Shown: positions 1-64,000 of the stretch, piece after piece
Layout: the number at the start of each line of letters is the position of its first letter
Position numbering within the stretch: the first letter of the stretch is position 1
DNA from: Polytrichum commune
Taxonomy: Eukaryota > Streptophyta > Polytrichopsida > Polytrichales > Polytrichaceae
DNA: 64,000 nt
Assembly (NCBI GenBank): GCA_950295325.1
Contig: OX485806.1
Coordinates: 16,926,001-16,990,000, forward strand
Direction of reading: 5' to 3'
The notes under the pieces: model-generated
Seen by the model: the letters and a program-made list of their open reading frames with translations, nothing else
What the model was told of the DNA's origin: nothing
The model's database searches: none
Translations under genes and position numbers: made by a program

Positions 1-832
1 TGTACATCTGCGGTAACTTATGCAAATTTCCTTCATTTTGAAATTCGATCCCGGGGTAAATCTGCGGTAACTTATGCATTCATTCATTTCTCTTTCCAAA
101 GATTCACTCAACCATACATAATTTACATCTTTCGTGTGGAATGTGTACGATGTTCTCTGGGTGTTGAGGGATTGCACACAAGATTTTCAATTGATGATTT
201 GGAGTTGTTTTGGATGCAGAGATGTGAAAACATGGGATGGCTGAGTAATCATGTGGAGGTAGAAAATATGAAGGTGCAATTTAGCGAGCAATCGGACCGT
301 TAACCACAAGAAGGCTCATTTCTCTATCACCTTGCTTTCAAGGTTGTCCAAACATCCATTTCGAAGGTCTCCTCACCTGATGATGCAATACATAGTCTCT
401 TCTCAGTAGAGTTTAGTTTGTTGGTAATTACTAGAATGCTCTCCAATTGCAAGGGCAAGACTGTGTGTATGGGAAGGACGAGTCGTTCGATTTACAAGTT
501 ACCGAGTTGAAAATCGATCTGCATCAGCTATTTGTGAATGACCGTGCCGTGAAGGTATGTTACCTTTTCAAGCCTTAATTCTAGGACACTCTAGTCTCTT
601 TCCCAACTAGAGCGTCTCAAGATTTGATGGAAAAGTCTTTTTCGTAAGCACTGATGTGATTCCCAGAGTCTGTTGTCGACATTCGATATCCGTCTGAAGT
701 TACAACATCTGAGTGCATCGTCAGAAATTGTATGTGCTTAACCTTAGTTGATTCCAGAAGTAGTGCATGATTGATGACTTTAGGGGTTTTTTTCATTTGG
801 CAGTTGCAACAAACTGCATCTGAGCTCTCTAA

Positions 833-1337
833 GGGCATCACCACCCATGATGGCGCCTTGAACTGATGAACTGATGCTATTCATCAGTTTTCAATTCAGT
901 TCAGGTCGTAGATTGTTCAAGTGCCCCACCCATCGCTTCTTTTTTAGGGTAATTTTCTTCGGGGTAATTTTCCGGCACCTGAGGAGTTTTAGCTAGTTAC
1001 TTCTCAAACTCAACCATTTCATCTGTAAACTACACTAAATAGGGCAAAACCAGTGTCCCCATATTTTTCTCTAGGTAAATTGATTCGCTTGTCTTATTCT
1101 CCCATCGTTGCAATTCAAGGTAGCTTGTCCACTGCAAAACACCTAAGTTTTGCAAGACATTCACTGAAAATCGGATGTAGAGTAGTTTAGTTCATCCGTT
1201 TTGCAAATGGGTGGGGTAATTCCAGACTAAACTGAACTACTCTACATCTATTTTGCAGATGGGTGGGGCAATTCCAGACTAAACTGAACTACTCTACATC
1301 CGATTTTCAGTGAAGTCCGGGATGGGTGGCGATGCTC
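833..1337. mobile_element. Tourist-like MITE (degenerate)
   Basis: The ends are inverted repeats: GGGCATCACCACCCAT on the left and the complement of ATGGGTGGCGATGCTC on the right. Flanks are TAA on the left and TAC on the right, a near match to the 3-bp TWA duplication of PIF/Harbinger elements. There is no coding capacity. Inside, 1163-1193 and 1284-1313 form an inverted repeat of about 30 bp, and a 52-bp unit is tandemly duplicated (1206-1310). It falls in or next to an exon of the surrounding gene fragment. Confidence 0.6.
1206..1310 (+). repeat. Two-copy 52-bp tandem repeat
   Basis: Each unit starts ATGGGTGGGG(T/C)AATTCC and ends in TTTTGCAG or TTTTCAG, with only a few differences between copies. 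It lies inside the MITE at 833-1337. Confidence 0.8.
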
Positions 1338-1605
1338 TACATGCATAGCAAGTATATATAGTCACCTCCTCTACGAATATGAATTTCATGAAGGAATGTG
1401 CATCAATTGTGCACCCTACCTGTCACTGATTTGAAGCAGTGCGAGACCCTCACACACACAAAGATAATTGAGTTGATTACGAAAATGCGATGGATTCCCA
1501 AAGCGACATTCACTGCCAGATAATGAAGTGATTTGGAAGGCAACAAATTTTCCAGAAACCGACGAGGATGACAAGGGCATCAGAGTGTTTCGACATGTTT
1601 GACTG

Positions 1606-3178
1606 ATGACATTGGAAGACAGCAAGCTATCACTATTCACTAAAAAGCTCGGGGAGGTTATTGACGAAAATCGTAAAAACAACGTGTGATAAAAAAAAGT
1701 AAGGTCTAATATATTCATTGTAGATAAATTTTGCGTAAATGGTACATATAATATAGGGGGTTTTTAAATAATGAAACATGTTTATGTGTAAAATACCATC
1801 ACATATAATACCCTCTTTTATTGAGTCAGTATGGGGACGTTCGCGATTGGGGTACCAAGAATGAGTGTCTAACGGTTAAAGGACTAGAGTAGATAACTTT
1901 ACATAGTTAGTGTGCTTAGATTTGTATTGTGAAGCATATTTTGGATCATACCTACATTTAATATTCCATAATGAGTACACCGACAAGGTTAATTTACAAG
2001 GAATAGGGTTATCTAATATCATTTTGATTCCTCAACGGACATCTATGGTTGTTGTTAGAATTGTTAATCTTAGGAATAAGGAATGAAAAGGACAATAAAA
2101 ATTAATTGAAATGATCCCAATTTTCTTCCTCACACTTATCGTTTAATTGTGTACCAATAAAACTAAAGATGTATTGCATACCAATTGTATAGCTTTACCT
2201 ATGAAACCAAACATGGGCCACATTATACAATAGCATGGCTATATGAAAAAGGAACGTCTAGAAATATAATCGAACATAATAAAATATAAGTATGCAAACA
2301 TGACACTTACACCAAGATACTAGGATGGAAAACATGAAGTAATTCACCTCCGATGTACACTTCAATAATGAAATTGCTAGTGATGTGGCCCAAACAAGTC
2401 TTATGACCTCTCTACAAGTCTTATGACCTATCTACTCATTTCATAAAGGATTTATCTATTATTGGTATATTATTCAGAAAGAAATAATATATTTCTTGGT
2501 AAATTTTATGACCTATCTACTTATCTATTTAAATTTTATTATAAATTAAATAATAGTAAATCATAATAAACGTCGAGATCCAATGCAACATAGTCCTTGG
2601 TTCCTTTGTCCCAAAAGTAGTGCCCCAATCATGAATGGACCCGTACATGTAAAATAACGTGAAAACAATTACTAAGGGTAGCGGGTTTAGGATAGGGTCT
2701 ATGCTAGTGGATGAAAAGAGGTGATTTTCTGTTGAAAAAGCTTGGATGAATGATTTTGTAGGTTGGTTGGCTTGAATGTTATTGAACCAACATATCCAAT
2801 GTGAAGTTAAAGTTTTCTACCTACGTGCCGGGAGGGGAAATTTTAGCGCATTGTTTGAATTACAATCTTCTTTCAAATTTTCTTTGGAAGTATAAGTAAA
2901 ATAGGGTATTTTTAAATGATTCCCCCAAAAATTTATAATTACTGATGAGGTGTATTAAAATACAAGCATTTACCTTTACTTTAAAAAAACAACATACCTT
3001 ATAATCTTTTCTGCAAGGTAAATAACCCCCCGATAAATAAGTCATGAGCGCACGTGTATGCATTAATATAAGAGGGAGTGACCTCCCTGAGCTAAAAAGT
3101 CACACTAAAATCCCTATTCATGTTGTATAATTTCAAATTCCGTGTATATGAGAGACCCAAATTGAGCTCCAAAAGTGT
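1606..3178. other. AT-rich intergenic stretch
   Basis: No supported gene. Stop codons are frequent in all frames. A short local duplication of CAAGTCTTATGACC occurs near 2397-2430. At 3064-3086 the sequence GGGAGTGACCTCCCTG resembles the right terminus of the hAT-like element at 13535-13948, but no matching left end was seen. Confidence 0.5.
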
Positions 3179-3496
3179 TTAAGTCACCTTCTTTTCAATA
3201 CCTTGAGCTTGATCAATGGCACGCGGAAACCCATCAATGAGGTAGCGCTTTGCTTTCTCTATGCCCTGCTTCATGGCTTTTTCCAAGAGCTCCACAGTGA
3301 CCTCTATTGGCACCGACAACCCCTCCTTCATCAACTTCTCACAATTCTTCCCAACGTCTATCCCCTTTTTCACCTCATCCCCAAGAAAATCTCCTACTGA
3401 GAGATGCAAGAACCCAAAGTCGCACACAATTCTCTCACATTGTGTACCTTTCCCACAAATCAAGTGTACAAGAGAATAGATTATACTAGAGGACAT
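3179..3496 (-). pseudogene. UMP/CMP (adenylate-type) kinase exon fragment
   Basis: The family transfers phosphate from ATP to UMP or CMP in the cytosol. A 105-residue frame matches the N-terminal half of these kinases: the second half of the P-loop (GKGTQC), the helix with HLSVGDFL where kinases have HLSAGDLL, an NMP-binding region around MKEGLSVPIEVTVELL, and LIDGFPR with its conserved arginine. The glycine-rich first half of the P-loop (GGPGSG) is replaced by unrelated residues, and the lid and C-terminal half are absent. An AAG-GTGACT at the end may be an old splice donor, so this looks like a relic exon, not a retrocopy. Non-functional as it stands. Confidence 0.7.
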
Positions 3497-3639
3497 TTGG
3501 TGGAACTTTCAGTAACCTACACACATGTCCAAGGCCTGTAAAAGGCTTCAAGGTGTGTGAGCTTCAGAGAAGCATAAAAAATTCAATGAGTTTTAAATTG
3601 ATGCAACCATAGGAGTCATCACTTAGGGGGGGGGGGGGC

Positions 3640-6248
3640 GCACCAGGGGTGTACAGCCCGGTATATGTGTTGTAACCGTAGTTTTAGAGGTAACGGGGGT
3701 CGCATCAGGGGGGTACGTACCTGGTCGCATCTAGGTGTGTCAGAGGGAGCCGGGGACCGTGTGATGTGTCAGGTAACGGAGCCAAACACACAGACCTGAG
3801 GGTTCCATACCGCTGCTCGCAAGCAACGTTAGGCCGGACGTTGGATGATAACGCGTTTTCGTGGACAGAAAATGTCGACCAATGTTCCGTTTGGGTTGAC
3901 GGGTGCGTGCTCCCGACGCCTGCGCTGTCCAGGGTTTGCGCCTGATTGCGGTGCTTGCTTCGCCTGCTGCTCCGGTCGATTCGACGCTCAACACTCTTCG
4001 CCCACATTCCCATGCCCGTTGCTTGTTCCGTTTCCAAACTGTGGACGATACGGCTGCACGCGAACGGTTGTGTCTGTGTGCTTTGGAGGGCGTTTGCGAT
4101 TTTGAGCATTTTGGCGGGAGTTTGGGCGCGCTAGTGATCGCACCTGCGAGGTTCGGAGACTCCATCTACGGTTGCATCTGGTGAGTACATTGCAATCTCT
4201 ACTGTTGAGTTCCGCTTGCACTGTGGAAGTGGCAGGTCTGCGCTGGAGTTCTCTATCCCCGCCTGTGCCGTTCCATGCTGTCTGTGTGGGGTCTTTTTCT
4301 CTCGCTTTTGGTCGTGGTGAAGGCGTGCGACAAACTAGCAGCCTCCATGTGTACGTTGGTTTTCTTTCCTGTGGTATCTGCTTCGTCGATTTGTGTGGCC
4401 TGTTCTTGCTTGCGTGGGCATATTCTGGGAGCCCGGGTTTTATTTGTGTCGCCCCGGCCTCCGTGCATTTTCGTGGTGCGCCCTGTTGGTGTCCTCCGTC
4501 GTGTTCCCGGTGTGTGATGGCCACGAAGCCGTTTTCTTCGTGCTCTTCTTGCATGCTTCCTGCCTCGATGTTGCGTCGCCCTCGCCATCGCCGTGGCGAA
4601 CAGGGTTTGTGCTTGCTGTCATGCGCGTTGGGGTTTAGGGTTTTCGCGGATGGGGACGCCCTCGCTGCGCACCCTGCCAGGCACATGTTGCAAGCCTGTC
4701 ACCACAATCCCCCTCTGGTGGTTCGGAGGGTGTCAGGGGCTTTACGCATCGCCGACAGGACCCACTGCCACAGCGTGCGACCTCGCTCCCGTTTGCAAAC
4801 ACACGGTATGCATTTGTGTTCTTTACTGCATTTTGTGTTGGCTTCTCTTGTTGAACTCCGATTGTCTGCGCGTGCCACCTCCCGAATTGGGACCGAGGTG
4901 GGTTTGTTGCAGTGCCTATACACTCCCTGCAATACGTTGTTGTGCCATAGTTTACTGCGGGCCACTTTGGTTGGTGAATATCGTGTCCCTCTTTGCCTGC
5001 CATGCACAAGTGTTTCGGGTTGGGGTTTTGGGGATCTCGTTGCCAAGTTGGTCCTTATTCGTATACTTATGCTTGGGCGCAGCATAACCACGCTACATTT
5101 CCATCATGCTGCGCGCTGTGGGTTCCGCCAACTCAAACTGCCCTCCTCCTGGATCCAGCAGATTTTGAAAGATTGCTCCACTTCATGTGGGGAATGCGTA
5201 ATGCCGCCCGTGGGAGCTTTCCGACTGCATGTGGGGGCTAGGACTCACCTTTGCTAGAACTGTGGATGCCAGTTGCGTGTGCCAAACAGTCGCGTAGCAG
5301 GCATTTTGATTTTGAGGGAGTTTAGCTGTCGTGCAAGGGATCTTGACGGTTGCCAGTGGTCGTGACGCATCTGCAAGATTATGCTTGGGGAGGGCTCATG
5401 CCCAGCCTGCCCAGAAAATCCCCCCAGAGCATCCGTGACCAGCCGCATGCAAGCTGGATTTCAAGGGTTTTCCTTTTATGCTTTCGAGCACAGTGCATGT
5501 ATTCCATCTGGTAGGGACGTCGTTGTCCTCCAGTGCGGAGCTTGCGCCGGTGTGTCGATCCTCGCTGCCACAGATGTGGCAGCGTAGTTCGCTGTTTGGC
5601 TGCGTTTTTTCTTTTGGTGTGTGCAGCAGACGGCTCATTCCAGCTTTGTCTTTTGCGCATGCTTGTCGTAGTTGCAATTGGCAATGTCTTTGGGGTGGGG
5701 ATGATGGCTTGCCTTGTGCTCCGTCCATGCTCGCAAATGGCCCACATAATTGTCGTCTTCAGGGGCGGTTCTCTTCTTCTCTATTTCAGGTGGCGACCTC
5801 TGTCTGTGGGAGGTATTTTGCAGGCGCCCTCTGTTGCTCTTACATTGTGAACTCCACTGTGGACAGTCCGGGTGCAGACTGCCACTACCAAGAACCAGGG
5901 CGCAGTCTGCCACAGTCGAGCGACTCGCCCTCCACTGACTGGAGAAGACCTTGGTGCACATCCTGTTTCGGAAACCTTGGACGTTGTGGGTGCAACCGTC
6001 CCTACAGTTGTTTCCGAGTGTCGTGTGCCTCCGCTTGCCAGGTTTGTTCCCTGTCTGATTTCTACTGCCCTCGCCGCCTATCCTGTCTGCCTCTATCTGT
6101 TGGTGCTGCATTCATCCCGGGTGGTTGTGTGTGTGCGTGCCCGAAACTGACCCTCCATCCGCAACCTGCACTTGACGCATGCTTTCTGTGGGTGCACAAT
6201 GTTTGCTCACCCGCCTTCTGCTGACTGCAGACCATTCCGAGGGGATGG
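3640..6248 (+). other. Left non-coding half of the Harbinger element
   Basis: GC-rich with a strong G+T bias on the plus strand. Long open frames occur on both strands (for example 4172-5257 plus) but show no recognisable protein and come from the low stop frequency. A GTGAGTAC donor-like sequence occurs at 4180. The most likely role is 5' leader and introns of the Myb-like ORF downstream. Confidence 0.4.
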
Positions 6249-7397
6249 ATGATGCCGTGGACCTGGGGGATACCTTGCCACGTCCGATGTCTCCACAGCG
6301 AGGAGAAGAGTTTCGATTTTGGCTCCAGCTTCATGGAGACCCAGCTGCCCGCTTGCTCTGCGCCTGCAGCTTCAAGAAGGAATGCACGTGGCCGTGGGGG
6401 GGCTTCCAATGGTTGCTCATCATCTGCCCCATCACAGCCGCAGGGAGCAGTTCCTCACAAGGCACGTGGGCCAAACTGGACGGAGTCAGAGATGCTCGTC
6501 CTCATAGGGCAGAAGCGCCTCGAGTGGGACGGGCGACACAATTGTAATAGGCCTTCTCTTGCAAGGTTCGTATATGGTAGTACGGCATGGAAAGTGGTGT
6601 TGGAGGGGTGCTTGAGTGTGGTTGGCTTCTGATTGCAGGATGCCGACCAAATCACGAACAAGTGGGATGGGCTCATCAAGGAGTACAAGAAATTGAAGGA
6701 TTACATTGAGGCCTCGGGGTCGGGTAATTGGTGGGGCATGAGTAGAGAGGAGAAAAGGGAGTTGTCTAGAACTAGGAGGATGCTGCTGGAGTTTACCGAA
6801 AGTATGTATATCGAAATGGAAGGTTTTGTAGGGAAGCGGCAGATTTTTGGCAAGCCCACTAATGTCGTGGATTCCGACCGCCCAGTTGCACCAGTGCGGA
6901 GACCTTTTGGCCACAGCCCACCTGCAGCGTTTACACCTTCAGCTGCTCCAGCGTGCAGCCCCACAACAAGCGCAACGACCACACCCAATTCCACAACGCA
7001 AACTACCCCAGGCGATGACACCCCAGGCTCGACGGGTTGCAAGCAAAAATCATCGAGCACCGACAACATGGTGGATTTTGTAAGAGATTTCAACTCCGAC
7101 TACCTCGCACGCGTGGAAGCACAGCACAAGGACAAGCGCATGTGGAGGAGCAATGTTATGGCATTTGACACAGCCCGTGAGGCAAGGATAGCAAAGAAAG
7201 ATGCAGAAAATTTCAACATGGAGCAAAAACTTTATGAGTTGGAGGCAGAAAGAACAAAAAATTTGGGCAACATGACAACAGCCTTGCTCATGTTGGCTTC
7301 GTCCATGGACTCCCTCACAAGGTTCAGTCCTCAATCTCTAACTGTCGCATTTAATTTGCATATGTGTTTATTGTCACGTTCTTTGGGGATGCCTTGA
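6249..7397 (+). pseudogene. Harbinger ORF1, Myb/SANT-like DNA-binding protein, with in-frame stop
   Basis: The second protein of PIF/Harbinger elements binds the terminal repeats and helps the transposase act in the nucleus. A single frame gives a Ser/Ala/Gly-rich N-terminus, then a trihelix-type domain with three spaced tryptophans: NWTESEMLVLI, STAWKVV and ITNKWDGLIKEYKKL. A Pro/Thr/Ser linker follows, then a charged C-terminal helix. Between the second and third tryptophans a TGA at 6630-6632 interrupts the domain in the same frame. An intron to skip it does not work well: the donor at 6544 with the TTGCAG acceptor at 6633-6638 would itself create a stop. The stop could derive from CGA. 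Methionine 6333 is an alternative start. The 3' end overlaps the transposase stop by 24 nt tail to tail. Confidence 0.65.
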
Positions 7398-9122
7398 GGT
7401 GTGGTCCGCATTTTGGATGCGCACAAGGTAGTCTAGAATGTCCTCTCTTGCCATCTTGCCTTCTAGCAATGCTCTTTCCTCGCTCACAAGGCCCATGGGT
7501 TTTGGAGGGCGGAAATCATTGTCCTCTTCCGTATTGGCAGCTTCGTGGACATCCATTCGTGGCAAGTGGCAGTCCTCTAGAATTTGATCCAATGTGCGAT
7601 CCTTGCTCGCAAGGAGGATGTTGTGCAGTACACAACATGCATGCACCACAGTGGGTAAGAAGTCAAGTTTCAGCGAGGTCTTAGTTCCAATTTCCTTGAA
7701 CCTTGCTTTGAGTATCCCGAATCCCCGCTCGACGCTCATTCGGGTTGAGGAATGTTTGCGATTGAACCAGGCTTCCTCTGCCGTTAGAGGCATCCCCATG
7801 GGTCCTGTCTTGAAAGGTGTTATGCACCAGATCAAGAGGGGGTACCTGCGGTCCGCCACTATGTAGGGAAGAAAAGGAAGTCCCGCAGGCCATGTCATAG
7901 GGTCGTCATGGAACCCTCCCATTATTCCCTCCTCCACTCTCCGATACAACTCCGATGACTTGAAATGTGTGTTGTCATGCAAACTGCCTGGAGGCCCTAT
8001 GTTCACTGATGTAAAGTAGCACTTGGTGTCCACCACGCCTTGTAGTAAAATAGAGAAAGATTTGTTCCGATTGCGGTGGTCGGCCGCCACAATACTATTG
8101 GGCGGCGCTTGAATGTACACATGCGATACATCAATAGCCCCGATACAGTTAGGGAGCCATTGCTTGGACTGGAAGGCGGAGGTCACCCTTGCCAATCTCC
8201 TGCTTGCAGGCCACGCAATGAGGTGACTGAAGTTTATGCTAATGGCCGAGCACACCTGCCTTAGAATTTGGTGCACCGTGGATTTGCCTATGGCGGCCTT
8301 GTCGGCGACAAGAGTTATTGAAACACCATGCATTAGCTTGAATAGTGTCACAACTACCTTTTTCTCAACACCAACGGGTTGCCGCCAGTGCGTATGTTGT
8401 CCTTGAATGTATGGGCGCAGGTCGTGCACCAACCGGTCGAATGTTGTCCTTCGCACCCGCAATATGTCGTAGAACATGTCGGGGGTGTATATGTTGAACA
8501 GGTATTCCTCGAACCAGCACGTGGAGCGTGGCTTGACATACCACTTTGCATCCACGACATGAATGTGCCAAGCGAGGAGGTCAAGTAGATCTCTCACATG
8601 TGGGTGCTCCAACTCGTCCTCCTCGGGCTCATGTTTTGCGAAAGGATTGGGTGCTGCATCGACGCCTCGTTCCTCAGTCCATCTTTTTGTTCGTTTTTTG
8701 TATGCAAGTTGTGCTCTGCTTGCCTCGGTTGATGTTGTGTACATGTGCATGATAGCGACGGACATGTCAATGCACGCCATGATGACGGGAATGGCGGAGG
8801 TCAATTCTAATGCACCGTTTGAATCTACATTCGGTGGAGGGTGCAGAGGGTTGTTGGTCCCCTCTCCGCATGGCGGCAGTGGGCGTACGGGCGAGAAAAT
8901 TGGTGCTGCAGGAGGAGGCGAATCAATGCCAAGAAGACACTCCAGCTCTGGAGTGGCAGCCGAGGCCGTTGGTGTGGCAGCAGGAGCGCACCGCACAAAG
9001 GCAGGCACGTCAAGAGGCGGCAGCGGGGACGTGGGAGGGTCCACATCTGGGTCCGAGTGAGCTGGGATATGCACCACAGAACTTCGAACCTTCACACACA
9101 AATAGACGCAATTTAATGGCAT
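7374..9122 (-). CDS. PIF/Harbinger transposase (DDE_Tnp_4 / HARBI1-like)
   Basis: Cuts and pastes the element using an RNase H-fold DDE nuclease. The 582-residue frame is uninterrupted. Residues 1-100 are a Pro/Ala-rich leader. An HTH-like region lies around 225-290 (TTFDRLVHDLRPYI, then VADKAAIGKSTVHQIL). The catalytic core follows with D331 (IGAIDVSH), D424 (IVADRRYPL) and E465 (SVERGFGILKARF). The HACCVLHNIL motif typical of the family is present near 494-503. All three catalytic acids are kept, although the residues after D331 and D424 differ from the common GTH and SGYP. The first ATG is at 9122; an upstream exon is possible because an AAG-GTTCGA donor-like site occurs near the N-terminus. 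It is transcribed toward the convergent Myb-like ORF. Confidence 0.9.
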   Translation of the reverse strand: MPLNCVYLCVKVRSSVVHIPAHSDPDVDPPTSPLPPLDVPAFVRCAPAATPTASAATPELECLLGIDSPPPAAPIFSPVRPLPPCGEGTNNPLHPPPNVDSNGALELTSAIPVIMACIDMSVAIMHMYTTSTEASRAQLAYKKRTKRWTEERGVDAAPNPFAKHEPEEDELEHPHVRDLLDLLAWHIHVVDAKWYVKPRSTCWFEEYLFNIYTPDMFYDILRVRRTTFDRLVHDLRPYIQGQHTHWRQPVGVEKKVVVTLFKLMHGVSITLVADKAAIGKSTVHQILRQVCSAISINFSHLIAWPASRRLARVTSAFQSKQWLPNCIGAIDVSHVYIQAPPNSIVAADHRNRNKSFSILLQGVVDTKCYFTSVNIGPPGSLHDNTHFKSSELYRRVEEGIMGGFHDDPMTWPAGLPFLPYIVADRRYPLLIWCITPFKTGPMGMPLTAEEAWFNRKHSSTRMSVERGFGILKARFKEIGTKTSLKLDFLPTVVHACCVLHNILLASKDRTLDQILEDCHLPRMDVHEAANTEEDNDFRPPKPMGLVSEERALLEGKMAREDILDYLVRIQNADHTSRHPQRT

Positions 9123-10154
9123 GAAACAAGAAACATAGCGAGGTGTCGAGCATAGTTAGTGGTACTCGTAGGCAACCAGGAATGGCGAGCACAGCAGCTG
9201 CCACCCGCAGCAGAATGCCAGAGTTCAAAGTTTAGTCGTTATTGGTTTGTAGGTGCAGACCAGAACTGTGATGAACACGGAAAATTCTGGCCATATGTGG
9301 AACATGCTTGTTGGCAAGGACCAGTTTGTTTATACAGTGTATTTGAAATTTGAGGCAGCCAACTCTGCCCGATGCTTCCAATGACTGATTACATGTTTGG
9401 GCTATCTGGTTGTGAGAATGTGGGGTTGCCTTGTTGTGGGTATGGACCCCCAGACCCTAGAGTCTGGCGATTGGAAACCGTAATGCCCAGCAGGGCCAGT
9501 AGCCCTTGCCAAGAGCGCACAGCAATGATTACGCAACTCCTCAGACCCTAACAAAAAAACCAGTCGTGCTACTGGAATCGGTCAAAGAGAAACAGAACGC
9601 AGAGTTTCAATAATGGACAGGACCCCAGGCTCAACATACACTCTGCCAACACCTGCCCACACACACAACGAAAAGAACCTAGAAACAAAGTAAAAAGCAC
9701 AACAAATACCATGCGATGTGACACAGAGAGACTGAATGCCCGGGAGTGCGCGGTACTGGCAGGGAGGATTACGGCCGAGTCCATTCCAAGTTGCGTCGCA
9801 AACGTCGAGACTGATCTACGGTGCATGCCACCAAAATGCCTGAACCCGAAGCCAAAAAACGAGGTGCAGGGGACAACACGGCAGTATAGCATGCAAATTG
9901 GAGAGTGGGCACAGTTGAAAGAACACTCAGGGCAACCACAAGCATGCGAAACTGCCCACGTCTGGAGGAATGGTGGCAGGAAAGCTGAATAAATGCCAGC
10001 AGAATGAATTTTGTATTAAATCACAGCAGCCAAATTGGCATACCGCAGGCAGCAGGGAACTGCATGGATGCCACGATACAGAAGAGCATGTCACGGTGCA
10101 GAAGAGGTTCTCGTGAAAGGTGAATTCTAAAATGTAACCTATAACTGCAAGCAC

Positions 10155-10526
10155 CTGAGGCTGCAGAGTTCGAATTGCGGCATCCACTGCGGCCAGCCTC
10201 CCCCGCAGCACTTCGAAGGGGCCGGCGACCAGGTCTTCTGCAGCTTCGCGTTGGATGTGCGGCGTGGACGCAGGCAAAACCTCCTCATCGTTGCGAACCA
10301 TGAACAGTAGAGCGCGTCCGAGGTCATGCGACTCGAGCTCGGCCTCGGAGTCGAACCGCAACATGAGACCTTCCAGATTGCTGCAATCTTCTTGCAGCTC
10401 CCACCTGCAATACATCTCCACAAGCGGGAGAAGTTGCATGCAGGTGGCACGCACCGCGTGTGGGGAGGGAGATGTACCGGCGGCATGCCTGCGCCACACA
10501 AGTTGCCCTGCGGGAGGAGAAGCCAT
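10155..10526 (-). CDS. Unidentified coding exon inside the Harbinger element
   Basis: Starts with ATG and stays open for 124 codons to a good donor (CAG then GTGCTT). Codon third positions are GC-rich and the product looks like a folded acidic helical protein: MYCRWELQEDCSNLEGLML, then DLGRALLFMVRNDEEVLP, then EVLRGRLAAVDAAIRTLQ. It matches no family I know. It lies on the same strand as the transposase and about 1 kb upstream, so it may be a 5' exon of the transposase gene, a third element gene, or a captured host exon. Confidence 0.45.
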
Positions 10527-11631
10527 GCGCAGTCCTCAATAAGCAAATACGAAATTCCAAGGAAATGTGCATTTTGCTAAACAAACACGCAAACAGGGGG
10601 GAGGAAATGGACGTACTGAGTTTGGACTCCCGAAACTCCTGGACGTGTTGCGGAGAATGCGAATAGTAACCAAAGCAAAATAGCTTGTAACCCCGCCAAT
10701 AGTCCTCCACCCTGTGCACAGAAACATGCGCATTGTGAGAAGGAAATCCTGGAATGCATTGACGTGTGGGTGCCAAAAGCAACACCGCCACAGCAAAGGT
10801 GTTGCGACCAACGGCAGGAAATTTATGCCGCAAGAGGGGGCCAAGTTCACCACATCGCGGTGAACTGTTGTGCAACAAAAAGAGAGCGGAAGCGAAGGGG
10901 CAAGGAACCCAGCAGCCGCATGCATGGTGACAATCAGAGGGCATGCGAAGAAGGACGTCGAAAACAACGATGACAACTAGAACGACCCAGCGCCACAGGC
11001 GCACGCGCCTGAAGTTACTGGCAGCACAAGGTTCTGGACAGCCTACACCATCCATCCGCCGCGGAACTGAAGCAACAAAACTTGCGAACGGAGAAACAAG
11101 AACCAAGGCCACCCAAGCTGTTACTTTGCAGCGAGCCGCACACAGGCGAGGGGAGAGACAGAGGTGGGCTGCACAGGACGCGTAGCCTGCGAAGGGGGCG
11201 CGGAAAAGTCACGGGCGCAGACCAAAGAGGCCACACAGTTTGTTACGACCCCATACAAGAGCGTGCAGGGATGGAGATTTTCTGCACCCGAAACACAAGT
11301 CCCGGAGCTCGCTGTCGATTGCTGACCCTGGCTCCATCTCTGCGAGCAGTGTCCGTGGTTTGGACAGAGCGTGCGAGAGGCTCGACAACCCTCCAAGTGT
11401 GCGGTGCCGCGGAGCATTCTGTGCGTGGGAGGCCTCAGACCCTGGGAGGGGGGGGCAGAAGACCGTGGATGAAGTCTGTCACTTTCCGGCACAAGCCGGT
11501 GCCACTATGGCCCCCGGCACAGACCTGCCCCGCTGGCATGGACGGCCTCCCTACCCGGCCGCTACCTCCCGCTTAGCCCATATCCCAAACCGGTCCGGCC
11601 ACAACACCCCCTTGGTGCGGGGGTGCCTTTA

Positions 11632-13534
11632 GATTGGTTGTGCAAAAAATATATGCTGATTTTTATGAAGATAATGAACGAGCTCCATGATAATAATACG
11701 TGGATAGGCTTGACTGAGCAGGTACATCCATCCTTTCAGCATTGTGTGATTGGTACTCACAAGTCAAAATAAAAATGCCCACTGAGTGTGAGGAGGGCTT
11801 GAGTATGAAGAATGTTCTTTTGACATGCATTTTTAACACAATTGGAGTGTATAATTTCCTCCCGGTTGTCTACTTTGACGTGTACAAAGAGACTAAGATT
11901 TGATTGATTGATTTGGTTGCAGTTGAGCATGTGATGAGGAGCAAAAGATTCCGGGTTTATTTCATCGGTTGGCATGGCAAATGTTGCCTATATCAATTGT
12001 GCTTGAGGCAAAGAGATACTAGTAGAAAGCAAAATTGATGATGTAGTCACAAAATTTGAACAATCTCATGTATACAAATTTGTAGTGGCCTTAACAATGA
12101 GACTTGCTCTAAATTGTGAATTTTCTTTCCATCATGTTGCTGCACGAATCGGCCAATTATGGTACAATATTTCTCTACTTGGAGCACACTTTGTAATGAA
12201 TGACTGTAAGGTCAGTTGCAACACTACAAATCTATAAACCCCCCCAAAAACAAATTACAAGGAATGACAAATAATGTTGGGTTAACATTAAGTGTCGGTG
12301 ACACTATACCACAGTTTACAATTAGTATTGAGCAAGACAATTAGAATCGGTGAACTAAATATCATATTTAGTTTAGCTTCCTGCAACACACAGTAGTTTG
12401 GTTGTGACTCTGTTAAGCTGCACAATCATGGAGCACATGAAATCATGTGATCAATTTCGAGTAAGTAGATCGATTGGGTGGGATAAGCGGAGGCTAGGTT
12501 TTCCTGAGCTATAGCAGTTTTTAAAGCCATTGATGTAATTAAGTAGCCCACCTTTACACAAACCACTCTTGAGGCTCGCTTGAAGCTTGTTCAATGCATG
12601 CTCTGCATGTTCAATGCACATTGAATGCTCTTAATCATATCAAGTAACTCATTCTGCCATCCCATGCACGAACGATTGAATTTGTCAAGGAATTGTATCT
12701 TGATGACAATTTGTACTTCTGCTACGGCATTGAGTCCTCGGAGGTCATGTTGACTCCAAAGTTGCGCCATTCGGTGCTAAGAAGCTGGTGCAATTTCATT
12801 TCTCTTCTCATTATGCAGTTTTACACAATCCTCTGATGACTATAATATTGTGCAATCATTCTTGATTCATGGATGAAAACATCAGATTTTGAGTTGTTGC
12901 AAAAGAATTGTTGTTTGTTGTTGAATTGTTTTGAAAATTAGGGTTTTTGTAATTCAGTCTGAATCTGCACTAGTTGGGGCATCCCATGGTTATATTTCTT
13001 AGGGCTCACATCAATGAACACACATTGTTTGGTAGTGTTATGAACCGAGATGCATTGCTAAAAAATAAACCATATCGACAACATCTCATTACATAGCTAG
13101 ATTCTAGAATCCAAGATGTGGCTTCTAAATATGTGCCAGATATATGAATTGAAAGTAGCTAACAACAAAAACACACTCTAGGATCTGAAGATTTGTTGTG
13201 TAATGCTTCAACATGTAATACAATTGATTTCTATGTGATAACATAAATCTTTCACTGCGGAAGTAAAGACAAGATAAAAAAAATTATATGGAACACATTT
13301 TGTAGATTGAAGCATGAAGACTTCATTACATAATTCGCAATCAGCCTTATGATTGTGCACCATTTAAAGAGATAGGGTTTATAGAAGGAAGTGAAGATGG
13401 TCTTTGATTCAATTATAACTGTAATAAATGAATTTAACATGTATTGAGTACCTTGCAATATAAACCGTTTTCATTTGTTACAATTACTTTTGTTAAAATT
13501 GGGTTGAATCTATGAGTCTTCCCCTCCCACCGAC
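11632..13534. other. Intergenic, nothing recognised
   Basis: AT-rich with frequent stops on all frames. No terminal repeats, tRNA or protein similarity noticed. Confidence 0.5.
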
Positions 13535-13948
13535 CACGGGGAGGTCACTCCATTATAAAGCTGAACAACCACATGCAAACATTTTACATGTAAAAAAAAT
13601 CCTACTTTTTACATAAAGCATCACCAAAAAAATTATCAATTTTTTTCATGTCATTGAATAGATATATACATTACCTATTACATAGTAAAAAATGATAACT
13701 AAATTTGATGATTTTTTAAAATAAAACATACCGTTTCTAACTAGAATGACGCACGGATTAAACTAAAAACATTACTACAAATAATGAAGATGACTAAAAA
13801 TTTCAAAAAAATATACAAAAGATACTATCAATGGTTATGAAAAACTATCATAAATTTCTAAATTATTTATGTCATGTAATATAGGGGTAGCAAACTTTGT
13901 TCGCACGTGGTGTTCAACTTGACAATATAATGGAGTGACCTCCCCGTG
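13535..13948. mobile_element. hAT-like non-autonomous element
   Basis: Terminal inverted repeats of about 50 bp begin CACGGGGAGGTCACTCC on both ends and continue through a CCATTATA segment. Flanks are CCACCGAC (13527-13534) and CCACCAAC (13949-13956), an 8-bp duplication with one mismatch, as expected for hAT elements. The interior is AT-rich with no coding sequence. Confidence 0.75.
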
Positions 13949-13956
13949 CCACCAAC

Positions 13957-15898
13957 TTAGGCCTTTGGGCTCTAATGGCTCGTTTGGGTTTGCATTTGGG
14001 TTTAAGGATTCTACAAATTGGAGGCTTTTGGAGCACACGTCAAGACTGTTCAATTTTCTCTCCAAATTGTGGCTCAGTTATTGTGCTCTTGTCTTTGTTT
14101 ATTTGAAGAAATCATTGAATTACATCCTATGAATGAAAAATCATTCAATGATTTTTTTGATTGGAAAGTGAAAATGTATTGTGTATTTAATAAGGGCCTA
14201 TTAGTTTCATGATTTGTATGTTTGTATGTGTAGTGGAAGCATTTATCATATTAAACTAAAAACAATAGTATAAACATGATTCCATTTCCTAGCCTACCAT
14301 TAGTATGGATACATTTGTTTTTCTCTATAACTTCTCATAGATGGGGGGGGGGTTATTATCATAGTGACCAACGCATGTCATTTAGGTTTCCAATGAAGAG
14401 TCCAACCCTCGGGACAATATTGAGCCCCTTCGACCTTTGGAGGCCTTCTTTTTGTTGGGAAAATCCACTCATTGCTTTGTCATGTGGCCAAGTTGACGCC
14501 GCTCTTAAAATATACAATCCTTAAGTTCCAACAATTGATGAATATATCTCTATCATAGAGAAAAACATATTTTTATATTATATTTAAAGTTGCTAAAACC
14601 CTGAAGCATTTAGGGATTGAAGGTTGAATGTCAAATCAATTTCATTTCATTATCCACCACTCGACAAACGACACGCAAGGATTTCCACCTTCCCATATTA
14701 GAGCTATATTGCACAAATTTCAAGCGATTTTTTTTTCTAGTTGAATCATCTTATTTTCACCGTTTTCTACACATCTACCTCATGTCCAAATATCTCCGTA
14801 GACACTGCTGTGAAATGAATTTGATTCAAATGGTATGACATAGCACTACTCAAAGACGTGGGCCATCTGAATGTGACAGTGGGATATTGGGAGTTCAATC
14901 TGATCCTGAAGGGGGGCCACACATGATGGAAAATTGTCAGTTCCCCCACTGATGCCACCATCCCCGAAATCCGGCCACTATTTTTAAAGTTGATTCCTTG
15001 TTAGACTGGCAGTCAAGAACGGGGGTTCGCCTCCCCACCAAACTGCCATCTCTTCAAAAATGATGGAGGAAAAACACAACCCACCATTTTGGGAGCCAAT
15101 AAGAATGCAATCTCATGTTGTGCACAACCAAAAGTAACATGTTGGTGTATGTATCTGTTACGTAGTCAACTTTGAGGTGGGGTGGGTGGGCGCCGGCAAC
15201 TAAGTTTCTCACATCTTATCAATACTCCAAAGAAGTCTCATGTAACTCCATAAGTCACATGTCATCAAACTAACGGAAAAAACCAACGGCTCGATTCACA
15301 CATACACATATAGTGTGACCACAAATTAAAAACCACTCCGGTCCGAGACGGCTTGAGGTGAAAGGACCCTCCGATCCTGGACACGTGGTGGCCTCCACTT
15401 GAATCGCTATGCGCAATTGTATTTTCAAACATCCCACTGTTATATTTCGAGGGCGGGCGGGTGGGCCCACGGAATGAGAGCTTTGCACACTTGAGTGATG
15501 AAGTTTTCATATAGCCATTTTGAGGACATACTAAAATCAATCCGGTTGTTGTAAAGGCGCCAGCTGTGAGTTGGGCAGGTCCAGGCTGCTTATGCTATTC
15601 CAAGGCAACTGAAACAGTCGAGCATTGAACTTAATTACGATCGCTCCCAAGCAACCAACCAAGCAAGCAACGGTAATTAATAAACAAATGCAAGGAATGT
15701 GTCAGCAAAAGCCTCAGCAGCAAAGCAAAGCAAAGCAAAGCAAAGAAAGGCGGGGATGGAGGGTAACTTCGTTGTATATAACTTACCGATTGGAGCACCA
15801 GCAGCTGGTTGAAGAAGAAGAAGGGGCTCGCATATAATAAGGAGAGTCAAAGGGGGGGCCTATATTTGGGCTCATGAATCTTTCCTTGCAAAGTGTGC
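13957..15898. other. Intergenic with dispersed repeat copy and putative promoter
   Basis: Positions 14090-14420 match 37060-37345 in reverse orientation, and 14090-14260 also match 20740-20880, so this is a dispersed repeat. A G run interrupts it at 14343. At 15720-15745 there is a short CAAAG repeat. The sequence TTGTATATAACTT near 15771 is TATA-like and lies about 125 bp before the gene start at 15899, so this could be its promoter. Confidence 0.4.
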
Positions 15899-16614
15899 AT
15901 GGAGAACGGTGGGCCACCTGGATCTCCCGGGAAGATGCAAAGGACCTTGACAACCGAGTTTAAGGAAGGCCGGAGCCTATTCTCGGCAGATTCAAAGGGC
16001 TCAATGTCAATGTCCAACGTGGATATATCCGGTAACCTCTCACCGGCTGGGTCCCATTTCTCCTCACCGGGTCCAATTAATCAATGGAAAACCCCGCCAC
16101 TAGTTATGGCCCGCTCACTCACACAGGTCGCAAGTCGTCCGTCGCAAAGTCGCTTGAGACCAATCCGATCCGTGGTGCCACTCGTAATGCATCATGAGTG
16201 AGTGAGTGAGTGAGTGAGTGAGTGAGTGTATACGAGAATTCATTGTTACCTATTACATTCAATCATGCTTAAGTAGTTCAAATACGGATGAATACTCGTG
16301 AAAAGTGAACATGCATTGACTACGATAGTACCGTATCAAATGAGAATTAAAAATGGCATATTAATATAATGGTGAGTCACGTACATTATAACCTCGATGC
16401 TAATGAGGGTTTTCTAGGTTTTATCTACTTCCAAGTTCACTACGTGCTTCATGACGTTGGTTTACATGTTTTCGGTTTCATTTCAGGGATGAATTCCGAT
16501 CGATTGCTTGTATACTGAGGGAAAGTGAACACGTGTATAGAGTTTTGGGCCTTCAAGGAGAAGTGCACTCAATATCATGGGATTTGTGGACGCACGGCTT
16601 TCGAAAAAGAAAGG
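15899..16614 (+). CDS. Two 5' exons of an unidentified protein gene
   Basis: Not recognised. Exon 1 (15899-16197) starts at ATG and encodes a Ser/Pro/Gly-rich N-terminus containing MQRTLTTEFKEGRSLFSAD, probably disordered. It ends in phase 2 at a near-consensus donor, GA then GTGAGTGAG. Exon 2 (16487-16614) follows TTTCATTTCAG, restores the codon (GAG) and stays open for 42 codons, with ILRESEHVYRVLGLQGEV and WDLWTHGFRKRK, to a GTAATT donor in phase 1. Matching phases across both ends support real exons. No further exon was found downstream, so the gene may be 3'-truncated or have long introns. Confidence 0.45.
16196..16228 (+). repeat. (GAGT)n microsatellite at a splice donor
   Basis: Eight GAGT units. 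The first GTGAGT is the predicted donor of exon 1 of the gene at 15899, so each unit supplies another identical potential donor. Confidence 0.85.
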
Positions 16615-19529
16615 GTAATTTTTTATTTTTTTTAACTGGGCGGGACTGGCAGCAGTTGTTGGTCAAGATCAGAAAAATTAAATGAAAATGTGGTGGGGCT
16701 ACCCAACGGTGCCAGATCGCAAGCCCCGGTCTTGAGACCCAAAATTAAAGACACATGCCGCTTGCCATTTGTTTGATTAATCTTCCCCTTGCATATTGAG
16801 ACGCAAAATTGTCATCTCAAGTGTCCCAATGTGCTACTCTATATGTCATAATGATGGTATTTAGGCCCTTTGTAAAATAGTGTATGTGGCACTAGACATC
16901 ATAAATGGCATAGCTTAGGTACGTGTGAGGTGGAAGTACATTCTCGTGCTTTTGTAACCAGATTAGGGCGAAGACTTTCTTGGATAAGGAAGAGTGCTTT
17001 GAACAATTTCCCTACCGTTGAATGTTGACTTACAATATGGTGGTTTCTATACATTTCTAGTCAGATTACGATTTACGTGGGGGCAGAACTACTCATGAAC
17101 TCAAATTGACGGAGGTTAAATATGTGTTTCCGAAAACAAACAAACAAAAAACAACTGTCTCATGGGTCCCAACTCGAACTGAAAGTACAAATGCAACTTT
17201 AAGTACCCACTTGCATGGCATTTGGGAGCACTTAGGGTGGAATAAAAACTATCGCAAAGGCATATGCCATCGACACATCACCATAGTTTGTTAATGCCAT
17301 CAAGACTTCGACTCATCCTAGTCATGTCGGAGTAGGTGTACTTAGTTTTGTCCTTGTTAAATTCCAAACACTATTGAATAATCATATACTTAATGCACCA
17401 GAACTGGTAAGGTGTGTGGGCCTTATTATACCCACTCTTCCTAATTGGGCACCTGTATTATTATAGGATCACAAGTTGTCCTTGTGGTACTGGGCCTTAT
17501 ATACCCACTCTTCCCGATTGGGCACCTATGTTATTATAGACTCACAACTTGTCCTATTAGTCCTAGGAATAAACAACTTAAAGACATGTGTTATGTTAAG
17601 CCTTGTAACATTCTACAATAGGGTGTACATACTATATGGGGGTCCAAACGCATGTATCTCTAGAAGCGTATGAATCCTAGGCAATCGACCTACGCCACAT
17701 GAGATTTGTCTTATGTAATTAAAGCATTTACAAACCAACACAATGGTAGATTTGCATTATTCTTTCATCCATGGGGGACGATTGCATAGGGCTCGTATGT
17801 TAGTAGTGTATCTAGCGATGCCCGAATAATATCACTTTATTCCTAACAATCATCAAGTCTTGTCTCAACATGTGCAAGTTCACGTCAGTGCCGCAACATG
17901 TGTACGATGAGTGGAGGCATGATCCACGATTCTCATTGATTGGTACTATAGAGGAACAATATTATGACCAAGTTTGTACTCGGAACCTGACAATTGTTTC
18001 ATGTTGAAGAATGTTATGGGATCGACCTATGGGATCGACCTATGTGCTCAACAGATATGAAGACTATTATAGGTTCATTTACTTGGAACATGTTTGGGCG
18101 AGACTTACTCAATTTGTATGTGTCATGAGCTTTGAAAGTATGTCTTTCTTATAATGTTAATAACATGCAAACATGACCCCAACTAGAAACGTACAAGGTC
18201 ACAGTGAATAATACTTGCGGTCTTATTAAGTATGATACTTCCATTTGGTTATAGCCTGATGCATGAACTGAAGATTCATGTGTCTACGAAATCCCATTCA
18301 TTGTGGATGCACGTGCTAGAACAAACATTGGACTCCATTGAACCGATTTGGGGTCCTTGATGACATTTCCAGAGTCAAAATGTCTATGATGTCCCGTCAA
18401 GTGAGTTGAGATTGATTTGTCCCAATGAACTAATACTTTATATCCAATCATAGCCACATGCCTAGCTTGAAACTCGTAACAATAAGACTACATTGTACTC
18501 GCATGGGGAATTGGGATAGTTCACATTAGCCATGGCTCTTTAAAAGACCATGGTACCTTGCTTTTTGAATGAGACATTTTTTTAGAGAAGTCCATCAAGT
18601 ATAACTCAAATTTTTTGGGGGGCACGAGGCCTTAGTGTAGACCCAAATTCCCTCCACAAATTCCGTCATGTCTACCTTCAAGAGCTGACCCATAAAATTT
18701 CCCTACAATTATGGTCAACATTATCCATGTTTACTATGTGGGATTCCGTGTAGGTTATTCATCCACTGAATATGTTACGGGTTGTGGTCCGAAACTACCC
18801 TCATGTAAAGACAAAGTGAGGGCCCATGATACTCTTAAGCAATGAGATTTCAAGGACTCTCTAGAGCCATGGCCTAATGGCTTTCATGTAAACATGCCCT
18901 TAATTGCACATTCAAGGATCTTTGAACAAATTATGAATGGTTTGAGGAATGCTAATTACAATTAACCTCATGAGTTGTGTGTGTGCGCGCGCGCATGCAA
19001 TGCAAAATGTGGCCCATGTTCTTATGTAAATTATATAAATTAGCGTGTGTTACTATTTTGTGATAATTTTATATTAAATTCACAATATCAATAATTTACT
19101 AATAGAATAGTTTAGAAAGAACACTCATTTTCACTGAGTTTGGAATTAGTGTGACCCACTAAGCATGGTAAGTTACACTAATTACCAACGCAAACTAATG
19201 GCGATATTTGGTGTGTGGTATAATGTAAACTTTAACTTTCACACTGGGCGATTGACATGCTAAGTGGCACCAAAGGAAGACATGTTACAATGTGATAAAT
19301 TAAGGTAGATGATGCTAAAACCATCTCTTAAGCATTAGGTGTATCTGTACTTTTTAGATCGCTAGATTTTTTGCATTCACAATTGCAAGTGGATCCCGAC
19401 ACACCAAAGTATGACTTATGCGATGTATGTGTGCAAAAGATACAAGGGGTCAAAGTTGTTTTTGGTAGATGGCTCAAAACTGACATGGAAATAAGATGTT
19501 AAGGTGGTGGATATATATATATATCAAAC
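16615..19529. other. Intergenic with a local duplication
   Basis: No gene recognised. Positions 17412-17483 and 17489-17560 are diverged tandem copies sharing TACCCACTCTTCC and GGGCACCT. A TG/CG-alternating tract lies near 18978-18996. Confidence 0.5.
17412..17560 (+). repeat. Two-copy tandem repeat, about 75 bp
   Basis: Both copies contain GGGCCTTAT, TACCCACTCTTCC, ATTGGGCACCT and TTATTATAG in order. A related segment near 30392-30470 suggests a dispersed family. Confidence 0.7.
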
Positions 19530-19532
19530 TTA

Positions 19533-20026
19533 GGGCCACTTCACACACGAGCCAAGAGTTGTGACCGTGAAATTATAAGAGTCCAAAAGAAGTGTCTAAA
19601 CGTTGTCCCAAGACACTTCCAAAATCATGTAGTGTGGTCACAGGCCCTCAAGTGTAGTGTGAAGGCATATGTGACGGGGTCCTCAACCAAATGCCATATC
19701 AATGAACTTGTATTCATGCGGGGTCCTCACACAATTCAAGATATAATAAATCAATTTTTTTGAGATTCTGGAGTGCCATGGTCTCCCGGTTTTGTGTTTG
19801 GCCTACCTCCAAGAGGTGGTTTTTGAAAATAGTCCAAGTGACCATGAAACATGATCCATTTGATGCCATGTAGGACTCCATGTAGATTTTACATCTATCT
19901 TGCATTCACTTAGTTGGTCCCTCAAGCTTAGTGTGAAGTGAATTGGGATTGGCTCCGCCTTTTCCACCAATGAGAGTACTTGAAGTGCTATGGACTTAGG
20001 CCTCAATCTCGTGTGTGAACTGGCCC
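19533..20026. mobile_element. Tourist-like MITE
   Basis: Inverted ends GGGCCACTTCACACACGAG and the complement GGGCCAGTTCACACACGAG differ at one base. Both sides are flanked by TTA (19530-19532 and 20027-20029). No coding capacity. Length 494 bp. Confidence 0.85.
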
Positions 20027-20379
20027 TTAATAAGCACTCGTAGTGCAAGGTTTCAAGTACTCACATTTAATTATATTTGGACAAACCACTTAGATGTAGG
20101 TTGCTTGCGCACTACATTCTAGATAATAGTGGGTTGGAGGTGTTTTCACGTAGTTAAACAAAAGCAATCAACCAACCACATCCTAGTGGTCTACTAGAAT
20201 ATGGTTGCTAGACTTTCATGCGTCACTAAGAGCAAGCCCAATTGTTCTTGGATCTACATCTGCATCCGGGAACGAAAAGTGGCCTCTGTCCAAGATGTTG
20301 ATTTAGACCTAGGCAAAATTGTCACTTATTGTGCATTGCCTTCGATGCTATCTCTTGAATTTCGTCTAAAATGATCTGT

Positions 20380-20590
20380 AGTTTTTCTAACATCGTGAAC
20401 TTCAACTGATTATTTCTCAAACTCATTTGGTTCATTTGTAGCTGGTACATATCTTGAAGTCTCAAACCTTAACCAATAATCTCTCAAACTCATCCAATTC
20501 ATCTGTAATTGGTAATTAACCTGAAGTCTCAAACCTCAACTAATTATTTCTCAAACTCATTTGGTTCATCTGTAACTAGTCCATACTAGT
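20380..20590 (+). repeat. Tandem partial copies of the ACCGGTT dispersed family
   Basis: Three diverged tandem units contain TCTCAAACTCA and GGTTCATCTGTAACT-like segments, matching the 3' part of the repeats at 21488, 24328, 40086 and 59798. Confidence 0.6.
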
Positions 20591-20955
20591 GAAAAGAAGT
20601 ATGTCAAAAGTTTAAATAATTTTAGTCTTATTATATGTATCCCTCCTTGGATATCTCTCACATATGTAGGGAGGCTCAACATGTTGTCCTTACTTTTCAC
20701 CCGTCTCCTCCATGTGTTTTTATGGTCAAATTATTGTGAGCTACATCTTATGGATGGAAATTTGTTCAATGACTTTCTCATTGGAACGTGAAAGTGGGTA
20801 GTATATGCAATAAAGGCCTATTTACTTCACGGTTTATATCTTGTGTATGTAGTGGATGCATTTATTCATGTAGGATACGAAACCAAATCTTAAATCCACA
20901 CCTAACTATATAACACTCAACTATACATGTCCAAATTATTGGTGTGTTCAATTTA

Positions 20956-21303
20956 GGGCCGGCTCACATGGGGTCCCAAGTCCCAACACGGAGGCAAAGT
21001 CCCAACTTTTCAACCTCACAAAACCATTTAAATATGGTTAATTATCCTTAAAGTCAAATCTTCATTTCTATGCAAAAAGATTCACAGGACTTGTCTTGGG
21101 AGTTGGGTCTAGCTTTTTGCTCAACCCAATTCTCAACACAAGTCCCTCACCTCACCTCTAAAAAGTGTTGCCATGTAGGCATCCATGTCATACTTGGGAC
21201 TTGGGACCCTATGTGAAGTGGTAAGTCCCAACTTCCATGCTCTCAACAACTAGGATTGCATGGATTGACCTCACGTGACTTGCGACCCTCTGTGAACCGG
21301 TCC
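20956..21303. mobile_element. Tourist-like MITE
   Basis: Left end GGGCCGGCTCACATGGGGTC and right end (complement) GGACCGGTTCACAGAGGGTC form an imperfect inverted repeat. TTA flanks both sides (20953-20955 and 21304-21306). Non-coding, 348 bp. Confidence 0.8.
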
Positions 21304-21487
21304 TTAGACTCATCTACCTTACCTTTTCTTCACACATTTCCTTCTCATGCATACAGAAGAAGAAAAAAGACCACGTGTAATATTCACTATTATTGATATA
21401 TAATAATTTATAATCATTGTTATCAATATACAAAGAACAATTTACTTGTAATCCCTTGTGCAATTACAAAATATGTTAGTACTTGTG

Positions 21488-21707
21488 CCCAGGAAGTTTC
21501 TGGACATGGTCGATCAAGATCCTAGTGATTCTAAATCCAACCAATTACATGTTGACATCTTCCGGTTTTGCTTTATTCACTTGAGGTATATTCCATAGAT
21601 TCCTCTAAAACAATCGGTAATTCTCTTGAACTCTCCAACTTCAACCGGTTCATTTCTCAAATCAACCGGTTCATCTGTAACTAACCACCGGTTCTTCCCG
21701 GACATAG
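21488..21707 (+). repeat. ACCGGTT dispersed repeat, copy
   Basis: About 220 bp with the order GGTCAAGATCC, CATGTTGACATCTTCCGG, TCAACCGGTT and TTCATCTGTAACTA. Seven related copies in both orientations occur in the window. Ends resemble GTCCGGGGAGA inverted repeats, so it is probably a small non-autonomous DNA element. Confidence 0.65.
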
Positions 21708-22743
21708 GTTAGTGCCAACTTCCCCTCTGTAAGAACAGTGGACTTACAGTTTAAATATCTAGTCAGATCAAGAATTACATCTTGACTTGGTGCTTATTCA
21801 CATGCACGATCACTTTTAAGTTTACTGAATTAAGTGGGAAAACCGTCATTAGAGTCCCTCTTTTTTAGAACATTCTGGATGTATATATATGTGGGGAGCT
21901 CGGCTTATCCTGCATTCGCATTTGGATTGCGATTGAAAAAGTACTAAATTCAGATGTAGATGTAGGATGAGTGGAGATGCCCTTTACCCATTCTTGGGTC
22001 CATACGACTATTCCATCAATGGACGGGTATTCTCTCCTTTTTGAGGACGAATGGGTGAAAGGGTCCATGCGACTTCACCCTAAAGGATGGGTTTACATAA
22101 GGGCCCATGTCCAAGTAACTTGGCGTCCAAAACACTCCTTAATGGACTTTATTTTTGGATTCCTGAGATTATATTTCTCATTCTCATTATTTTTTTATGA
22201 ATTTTATGTTCGATGAAACGTGAGGCAAAAAGTCAACGCCAAATGAACTAAGAATTAAGAGAATAATGTCCTTTTTTAGAGGATAGGAGGAGCCCCTCAA
22301 GCGTGTCACACCTCCACGTAAAAACAAATGAAGACTTTGACCTCAAGATCAGACCTAAGGTTGAAATTTGGTTCCATACACTAGAAAAATAGTCTTTTTC
22401 CTTGGGTTGGGACTAATGACATTTGACTGGAAAGTGATGCCACAACAGTAACCTCGGCCCTAGAGTAAACTCCTTAGGTCCAAAACTTTTGCTCGTGACC
22501 AAATAGGATTGCTCCATTTTGGAGTTTCTTTGGTTTTGGACCCTATGCAAACCCACCCTTGTTACTATCCACATCTTGTTTGAGCAAATGCATTTGGCAC
22601 TTGAGAAAATATTGTTCAATATTAGGCTTTAGATGCACCATATAAGAAGTGACGCTGCCAATATTTGAAAAAATCAGCCGACCTTCAAAGAATAGTGAGA
22701 TGCGAAAGTGCATCAAACAAAGACATTCATGTGTATACAACTT

Positions 22744-23134
22744 AAGGGCCGCTTTAGACTACGGTGGAGAAGTGCACCGTTCAGTCAAGAGTTTTCAACC
22801 CAAAACAAGGTTATTTGAGGCAATGGTTGGTATGCCCGACAAGATGGGGGCGGGAGGAAGGCCTCAAGTTGGAGTTGTCCAGAGACCAAGTTTCTTGTCC
22901 GAGGGTTTGAGATTGCCCAAGAAACTTGACCTCTAGAGAACTCTCATAGCAAAACGTGTTGTCATGTTGACCATCATGCCAGTTTTCCCATTCATGCTCG
23001 AAGTTCTCCACTAAAGAAGTCTTGACCATGATAGTGTAAACCCCGATCAATGAAGAATCCGATTCATAGCCAATCATATTGCTCCATTCCCCCGAAATTC
23101 TTGACCCGTGCACTTCTTCACCGTAGACCTAACC
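22744..23134. mobile_element. Probable Tourist-like MITE
   Basis: Arms share CTACGGTG(G/A)AGAAGTGCAC in inverted orientation near each end, and TTA occurs at both boundaries. The outermost bases match poorly, so the exact ends are uncertain. A second inverted pair lies inside (AAACTTGACCTC and its partner near 22860-22935). Confidence 0.6.
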
Positions 23135-23563
23135 AGTCGTTAGCGTGGAGGAGTCGGATGTCCAAAATTCCCAAACTCCGAGGAATTTAACACCCCTTAA
23201 TGGAGTTTGCCTGCCAATCAAAAGAGGCACGACAACAGTGGATGGGTGGGTGGGCAGTATTGGCTACCAGTTCCATAAGTAAGATAAAGTGTGGTGAGTT
23301 TGCCTCCCGATCAAGCAAGGGCACGATATCCCGTATTCTTGGATCTATTTTCGAGAGTCTAATATGCTCCCGAGCTTGTTCAATCTAGACATGTGCTTGT
23401 GCGATTAATAACATTGTGACCACTCACAACTAGGAGATGACACTCGCTTGCGATTCCCTACATGGCGATTGTTGGCAGGCGCAAGTTTCACTGCCACCCA
23501 ACAAATCGCCTATCAATACGCATCAATACGAGCGTTGTGTGTGACATGATACCACCTGGTCAA

Positions 23564-23788
23564 TGAACGGGGAGAACGAAGCGACCGCTAGTCACAGATG
23601 AACCGGTGGAGTTGGAGAAATAAGCGGTCGAAGATCGAGACTTCAGGAAAGTTACCCATCATTTTCATGCAATATTATACCCCAATTTAACCAAGAAACG
23701 CTGAAAGATCACAACGTGTAACCGGTTGGAGTTGGGAGCACTCGGATCTCGACCGCTCGCTCCTGCCCAATACTCTCCCCGGACATCG
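23564..23788 (-). repeat. ACCGGTT dispersed repeat, reverse copy
   Basis: Begins TGAACGGGGAGA and ends TCTCCCCGGACATC, with CAGATGAACCGGT and CGTGTAACCGGTT inside. Reverse complement of the family at 21488-21707. Confidence 0.65.
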
Positions 23789-24327
23789 CACCTGGTTCCA
23801 AAAGCTAGAGAAAGTTTCTTGACGATTTTATCCATCTTTCAGTTGGTCTTTGGCTCGATCGGTCCCCTTCGATCGAGCATGGGTCCACCAGTTCGAAAAT
23901 AATAGACTTTACACAACACATGAGAATGGTTACCAGACGATCTTCACGATGATAAAACCAAGTTTCTTTTTCGTTCGTCATTGGACTCCTTTCATTCCTG
24001 TAACAACTCGCTTGTAATGAGGATCCAATTTCTCAGAGAATCCTAAATTTTTTAAACAAAATTAATCACACACACACTCACACACAAAGCTCGGGCTCAG
24101 ATGAAGCCTGCAAACTGCAATCATACACCTGGAAAGGTGGTTTGCCGCAAGATCCCCCTTCAAGGCAGGTGGTAACCTAACTTGCGAAGAATGGCCCACA
24201 CCTTTGAATATTCAAGCTGGATTCACAGTACGTTCGTAGATTCAAGCTTTCCAAGCTTCATAGTGTTGGCTTTTGGTTCCCTGGATATCTGCCACCAACT
24301 GTAGAGAGCCAGAGGATATGGATCAGT

Positions 24328-24563
24328 GGCCGGGAAGTGTTTGGGCATAGCCGGTCAAGATCCCAGTCATTCTGAATCCAGCCGGTTACACGTTGACATC
24401 TTCCGCATTTGCTGCTTTATTCATTTGGGCTATATTCTTCTATATATAGATTCCTCCAAAACGATGTGTAATTCTCCTGAAGTCTCCAACTTCAACCAGT
24501 GTTTTTCTCATCAAACTCAACCGGTTCATCTGTAACTAATTAACCACTGGTTCTCTCTGGACA
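24328..24563 (+). repeat. ACCGGTT dispersed repeat, copy
   Basis: Contains GGTCAAGATCC, CACGTTGACATCTTCCG, CTCAACCGGTTCATCTGTAA and ends TTCTCTCTGGACAG. Confidence 0.65.
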
Positions 24564-24589
24564 GCAGTGAGGTGGATCTCGAGTTTCGT

Positions 24590-25158
24590 TTTTTTATTTG
24601 CTCAACACCCCAATTATTAATGGTGGATCCTTTAGTGCTGCCAAAGCGACCCACATCCGCCATTTATAACTTCCGTGAGTTGATGAGAGTAGAGACAAAC
24701 TAGCCCATGGCAAGGAAGTTTATTAATAGTTCTGGCAAGTTGTGTGTGTGTGTGTGTGTGTTTTCTTTTTTCTTTTTTCTTTTTCATTTTCCCCCTCTTT
24801 AAAAGGTTCAAGAGCCAAATCTGACAAGAATGGAAATTGATGATAGGCACCCGATTACCATTTAATCCATCTGATTGGAAGGTGAAAATGTAGCGATCTA
24901 GAAATTTAGTGTGACTTAGAAGATTAATGTGGTTGGGCCACATTAATCTCAATAAGAGAATTAGTGTGTGCTCTAGAAAATTATTGTGGTCCACAATAAT
25001 AAGACTATTTAGTGTATTGAAAAATGCCATACATGTAGGACATATTACACACTACAAAATTGTCAAAATTGCGTATACACTAGAATACAAAGCTACCCAA
25101 TACGCAACCTACGTGGCAAGGCACCACATAACAAACCGATACTTTATAAAACATAGTA
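24590..25158. other. Intergenic with (GT)n tract
   Basis: A (TG)n run at about 24738-24762 is followed by a T-rich stretch. An inverted repeat (GGCCACATTAATCT-like arms) lies near 24905-25000. No gene. Confidence 0.5.
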
Positions 25159-25241
25159 GAGTAGAGGTGCCCATAATCGATCACTTAAGGGATTATGCGC
25201 CAAATCTGGATAAGTTTAAGGCAGTGCAAAATTTTCCCATG

Positions 25242-26674
25242 CCCGGGGGGTGCATGTTGCATAACATGTATGAGTATACCTTAGTGCACAAAAGGGGTGT
25301 CATTTTAAATTTTGCCATACTATGTATACATATGCTACACAAATTGTAGCTCGTAGTTATGTACATGTTGAAGGTCCTCTAGAAGATATACAACATTTGC
25401 ACTTGCATGGTAGTCTCACTAAACTTTATGGGATGAGTATTTAATATTGGATGAAACTAGGATAAATAAATTTCTCGTTTCCCTTATCTCATCCATGATG
25501 TATGGAATAGGTAGCATTAGGGTTTTGGAAGGGGCCGTGGAGCTGGGAATGAGGGCATTTCTAGCTTTGGGTTGCAAGAGGAATGGGTTGTGTTCCTTTG
25601 TGGGGGATGATTAAAGGGGATGCAGGTGGTTGATGCAAGTAGTGATTGTAGGCATTAGATGACTTAGAGGTTAGGTCTTGTCGCAAAGGTCAATATAAAA
25701 GTTTGTTGAAATTGCGAAGGTGCTTAAAACTCCTTTCTTTATTCCTTAACACATTGCCCCTGCCTCCTTTTGGATGCTTGTCACATTAGTGGTTTTCTGT
25801 ATTTGATTATGGAAGCAACAATAAGTGTTTATACATAAATTCCTCCATCAATTGAATTCTTGGTTTTAGATAAAGAGAAAATGCTTGTCATGTCTCTGAA
25901 TGAAATTTTGGCTTGTATTAAAACATGCATGGTAGAGACTAATTAACAACTGGAATAAAATGGGACAAATATGTTTTTTTTGTTCAAGATACTTTTAGTT
26001 TTGATTACTATTAGAGCTACACGATGCATGCAAGGAAAGTCAAGACAAGAACACACTTGAAGCTAGAATTGTCAAATTTGTGGTAGATAAAAAAAAATAG
26101 CTCCAATTACGGTTTGATTTGTTGAGAGGGTTTATAAGACACATAGAAAATTTGGTAATCATCAAGTGGAGTATATGGATCCAATTGACTTGACAGACCA
26201 TCCATCAAACATGGAGATTAGCTTACGATCACAAAGGCCAACAACAAATGGACTTACAATCTTACTAATCATTTGATGACAAACTTCTTATGACCTTACC
26301 AATCTTTGGAAATAATAATTACATTAGCTTTTATGACATATATTGTAGACTTAGATGCTTACGAGTTGCATCTAGGGGATGGAAAAGTCTTCAACAATTA
26401 TATGATGAATGCTGGGATTTTGCATTTTATATATATATGATAGGGGTTGATTGTTATTCCATAGTACATTTGTATACTTATGTTAGTACCTATATAAGAA
26501 AGTATTTTTGTTTTGTTTTGTCATGTATACATTTTGTCACTTGTATTTTTACCATTCTAATTGCATGTGTATTGCATGATTTTACAAAAACAAAAACTTG
26601 TATATAGGGGTTTTTTAAAGTATGTTGCAAACACACATGGTTCTTGGTTCTTAATGAAAGGTGCAGCCCCTACA
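25242..26674. mobile_element. hAT-like non-autonomous element, long copy
   Basis: Left end CCCGGGGGGTGCA and right end (complement) TGTAGGGGCTGCA match the CTCGGGGGGTGCA ends of the copy at 62875-63598. Flanks TTCCCATG and TTCCTATG form an 8-bp duplication with one mismatch. It shares several hundred bp with the short copy, including a GATCCAATTGACTTGA segment. It has an extra middle part of about 700 bp. No intact protein. Confidence 0.8.
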
Positions 26675-26910
26675 TTCCTATGCATGAAGATGGAAATTAT
26701 GAGGACAACAAGACTTTTGGTAATTTTATTCCTTAAATTGGAATTATTGTGTATTTTTTAATTAAAAATTTGGCCAAACAACATTACCAATGTCTAGAGT
26801 ATGACAATCTCACTTATTTTGAGACAAGGTCCTCCTCACTTTAGCACTCAAAACCAAGGACATCACACTATCGATTCCCTAGTGATACCATAACTGAAGT
26901 TGGAGACTTA

Positions 26911-27031
26911 GGGTTAGTTTCCATGTAGGCCGCTCGCCCACCATATTCTAGTGGAAACATAGATTCCACTTGGCGACATGTACATTTCCACTAGAACATT
27001 GTGGACGAGCAGCCTACACAAAAACTAACCC
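26911..27031. mobile_element. Tourist-like MITE, nearly perfect hairpin
   Basis: Arms of 47 bp (26911-26957 and 26985-27031) start GGGTTAGTTT and differ at a handful of positions. TTA flanks both sides (26908-26910 and 27032-27034). Absent from the related copy at 52897-53261. Confidence 0.85.
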
Positions 27032-27490
27032 TTAGAAACCTTGAAACATAGAGCCTAATTTTAACCACCCACAAAAAGATTACCAAGATTAGCCCCAACT
27101 TGATTGAAATTATGACACCCTATAGATTCCCAATGGGGTCTTGGTTGGGAATAGGTGGCTCTACTCTATATAACGAACATCTCTATCATGTGATTTTTCT
27201 ATGATTTCTATAAAAGGTGAATGCTTACAACACCTAGTTAAGGGAGAGGACAAACTGGGGGAAATATGAAGGTGAAAGTGATGATTACTATTCAAAAGCC
27301 AATGTGCTATTGTTATACACTAAATAAACCCTTAGATTGGAGATTGAAACCCCAACTTAGTGACGTAGTGAATTTAAATTAAGGTGAATTGCACCCAACC
27401 TATTAAGATGCATTTTCTACTATTACCACCTCAGTAGGTGTTGAAGGAAACCACCTCATCTTGAGCATGTTAGTTTTATGAACTATATTT

Positions 27491-27887
27491 TATAGTATGT
27501 GGGCCCGGGCTAAATCACATATGTGTTCGGCTGGGGTTCGCCCCTCCCACGTCTTCTTCATTGCCTGGTCTTCCTGCCCGCACATGCATGGGAACTTTTC
27601 CTCGTTGGGAACCAATGTGACAATACCCGGTCAAGATTACAAATATTCAAGTTGACATCACTTTCATTATTCTCATGTTAATTAATGGAGTTCCTTCACA
27701 TGCCAAAGAAGCTTAATGGCTTAAGTGACCGGGTATTGTCACATTGGTTCCTACCAGGGAAGAGTTCCCACGCAGGTGTGGGCATGAAGACCGTGCAATG
27801 AAGGAGGCATGAGAGGGGCGAACCCCAGCTGAACACAAATGTGATTTGGCCTGGGGCTAGTATGTAGGGACTGCAATTTATAGAGTT
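27491..27887. mobile_element. Foldback element with 145-bp arms
   Basis: Left arm about 27491-27633 and right arm about 27726-27870 are inverted copies, including AATCACAT(A/T)TGTGTTC, GCTGGGGTTCGCCCCTC and ACCAATGTGACAATACCCGG. The 92-bp centre is unique. Outer similarity (AACT-TATA) extends a little further. No duplication was identified, so the superfamily is open (Mutator-like or foldback). Confidence 0.75.
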
Positions 27888-27896
27888 ACTTGCCAA

Positions 27897-28922
27897 TTGC
27901 CGCATGTTTCACATGAAGCAACAATAACACGCCTTCTCTCCATGATACATGGTTGGATAAAATCCCATCTTTCCCGAGAGTTTAGTAGAGACTCGGTCAT
28001 CAATAGTATTTCTAGTATGACTAAGGTGGCATACAAATGGCAAAACTACCTCCTGGGGAACCACCAGTTCTATTGGTTACATGTTTGGGATCTTGCTCAC
28101 TTTGGTAAAGATGTTGCATTCATGTGGTCTATTTGGCACAAGGTTGTCATACTTAATGCAAAGAGGGCACACATCATTCTTGCCTCCCAAACATGAGTGG
28201 GTAGGTTAAGCTCAAAATTTGGGATTGCATTCAAACCCGAAGAGCGTGGAGGTGGGTTACCTTCATCATGCATGAATTATGTGGGGTTCAAATCAACAAC
28301 TATGATAGTTTTCACTGGTAACAAACTCTCTTTGAGGAGAGGATCCCTAAGAAGTTTGTCAAGAAAATGAAGATTTGGCCAACTCTGCATGTCACAATGC
28401 TTTGGACAATTTGGATTGAGCACAATGTTAGGGTGTTCAACCACAAGCAATGGCATGAGTCCAACGTTAAACACCTTATTGGATGACGTCATTATGTATG
28501 TCAAGGTGGCTTGGGAGAAGGTTATTAAGTTTGTTTGGATTAGTGCCTACTTCGCCGAAGCTCTCCTTAAAGGTTTCGACCAAACTGGGTGTTCTAGGGA
28601 TGTTCTTTGCAAGTGAAATAATTTATATATCTCTTGGAATTGGAAAAGACAACGTAACTAGGATGTTGATCACTTCGTGGGGCAATTTGTCCTTTGTTGG
28701 TGGAGCGGGGATGGTCTTTGGTTGGGTGGTTTGGTGGGTTGTGCTTTGTATGCTTCAAGTGTTTTTGTTACTTGTATGTGGCATTGTGAGGCATTTGAGG
28801 GGCTCCGTCTCCTCTCCAAGTGGGCACATCTTCCTTGGTTCTTAATGCATGTTGGCATTGGCTTTTAGGCCTTCTATCTAAAAGAAAAAGAAAAAGAAAA
28901 AGGGAAAGGGAAAGGAAAAAAG
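27897..28922 (+). mobile_element. LINE (non-LTR retrotransposon) 3' remnant
   Basis: Frames broken by stops and shifts resemble the C-terminal reverse-transcriptase zinc-binding region of plant L1-type elements: DVAFMWSIWHKVVILNAKRA, then TMLWTIWIEHNVRVFNHK. A G+T-rich 3' UTR follows, ending in a (AAAAAG)n tail at about 28877-28922 that fits a LINE tail. Only the last kb or so is present, as expected for 5'-truncated copies. Confidence 0.65.
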
Positions 28923-28952
28923 ATGTTCCTTTGAAAGCTAGAATACATATTA

Positions 28953-29306
28953 GGGCATCGCCAGCCCATTCCCGGCAGGGCGGGATGCAGGGAGCCCTGC
29001 TCAATGGAGGGAGGGTTTGGCGGGAGGGGGGTCCAGCCCATTGCCCGGCAAGGGCCCCCCGGCACACAGGTCTCCAGCCACGTAGCCCCCTGGCACACAG
29101 GTGTCCCAGCTTCACAAGCTACTTTTGGATAAGGCAATGTGTAGCGGGAGGACAACTTCTCTCGGCAAACTCCAAAAATGTGCCGAGAGCGGGAGTAGCT
29201 TTACAGGGACCCTGTGCATAACGGGCTGGGTACCGAGCCCGTTGGCCCGAGCCCGGGCTCACTGTTCCCGGTAGTTACCGTTGCCGGGAATGGGCTGGCG
29301 ATGCCC
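28953..29306. mobile_element. Tourist-like MITE, GC-rich
   Basis: Perfect 25-bp inverted ends starting GGGCATCGCCAGCCCATTCC and perfect TTA flanks (28950-28952 and 29307-29309). Unlike its AT-rich surroundings it is strongly GC-rich, like the 8-kb Harbinger element. Non-coding, 354 bp. Confidence 0.9.
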
Positions 29307-29449
29307 TTAGTAGCATGTTGTATTTACCAAAAGCAGCTTTGTGAACCTTGTTGTGCATGCAGATTTCATCACAAGTTGGGTACAAGTGTTGCTTGGGATA
29401 TGAGAGATAGTTGTTCTAGGTCTCTACAAGAACATAACATTAGATAGAT

Positions 29450-29830
29450 GGGTCTTAATTGGTTACTTTTCTCTAACTAGCCTACTTCTCCTAGGATATG
29501 AAACTATGTGATTAGTACAAGATAGTTGGCAAATTTATATCAAGGGTGTAGTCACGTCCTCATACTTTTCGGAGCTTGTATGAATGTCTTATGCATTATC
29601 AAAGTGAATATTATTGTGCTTATTAATTGGTCATGTAGGTCCTCCCCAATTATGTTGATTATTTATTGAGTCTAGAATGATTATCATATTTTGAGCATGC
29701 AATTCAATCACTTTTGAACATATTCCTTCATGAAGTTTGTTCTCAAAGCCACACCAAAACCACATGCCACTCAAATATAGGGTTCCTAATAAAAACATAG
29801 TAACCGAATTAGGGTTGCCTATCTTACAAA
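29450..29830. repeat. Dispersed repeat of about 400 bp (AAGGTAAG family), copy
   Basis: Shares ordered blocks with 54390-54754 and 47722-48092: GTAGTCA, GGAGCT(T/C), GTCCTCCCCAATTATGTTGA, GAGCATG, CACACCA, and AACCGAATTAGG at the end. Other partial copies are at 31320-31520, 35695-35960, 36715-36900 and 41385-41510. Confidence 0.65.
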
Positions 29831-32800
29831 GTTTTCTAGTGAATTTTTTTTTTCTATGAATGAGAGGCTACCCTTGATAGCCCATATTCAACACTGAATC
29901 TAGGCCAATGGAGCATCTTTGTGGGCACAAACTCCACATTGTTTGTCGGCCCATGTAATTCATTTTCAGGGCTTAGTAATGTTAGGGACCATTTGCACAT
30001 CCCAATTAAGGCTTTACTTAGAGTAAGTAACCACTTAAACTAGTTACATTGTGCATAATGTTCATAATTAGTGTCATATTCAAAACTTGGGCAAGTCAAG
30101 TGAAACGTTGGCCGGTCAACCTTAATACCTCTCTTAAATTGGTCACCCATTGGTGAGTTGTAACTAGGGGGGAAGGAGGTGCACGATTGGGTTAGTTTGG
30201 AGCTAGCATGTTGGTTAGCTTATTGTCATCAACTCACCGTTGTTAGCTGATTTTCTCAACTAGGTGGTGCGGTCAATTAAAACATCAATTAATTAGTTGA
30301 CATTTTCACTAGTTAGTGAAGACTAACTCATAAATGAGCTACTTCCCTGAACTAGGTGATATGGGTGGATCCTTGTGCAAAGTAAGTTGCCACATTGTAA
30401 GGTACGTGGGCCATTACTACAAACACTCTTCTCAACCGGACACCCATATTTCACTGGTACATGTCACAAGGTCGTGGTTTAGAACACACACAAAAACAAT
30501 GCATGTCACAATGATATTGAACTATATGCTCATGATACAGACATCATTCTAGGTTCAATAATGAGCATCACAATTGGGAGGACCTATATCATCACAATGG
30601 GGAGGGGGAATAAACAACTTCAAAAACAATAAAATAAACTAAACTAATCTTTGACGTCCTATATCTTTAGCCTCGCCACTCCGATGACGAAACTTAAAAG
30701 TCGACAAGATCTTCGTGATTTGCAAATTTCTAGATGGGAAGAGATAAAACCCGAGCTCATCCAATGGATAAACCCTTCGTCGAGCTGGAATCATTGCCTA
30801 CAGGAGGGCCACGTGCCTTAATATATTGAGAAAAGTGCATAGGCCATGACGGGAACACCACTCAACACAAAAGCCTACACCGCAAGAGTTTCAGGATGTG
30901 TGATACATCAGCACAGAATCGGCAGAAAGCAGAGTTATTGAGCCTGGATATACGACCAAGTTGATTGAAGAGTCTTTGGAGACTGAATGATTGAAGAAGC
31001 GGGTGGTATTTGAGGACGCATTTAATGCCACTAATCCGTGAATTTGGCAAAGGTGAAGTCGGATTCATATATAGACCGAGGTTTACTTGTAGGCCATATA
31101 TACTTACATCGTTTCATGCACACAATGATACACTACAAGGATCACGGGTTGTTACCACTGGTTATGTCACCACGAGGTAGATTGTGGGTGTCCAAATCTG
31201 ATATGATCGTAGATTTGCGTATTTGAAATCTATCTTGTGGGATCCTTGTATTGATGTCCGCACATGAGTGATAACTTGGTTGCTATGAGTATTTATAATA
31301 TGTTATGTAAAGTACGTATGCCTTCAAAAAGACAACTTTAGCTCTACATCCGCTTCTCGTGAAATAAGAAACGCACGTTTATTAATGTGAGTTGACTTGT
31401 AAATCCAACTGTCACATGTAGTCATTTTTCTCATGGTTTTCATATCTTGTGTGAATGTCTCATTCATTTTCAAGGTTAATGTTTTTTTTTCTTATTAAAT
31501 GATCGTATAGGTTCTCACATATGGGTGCAAGCACAGTAAAGTGGACAGCTCCCGATCCTTGCCTAGGTTTAAGTGAAAGTGGTGTGCAAGTTTGTGATAT
31601 TGAACAAGTAACTATCTAAAATTTGTTTGAAATACGAAAAAAAATACATTAAATTAATGGTTTTCTACCAAGTTTTTTTTTTATTATGCCCTCACGTATA
31701 TAATGAATTCAAGGAACATGAAAAAAAATCAACCTCAAAATATTTGAGGTCATGAATTCTACATCCAAAACTAGATTGGACCATCTGCTTTCGAGCATCA
31801 CTTCTAATGATAAGTTTGAAGTTCCCAACCTTGATATCCTACATTCGAGTATTGAGCACAACTATAGAGGCCATCATGAGAACATAAATCCAATTCAAAC
31901 AACACTTTGCTACTACTTTCAGACCTTTGACCAACAAAATTATGATTTACAATAAACTTTGTTGGTCCACTTTACCATGCTTGTACCCATATATGTTGAC
32001 TACAATAATCAATGTGTAATTAACGAGCTCTACACTTAACAAGCTCTAACCTTTCAAACAAGCACACAGTTTTTTGACTTCATCACAACGGCAATTTAAA
32101 AAAGTAAAAAAGTAAAAAAAAACAACAAACAAACAAACAAACAAACAAATGAATGCTCATATGCAACTGGAAGTCCTTTGGAAGCCACTTTGAAGTCACA
32201 GCAAAGACCATTTACTTCTGCAACAAGGTTTTGAATACAACGTCATTGGCCTGATGTTGTGAAGGTGGGTCAATACTCTCAAAGTCTCATGTTGCATGCA
32301 TGAAGGTGCTTCACTAAAAAGTATCACTTACTATTTGGAATTACGCAATGCTAGATCTATTTAATGTATATCTCATATTTTACTAACAAACATCAAATTG
32401 GTTCTTTGGACATTGTAGAATATTGATGATTTTACATGATAAAAAATTACATCGATTGTAAAAATACATAAAGCTTTGTACATATAAATATTCAAGGACT
32501 CAGATTGGACGTTCCACAAACTTTACCTTGATTACATTTTGAGGAAAATGTGATTGGTTGTTAGGATGAGGACACAACACATGTCAAAATTCATAAGGAG
32601 CACAAAAACAGTTGCTTGTCGAAATTGAAAAGAAAAAGAAAAAGAAAAAAAGAACCGATGACCAAGGATGAAGAAAGGGTTACTTCACAAAGAGTGTGTG
32701 TGAGTGAGGGGCTCATCACACCAGTTTAGACACCATCCGTCGGCATCTCTGGCTGTAATAATGTGAAAAGTGGTGGACTATCATCTATTTCTCAACATAA

Positions 32801-34090
32801 TCCCCAACAATGTCATGGTTTGGACTGAACATAAAGTCTGGTGTGATTGGGACATGAATGTCCAAAATGTTTAGTTGATTGTCTACAAAATTATAAGTAA
32901 ACGTATGACTTGTGCCTAACATGTCAAGCCGTGAACAATCTCCCAATTGGAGATGAGTGACTTACTTCCTATGTTCCTGATTGCTACCTCAAAGTTAATC
33001 CATGTTAATGTCAAGTAAAAGGAGATTTTCATGGATTTAGGGTATGTTGGACAGCCTTTTGTGTAACTCCTCTTCAATGCCTATTATATGAGTGGCCTAT
33101 GGTAAGGTTGTGTTCTACATGGATGCCCAAAGGACACATGCTTAAAATGAGATAGGATTACATGCTAAAATATCATCACTAGCCATTCTATTGTCGAAAC
33201 TGAACATACTTGAAAGAGTTTGTGTGATCATTAAAGAGACGAAAATGGCATTCACTCTGGTCTCTTGTAACTTTCAAAATGACAATCTTCATGATTCATG
33301 TTTTTTAATCGGATGAGACAATGTCCAATCCAATGCAACGCCCAACATTGGCCGTGAAGTTACATACCTTAGGGTCACATACCTTTACGTGTTGCTAGAC
33401 ATCATAAGAAAAATCCCAACAAAGGGTTCAACAAGTGAGGAACGAGGTTCAGACATTGAGTTAACTCGTGCAACCAACACTTCATTTTTATTTTTCTTAA
33501 ATGAAGAAGTGGGGCCCTGTGTGGCCTCTCCCCTCAATTGGGTGTTTCCCTTTGACTGAGTAGCATGTGACAAGGCTTGTAATCAAGCATGGACAATAAA
33601 ATACACACGATACGATGAGATTGGATCAACTGTGTACTCGAAAACATGTTAACACACAGTTCCAGTTGCCAGAGTGGCATATATGAAAGGACCTATGTGA
33701 TCACTTGGGAAATCGGATGACCTTCACTGCATTGACTTCTTACAACCTCTGGCGCATCTCCCACTATGAAATCGAGGGATCCACGATCACCGACCGGATG
33801 CGACAATTGTCGATCCGATCCAATGGCCACCATTGGGTGTGGCGGAGTTAGAAATGGCCACCATTGGGTGCGGTGGAGTTAGAAAGGAATGCCCACAATC
33901 GGGCCGCATATTCATTCCTTGGTCACATGGAGGAATTCATCGGGGAAGGAGCCGTTGACATTGAGTTGCAGCATAAGCGCATTGGGATCACGCTTGCTTC
34001 GTTGACTTATTATTAACATTCCTTGGCTGGTTGGCTTCCCCCCCCCCCCCCCAAACACACAAAAATCCCACAGCCAACTAGGCACACCTC
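29831..34090. other. Intergenic repeat-rich stretch
   Basis: No gene recognised. Contains a partial AAGGTAAG-family copy (31320-31520), an (AAAC)n tract near 32121-32147, a segment at 32730-32870 repeated at 42145-42275, a segment at 32310-32400 related to the MITE at 40282-40505, and a small local duplication near 33829-33880 (GGCCACCATTGGGTG). Confidence 0.45.
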
Positions 34091-34098
34091 GCCAGCCA

Positions 34099-34340
34099 AT
34101 GAACAGAGAGGACCGACCGCCGGTTCCAGATGAACCGGTGGTGCGTTTGAGGGAGGGATTCACCGGTTCATGACTTCATGGAGAGTTACCGATCGTTTTG
34201 CACAAGATTCCATGGAATATACCCCCACACCCCACATTATTAAAGAGAAAACCACACTGTAATATCACCACTGGTCACCCAGTGGGCCTTGGGAAACACT
34301 GGGATCAACTCGACCAATTAACTTATGCTCCGAAACCCTC
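34099..34340 (-). repeat. ACCGGTT dispersed repeat, reverse copy
   Basis: Contains CCAGATGAACCGGTGG, a TTCATGGAGAGTTACCGATCG-like segment and ACCCTCGCCAGA at its end. Its last 75 bp are repeated at 34965-35041, which points to a local segmental duplication. Confidence 0.55.
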
Positions 34341-34346
34341 GCCAGA

Positions 34347-34674
34347 TGGATGAACTCATCCACCATCGTCCATGACAGTGTTTGTTCACTTATTCGTACG
34401 AAATGTCATCCAAAAAGTTACCATAGTGGTATTCAATACCGTATACAACGTTAAATATCACATTCAGTGTAGTAACTGCTACACTAAACATGACATTTTG
34501 TGGCATTCACTATTCCAAATTCCAACCATCCATGAGAATGTTTCATCGCAAGGTTGTTGATGAGAGAAGGTGGGGTTTTGGCCAATGGATGAATTCATCC
34601 ACCATCGTCCATGACAGTGTTTGTTCACTTATTCGTACGAAGTGTCATCCAAAACATTACCAGAGTGGCGTTCA
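34347..34674 (+). repeat. Direct duplication of about 88 bp
   Basis: Positions 34347-34435 and 34588-34674 share CATCCACCATCGTCCATGAC and GTTTGTTCACTTATTCGTAC almost exactly. Each copy ends in TTCAA before different sequences. Confidence 0.8.
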
Positions 34675-34675
34675 A

Positions 34676-34921
34676 GGCTGGGGATTCGTGGCACTCAAGT
34701 AAAATCATCCATCCAAGATATCGTGGATGAAGTGGCTCCAATAAAAAAAGCCCCCCTATGGGGTTGAGGGCCGATTCATTCGAATGTGACGTCACTAGAC
34801 TAATTCGGGGCCTTTGACTCTATTTCCGGAATCAAATTGCCCAAAAATAGCCATTTAGATGATTCCTGTGTTTTTTTCATCCGCACGGATGATTTTACTT
34901 GAGTGCCACGAATCCCCGGCC
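34676..34921. mobile_element. Mutator-like MITE with 9-bp duplication
   Basis: Inverted ends of 35 bp differ at one base and begin GGC(T/C)GGGGATTCGTGG. Both sides carry the identical 9-bp sequence GGCGTTCAA (34667-34675 and 34922-34930). Nine bp is the hallmark of Mutator-like elements. Non-coding, 246 bp. Confidence 0.85.
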
Positions 34922-35250
34922 GGCGTTCAATACCATATACGACACTAAATATCATATTCAGTGTAGTAACCAAAGTTGGCCTTGGGAAAACACTGGGATG
35001 AACTCGACCGATTAACTTAGGCCCCGGAACCCTCGCCAGACACTGGCTCCAACGCATGAGCAGGTGAGGCTAGGTTCGCCATCTTCGTGTCTGAATTTGG
35101 GGATGTGGCTTTGGTGGTGGTGTTTTGTGGAGGTGGATCTAGGGAGGGAGGGAAGCCCGGCCGAGGCCGAGAGGTTGAGTGACTATGATGTTAGTATTAA
35201 GGTAGATGGGTCGGTAAATGGTTACTTGTTTCTTTGTTCCACCTAACCCA

Positions 35251-35587
35251 CACTAGTAGAGAACCTTGCGGAAAAGAACTGCAGTTGTGTTTTTCCCATT
35301 GCGGTTCTTTTGACCACCTTGATCTACAGTCGTTAAACGACTGCATGTTTTTCTTTTTCGTTTTGCGCCTGCGATTTCAAATGTTTCAGGGCATGTAATA
35401 CACCGTTGGAAAAGGTAGTTAGAAGACCTTTCCAACAGTATATTACAAGGCCCCAACTTCTTGAAATTTCAGTTGGTAAATCAAAAAAACAAATTTGAAG
35501 TCATTTAGCGACTGCCGATCAGGGTGGTCAAAAGAACCGCGATGGGAAAACGACTGCGGTTCTTTTTTGCAATGTTTTCTAGTAGTG
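35251..35587. mobile_element. CACTA-like palindromic MITE
   Basis: Starts CACTAGTAGAGAAC, and its right end (complement) starts CACTACTAGAAAAC. Arms of about 85 bp share GAACYGCAGTYGT and GGTTCTTTTGACCACC. A second inverted pair (GTAATACACCGTTGGAAA and partner) fills the middle, so the whole 337 bp can fold into one long hairpin. The 3-bp flanks (CCA, AGA) do not match exactly. Confidence 0.7.
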
Positions 35588-35694
35588 AGACTTCGCCTAG
35601 GATGGATGTGAAACACACGGTTTGTATAGAATATGCTTCGCAAAGCCAAATTGAGGCCGTCGTCACTTTTGTCAAAAATAAATAAAAATAAAAA

Positions 35695-35960
35695 TAAAAA
35701 TTTGGAGCTCACATGAATATGTCTTATTCAATACATTCAAAGTGAGGATTCTTGTGCTCGTCAAATAAGTCTAATAGATTTCTTCCTATTATGTTGACTA
35801 TTGAACCTAGATGGTTTGTTGTCTTTTGAGCACACAGTCCAATTTTGTTGTTGTTAAAACACGTGTCTTTCTGGTACCTAGTCTTGGAGCCACACCAAAC
35901 CACATACCATTCATAATATAGGCGAGCAATTGAGATGGGTGACCAAATTAGGCATATCTA
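35695..35960. repeat. AAGGTAAG-family dispersed repeat, partial copy
   Basis: Shares TATGTTGACTATTGAACCTAG, GAGCACA, GGAGCCACACCA and the AAATTAGGC end with the copies at 29450 and 54390. Confidence 0.55.
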
Positions 35961-35973
35961 ACTTTAAAGGATG

Positions 35974-36290
35974 GGTTTACACTAGGGTCCAAGATATAAC
36001 GAACTCCCAAATTGAGCGATTCTATTGATTAAAAGCATAATTTTGGACCCAAGAAGTTTACACTTAGAGGGTCCAGATTCAAGTATGAAAAAAACGATGT
36101 GGCACTAATGTCATGGCATCACTTCCTTGCCAAATCTCAACGGTCCCAACCCCCCCCCCCCCCCAAAAAAAAAACAACACTCCTAGTTTGAAGAATTGGT
36201 TTTGAAGTTTGTGTTCAATTATGAGTATGAAAGTAACTTGGTCCAACTTGAGTGTTGTGGACCTTAAATTTCTTGGACCCATAGTGTAAT
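35974..36290. repeat. Repeat with inverted ends (GTTTACACTA)
   Basis: Left GTTTACACTAGGGTCCAAGA and right (complement) ATTACACTATGGGTCCAAGA form an imperfect inverted repeat. An internal copy of the same motif is at 36040-36075. A long poly-C run interrupts it at 36149-36164. No clear target duplication. Confidence 0.5.
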
Positions 36291-36959
36291 ATAACCAACT
36301 ATAAGCTACATGACCCTATGGTGAGCACTTCCAACTCCATACATAATTTTGAATGTTGGACCAGATTGAGAATTTTCTTGTCATGTTAGAAATTATGAAG
36401 ATTGTCATTCTGAGTTCTAGAATCAAAGTTGAAATGCAAAAAAAAACTAGTAATTAGGTAATTCCAAACTTTTGATGGGTTAGGATATAAGCAAGCAATT
36501 TTTGGGGAATGTGAACACTCATATTGTTATGTGTAATTGCTATGTAGCCATTATATAGGTGATCTCATGTTAAGAGCATGTGAACATGATGTGTGCAAAC
36601 ATTTCACACCATAATAGAGATATTAAAGTGGGCGTGCAACGGTAATTTAGTCCAGAAATGGCCCAAAATCCCTTAATTAACTAAATACTAGTTACATTTT
36701 GTCACAACATGTCAAAATGAAGATTTTTTATTTTATTTAAGAAATCACATAGATCCTCCTAACATTTTGCATTGGCTCTTGAACCTAGAGTGATTGACAT
36801 ACTTCAATGAGCACATTGTCTTACCTCATTGTAGCACATGTCTTTCTAATGTCCATCTATAACTACAAGCATTGCCATATAGTACTTGAAAGTATAGGCC
36901 CGTTCTAATGAAGGTAGGAGCACCTTAAACCGAGAGATTAAGGTATTTGGCATACATAT

Positions 36960-37345
36960 GGTAGCCGTATGAACCGAAAAAATTATTCCTATGTAGGGAA
37001 AAAGAGATCATGTGTACATGACCCCCCCCCCCCCCCCCGCCCTCCAATATTGAAATAAATATATTTTTGGATCTGAAACCCGGGGGTTGGACTCTTCATT
37101 GGAAACCTAAACGACGTGCATGGGTCATTATGAAATTAAACCCCCTATATATGAGAAGTGTATGGAGAAAAATAAATGCATACGTACTAAGGGCATGCTA
37201 AGAAATGGACTCATGTATTTATACTTAGCTTTTCAATGTAATGTGATAAATACCTCCACTACGTATACATAACATGAATCATGACTTAAATATGACTCTA
37301 TTACATGTAAAATCCATGTTTACTTTCTAATGAGAAAGTCATTTG
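36960..37345 (-). repeat. Dispersed repeat, reverse of 14090-14420
   Basis: The complement shares GGTTTCCAATGAAGAGTCCA, TAATGACCCATGCACG and GTAGTGGAGGTATTTATCA-like blocks with 14230-14420, and part is also at 20740-20880. A C run of about 16 is at 37022-37038. Confidence 0.6.
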
Positions 37346-40085
37346 AACATTTTTTCATACAGAGGATGTAACTCAACGATTGCTTCAAACAAACAAAGAC
37401 CATGGCACAATAGCTTAGCCACAATCCGGAGACTCAAGAGAAAAACTCAACGGATCCCACGAGCATTCCAAGAGCCTCTAGCTTGTCCTAGAATTCAAAT
37501 GCAAACCCTCACAAGAATGGACAAGGGATTCATTGAGGACTATTATCATATGACAACAATGAATGAAAATATGAATTGGATGAAACTAACACATCTCATT
37601 TTAAACATTCTCTAAGCCTTAGGGGCCCCTTTTGTACATCTACCTTTACTGTAAAATTCTTAATAGCCTTGCTAGATGTACACACTAGAGTAAATTAATA
37701 CCTCTCCCTTATGTATAATATGTACGCCAATGCCTCGAATAATATCCCTTCTTACACTTAGGTTAGTGTTTACATGGTATGAAGAGTCCACCCCCAGGGA
37801 AGTGAAAATTGTGTTGGCACCCAAAATTGTTAAGGGGTCCTGATGATCATATAATGAACAATCTCAAATTCAACATGTACTTATTATGCAAGATTTTGGG
37901 GGTGTTGGTTTTGGGTGATGTATTGGTTTAGGGAGCAAGCATGGTCAAGTAAATGGAAAACTACTCCATTGTACTAAAACCATAAATTTTTTTGGTCCAA
38001 TGCCTAAAAGTAGTAGCAAAATGTTGTTTAAATTGGATTTTGTATTCATGGCACCCTCTATTGTTGTGTTAGGTACTCAAACATCGAATATCAAGATGAG
38101 ATCTTCAAAACTTATCATTAAAAATATTGCTAAAAATTTTTGGACATAGATTTCATGACCTTAAATAATTTGAAGGTGGATTCTTTTTTCATATTCCTTG
38201 ATTTCATTATAAATCTTAAAGCACCATTACAAAAATTTGTAGAAAAATATCTAATTGATGTAATTTTATTAAATTATAAACAAATTTGAGACAATTACGT
38301 GTTCAATATACCTACTTACACACTACTTGCACCGTCTTCTAAATTTTGTAGACTTTTCTAGAAAGAAACATTTATCAACATGAATTGCTTGGTTTTGTAG
38401 ATCAATGTGTTTTTCAAATATCATGGTTTTTTCCTTCACAATATTCAAAGTTAGTACATAATTTTGAATCACTTTCGTTTAAAATATGTACATGGTAATG
38501 GAGTTGTGTACTTGCCCGTGCTTGCACCCTTTAAGGAGCTCCTACCTTACGAAGAGTGACCACATACATGATGGGCTTGGCTTCACCCTCTCAATGTTGA
38601 GTTTTTGTGCACGTGTCTTGGGGTCGAATTACGAGGCCCATGTGGTACTCATGCAGTAAGTTACTAGACGAGTAGCAAATTTGTAACACCTTTTGCAACT
38701 TGGTTTAGAACTAGGATAACAATATTGTAATATTTGATGGAAATAAATCATTATAAATTAAAATTATGTAATAACATCCCCACACTGATTGGTGTGGGTA
38801 ACTAGTGAACGGCTCCTACAAGCAAGAACCACTTTTAGCTCCATTTTGACCAGTAAATATGTTGGTAACCAATGCTGGTAGAAACTGTTTGTTGGTTGGC
38901 CCACACCAGTATGTGTGGGTGGACTATAAGCATTACCACATAAAGGCACAAGGGGGAAAAGCATTTTCTAAGATGTGTTTTATGAACAACATTTTTAAAG
39001 CGTTTCTCAGTGAGAATTACCACACATAAGAAGTTACCATGCACTACCAAGAGATCCCATTCTTGTGGTTAGAAACAGGGACATTTCTTTTGGTCCTCCC
39101 ATTAATGTCAAATTAAAAATGCGAGAACATTGATATACTCACTGTATGCACATTTTTAATTTAGAGAAGAAGAAAAAGAAACTTGATCTGCAATTAGGCT
39201 GCAGCATTCACAACCGTTTATAGATTCACTGGAAAGTTGGAAGCATAAAATGATCTCAAAACGATCTATTTCCAAAACGTGTCTTCAGAACTAAGCACCT
39301 CTTGAGCTGAAAAGAATGCCATTCATCAGATTTCATGATCAAGCCAATCTTGGAGATGATAAAACAATTGCACTGAAATTAAGTTGATTATAAAGTCCGG
39401 GAAGTATTTTTTTTTTTGGGCCTTATGTCTCAAAAAAAAAAAAAAAAGTCCAGGAAGTCAAAAGGCATGTGGGACTACATTCCAATTTCATAGAGTAGTG
39501 GAGTGCAATAGCCTCTATAAGAGGAAGGCTAATATAAACTTGATGGTCCAACTGGAAGGACTTTTGATACTACATTATAATAAATAGTGAAGGGTTCTCA
39601 TCTTCACTAGAGTTGTAATGGGGACACTCCAACACAAAGTGCGTCTCGTTTTCAACTACATTAGAAGATCAAAAGTGGCGTGTTCTTGTTATCTCTTGGG
39701 ATTGGGTTAGTCAACCACTGATCGATTTCAATGGCAAGTCCATAATTTGAGGTGCAGAATCAACAATGATTTTGCATTAATCTGGTGTCAATGGTTGCTT
39801 AGAGTACGTTTCACATTCATAGTAGAAATTTGATGTCAATTGAAGGTCCCAAAGTTCAGACAACGATCACTAAGTTGTAAACTTCACATGCACAAATGTT
39901 GCAGGGCATATGAAAACTACACATGATTTTGACCCTTGCCCAGCAGGGAACCTTTTTAACCCTTGTCCACAGTTAATATACATTGAACACACCTATAATC
40001 AAGACTTTGAAAATTCTCAGTTTATTCATATGGTGCCTAGGAACAACGTGGTCCTACAATTACTAGTTGACATCTTTCAATTCAG
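37346..40085. other. Intergenic, nothing recognised
   Basis: AT-rich; only short open frames. A poly-T and a poly-A tract lie near 39409-39447. No supported gene. Confidence 0.5.
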
Positions 40086-40522
40086 TGTCCGGGGAGACTT
40101 TGGGGCATCACCGGTCAAGATCCTAGTGTTTCCAAGTCCAACTGGTTGCATGTTGACATCTTTTGGATTTTATTTTTGAATTTGAGGTACACTCCACAGA
40201 TTTTTTTTAAATGATCAGTAATTATCCTTAAGTCTTGAATTTCAACCGGTTATTTCTCAAGCTCAACCGGTCCACCTATAACTACACAAAATATGATATT
40301 TAGTGTGACTTATTGTTTGGAGTTACATGTTTTCTATATCTTTTTATGATTAATGTATTTTTTTACTAAGCAAAGATGTTAATGTTCTATAGTGTGCAAA
40401 CAACCAATTCAACCCTGGTTGGTAAAAAATGAGATGCACAGTAGACAGTTATAGCATTGCGTAATTCCAAATAGTAAGTCACACTAAATATCATATTTTG
40501 TGTAGCGGTCAGTTCTCCCTGT
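40086..40522 (+). repeat. ACCGGTT dispersed repeat split by a MITE
   Basis: Left part 40086-40281 contains GGTCAAGATCC, CATGTTGACATCTTTTGG and CTCAACCGGTCCACCTATAA. The remaining right end CGGTCAGTTCTCC continues at 40506 after the MITE. This gives a relative age: the repeat is older than the MITE. Confidence 0.65.
40282..40505. mobile_element. MITE with 45-bp inverted ends
   Basis: Arms start CTACACAAAATATGATATTT at both ends and match at about 42 of 45 positions. The interior matches 32310-32400. Target duplication cannot be separated from the palindromic CTA/TAG ends. Non-coding, 224 bp. Confidence 0.75.
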
Positions 40523-40850
40523 TCATTATTTCAATTACCAAAAAAACCCAACATAATAAGGGTTAATCTAATAATAGAACAGTTGCCCAAATTCTCAAAA
40601 GGACGATGATTGGTGTCGTAGTTACCCTAGAATAGGCCTTGAAAAGTGGCAAACCCACCTTACCTTCCACGGTTGACGTGGGGAAGCTCCAGCTGGGCCA
40701 TTGAATGCTCAGGAGAATCACTCACATGATTCCTACGACATCAAGAAAGGAAAGGTGAACACAAATTTACATCATTAATCTGCAGGTTATGATCATATTA
40801 TAATTAGTTAGCCCTACAAAGTTGATGGAATTTTTAGTCAGTAAAGTTTC

Positions 40851-41036
40851 ATGCAGATTTCTTCAGTGTCGGATGCAGAGGTCCGCTGTAGTTCATGCAG
40901 AGTTATTCGGCGACATGATCAGTTTGAGCCATACATTGGATTGTTTTTGTTCGTCTGTACATATGCATGCTTTTCCCATGCTCATGATGAACACACGCCA
41001 CAGCTAGCCTTCATCGTTCACATGAAAGTCTCCTGA
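40851..41036 (+). other. Possible small exon
   Basis: After an ATGCAG acceptor-like site the frame is open for about 58 codons to TGA, with a Cys pair (VRCSSCRVIRRHDQF) followed by a hydrophobic stretch (YIGLFLFVCTYACF). There are no neighbours to join, so this is weak. Confidence 0.2.
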
Positions 41037-41519
41037 AGTAATGACCCCCCAAAATTAGCTGCGAAATGCGAACACTGGTGATTGAACTCATTCGAAAGAG
41101 AATTTGGCTGGAGTGTAAGCCACGTCGATGATGATACGCCATCACCGATTCCTGCGGAGCAACAGCCCATATTTCACCAGTGACCATCCATCTTTATTTT
41201 CATTTTAAGGTATGTGGGTATTACTGCGGTTCCTTCTAACTTCTACTGAGCACATTTCCAGAAAGAAACCTGTGTTGCATAGGCAAATCTACGATGAAGC
41301 ATAAGAAAATATCGGAATGAAAATCGGACTTACCTGATTTAGGTATGGTTATCCGAAGTTGCATGTTTGTTGATTGATTCCTTAACTGAATGCATAGGTC
41401 CTCCCAATTATGTTCTTTATTATGGTGTTTGTTGTTTGATCCTCACCTACCCACACACCAATGAAATTTAGGGGTTCGATTCACAAAAAATAACCGAATA
41501 ACACCTGGTGCCTTTAGCT

Positions 41520-41807
41520 TCATAGAGATGGCGATGGAAGGAGGCGGTTCACGTGTGGTGGGTCCATCCGCATCCTCGGAGCGTTGACAATACGTACCCC
41601 CTGCTGTTCACAATGTAGCATAGCCTCACCAAGAATCTCCCAGCCTCGTGGGTTGACACCAGATAGAGTCCACACTTGCAGTAGCACCATCAATAATGCT
41701 TCTAATCTCTTTGAATCTCTTTGAATCTCATTGAATCTTTCTCTCCAAAGTCTCCCGCGACGTCGCGCAGCAGTTGTATTCACAAGTAGCCGGTACGTGC
41801 ATTGCAA
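41520..41807 (-). CDS. Unidentified small ORF
   Basis: A 95-codon frame with higher GC than its surroundings, basic at the N-terminus (ARRRGRLWRERFNEIQRD, partly from a repeated GATTCAAAGA) then helical (RLEALLMVLLQVWTLSGV). No family recognised. It may be a terminal exon or a transposon relic. Confidence 0.3.
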   Translation of the reverse strand: MQCTYRLLVNTTAARRRGRLWRERFNEIQRDSKRLEALLMVLLQVWTLSGVNPRGWEILGEAMLHCEQQGVRIVNAPRMRMDPPHVNRLLPSPSL

Positions 41808-42144
41808 GCTGTAAACTTGCCCATCTTCTACATTTAAGTTATCAGGTAGGTCCTACCTTGTAACCTGGCCCAAGATTCTGAATATTCTGACACTCGCATC
41901 TGAATCCTTAAGCTTCGTTCGTTTGCTGTGATTCAGAGAAAAGGTACTCCATATTGCAGGTAAAGATTGAAGAGTCAGAATTCTACTCCAGATTCCATGT
42001 AACTAGTGAGAGTGTTGCTAGCGAGCTGCTTTTCAACAGGCGCCTGAACAAGCCCGCCACAACAGGGAAGGGGAGCTTGCTTGCTTGCAGCCTGCATCAT
42101 CAATATTGTCACTACTGATGATGACACCGGCCACTTCTGGCACC

Positions 42145-42275
42145 ATCCATCGGCATCTCCGGCTGTAAAAGTGTGAAAAGAGGTGGGCCAACATCTATTT
42201 CTCAATATAATGCCCAGCAATTTCACTGCTAGAACCGGACGGAAAGTTTGATGTGATCGGAGCCTGATGAGTGTT
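42145..42275 (+). repeat. Dispersed repeat segment, also at 32730-32870
   Basis: Shared order: CACCATCC(A/G)TCGGCATCTC, GTGTGAAAAG or ATGTGAAAAG, ACATCTATTTCTCAA-like, and GTGTGAT or TGTGATC blocks. About 75-80 percent alike by eye. Confidence 0.6.
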
Positions 42276-42413
42276 GCGTCTTGATTTTCGGCGTCTACGT
42301 ACGATCGGTAAGGTTGCAAGTTAGCAAGGGGGTTACCAGCGGAGCGGGCGATCGGAGGAGGAGCTTGCGCTAGACCTCCTGTTGGTTTTTTTGAGATTGC
42401 TTAGAGGACTCCT

Positions 42414-42417
<4 letters not shown>

Positions 42418-42479
<62 letters not shown>
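42418..42479 (+). repeat. (GA)n microsatellite
   Basis: About 31 uninterrupted GA units, roughly 740 bp before the predicted start of the gene at 43216, so in its promoter or 5' leader. Open frames through it are artefacts of Arg-Glu repeats. Confidence 0.95.
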
Positions 42480-42483
<4 letters not shown>

Positions 42484-43215
42484 TGTGCAGCTTGGATGTG
42501 CTGAGGAGGCAGCAGCAGAAAACTGCCGGTGGTTCGTATACTACAGCGATGCACGGGTGCAACTTCCTGGACTGCAGATGAGAAAGCCAATTACACCTTG
42601 GATTCATTGGTACCACTGATGGTTGTGGGTGGACCCCAACACGTGAACATCATCACCAAACACATCGACATCAAAAACTAGTATTGATCGACATAGCGAT
42701 CGAGCTTTGCTGCAGGTTCAGATTCATCTTCGAGCTAACCCCTGCATTCTTTCATATATCTGAGTTCAATCGGAGGTATATGTTAACCCAGCCCTTGGAG
42801 GTAATCAGTCGGTAAAGGCCGCCGGTCAGTCAGTCGGTCAGAGACGTGACCATTACTCTACACATCACCAAACATCACCAAGAACATCTAATTGACTGCC
42901 GTTTCCCAGCTGCAGCTTTAATCTTCGGAGCTGAATCTGCATTCACTCTTTCATTCCCTCCTTCCTCAGAGGTTCACCCCGCCGTGTACTCATGTTTGGA
43001 GGGAGATCATAACCCTCGAAGGTTCACTGATCGGTCGGTAAGAGGTCGATTTGCACTTTAGTACATATAACTCTTCAACCCGCATTCACCTGAGGTCTAC
43101 CCATCCAGGTCATATTGGTTGGAGATTGATTATTAACCCCTCGAAGGTTATACCCTCACCGGCGAAGAAATCGATCGGACGGACCGACGGACGGATTAGA
43201 GCAAAGCTCGCCGGG

Positions 43216-46200
43216 ATGACGATGGACGTGTCGCAGGATGCAAAGCAAGGAGTGGATTCAATGGAAGTGGGGATGGTGGTGACCCTGGAGGAAGCTTTGG
43301 CAGAAGCAGAGCTGGAGGCAGTGAAGACACGCACCATCAACCTGGACCAGGTGTTGGAGCTTGCAAGAGTCGAAGCGCAACATCCAAGTGTAGTGGCCGT
43401 GTGGCGAGACACAGACGAGTTGGCTGGTGGACATGAGAAAGTGGTGGCCGAACACATGCTTGGGGCAGCCTTCCCTGCATCCACCACAGGAGGACGCAAG
43501 AAGGTGAGAGAGAGAGAGAGGGAGAGAGAGATGTGATGAGAGAGGCTCTCCACCCAAGCTTAGAGAAGGAAGTCACATATTAAATGATGATCTTCCTATC
43601 ACCCTCCAGCCTCTTTCTATTCATATGTAGATTACACTTGAAGTCTCTTGACAAGACTAGAACTGTGTCCAGATACTACAACACCGATCGCTTGGTTGTT
43701 AATGCATCCACTTTAAATGTTAAGTTCCTCATTAAGTGAATCTGCAAGGTTGCTTGAGACCTTTTGGTGATTGGTGTAAATTAAACTCTTGGAGAAGGAA
43801 GTCGCATTCTAAGCTGATGATCATTTTCTCACCCTTGAGCCTTTTTTTAACTCACATGTGGATTACACTTGTAGGCTCTAGAACAAGTCTAGAACTTGTG
43901 TCAAGATACTAGAACACCGATCACTTGGTTGTTAATGCATCTACTGTAAAGCTTAAGTTCAACATCTAGTGAATGTGTAAGGTTGCTTGAGCCTACCTTT
44001 TGGTGATTTATGTAACTTAAGCTCTTGGGATCTCCAACAGGTGGCCGCTGCACTCGTGATCGGTGACTCCCTGGAGCCGCAGGCGGTGGGACATGCACTC
44101 GTGATGGCAGCCAGTGGAGGCCACATCAACTGCGTGCGTCGTCTCCGTGAGATTCAAAGAGAGCACATGGGAGCAAGCATGTTGGTGTCACGGTTCGCTG
44201 CTTTTGCATTCCTGAAATCTGCAGAACAGGGGCACGTGGAGATAGCCAGGGAGCTTCTGCGGCCAACAGCATCGACAAGCACCGCCATGATGGGGTACGC
44301 CATAGCCACCCGGTGGAAGGACAGCAAGGATCAGTCAGCATCCTCCTCCAACAACAACTACCCGTTTGTGAAACCTGCCGAGAATATGCCAGGGAAGGAG
44401 TGGTTCCAGAAGCTAGCGTCCACGAAATCACTGCTTCCACGAGCTGCTGCACCGATCTTCCGGCCAGGGGTCGGGTGGGAGCTTCGAGGGTTACCCGCGG
44501 TGAGGGATGAGGTCCACGACGCCATCCGCGCTGCTTACACAACTTACCTTGTTTGGAGAGTTGCAACCGTGGCAGCGATGTACTGCCATGCGGATGTGTT
44601 CAAGCTTCTGCTCAAACAGCGAGCCCTGGAGAACACCATATTGGCAGACACGTTTCATGACACCTCCAGATTGAACAGGGGATTCGACAGCGAAGGTAAG
44701 AAGGTGATCGCCGACCGGGCCAAGATGGATACCCTCTTCTACCAGCTGGTGGAGGAGCTGAGCACCAAGAATTACCATGACTGCATCCTGTATGCGCTGT
44801 GGGGCCACATCCAGCGGGGGGGCAGAGACTCCCCCCGGCCACATGCGGGGCGGCCGAGATGCGTTGCGCAGGCGCAGTATGGATTGTGGGAGATGCAGTT
44901 GGAGGTCCCCCTCTTGATGATGCCGGTGGAGCACGCGTTGCAGGACTTGGAGCCGTATCGGCGCTACAAGCATCTCACGCAGCTCTTTAGCCAGAGGGCC
45001 AAAGTCAACATCCAGCTCGTTGCCCTTGTCGAAGCCATGCCCACCTACATCCAGGTGAGAGCTGATTCAAGACCTTATTAATGTTGCACAATTAACAATC
45101 ACTAATGATTTCATTCACAAAATTGTATGTCTGGAGCGGATCCTTGTGCTTGTTGTTCGTGACGGTAGCATTGGGGGAGGTCGGTCTTAAAGTCCTGATT
45201 ATCTATCATTGGTTTAGGTCGTGGTCTTGAGAGAAAATTAAAGTGATTATTGTCCTTGTTGGCTTCGGATTGTAGTGTTAAAGTATTGGTTGCCTCCTAA
45301 ACTTTCTCCTTGGACCCTAGGCCTTCAAGCTCGATAGTGATGCCACATGAACAACCACCCCAAGAAGGATGGTTAACCATGCGCAGTAGGGCCGGGGTTG
45401 ATGGGGTTAAGGGGTGGTTGGCATTCAGTATGCCTTTTCCATGGGAATAGAATTGAACAAAGTAAAGCACTGCCATGACCACAACCACCACTAGTGTAAA
45501 CACCCCTTTAGATGTTGTAGTTTGTGAAATCCTTGCGGATGTGGAAATGGTCCGATTTTGGGTCAAGTGGAGGAATTCAGCCCCTTTTGCAAACATGTCA
45601 AACTGTTGGTACATGGTGGCAACATTGATTGATCACGGGAGGAAGATGATTCTGGCTCGATGTGATGCCGGCTCTAAACTGATGTTCGGGAGATGCTTAA
45701 GGATTTATAATCTTATTTGAGTCAAGTGCAGGAATTAGCAAACGTTGCAAACCTACATACATCAGGAGTAGCCGATTTCTCGTCAATCAGCTTCCGTATC
45801 GATAGAGCTGCACGCGTTCTTTTTGGTGATTGAAATGTTAGTAGTGTTCCCATCACATGAGAAAGATGTGGATTTTGTATTTATCGCCTCTACGGTGATG
45901 TCTGTCATAGCCTTAAGAAAGTGGAATCCGATTTTTAGCCAAGTGCAGTAATTAACCCATGCTGCAATTAACCTATGTACCGAGTCCTCGTACTGAAGCT
46001 GTTCATCAGCAATTACGAAAGGAAGATCCTCACTCAGACCCAAATCACATGACCAGAAGGCAAAGTAGGTCTACTCCCGCTAGGGTGGTAACCTTGTTGG
46101 CGTCATAAAATAAAGTGTTCAATGAAAACATTCCCTCTTCCAATTTTTATTCTTCCTCCCCGCTTTTACGATCTCGGGATATTGTGCCGCTCCTTTGCCA

Positions 46201-48823
46201 CAGGATCATTTTGTCTTTTTTCCACATGAGACCCCCCTTCAGAAACCTTCTAGTTAAGTGGTTTGGGCCTCATTCTGCAGGAAGAAGGAGAAGAAGCCAC
46301 GATGTCAGCTTATATTTAGGGTTTAATTTCCCCTGTTTGGATTATGCACGTGACAGTGGGCAGTCTTTCTGGTAATTGAAATCATGATGGTAGTCTTGAA
46401 TCACAGGAGGAAGATGTCGATTCAAGCTCTAATTATTACGCCTCTAACTTGACGTTTGTTAGATGCTTAAGGATTTTGTGTAAACCGATTTCTCGTCGAG
46501 TACAGTAATTAGTTTATATCATGCTGCAATCAACCTACACCAATTCCTTGGATTCAACCTGTTCGTCAACAATCACAAGAGGTGGAAGATGCTCACTCAC
46601 GATTCTGCAGAAAGAGGATATTAGCAAGCTATGATGATGCATGTCATCACATGAAGGGTAGCTTAAACCAAAGGCCTTAAACTTGGATTCCATTGGAACT
46701 CCGACTTTAAGCGGTCTAGGGCCAGAATAGTACTTGGATGGGCCTCTAAGTCTCGTAAGGTTGGTTTCGGGATTACGTATAGACTTAGACCAACTCGAAA
46801 ATGAAAGCAACACCATCATTCACGCCGGTGATAACATTATCGGCGTCGTCTTTCCTTGTTTCTTTCATCTACCGTTTCCAGGATTGATCCTTGTTTGTGA
46901 TGGAAATTGGTGCAGGTGACCGTGGGCATCAAGCATGTGCGATTCAAAGTTGAGAATTCTCGGTGGGACGTAGCAAGCATGGGCCACTTCCCCAGCCTGG
47001 TATCCTTATCCGTGACCCCCATGACGACCGAAGGCACAGGGGTAACCATGACAAACTCATCCTCCAACATCGTAGTGAAGATCGGCAAGATGGAGAGGGT
47101 ACAACTGGGCACAGGGGTGTCTGACGGGGCGAGTCAAGGGTTAAGTGGAAGGATGGGAATCTCATCCGCCATAGGGGTAACCTCCACCATGAAGAACAAG
47201 CCCTGGCGGTTCGAGCAGCTGCCCTTGAAAGACGAACGCGGTGGTAGCTTCGTGTGGACACTGCAGGCCATGAAAGGCGCCATGTTCGACAGGTCCAATC
47301 CCATAAGAATGCAAGCGGATCGAACCTCGTTGTGGAGGTTTGCGAAACGCATTCCTGTGAACCCCCTTGATGAGCTTCCGTTCACAAGTGAAGGCGGCAT
47401 CATCTTCACCAATGCTGAGTTCGATGATACCATGATCTGGCGCTTTCCTAAGCACATGGATGGGTGCAAGCTCCGGTGGAGCATCGAAGGCCAAATCCAC
47501 TGTACTTACACGAGCAATCGATACTTCGAGACCAGGATGGCTAGCTTCTGTGGCGACATCGAGGAGAAGCTGGTGGCCTTGGAGGTGAAGGATAAGAAAG
47601 GCAATCCCAAGTTCCCCAAAGCGCAGGCTTCGTCCGCCGATGCGCAACTCCCCAAGGGCGAAAAGAAAGGTCGCATTCTCACCTTCTGTTCTATTGATTA
47701 GATTCTACACATGAGAGTAGTTGAGGTACACGTGTCTTCTTTGGATGCCGTTTTCTCTGCACCCACTTCTCGCAGGATACGAAACAGGCAATTCGCGCGA
47801 GATGATTAGCGAATCCAAATCGTGCCCCTAGCCATGTGCTTCATAATTTTCGGAGCTCCTATGAATATCTTAATATTCTTTATCAAAGTGAAGATTTTGG
47901 TGCCATTAAGTAGTCATATAGCCTCCCCATCATGGTGATTATAGAGCCAAGAATGGTTAGCATGTTTTGAGCACGTAACTCGATCTCTTTTAAACACCTG
48001 TCTTTTTCATGTTAGCTTTTAAATCCACGAAGGCTAACCACATACCACTCAAATAGATTATTTACTGTACTTGATATTAGGCACGTACCTTAGTTGTTTT
48101 GCATACAACACCCTCCATGTTCAGTGCATGCTTGGAGGTGGTGTGGAGGTTTGATCAGTGTAACAATAGAATATGTTTATTGGTCTCTTTTTACATTAAG
48201 GATTAGCACTTGGAACTGACTCGCTCAAGAGAAATTGTATGCCTGTAAATAAACTTGGGCTCACCAATACTTGAGCTAATGTAAGTGGTTTTCTGATAAC
48301 AGAGAAGGGTGACAAGGTTGAAAAGGGTGACAAGGGTGACAAGGTTGAAAAGGGTGAAAAGGGTGAAAAGGGCGAGAAAGGCAACAAACACAAGGATCAC
48401 CACAACAACGTTCAGGCTGAAGACCTTCAATCGGATCCAGAGTACCTGGAGTGGCTGGAATTTAAGAAATTTAAAAGCAGGGTCCACAACCATTCTCAAG
48501 ATAGGGATATGATCAGAAATAATGGGAATCAATTGTTTCACGACTCTCCTCCTGCACCACGGTATACAGTGGGGACCAGGAAAGCAGTGAGTGGACCACT
48601 CCTCAGTCGACTGGGAGAGGATCTCATTGGGGTTGGGGTGGAGGCAGATTATCAGGATTTGAACCAGCCACCCGAGATTTGGAAGCGAAAGGTAGAGAGG
48701 GAGGGTAGTCATGGGGAGGGAGCAATCGGTATGGACTCTGCAGACACAGCTCAGATGCAAGTTGCAAGTCAAAGAATTGCTGGGTTGGAAATAAGACAGC
48801 GATCGATTGACTTAGGAAGATGA
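43216..48823 (+). CDS. Four-exon gene, ankyrin-like protein with collagen-like GxK tract
   Basis: No named family recognised. Exons 43216-43503, 44041-45054, 46916-47669 and 48303-48823 join with matching phases (0, 0, 1) at GT-AG introns and give 858 residues. Exon 1 is acidic and helical (LEEALAEAELEAVKTRTI). Exon 2 has ankyrin-like pieces: HALVMAASGGHINCVRRL (about 114-131), AEQGHVEIARELL (157-169) and YCHADVFKLLL (277-287). Exon 3 looks beta-rich with recurring tryptophans (MIWRFPKHMDGCKLRWSIEG). Exon 4 opens with a Lys/Glu/Gly tract of seven G-x-K triplets, then a charged tail. No signal peptide or membrane helix is visible. The 43216 start was chosen for its position in the exon; 43051 is an in-frame ATG in a leader-like region. 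It is convergent with ZMYND10. Introns 1, 2 and 3 contain repeats. Confidence 0.75.
43559..44031 (+). repeat. Tandem duplication of about 235 bp in intron 1
   Basis: Copies at about 43559-43792 and 43793-44031 share GGAGAAGGAAGTC or AGAGAAGGAAGTC, GATTACACTTG, ATACTA(C/G)AACACCGATC, TTGGTTGTTAATGCATC and AAGGTTGCTTGAG. The second copy abuts the intron acceptor. Confidence 0.85.
45690..46640 (+). repeat. Degenerate internal repeats in intron 2
   Basis: Three diverged copies (about 45680-45790, 45925-46045, 46450-46610) share AGATGCTTAAGGATTT, CAGTAATTA, TGCTGCAAT(T/C)AACCTA and a TTCATCAGCAATTACGA-like block. All are intronic. Confidence 0.55.
47722..48092. repeat. AAGGTAAG-family dispersed repeat in intron 3
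   Basis: Left TGAGGTACACGTG and right (complement) TAAGGTACGTGCC form inverted ends. The interior shares GGAGCTCCTATGAAT-like, TTATCAAAGTGAAG and GAGCACGTA blocks with 54390-54754. Confidence 0.6.
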
Positions 48824-48897
48824 TGATGAGGAGGAGCTTAACCTTTCTGTAAATGTGTAGAATATGAAGACCATGAAGAAGTCATGAGATTATTGAA

Positions 48898-49680
48898 CTT
48901 CTCTTTTGAAGAAGACCCGGGGACCTAATTTGTACCCCTGCAGCAGGATCTGTACCATTTTTATGTCTGATGTGGTTCTCCTGCCGACCACCACCACCCA
49001 TGGGCTGGTCAACACCAAAGATATGGCAGTAATCCGGGAACTCTCAACATACTGGTGCTCTCATAGAGTATGTGTGTCGAGTTTGCTCTATCAAATAAAA
49101 TGGGGAAATTTTTCATGTGAACTATGTGTTGTTTGACTCATCAGAATTGAGATCTCACAAATGACTTAGTGATTGCACTTCTCTTTGAACTACTCTTTGA
49201 ATATCTGGGGACCTAATTTGTCGCCTGCAGTAGCATCTGTACCATTTTTATGTCTAATGTGGTTCTCCTGCTCGCCAGCACCAAAGATTTGGCAGCAATG
49301 AAGAACTCAAAACACAGGTTCTCATAGAGAGTGTCCAGTTTGCTCTATCAAAATACAAAAGGAAAATTTTCATGTGCACTATATGCTGTATGACTCATCA
49401 GAATGGAGATATCACGATTCACTTAGTAACAGCACTTCTCTTTGAGCCTATTTTTGGAACCTGTGGACCTAATGTGTCCCTGTAACAGGAAATGTCCCAA
49501 TTTATGTCTGATGTGGTTCTCCTGCTGGCCAGCACCAAAGATATGGCAGTAATGAAGAACTCAAACCTCAGGTTCTCTCACAGAATATCCAGTTTGCTCT
49601 ATCAAAATAAGAGGGGTTTTTTTGCATGTGAACTACATGCTGTTAAACTCATCAATATGCAGATCTCGCAAATAAGTTAA
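48898..49680 (+). repeat. Three tandem repeats of about 255 bp between convergent genes
   Basis: Units start near 48895, 49167 and 49432. Each contains CTTCTCTTTGA or CTTCTCTTTTGA, GGACCTAAT(T/G)TGT, TGTCT(G/A)ATGTGGTTCTCCTGC, CAGTTTGCTCTATCAAA or a near variant, and ACTCATCA. They lie just after the stop of the ankyrin-like gene and about 290 bp from the ZMYND10 stop, so they probably form shared 3' flanking sequence. Confidence 0.85.
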
Positions 49681-49965
49681 TAGTAATTGAGTTTTTCTTC
49701 AGTTCATTCTCGTCTTTTGATTGTTTGGGTGCTACGTATTTTTACTGAATGCGATTTCTTTTTGGTGAACTGTAATGGAAAGTTGCATGGACCTGGCGTT
49801 CCAGTTTCTAGCAGTGCATCATAACTCTGGATCCGGGGCACACCAACTCCAGTCTTGTTTATGTTGGCTTCAACAATTCAAACATTCCTTGTCAAACATT
49901 GGTGTGCCTCACAGATTCCTCAGAGTGTTGAACAGCTGGATAACTTGCTTCTAATTGGTGCTGCA

Positions 49966-52900
49966 TTACTTCTGACTTGTATTAACTATGAGATCGCAAG
50001 CAGGCTTGTGAGCCTTCCAGACAGAGACTTGACATTGCCGCCCACAATACCTGCAAATTGATGAAGGACAACATTTTACTTACCGTGAGTCCAAATACAA
50101 ATAGGAGTACAGTCAACCCAACATGATCTTATTGTGTATAAATATGATTGATAAATCATGGAGCCATTCTAATCAACACGGTGCATTAATTTTAATGCCA
50201 CACTAAATCATATGTATAGTGTACCTCTTGCCACACAGAAGGGCCACCCATATACATTAGGGTATTGGGTGGCAACAAGGAAGGTGGCATGGGACACTTG
50301 TTATTACATGGAAAAATCATGGAGCCACTCTAATCAGCACGGTGCATTATTTTTAATGCCACACTAAATCATAAGTATAGTGTACTCTTGCCTCAGAGAA
50401 GGGTCACCCATATACATGAGGGACTTCTGTCCCACAAGTCACTTTTGTTGGGGAACATGTGTTGCATGAGCATGCCTTGATTTGAATCATTTATCACAAT
50501 TGTCATCGTTTATATACTCCATGTAGCCCTCTATATAAATTTGGGGCTTGAGTCCAAATTTATTATCATGGAGGATTTATAAGTATCCGAAGCTCAAACC
50601 GAGAAATTTCCACTCATGTATTGGTCAGGTCAAGAGATTTTGTTGAGGTGTCTATTTAGGATTGGATACCTGAAGACAGACTATCCCTCATTATTGATGA
50701 CCTTGTCAAGGTGTGACCACTATGTATGGTTACGGACAAATTTCACGAGGTGCTCAACATTATTTGACCAGTGTCTGCGATCATGGATGCTCTCTAAATG
50801 TTACTTTGACCTCTCACTTGCAGAAGCGTTGCGTATACCTAGGGGAACTTTACATGGAAAGACTACTGAAATGGATCCTGCTTACATGTCTGTTAATGGA
50901 ACTGACAACACAAATTGCCCATTGAAAGGAATGGATTGCAATGGTCTTCTAAACTTCCAGTCGGGTGTTATTAGAGTGCAATAAGCATTTGTACCAGTCA
51001 GCTTTACAGCGTGAGCATCGTTGTACTGCTGATTTCCCACAGACTGCACAAGTGGGCTGCTCCAACAATTCCTGCAACCCAACCCAGAATTGCTATACGA
51101 TGCAAATAAATCTCAATTTCAAACGACCTCCCCCTACAAGTAATAAAACTCAGACAACCACATGTGCAGATTGCAGTGTAGTTACAGCTACTCATCCATG
51201 CTTTTGGTTTTGTGAGTGAAATCCATTGCTGACATGGTGGATGTATCTTTGTACCCCAAAATGGAAGAGTTTGAGTATCTCTTGAGCTTGATGGTGAGTG
51301 GTGACTTCAGACTTTTGTGAAAATACTGTCTGCAATTGGTGTTGGGCAATTTCTCCTGCAAAAATGCAATTCATAACAACTTCAAGGGAACCTGTTATAT
51401 GCAAAGATGAGCCACTTCAAAGCCTTTTTCAAGTCTGGTTCGTTACCCTAATTTCAAGTGGACTGGGTTAAGGCTTCAATCATGATGGAGATACTATGGA
51501 AAAGAACAGGCTTAAACGTTAATAAGGACTATCTAATGCCTAGGAGATCATCCTTTAAATGAATTCGCTAGGAGTTGTGAATTCACTCCAATTCTTTCGG
51601 CGTATCAGAGTCTCCCGCAGCTCAGGCACCTGACATATATCACAAAAGCGAATTTTTCTCAACGTGAGTTTGTGTGTGTGGGTGTTTGGTTGTAAGCCAA
51701 GAGAGTACACTTTCTGCAAACAGGCAGTCGAGTCATGAAGTCCAGTGTGAGAGAGGCCTGGACCTAAGCGCATCTTTACTCATGGAGCCACAAATGGGCC
51801 TCTACCATTAGCTTTTTCGGCCTTTTAAGGCAAGACCGCAGGTTACGTCCCACCTCCAAAGTCCATATGTATCCAAATGTCTTATCACCCATCTATTATG
51901 TCATAGAGGTCTCTCTCAAGAGCCCTTTGACTTGCCATACTTAGAGAGCCGAGAGAACACTTTTATGACATAATTGGTGGATAGTGACATTTTTAGATAC
52001 TTATAGGAGGTTATGGGTAGGACATACCATGCGACCTTACCTTAAAACCTATGAACGGGGAGATCCAATTGCTAGTTACAGATGGGCCAATTGAGTTTGA
52101 AAATGACCGGTTCAAATTCAAGACTTTAGGAAAATCGCCAATTGTTTTAGAGGAATCTATAAAATATACCTTCAATTAATAAGAAAAACCAAAAGATATC
52201 AACATGTAACATGTAACCAGTTGGAGTCGGAAACACTCATGAATCTTGACCAATTGTGCCCAAAATCTCCCCGGACACCGCTAAATAGGCTTAAATAGCC
52301 AATTGTAGAGGCCTGTTTACATTTGCGGCTCCATGAGTGAGGCCCTAAGACTCTTGGTAATTTCATGCGCGAACTTAAATATCGTTTACCTGAATACATA
52401 TATGGAGACAAGAAGGATGTAGATGGCTTTTCCGGTCTTAAGGTCAATATTTTACCAAGGTCATGCTCTTTACAATGCTAATAAATATTATTGAGGAGAT
52501 GACCTGCTCAATGATGAGACGACCTGATATGGCCTCTGGAGCAGTCTGGGGCACCTGGAGCACAAGCTGCTCTACTGCCTGGCACAAATTTTAAGCTACC
52601 CAAAATGGGTTTGTTTAGAATTTCTTTCCTCAGTCACAGAGCAGTTAGCAAGGAAGACCGTGTGGTATTAAGTCCCCAAACTTTCCATTATAGCTAAAAC
52701 AGCAACCAAAATTTTGATAGATTCATTGTCAAGAAATAGGTGCTTTCTTGTGCACGTTAATTTTGATAAAATACACCATGATGTAGAAAGATCACCTAGT
52801 AATCACCCTTGTGCATAGGTTGATGTTGAGGATAGTGAAATTCTAGGTTCAGCATAATGACCTAGGTTAAACAAGAAATAGATAGATGGATACATAGAGT

Positions 52901-55900
52901 AGAGGCACCCATAACCGATCATTTAAGAGATTATGTGCAAGATTGGGAAAAGTATAAGGTGGTACAATTTTTTCCCATCTAGGAAGATAGAAAATCAAGA
53001 GGACTGCAAATTTTCAGTAATTTTATTCCTTAAATTGAAATAACTATGAATTTTTGAAGTCAAAAGTTGGCCCGAACATATTACCAATGTTTAGAGTTTG
53101 CCATAACTGCTCATTCCTCCTCACTTTAGCACTCAAAATCAAAACATGTGTCATGGCATTATTGATTTGGGCCTTATAGGAATTTAGTCCTAACTCGATC
53201 AAAATTCCAGTACCCTATAGATTGCCTGTGGGGTCCTGATCGGGAATAGGTGTCTCTACTGTAATATGCATGAGGTGCAGAGTTGGAGGGCCTGAATACT
53301 GACCCATTTCAAATCTTTGAGGTTTGGCAATTGATCCAGGAGGATATCAATCAAGTATTTCCGAAGCTGCACAGGTCTTGCAAAAGATAAGACAGATCTT
53401 GACCAAGACAAAACACACCATCCATTGGAAATGGGAATAGTACTCATTTCCTTAACAAAGACCTTTATAACGACAGTGTGACTTTTAAATGGAATCAGAC
53501 ATTCATGTTCAGGATAGAAGGTAACCTTGAGGACTTGAGATCGTCGGAAATCATCATAAGTGTACTTGCAACGGCACCGCAAATCCACAATCAAATTGTA
53601 GAGAGCCAACCAAAGCTATCAAGCATCATGGGCCAAAACACCGAGTGTAAGAGATTTTGGACTACCACAAGATTTTACAAACTTGAATGAGTTACGCAGT
53701 TCCAATTTTATTTGCTGGAAAAACTCCAACATCCATACTGAACGATAGATACATCTGACAATTAGTGCAGTTTTGCATACTTATGGGGAGAAGGTCGATA
53801 CACTTTAGGAATACAATTATACATGACAAAATTTCCACTCCAGAGATAGACATCAAGAATACAAGAAATACTAAGATGAAAACCTGGGCATCAGGCTTGG
53901 TCAACTTGAACCAATCACCTGGTTTCACTTCGATCCACTTGCCTTCTACATACTTCTCAATCTGCACCCAGTATCAAAATTGGAGCACTTGCAAGCCCAC
54001 ATCTTATTCGTTTCATAAAGGTTGATTGAGACATACTTGGTTTCTACAATAACCATATGCTAACACTGATATACTGGGACACCATTCCACTTTATGTTAC
54101 AGTTTAACTCCACTGAAGAGAATGGTAAATAGGTTGGGAAATCAGCTGGCATTCTTATGAAAGGCGTAGACAAGGATATAGAGCTTAACCACAGGTTTTC
54201 CAGAGCGGACACGTTTTCGTTGCCAAGGAGGATTCTCCACAAGAGGCACAAGTGCCATAATCATGTCATGACAGTCCAGGATACGTGCCTGCACCATTGC
54301 TCATCATCAACTTATCCGCAAAACATCATCAGAGTTCTATTACACCACATATATCTTGCCGCTTAACAAATGACCACATAAGATACACCAAGGTAAGTGG
54401 GCCTATAACAGATACTTTAATCTCTACACCCACTTTTCCTAGGATATTAAACATGCAATAACTACAATATGATTAGCTAATCCAACTCAAGGCTGTAGTC
54501 ATTTTCCTCATACTTCTTGGAGCTCATGTGATGTTCTATTCATTATCAAAGTGAAAGGCTCTCTTTCTTCTTAGATGATCATATAGGTCCCCCCAATTAT
54601 GTTGACTATTGAACCTAGAATGTTTAACAAATTTTGAGCATGTAGTCCAATCTCTATCTTTTTCATGTCCATTCTTTGATCCACACATAGTCACACACCA
54701 CTTGAATATAGATGTCCTCAAAAGATAAATAGCCGAATTAGGCCTGCTTACCTTACAGTATATGGAGTTCAACCTAGAATAAAATAAAATCATTGTGCTC
54801 ACCATAACCGAGAGAGGGAGGTCGCTCATGTAGTCTGTCAGGTATCTGCACTGTGAAACTCTCAAAGTTATCACGACAGCATGTGGGCTTCAAAAGGTTA
54901 TATTGAATAATGGCTTCTCAGTATTGGAGTAGAGTACAGTCCTCTTTTATCTGCAATGTCTTCAAAGTTCTCAAGTTCATGTGAAATGTACAGTTGTTTA
55001 CAGTGATTGATTGACCTTCTACATATACCATTGAAGTAATTCTCAGCTCCATAATCGAATCATATTTTTACAATGAAATGTGAATTGGGCTATAGTTTCT
55101 CCTTGTTGAGTGTGAAGTGTGTACCTCAAAACTGTCAGTGAACAGACCCCAATCCCGAACTGCATGCTGTCCAACTGCACATGCACAAAACGAAATTTTG
55201 AACTCAGATACCAATTGGAGAGCTCCAACTTCAAGTATGACTTGGAAGGATGAGAGTCATGATTCTTGATCCTTGATTGATTATTCTGGTGCATGACGCA
55301 AACCTTTTCTTTTAGCTCCTCCTCAGGTGTCATGTCAACAATCTCCCTTGCACTTCGTTCTGTACACAAACTCAACAAATGTGGTGTTTAAATCATATAT
55401 GTATCCTTTTTGTTGAGTTGGACGCAGTAAATATGGATATATCAATCCCCTAACTTGTACTAAGCAAAATCCAGAGGTTTTGATATCGTGATACTGTCTC
55501 CCTGTCAGAAAGCAAGCAGGAAAGCACCCATATTATCCAAGAGAAGTTTGAACATATTGGACATATTTAGTTTATCCTTGGACTAATTTCAGCTCAGTTG
55601 AATTTGTCTTTGCAATTTGGAAATCTCAAAGCATCAATGTCAAAAATCTGTTTCAGGTGATACCTATATAAGCTGCATCTTGAGCTCCATCTGTATTGAG
55701 GTACACAATTTTACGGTAGCAGTAATCTGCAAGCTGGAACCATCAACAGATCCACAACATGGACATCATGTTCAGTGTTTTGTGCCCAAAAACATCACAA
55801 GACCCGCAAGGGGTCCAAGTTGTCTCCTCCTCAGAAATCGAAATTAGGGATTCAGCATTTACAAGGTAGCGAGTAAAGTCATTGAGACAACATGATTACC

Positions 55901-57334
55901 TCAAGAAGAGAGGCTGCATTCATGGATTCGCACACTTCTCGGTGATACAAGATCACCTGCACACCAAGCAAATGGCTGACATGAGTTTCACAAAATTGAT
56001 AATTGACGAATATGAGGTACATGTGCTGTACTGAAGAGCAAGAAAATACCTCAAGCAAGTTGATGATGGTTGTCTCCTGATACAACACAAGGTGGAGGTT
56101 GATGTGAGAAGCCTGCTCTGCAAGTGGTTTCTTAATTACCGGGAGAACTTTGTCCTTCCAGATCTGTGAAACAAAGTACAACATGTAATAATTAGAGAAA
56201 ACCAGAGGTGGACAAAGGCAACAAAAGATCACATGTGAGTCACTTTGTTGATATTTACCACCAATTTATAGAGCGAAAGCTTGCTGAATGTGCAAGTAAA
56301 AAGAGGACTGTGGATATTTTGAATTTAACTGTATTCTGCAAGTAATATGTTGCAGTTGTTGGTTTTCACAGAGTACTGACTTCAATTACAAGCAGCTCAT
56401 GTATGAGAACTCCCAGTTTGTCATGACTTGTCAATGCCTACACACTCACAAAAGCCCACATCTAATGCCTCAAACCTCAGTTTTGGCATTGCGATCACTA
56501 TGTAGTGTTACATGTAAAGTTCTCATCAGGAATATTTGAAAGAGAATGCACAGATCAATGTATTCGCAAGGTTTATATTTTCGTCACAACCTGAGGCAAT
56601 AAAGAGATTCCTACATACCACCATGACAAACTCATCACAATGTGCCATTGTATTATAATGTGCCTGCAACCCACCCAGTGTACTAAGTTAGTCAGCTTTA
56701 TTAATTATTTTAATAGTGAAATTTTCATCAAGAAAGAAATTAGGGCTATCCGCCCACCTCCAACGGAGAGCATTCAATAAGCACTAACACAAACCCTGAT
56801 TCAACTTTAGTTGGATGTCAAACAAGGTGTGCATCTTGGTGAATTCATTGCAATTACCTGCAAGTTCAGTTTCTCCAGGTTTGAGTGCTGTGTTAACCAT
56901 TTTCTGCTTCCCACCTGCATCAGCTTCCACATACTTCACAATGTGACGTGATCACAAACTTGACCTATTACGGAGTGTGTTCTCTTCATCACCACCTTCT
57001 TTAACCCTCGGAGCTTTTCTTGAATGTTAACAATGTAGTAGCATAAGCAGAATGTAGGATGATTAATCTTATACTGGCCAAAAATTCTCATAAGCCGGTC
57101 CGGGAGCTGAGGCAACATACCATGTCAACCCCTCAGAATCGAATAAGGACCATGGATCCCGACCTCGATAGCGAAGAATATAATGCGTGCCAGTTTGTAA
57201 CAATTTCTTTACTTTCTTGCCAAGTTAGGAATTACCTGCTCAATGGAGAAGGTGGTGAGGTACTGCACGATGAATTCGGCATCCTCTCTGTTCAACAACA
57301 CCTGATCCAACCAGCGCCAAGACATTTCAAACAT
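49966..57334 (-). CDS. ZMYND10: ZMYND10, MYND zinc-finger dynein-arm assembly factor
   Basis: Cytoplasmic factor that, with LRRC6 and chaperones, preassembles axonemal dynein arms. Nineteen exons join to 452 residues (human 440): 57236-57334, 56858-56914, 56619-56663, 56381-56437, 56050-56163, 55900-55956, 55664-55733, 55304-55359, 55125-55174, 54803-54845, 54190-54288, 53884-53961, 53526-53615, 53304-53366, 52504-52578, 51587-51629, 51255-51355, 50995-51071, 49966-50050. All introns are GT-AG and all phases agree. Family blocks in order: WLTQHSNLEKLN, IWKDKVLPV, ETTIINLLE, YHREVCES, RYLTDYM, LALYNL, ILLDQLPNL and IAQHQLQTVFS. The C-terminal MYND finger has all eight ligands: C407, C410, C418, C421, C427, C431, H439, C443. 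The ATG at 57334 has an in-frame TGA just upstream. Intron 14 contains a 365-bp transposon and intron 10 a dispersed repeat. No disabling change was seen. Confidence 0.95.
50151..50432. repeat. Duplicated 112-bp segment in ZMYND10 intron 18
   Basis: Positions 50151-50262 and 50322-50432 share AATCATGGAGCCA, CACGGTGCATTA, AATGCCACACTAAATCATA and CACCCATATACAT. Both lie in the 944-nt intron that splits the MYND finger. Confidence 0.8.
52053..52279 (-). repeat. ACCGGTT dispersed repeat, reverse copy
   Basis: Begins TGAACGGGGAGATCC and ends TCTCCCCGGACACC. It lies in ZMYND10 intron 15. Confidence 0.65.
52897..53261. mobile_element. TA-flanked non-autonomous element in ZMYND10 intron 14
   Basis: Inverted ends GAGTAGAGGCACCCAT and (complement) CAGTAGAGACACCTAT share an inner CCGATC. 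TA flanks both sides. It is related to 25159-27166 but lacks the two nested insertions found there. It begins 43 bp beyond the exon 14 donor and does not disturb the exon. Confidence 0.8.
54390..54754. repeat. AAGGTAAG-family dispersed repeat in ZMYND10 intron 10
   Basis: Inverted ends AAGGTAAGTGGGCCTA and (complement) AAGGTAAGCAGGCCTA differ at two bases, which suggests a MITE. It is the best-preserved copy of the family in the window. No target duplication could be fixed. Confidence 0.7.
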
Positions 57335-57960
57335 TAACCCTCACCATTCCACATTGAGTTTGTTGCTGCTCGATCAACAACGTGGAGATATTAGGGTTCA
57401 CAATATTGAGATTGATCGATCCTCAATGCTTCTTGGCATTATAGGATGGATTATCATAATGCATTATAGGATGACCTCATATCCATATATGTAATTGTGC
57501 ACAAATGTGGGAGGATAATGGTATGGAAGGAGGAAATGCTTTAAGTAATCATCATCGAGGCCATTGACAGTCCCGAATCATTGAAACCATTCCTGGCCAT
57601 GTCCTTTCCTTTCGTTTCCTTTCCTGTGATGCTTAATCTCATTGACACTCATTGAGTGCTTACATTATCTTCGTACTTGAAATAGGTCGGTCGGCTGCTG
57701 TTATCAGATGCCGTTACCTCCATCTTTGACAAGAATGAAGCTAACGCTCAAAGGAATCACAACAACGCCGGGGTGTATCAGCAACAGTCGATGCCTACGT
57801 AAATAATAACGTTTATCTACAGGCTGTTCCGCCAATTTGGCAAACTGGATTGTGTTACGACAAGGTCCTTCTGCTTGATCAAGCTGTATTTTTGACAAAG
57901 TTTTTGCAAGGTTTTCACTTTTGACACACAGAAACTCACACAAAAAAAAAAAAAAAAAAA

Positions 57961-57978
57961 GCACGTCAATTGACGTGC
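57961..57978. promoter_or_regulatory. Perfect 18-bp palindrome with paired TGACGT motifs
   Basis: GCACGTCAATTGACGTGC reads the same on both strands and holds two TGACGT half-sites of the type bound by plant TGA-class bZIP factors. A second, imperfect copy with the same GTCAATTGAC core is at 58026-58041. About 630 bp upstream of the ZMYND10 start. Function is inference. Confidence 0.35.
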
Positions 57979-59176
57979 ACAATTTAGAAGTTGACACATA
58001 TTGTGACTTGTGAAGAAAAAAAACACATGTCAATTGACACGCTAGAAATTGAAATGACACATATTACCAGGCAACTTAAGAAGTACTATAACTGTAGTTC
58101 CAGTATCCAGAAAACATAACCCATAACAGCAGGAGAACTTCCTACACTCACTTACATACTTAAGTTCAGCCTTGTTCTTGTAATTTTCTTTGTAACCAGG
58201 AAAGCTACACCAATTTTTTGGCTTGCAAATATTAGAGATACCCCATTTTTCAAGGTTCTCTTTTGGCACAAATTGTTGTATTTCATCACATTGTTAAAAG
58301 CCTAGCTTATTATGATGCAAATGAGATTTTGTGATTTTGTTTCAAGTTCATATCAACTCAAAGTAAACAAATGTTTATTCTGAATGAAATGGAAGGCATT
58401 GAATTTGACTTTGTAAATTGAATAGTGTTGTGGATTGAATTTGTATGAGAAGTGTGTTTGTATTGGGATGAAGGTTTCTCGTTGCCCAGGGTGTATGTGA
58501 ATGGCTCACCTAAGTTAGAGACTTGTATACTGCACCAAAAGTTACAACTGGTAACGTCCAATTGTGTATGATTGCATAATACAATATTTCAAGTGAATTG
58601 GATCATGTTGAACTTGTTTCACTGTTTAGTTTGGTAGTGCAATTACCTTGTTAGATAATTTGTTTCTTGTCCATGAATATGAACTTATATATGCATGTTT
58701 TTCAACTTAGCTATCAGATTAGAGGCTCACACAATCTTGAACTTATATCGATTTCATGCAAGGGTAATAAGAACTTTCACAAAATTGTTCCAATATGCTA
58801 ATTTGACTGGTGTTGTTTTACCAACTTGCACTCTGTATCGAGAAAAAAATATTACATTAAGGAAATGTAGACAAAAATAATTCTCAGGTGAATATTCTAT
58901 GAGTGCATATAATCATTTATCTCATAATTTTTAAGAGACTTGGTACAATATTAGTAGGGGGCTATGTGGTACAAATTTATTATTATTTTTAGCATAATTT
59001 GAAATTAAATGGGAATGGAGCTTGAGAAGAACTCGACAATTTGCATTGAGTGAGATTGAAGAGGCTATTGACTAGAGATATTCGAAAAGGGGATAGGAAG
59101 GGCCATAATCTGATAGAAGGGGACGTAGCCTCTAAGATCTATTTCAGATTTCATAAGGGTATAAAAGACTAGGGGA

Positions 59177-59201
59177 TCTCTCTCTCTCTCTCTCTCTCTC
59201 T
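59177..59201 (+). repeat. (CT)n microsatellite
   Basis: About 12 uninterrupted TC units. Confidence 0.9.
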
Positions 59202-59797
59202 TGAGCATATATAGAAATTTATTAAATTATGTGAAACAATTTTGGCCAACAAGCCACCTTTCTACTTTAAATGATCAATTTCAAATTTTACCTGGATGTG
59301 TTGGAGTTTAATAAATAATTTAGCGGCAATTATATGCTACTTTGAGTGAAGTAAGTTGAGTCCAAAGGGGTTGTGTTGGATTTCCACTAGTTGTATTTGT
59401 TTGATCAATTGTAGAGGTAGATTGTGGATTGATTTGTCAAATTAAGCAAAGAATGAATTTTTAGTTTCTGTTACAATCCGTGTATGTGGCGTTATTCCTG
59501 TTAATTTATAGCTCTTGAAAGTGTGAATGGGTTGTAGGCCATCATCGTATTATCCACTATAGTCTGAAGTGAAAGAGTGTTGGATAAATCTATGATCTTG
59601 CCAACTGAACCAAAGGGATTGTGTTGGTTTTGGAAGCTTATAATATTCTAGGGCATAATTTTTCCATCGACTTGTTATAAGGATAGATGATACCATATAC
59701 GATAGTCATATTTAAAACCATCGTCTGGGGAATCGAAACACATGTTGTATTTGCAAATGAACTAAACAATTGCTTGGATTGAATAACTTTAAGAGCA

Positions 59798-60018
59798 GTG
59801 ATCGAGGAGATTTTTGGGCATAATCAGTTGAAATCTTAGTGTTTGCAAATCCCACCGGTTACATGTTGTTATCCTTCGGTTTTCCTTTATTAAATTGGGT
59901 ATATTCTATAAATTCCTCCTAGAGGATCGGTAATTTTCTTGCAGTTTTGAACTCCAACCAGTTATTTTTCAATCTCAACCGGTTCATCTGTAATTAACTG
60001 CCAGTTCTCTCAGATCAT
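59798..60018 (+). repeat. ACCGGTT dispersed repeat, copy
   Basis: Contains CACCGGTTACATGTTG, TCTCAACCGGTTCATCTGTA and a decayed GTTCTCTCAGATC end. Confidence 0.6.
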
Positions 60019-60577
60019 AATTTGAGAGTTGTATGTTATTGAGTAGGGTCAGAGTGATTGTGAAGGCTTTGTCCGAAGTCTATAATAATGAGAAGTTTTT
60101 TTTATTATTATTTGAAAATAATTCAAAGTCTGGTTATTGATGAATGTGTGAGAAGTTCAGAGAGGCTATTGCCCCACGCACATGCCACAAAAACCTGGCG
60201 GATGCCAACGAAATCCATCCGCGGAACGTTGGCGCCGTGGCGGAATTCTCCCGTCGCCGGAGACCACCGCCAGCTGCCCTGCACGCCGTTTCAGGGCACC
60301 TTTTACTGCAACTTTTACTGCACTTTCACCACGCCATTTACTGCACCGGATTCACAACCGGCGAAATTACCTATGGCAACTTCGATGCATCTTCCAGCCA
60401 GGGACTCCAAATTGTCCTCTGTCGAGGCCAGGGGTTCCAGGCCAGAGAGTCCAGGGCATACTCATTTGCAGGTTGAGTGTCCAGGCCGTACTCTGGAGCA
60501 AGTTTTTGAGCTAGGGTTTAAAAGTACCAGCATTGTTTTATTAGTTTTTGGTCGTAGGAAGTGCACGTTTAATCGAT

Positions 60578-61555
60578 ATGGACGGGGAGAACTATCTGAT
60601 CACGTTGTTAGGAAATAGTCCTCCAAGCTTGGTTATGACGCAGAGTTCTCAAAATTCTACTCCGGTGTCTTCAGTTCCACTCTCTTCCATTCCCGTTGCT
60701 TTTGTTTTCGTTAGTTCTGTGTTGACAGGTCCACCCCCTCCTCTCCCACGACGGGCTCCGGTTGTTGTGTAGGAGCGGCATTGGAGCAATGCTGCTGTGA
60801 AATTTTTATTGGAACAATGCAAGGAACACGTCGAGGCACACAACACGATCACGATGCGATCGTATCAATGGGCGTGGGTGCACAAGTTGTTGATTACGCA
60901 GTTCCCTCAGGAGTCTGGGCGGAAGGTCAAGTCCTTGTCAGACAAGTGGGAGAAGTTGCGGAGCACCTATTCCAAGATCAAGAAATTGCGCAACCAAACG
61001 GGTGCAGGTGTGCGGGACAACGGTGCGAAATTCATATGGTACGATCAAATTGACGAAATTCTTAGTCTCACTGCAAAGGCCAACGGTGTTCCAGGAGCAA
61101 TGGACGAAGGGGTGTCCGCGCTCGTGCCCGGTACTTCCAACGCTTCGACGGATGGTTGTGAGGAAGCCGACGGAGACGGTGAGCCATCTTGGGTGCACTC
61201 ACCGCAGCGCACCAATCTCGAAGCACACAGTGGAACTGACCAGCAGAGCAACGACACCACTCCACGAACACGAGCATCGAATTTAGTCGGGGTTTCGGGA
61301 AAAGGTACTAATTCCACACCATCTAAACGGGCTAGGATTGACAGGAATTTGATGGATTTATTGGATAGACTTGCAGATTCAACTGCTGAGATAGAGCGGT
61401 TGAGAATCGAAGCTGCACTAACAATGCACAAAGATAATTTAATAGAACGCCATGAAAACATAAAATTGGAACTTGAAATGTTTAGATTGCAACAGGCGAG
61501 CGGGGAAAGGATGGCAGCTATGTTTGCAGAAGTTGTTAAAAAAAATTCTCAATAG
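60578..61555 (+). CDS. Myb/SANT-like (trihelix) DNA-binding protein
   Basis: Nuclear DNA-binding protein of the family shared by plant trihelix regulators and Harbinger ORF1. Likely start is ATG 60578. A TAG at 60770-60772 interrupts the frame just before the domain, but TTGTTGTGTAG there also reads as an intron acceptor. A T-rich intron 60664-60772 (donor GTGTCT, phase 0 on both sides) would join the parts. The domain has spaced tryptophans in HWSNAAVKFLLEQ, SYQWAWVHKLL and LSDKWEKLRSTYSKIKKL. An acidic, Ser/Thr-rich linker with a KRAR basic patch follows, then a C-terminal coiled coil (LADSTAEIERLRIEAAL to MFRLQQASGERMAAMF). No transposase or terminal repeats were found around it, so it may be a host gene. 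Confidence 0.7.
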
Positions 61556-62866
61556 ATACTACAATGATGGATCGATTCCGTGAGAGCTTTGGTTTGAGTT
61601 TTAGGGTTTTTGAAATGTATGGGGCCAATGTGGTTCTGTATTGTACGCCAAAGTGCTTGATTCACATTCCTTTAATGTATGTGGTTGTTATTATTTAGTT
61701 CGTTTGAAAGCTCACAACTGTTGATCGATCATATTTTATCATGTGTGACTACCATGCATGTGCTTCACAACTTCTTATGGGCTCTCGCAATTTTATGGTC
61801 ACGGATCTTGTCTCATGTGTGACATGACCCTATGCTCCTCACAATTCAGGCACCTTCATAAACTACTGCATGCCCTTCTTTCCACTTCTCTCATATCTCT
61901 TCCTACACTGAGGATGTGTTGCTTCATATTGTTTGTAAAATTGTATCATGATATGATTATATATGTGGATTGACACTGACAAGACAAGCACTCGGTGGGT
62001 TTGTAAATGATTTCTGTGATGGTCATAACTTAGTCCTCCTTTCCTACGTAACCACTTAATGAACGAGAAATTATTTCCTTTGTTAATGAATAAAATATTT
62101 ATATGAGCTCGGAGATTTGTGAGAAAATGGCTACATGCATGATTTGGTTTTGCTAACCGTCTCACACTCTTTGCGTGGTTCTCTATCTACAAGAAGTGAG
62201 TGCAAAGAAAAAACATAAAATTAAACGTGTATTATTCCCTCTTTCTCGACTATAATAAAAACGATCAATGCCTAAACACATTAATTGTAGATTACATATC
62301 TAGCATAATTTCAAAATCAATGTTTGAGTTCTAGAGAATAACTGCAACCCACGCTCATAGGACTATGAACTGTAGTTATAGAACCTACACATAAATGTTG
62401 CGACACTCTGTTTGAGGGAATTTCGACTTGATTTTGAAAGTACTATTAAGATGCTAGAGCTTAATTTGAGGATATTCCTTAGAGCATTATCAAATTCGGA
62501 TCATGCAAGTAAGAACATACTAAGATCACAACTAACTACACATGTGAGTAATTTAGAGGAATTTAGAGATTATACAATGTGACCAAATGGTTTAAGGTTG
62601 ATTTAGGAGTTCATATAGAGGTTGTACTAGTAATTTGGTATGTAGGTTATTCTTTGACATTATGCAATTCTTCAACATAATGTGAATCATGTACATCATG
62701 TACATCATTTAACATGATCATGTAATGATGTAATTGTTCGACTTAATGTTGTTCTTGATCAATGACTCATATACTATATATCATTTAAGCGTTGTGCTTT
62801 TGAAACCGTGGCCAAAGAAACACACAAATTTGAAACATAAGCTTCTCTTTATTGCTACCATATCTT
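61556..62866. other. Intergenic, nothing recognised
   Basis: 3' flank of the SANT-like gene, then AT-rich sequence with frequent stops. ACATCATGTACATCAT-type local repeats occur near 62690-62715. Confidence 0.5.
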
Positions 62867-62874
62867 ACATCGCC

Positions 62875-63598
62875 CTCGGGGGGTGCACTGTACTAAACAT
62901 GTATGAGTATACGTGACTGCACAGGAGGGGTATTGATTTGGACCTTGCCGTATTACGTATACATATAGTATACATGTTATAATTCATAATTACGTACATA
63001 TATGGAAGGCCTTTAAAAAGTATACAATAATTGTACTTGTATGGTGCTGTTACTATACTACATATCATAAGTTTTCATATTGGATGAAATCGTTTGGAAA
63101 TCGTTTGGTAATCGTTGGGTGGAGTATAGGGATCCAATTGACTTGATGGACCGTCCATCAAACGTGGAGATTGGTTTATGTTGGTATCAAAAAGGGGCTA
63201 ACAACAAGTGGACATATGATCTTACTGATCATTTGATGGTAGACTTAGAGACAATAATTGCATTGGCTACAATGACATATATTGGTGAATGAAATGTTTA
63301 TGAGTTACATCCGGGAGATGAAAAAGTTTTCAACGACTTTGTTGATTAAAGCTAGAATATTTTGTTATACATATTATAGGGGTTGATTATTGTTCAAAAG
63401 TATATTTGTATACTTATGTTAATGACTATATATGAATGGATGTTTTTTTGTGTATACATATTGTCACTTGTATATTTATTGTTGTAATTGTATGTGTATT
63501 ACTTCATTTCACAAAAAATAACTTGTATATAGGGGGTTTTTAGAGTATACAGTGAACGCACGTGATTCTAGGTTTTAATGAAAGGTGCACCCCCCGAG
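62875..63598. mobile_element. hAT-like non-autonomous element, short copy
   Basis: Perfect 13-bp inverted ends CTCGGGGGGTGCA, flanked by a perfect 8-bp duplication ACATCGCC (62867-62874 and 63599-63606). It shares its left part and its last 500 bp with the long copy at 25242-26674. An open frame at 63080-63292 (WVEYRDPIDLMDRPSNVEIGL) is a relic of the parent's coding region. The perfect duplication suggests a fairly recent insertion. Confidence 0.9.
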
Positions 63599-63606
63599 AC
63601 ATCGCC

Positions 63607-64000
63607 GTCAAACACTACAAGCTTACGAGTCGTGAGTAATAAACTTGCGTCATTAAAAGAAATATGCGTGTCTCCTTAGTGCATGTTAAGCACATATATC
63701 TTTAGTGCATGTTCTTAGATGTACACAACACTCAAATGAAAGTGTCTCATTAAAACAAGCATATAATTCCACTTTTGATGTATCACGGTCAAAATCAAAA
63801 ACCAAATGATTGCACATTAAAATTATATGAAAGTGGAAAAGAAATAGTATGGGGTCATACGTAGAGTATTTGCCACTCATGTGGCTACAATGAAAAATCT
63901 AATATAGAGAAACATCATTCTGGATTACGCTCTAGCCATGATGAGAATAAAACATTCATCATCCTCTCCCCTGCTACACCTTCATGGGGAAGTTGCATCC
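63607..64000. other. Intergenic, nothing recognised
   Basis: A small duplication (CTTAGTGCATGTTAAGCACA and TTTAGTGCATGTTCTTAGATG) occurs near 63677-63722. No gene. Confidence 0.5.

Follow-up and report, generated by a model that had tools for sequence, protein, structure and literature searches.

A 19-exon ZMYND10 (DNAAF7) gene in the moss Polytrichum commune, in a genome whose dynein heavy chains are apparently of the inner-arm kind

What a gene for the dynein assembly factor ZMYND10 would do in a moss is the question raised by a locus on the minus strand of the Polytrichum commune window (the whole 64,000-nucleotide stretch of DNA analysed here). The ZMYND10 literature that was found concerns animals and Chlamydomonas, both of which have two types of dynein arm, and among the titles listed by searches of the open-licence literature none was on a plant ZMYND10, though such a gene could easily have been recorded already. 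How widely assembly factors are distributed is the subject of a figure in PMC12633730.

The sequence-only reading of this DNA had put forward a gene of 19 exons with GT-AG junctions and a product of 452 residues. The exon model stood and the length did not, in that one ZMYND10 gene of 19 exons runs on the minus strand from an ATG at 57334 to a stop codon ending at 49966 (Table 1), and its spliced coding sequence of 1356 nt, stop included, gives a protein of 451 residues with zero in-frame stops. All 18 introns are GT-AG (the only type that the aligner permits), 16 of the 18 acceptors read CAG, phase 0 accounts for 14 of the 18 introns, and GC content is 46% in the coding sequence versus 39% in the introns. 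The model was built by a splice-aware dynamic-programming alignment with a human ZMYND10 sequence for its guide, and the alignment score at the locus was 726.1 versus 163.8-272.3 across 29 controls (the plus strand of the same stretch, both strands of six further 7.9-kb segments taken from the window, and shuffled versions of the protein, 10, and of the DNA, 6). Left unconstrained, the alignment began at 57310 and had 22 exons, three of them tiny (52842-52807, 51228-51186 and 51148-51138); these were dropped because the residues they encode are also supplied by frame extensions of exons 15 and 17. Against the human guide, the 19-exon model gave 292 bits and the 22-exon version 294, and therefore the score does not decide between them, while versions with a shorter exon 15, a shorter exon 17 or both gave 286-290 bits, the model without exon 15 gave 278, and retention of intron 18 gave 274. 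The boundaries of exons 14-15 and 17-18 are less certain than the other junctions.

In its MYND region the guide agreed with 44 residues of PDB entry 2d8q; it had the same length as is given for human ZMYND10 (440 residues; PMC12633730), and carried Q366 and W423 at the expected numbers. It has Y at 379 and T at 378, whereas T379 is the residue named in PMC6044906, and so the guide sequence may hold a small error. Among the introns of the gene, intron 18 contains a duplicated repeat (copies at 50147-50224 and 50308-50385), and repeat copies sit in the three longest (944, 874 and 725 nt).

Table 1. Exons of the ZMYND10 gene and its longest intron (positions in the window), and the eight strong dynein heavy-chain loci of the genome (contig and position; bit scores of the joined AAA_6 pieces against the nearest inner-arm chain and the best named outer-arm chain in PDB)
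Feature	Position	Strand	Basis or best matches
Exon 1, M1-Q33, start codon 57334	57236..57334	-	5' end extended to ATG by hand
Exon 2, conserved W..QH.NLEKLN core	56858..56914	-	spliced alignment
Exon 3	56619..56663	-	spliced alignment
Exon 4	56381..56437	-	spliced alignment
Exon 5, WK.KV.PV ... IINLLE	56050..56163	-	spliced alignment
Exon 6, H.EVCES	55900..55956	-	spliced alignment
Exon 7	55664..55733	-	spliced alignment
Exon 8, linker with poor conservation	55304..55359	-	spliced alignment
Exon 9	55125..55174	-	spliced alignment
Exon 10	54803..54845	-	spliced alignment
Exon 11	54193..54288	-	spliced alignment
Exon 12	53884..53961	-	spliced alignment
Exon 13, W.ALYNL	53526..53615	-	spliced alignment
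Exon 14, LLDQLPNL	53304..53366	-	spliced alignment
Exon 15	52504..52578	-	start 52578 from reading frame and homology; free alignment: 52545
Exon 16	51587..51629	-	spliced alignment
Exon 17	51255..51355	-	end 51255 from reading frame; free alignment: 51306
Exon 18, MYND finger first half (C406, C409, C417, C420)	50995..51071	-	
Intron 18, 944 nt, interrupts MYND finger	50051..50994	-	
Exon 19, MYND finger second half (C426, C430, H438, C442) and stop	49966..50050	-	
Heavy-chain locus	C1:55.6 Mb		inner-arm 590 bits (8glv_Cn; DNAH10 next); outer-arm 385
Heavy-chain locus	C2:14.6 Mb		inner-arm 525 bits (Dynein-1-beta of inner arm I1); outer-arm 322
Heavy-chain locus	C7:0.11 Mb		inner-arm 474 bits (8glv_Fm; DNAH6 next); outer-arm 327
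Heavy-chain locus	C1:51.3 Mb		inner-arm 572 bits (8glv_Mm; DNAH3 best named); outer-arm 318
Heavy-chain locus	C3:44.2 Mb		inner-arm 407 bits (DNAH3); outer-arm 278
Heavy-chain locus	C6:10.0 Mb		inner-arm 530 bits (8glv_JG; DNAH7 best named); outer-arm 343
Heavy-chain locus	C6:24.1 Mb		inner-arm 559 bits (DHC2); outer-arm 381
Heavy-chain locus	C1:15.1 Mb		inner-arm 534 bits (8glv_JG; DNAH3 best named); outer-arm 339

The likeness of the rebuilt protein to human ZMYND10/DNAAF7 runs from end to end. In the alignment with the human guide sequence, 168 of 442 columns are identical (38%), covering residues 10-444, and the colinearity with animal ZMYND10 that had been proposed was thereby borne out; all eight zinc ligands of the MYND finger are likewise present, and the finger is indeed split by a 944-nt intron, which interrupts it within the codon of W424. 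The plant protein is 11 residues longer than the human one (440 aa) and its linker, at about residues 157-185, has diverged. V16, L39 and L266 of human ZMYND10, which we take to be the positions of three patient missense changes, are identical residues in the plant protein. Human W423 aligns with W435 of the plant protein, and mutation of W423 in human cells is described as interrupting the binding of FKBP8 and HSP90 (PMC6044906). Within the green lineage, a ZMYND10 is also found in Chlamydomonas (Cre08.g358750), where it is reported to go up almost 29-fold in flagellar regrowth (PMC3689809); Chlamydomonas has outer arms. By its sequence, the moss gene is very probably a ZMYND10 (DNAAF7) orthologue, a further member of a known family, and the presence of ZMYND10 in a flagellate plant is expected.

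The dyneins that such a protein might serve are indicated by the rest of the genome, which was searched as 407.8 Mb in 64 contigs, with the window on contig C4. The chromosome-size contigs number seven (77.9, 70.3, 59.2, 59.1, 52.9, 44.7 and 42.1 Mb, summing to 406.1 Mb), nine of the other 57 had their length read and are each at most 147 kb, and mosses of the Polytrichum type have n = 7. For AAA_6 (PF12774), which represents the first AAA module of dynein motors, there were at least 37 exon matches genome-wide (match counts are lower bounds, and the weakest match kept scored 26.5 bits), of which 36 of the 37 fall in eight strong dynein heavy-chain loci, with one weak piece elsewhere. When the AAA_6 pieces were joined locus by locus and set against the PDB sequences (best 60 matches each), all eight loci were nearest to inner-arm chains, which outscored the best named outer-arm chain by 128-254 bits, a class assignment that depends on PDB names of which several (8glv chains) are generic, some are marked "putative" and a few are plainly misplaced; the generic 8glv top matches were assigned to the inner-arm class by their length and by the named chains listed next to them. 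The outer-arm comparators were DNAH9 and DNAH17, which we take to be outer-arm chains. An outer-arm chain was the nearest match at none of the eight loci, and cytoplasmic dynein was not named among the best 60 matches of any of them. By this reading, the heavy-chain set would consist of both I1 chains and six single-headed chains. The AAA_6 matches, their counts being lower bounds, included no retrograde-transport dynein heavy chain, for which transcripts are reported in the fern Marsilea (PMC4947347).

The weak piece, at C2:18.74 Mb, scored 37.5 bits, has an internal TAG and is closest to the gene at C6:10.0 Mb (63% over 65 residues). Over the 9 kb examined there, the AAA1 peptides of the eight loci match this short region only. 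It appears to be an incomplete copy of an inner-arm-type gene, and as a ninth locus it was left out of the count of eight.

Further components of the axoneme were identified, namely the inner-arm light chain p28 (PF10211) at one locus (C5:50.95 Mb, five matched pieces) and the assembly factor CFAP298 (C1:54.36 Mb, two matched pieces). Taken together, the heavy-chain loci, p28 and CFAP298 indicate a genome equipped for motile axonemes, which apparently carry inner arms alone, and since the motor genes found are all of the inner-arm kind, ZMYND10 probably serves the inner arms. The earlier proposal that dynein-arm assembly is retained for flagellate sperm thus keeps its motile axonemes, with the assembly in question narrowed to that of, probably, inner arms. 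The same proposal had called for a look at DNAAF partners in this genome; the assembly factor CFAP298 was present, and DUF4471 of DNAAF3 had no match genome-wide in a search that was without a working control.

In human cilia there are outer as well as inner arms, whereas in the moss genome only inner-arm heavy chains were found. Descriptions of moss and fern agree, in that moss sperm are described with inner arms only (PMC4168999), outer arm dynein is said to be lacking in moss and fern (PMC4415241), and the fern Marsilea is described as showing no outer arms (PMC2239267). It is unlikely, then, that outer-arm dyneins were missed and that ZMYND10 serves both arm types as it does in animals. 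The AAA_6 counts being lower bounds leaves such an explanation some room, as does the genome-wide search for ODAD1_CC of the outer-arm docking complex, which gave no match and had no working control; an outer-arm AAA1 exon, however, would be expected to reach scores similar to those of inner-arm exons, well clear of 26.5 bits (an expectation, with no control behind it), and the three descriptions of moss and fern also speak against it.

With inner arms as its probable destination, the moss gene looks functional and very probably encodes a co-chaperone for axonemal dynein heavy chains in sperm, most likely as in animals. For mouse and human cells, it has been proposed that ZMYND10 joins FKBP8 and HSP90 in acting on axonemal heavy chains and has LRRC6 as its partner in a following step (PMC6044906), and it is also reported to stabilise an intermediate chain, an activity that depends on the MYND finger (PMC5895051). 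In the moss, cytosolic ZMYND10 in developing sperm would steer an HSP90/FKBP-type chaperone cycle to the axonemal dynein heavy chains, and the dynein arms would form before flagellar entry. Its clients, going by the heavy-chain set found, would be inner-arm heavy chains only, its expression may be confined to sperm-forming tissue, and its FKBP partner may be of the plant FKBP42/TWD1 type. That the gene was silenced recently, or is a pseudogene in which decay has come too late to show, is very improbable: the repeat copies borne by its three longest introns could be taken as a sign of it, but an open frame of 451 codons, divided among 19 exons whose splice sites are good, argues the opposite, and the presence in the genome of dynein heavy chains, p28 and CFAP298 means that the need for ZMYND10 persists.

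A more specific form of the co-chaperone reading, in which ZMYND10 would work for inner arms alone and FKBP42/TWD1, an immunophilin of the FKBP38 type, would replace FKBP8, is put forward tentatively, as an idea that has somewhat the worse of the odds; FKBP38 and FKBP8 are presumably one and the same protein. Plant FKBP42/TWD1 is termed an FKBP38 orthologue and an HSP90 binder in PMC12484997, and for both reasons it is a natural candidate for the partner of plant ZMYND10. If true, this would amount to a natural separation of function, with outer arms lost and ZMYND10 kept, the basic job of ZMYND10 would be the folding of heavy chains and not the assembly of outer arms, and TWD1 would have, alongside ABCB transporters, a second system of clients. 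The moss Physcomitrella was the basis of a similar argument about HEATR2 (PMC4168999). The occurrence of ZMYND10, p28 and CFAP298 in a genome where only inner-arm heavy chains were found bears on which assembly factors inner arms alone need, and the locus could be of use as a natural test of ZMYND10 in an inner-arm-only setting.

The MYND finger itself places the protein in the same family. Pfam zf-MYND (PF01753) was the sole family matched (37.7 bits, cut-off 22.7, E 2.1e-09), and the best of 37 PDB matches at E<=1 were the two ZMYND10 MYND domains, 2d8q and 2dan, at 38.6 and 36.2 bits, followed by CBFA2T1 at 22.8 bits, the highest score among proteins (CBFA2T1, DEAF1, SMYD) that have the same zinc finger and whose likeness to the plant protein is confined to it. 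Such fingers are common, with 10 further MYND places in this genome at E<=0.001, but a different MYND protein that is ZMYND10-like in its finger alone can be practically dismissed, and as a candidate was largely ruled out, by a human match that spans the whole body of the protein (10-444) and a finger nearest to ZMYND10 among PDB sequences.

Eight of those 10 places were compared with ZMYND10, together with about 1.5 kb on each flank, and in each the match was in the finger only or absent, so that no second copy of ZMYND10 was seen among the eight, in a comparison that could miss a copy whose finger is intron-split. Outside the gene, the window has no match to the ZMYND10 protein at E<1. Viral and prokaryote genome contigs yielded pattern candidates for ZMYND10 relatives, of which zero were confirmed. 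Scans of the window with Rfam (gathering thresholds) and for tRNAs gave no matches. The window also contains a transposase, which matches Plant_tran.

Each of the three longest introns of ZMYND10 (944, 874 and 725 nt) was found to contain copies of repeats, the positions and relatives of which are listed below.

Repeat copies within the three longest ZMYND10 introns
Feature	Window position	Intron
78-nt unit, duplicated	50147-50422	944-nt ZMYND10 intron
Inverted copy of repeat also found near 21.6 kb	52099-52182	874-nt ZMYND10 intron
Copy of repeat at 26.7 kb	53012-53103	725-nt ZMYND10 intron

Repeats were also present outside the gene. A 254-nt unit in approximately 2.6 tandem copies, or up to three by a second analysis, occupied 48937-49710, between the 3' end of ZMYND10 and an opposite-strand open frame ending at 48823. 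Elsewhere in the window, one dispersed repeat family was represented at 20356-24510, 40086-40307 and 59799-60019, its copies being 60-85% alike and in both orientations. In addition, the segments 26151-26649 and 63104-63574, approximately 36.9 kb apart, shared three short direct repeats in preserved order; each segment is probably a copy of the same old element.

A stop-to-stop frame of 593 residues on the minus strand (7374-9155) was observed to carry a DDE transposase domain, and its Pfam matches (DDE_Tnp_4, 4e-29; Plant_tran, 3e-13) accompany its probable assignment to the PIF/Harbinger elements. Judged by eye, two plus-strand frames, 6633-7397 and 60773-61555, look like the Myb/SANT-like partner protein; the second had a below-threshold Pfam match to Myb_DNA-bind_4, and the first had no Pfam match. 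Other frames in the window included an exon-like frame at 3182-3508 (minus strand) with a strong match to the adenylate kinase family (PF00406, 1.4e-26), and a 366-residue frame at 43981-45081 (plus strand) with weak ankyrin-repeat matches (PF00023, 8e-05).

On another contig of the same genome, an isolated piece of a dynein heavy chain was located at 3811-4558 of a fetched stretch (L043, C2:18738000-18747000). The piece, which is probably a partial copy, was 63% alike over 65 residues to the inner-arm-type heavy-chain gene at C6:10.0 Mb.
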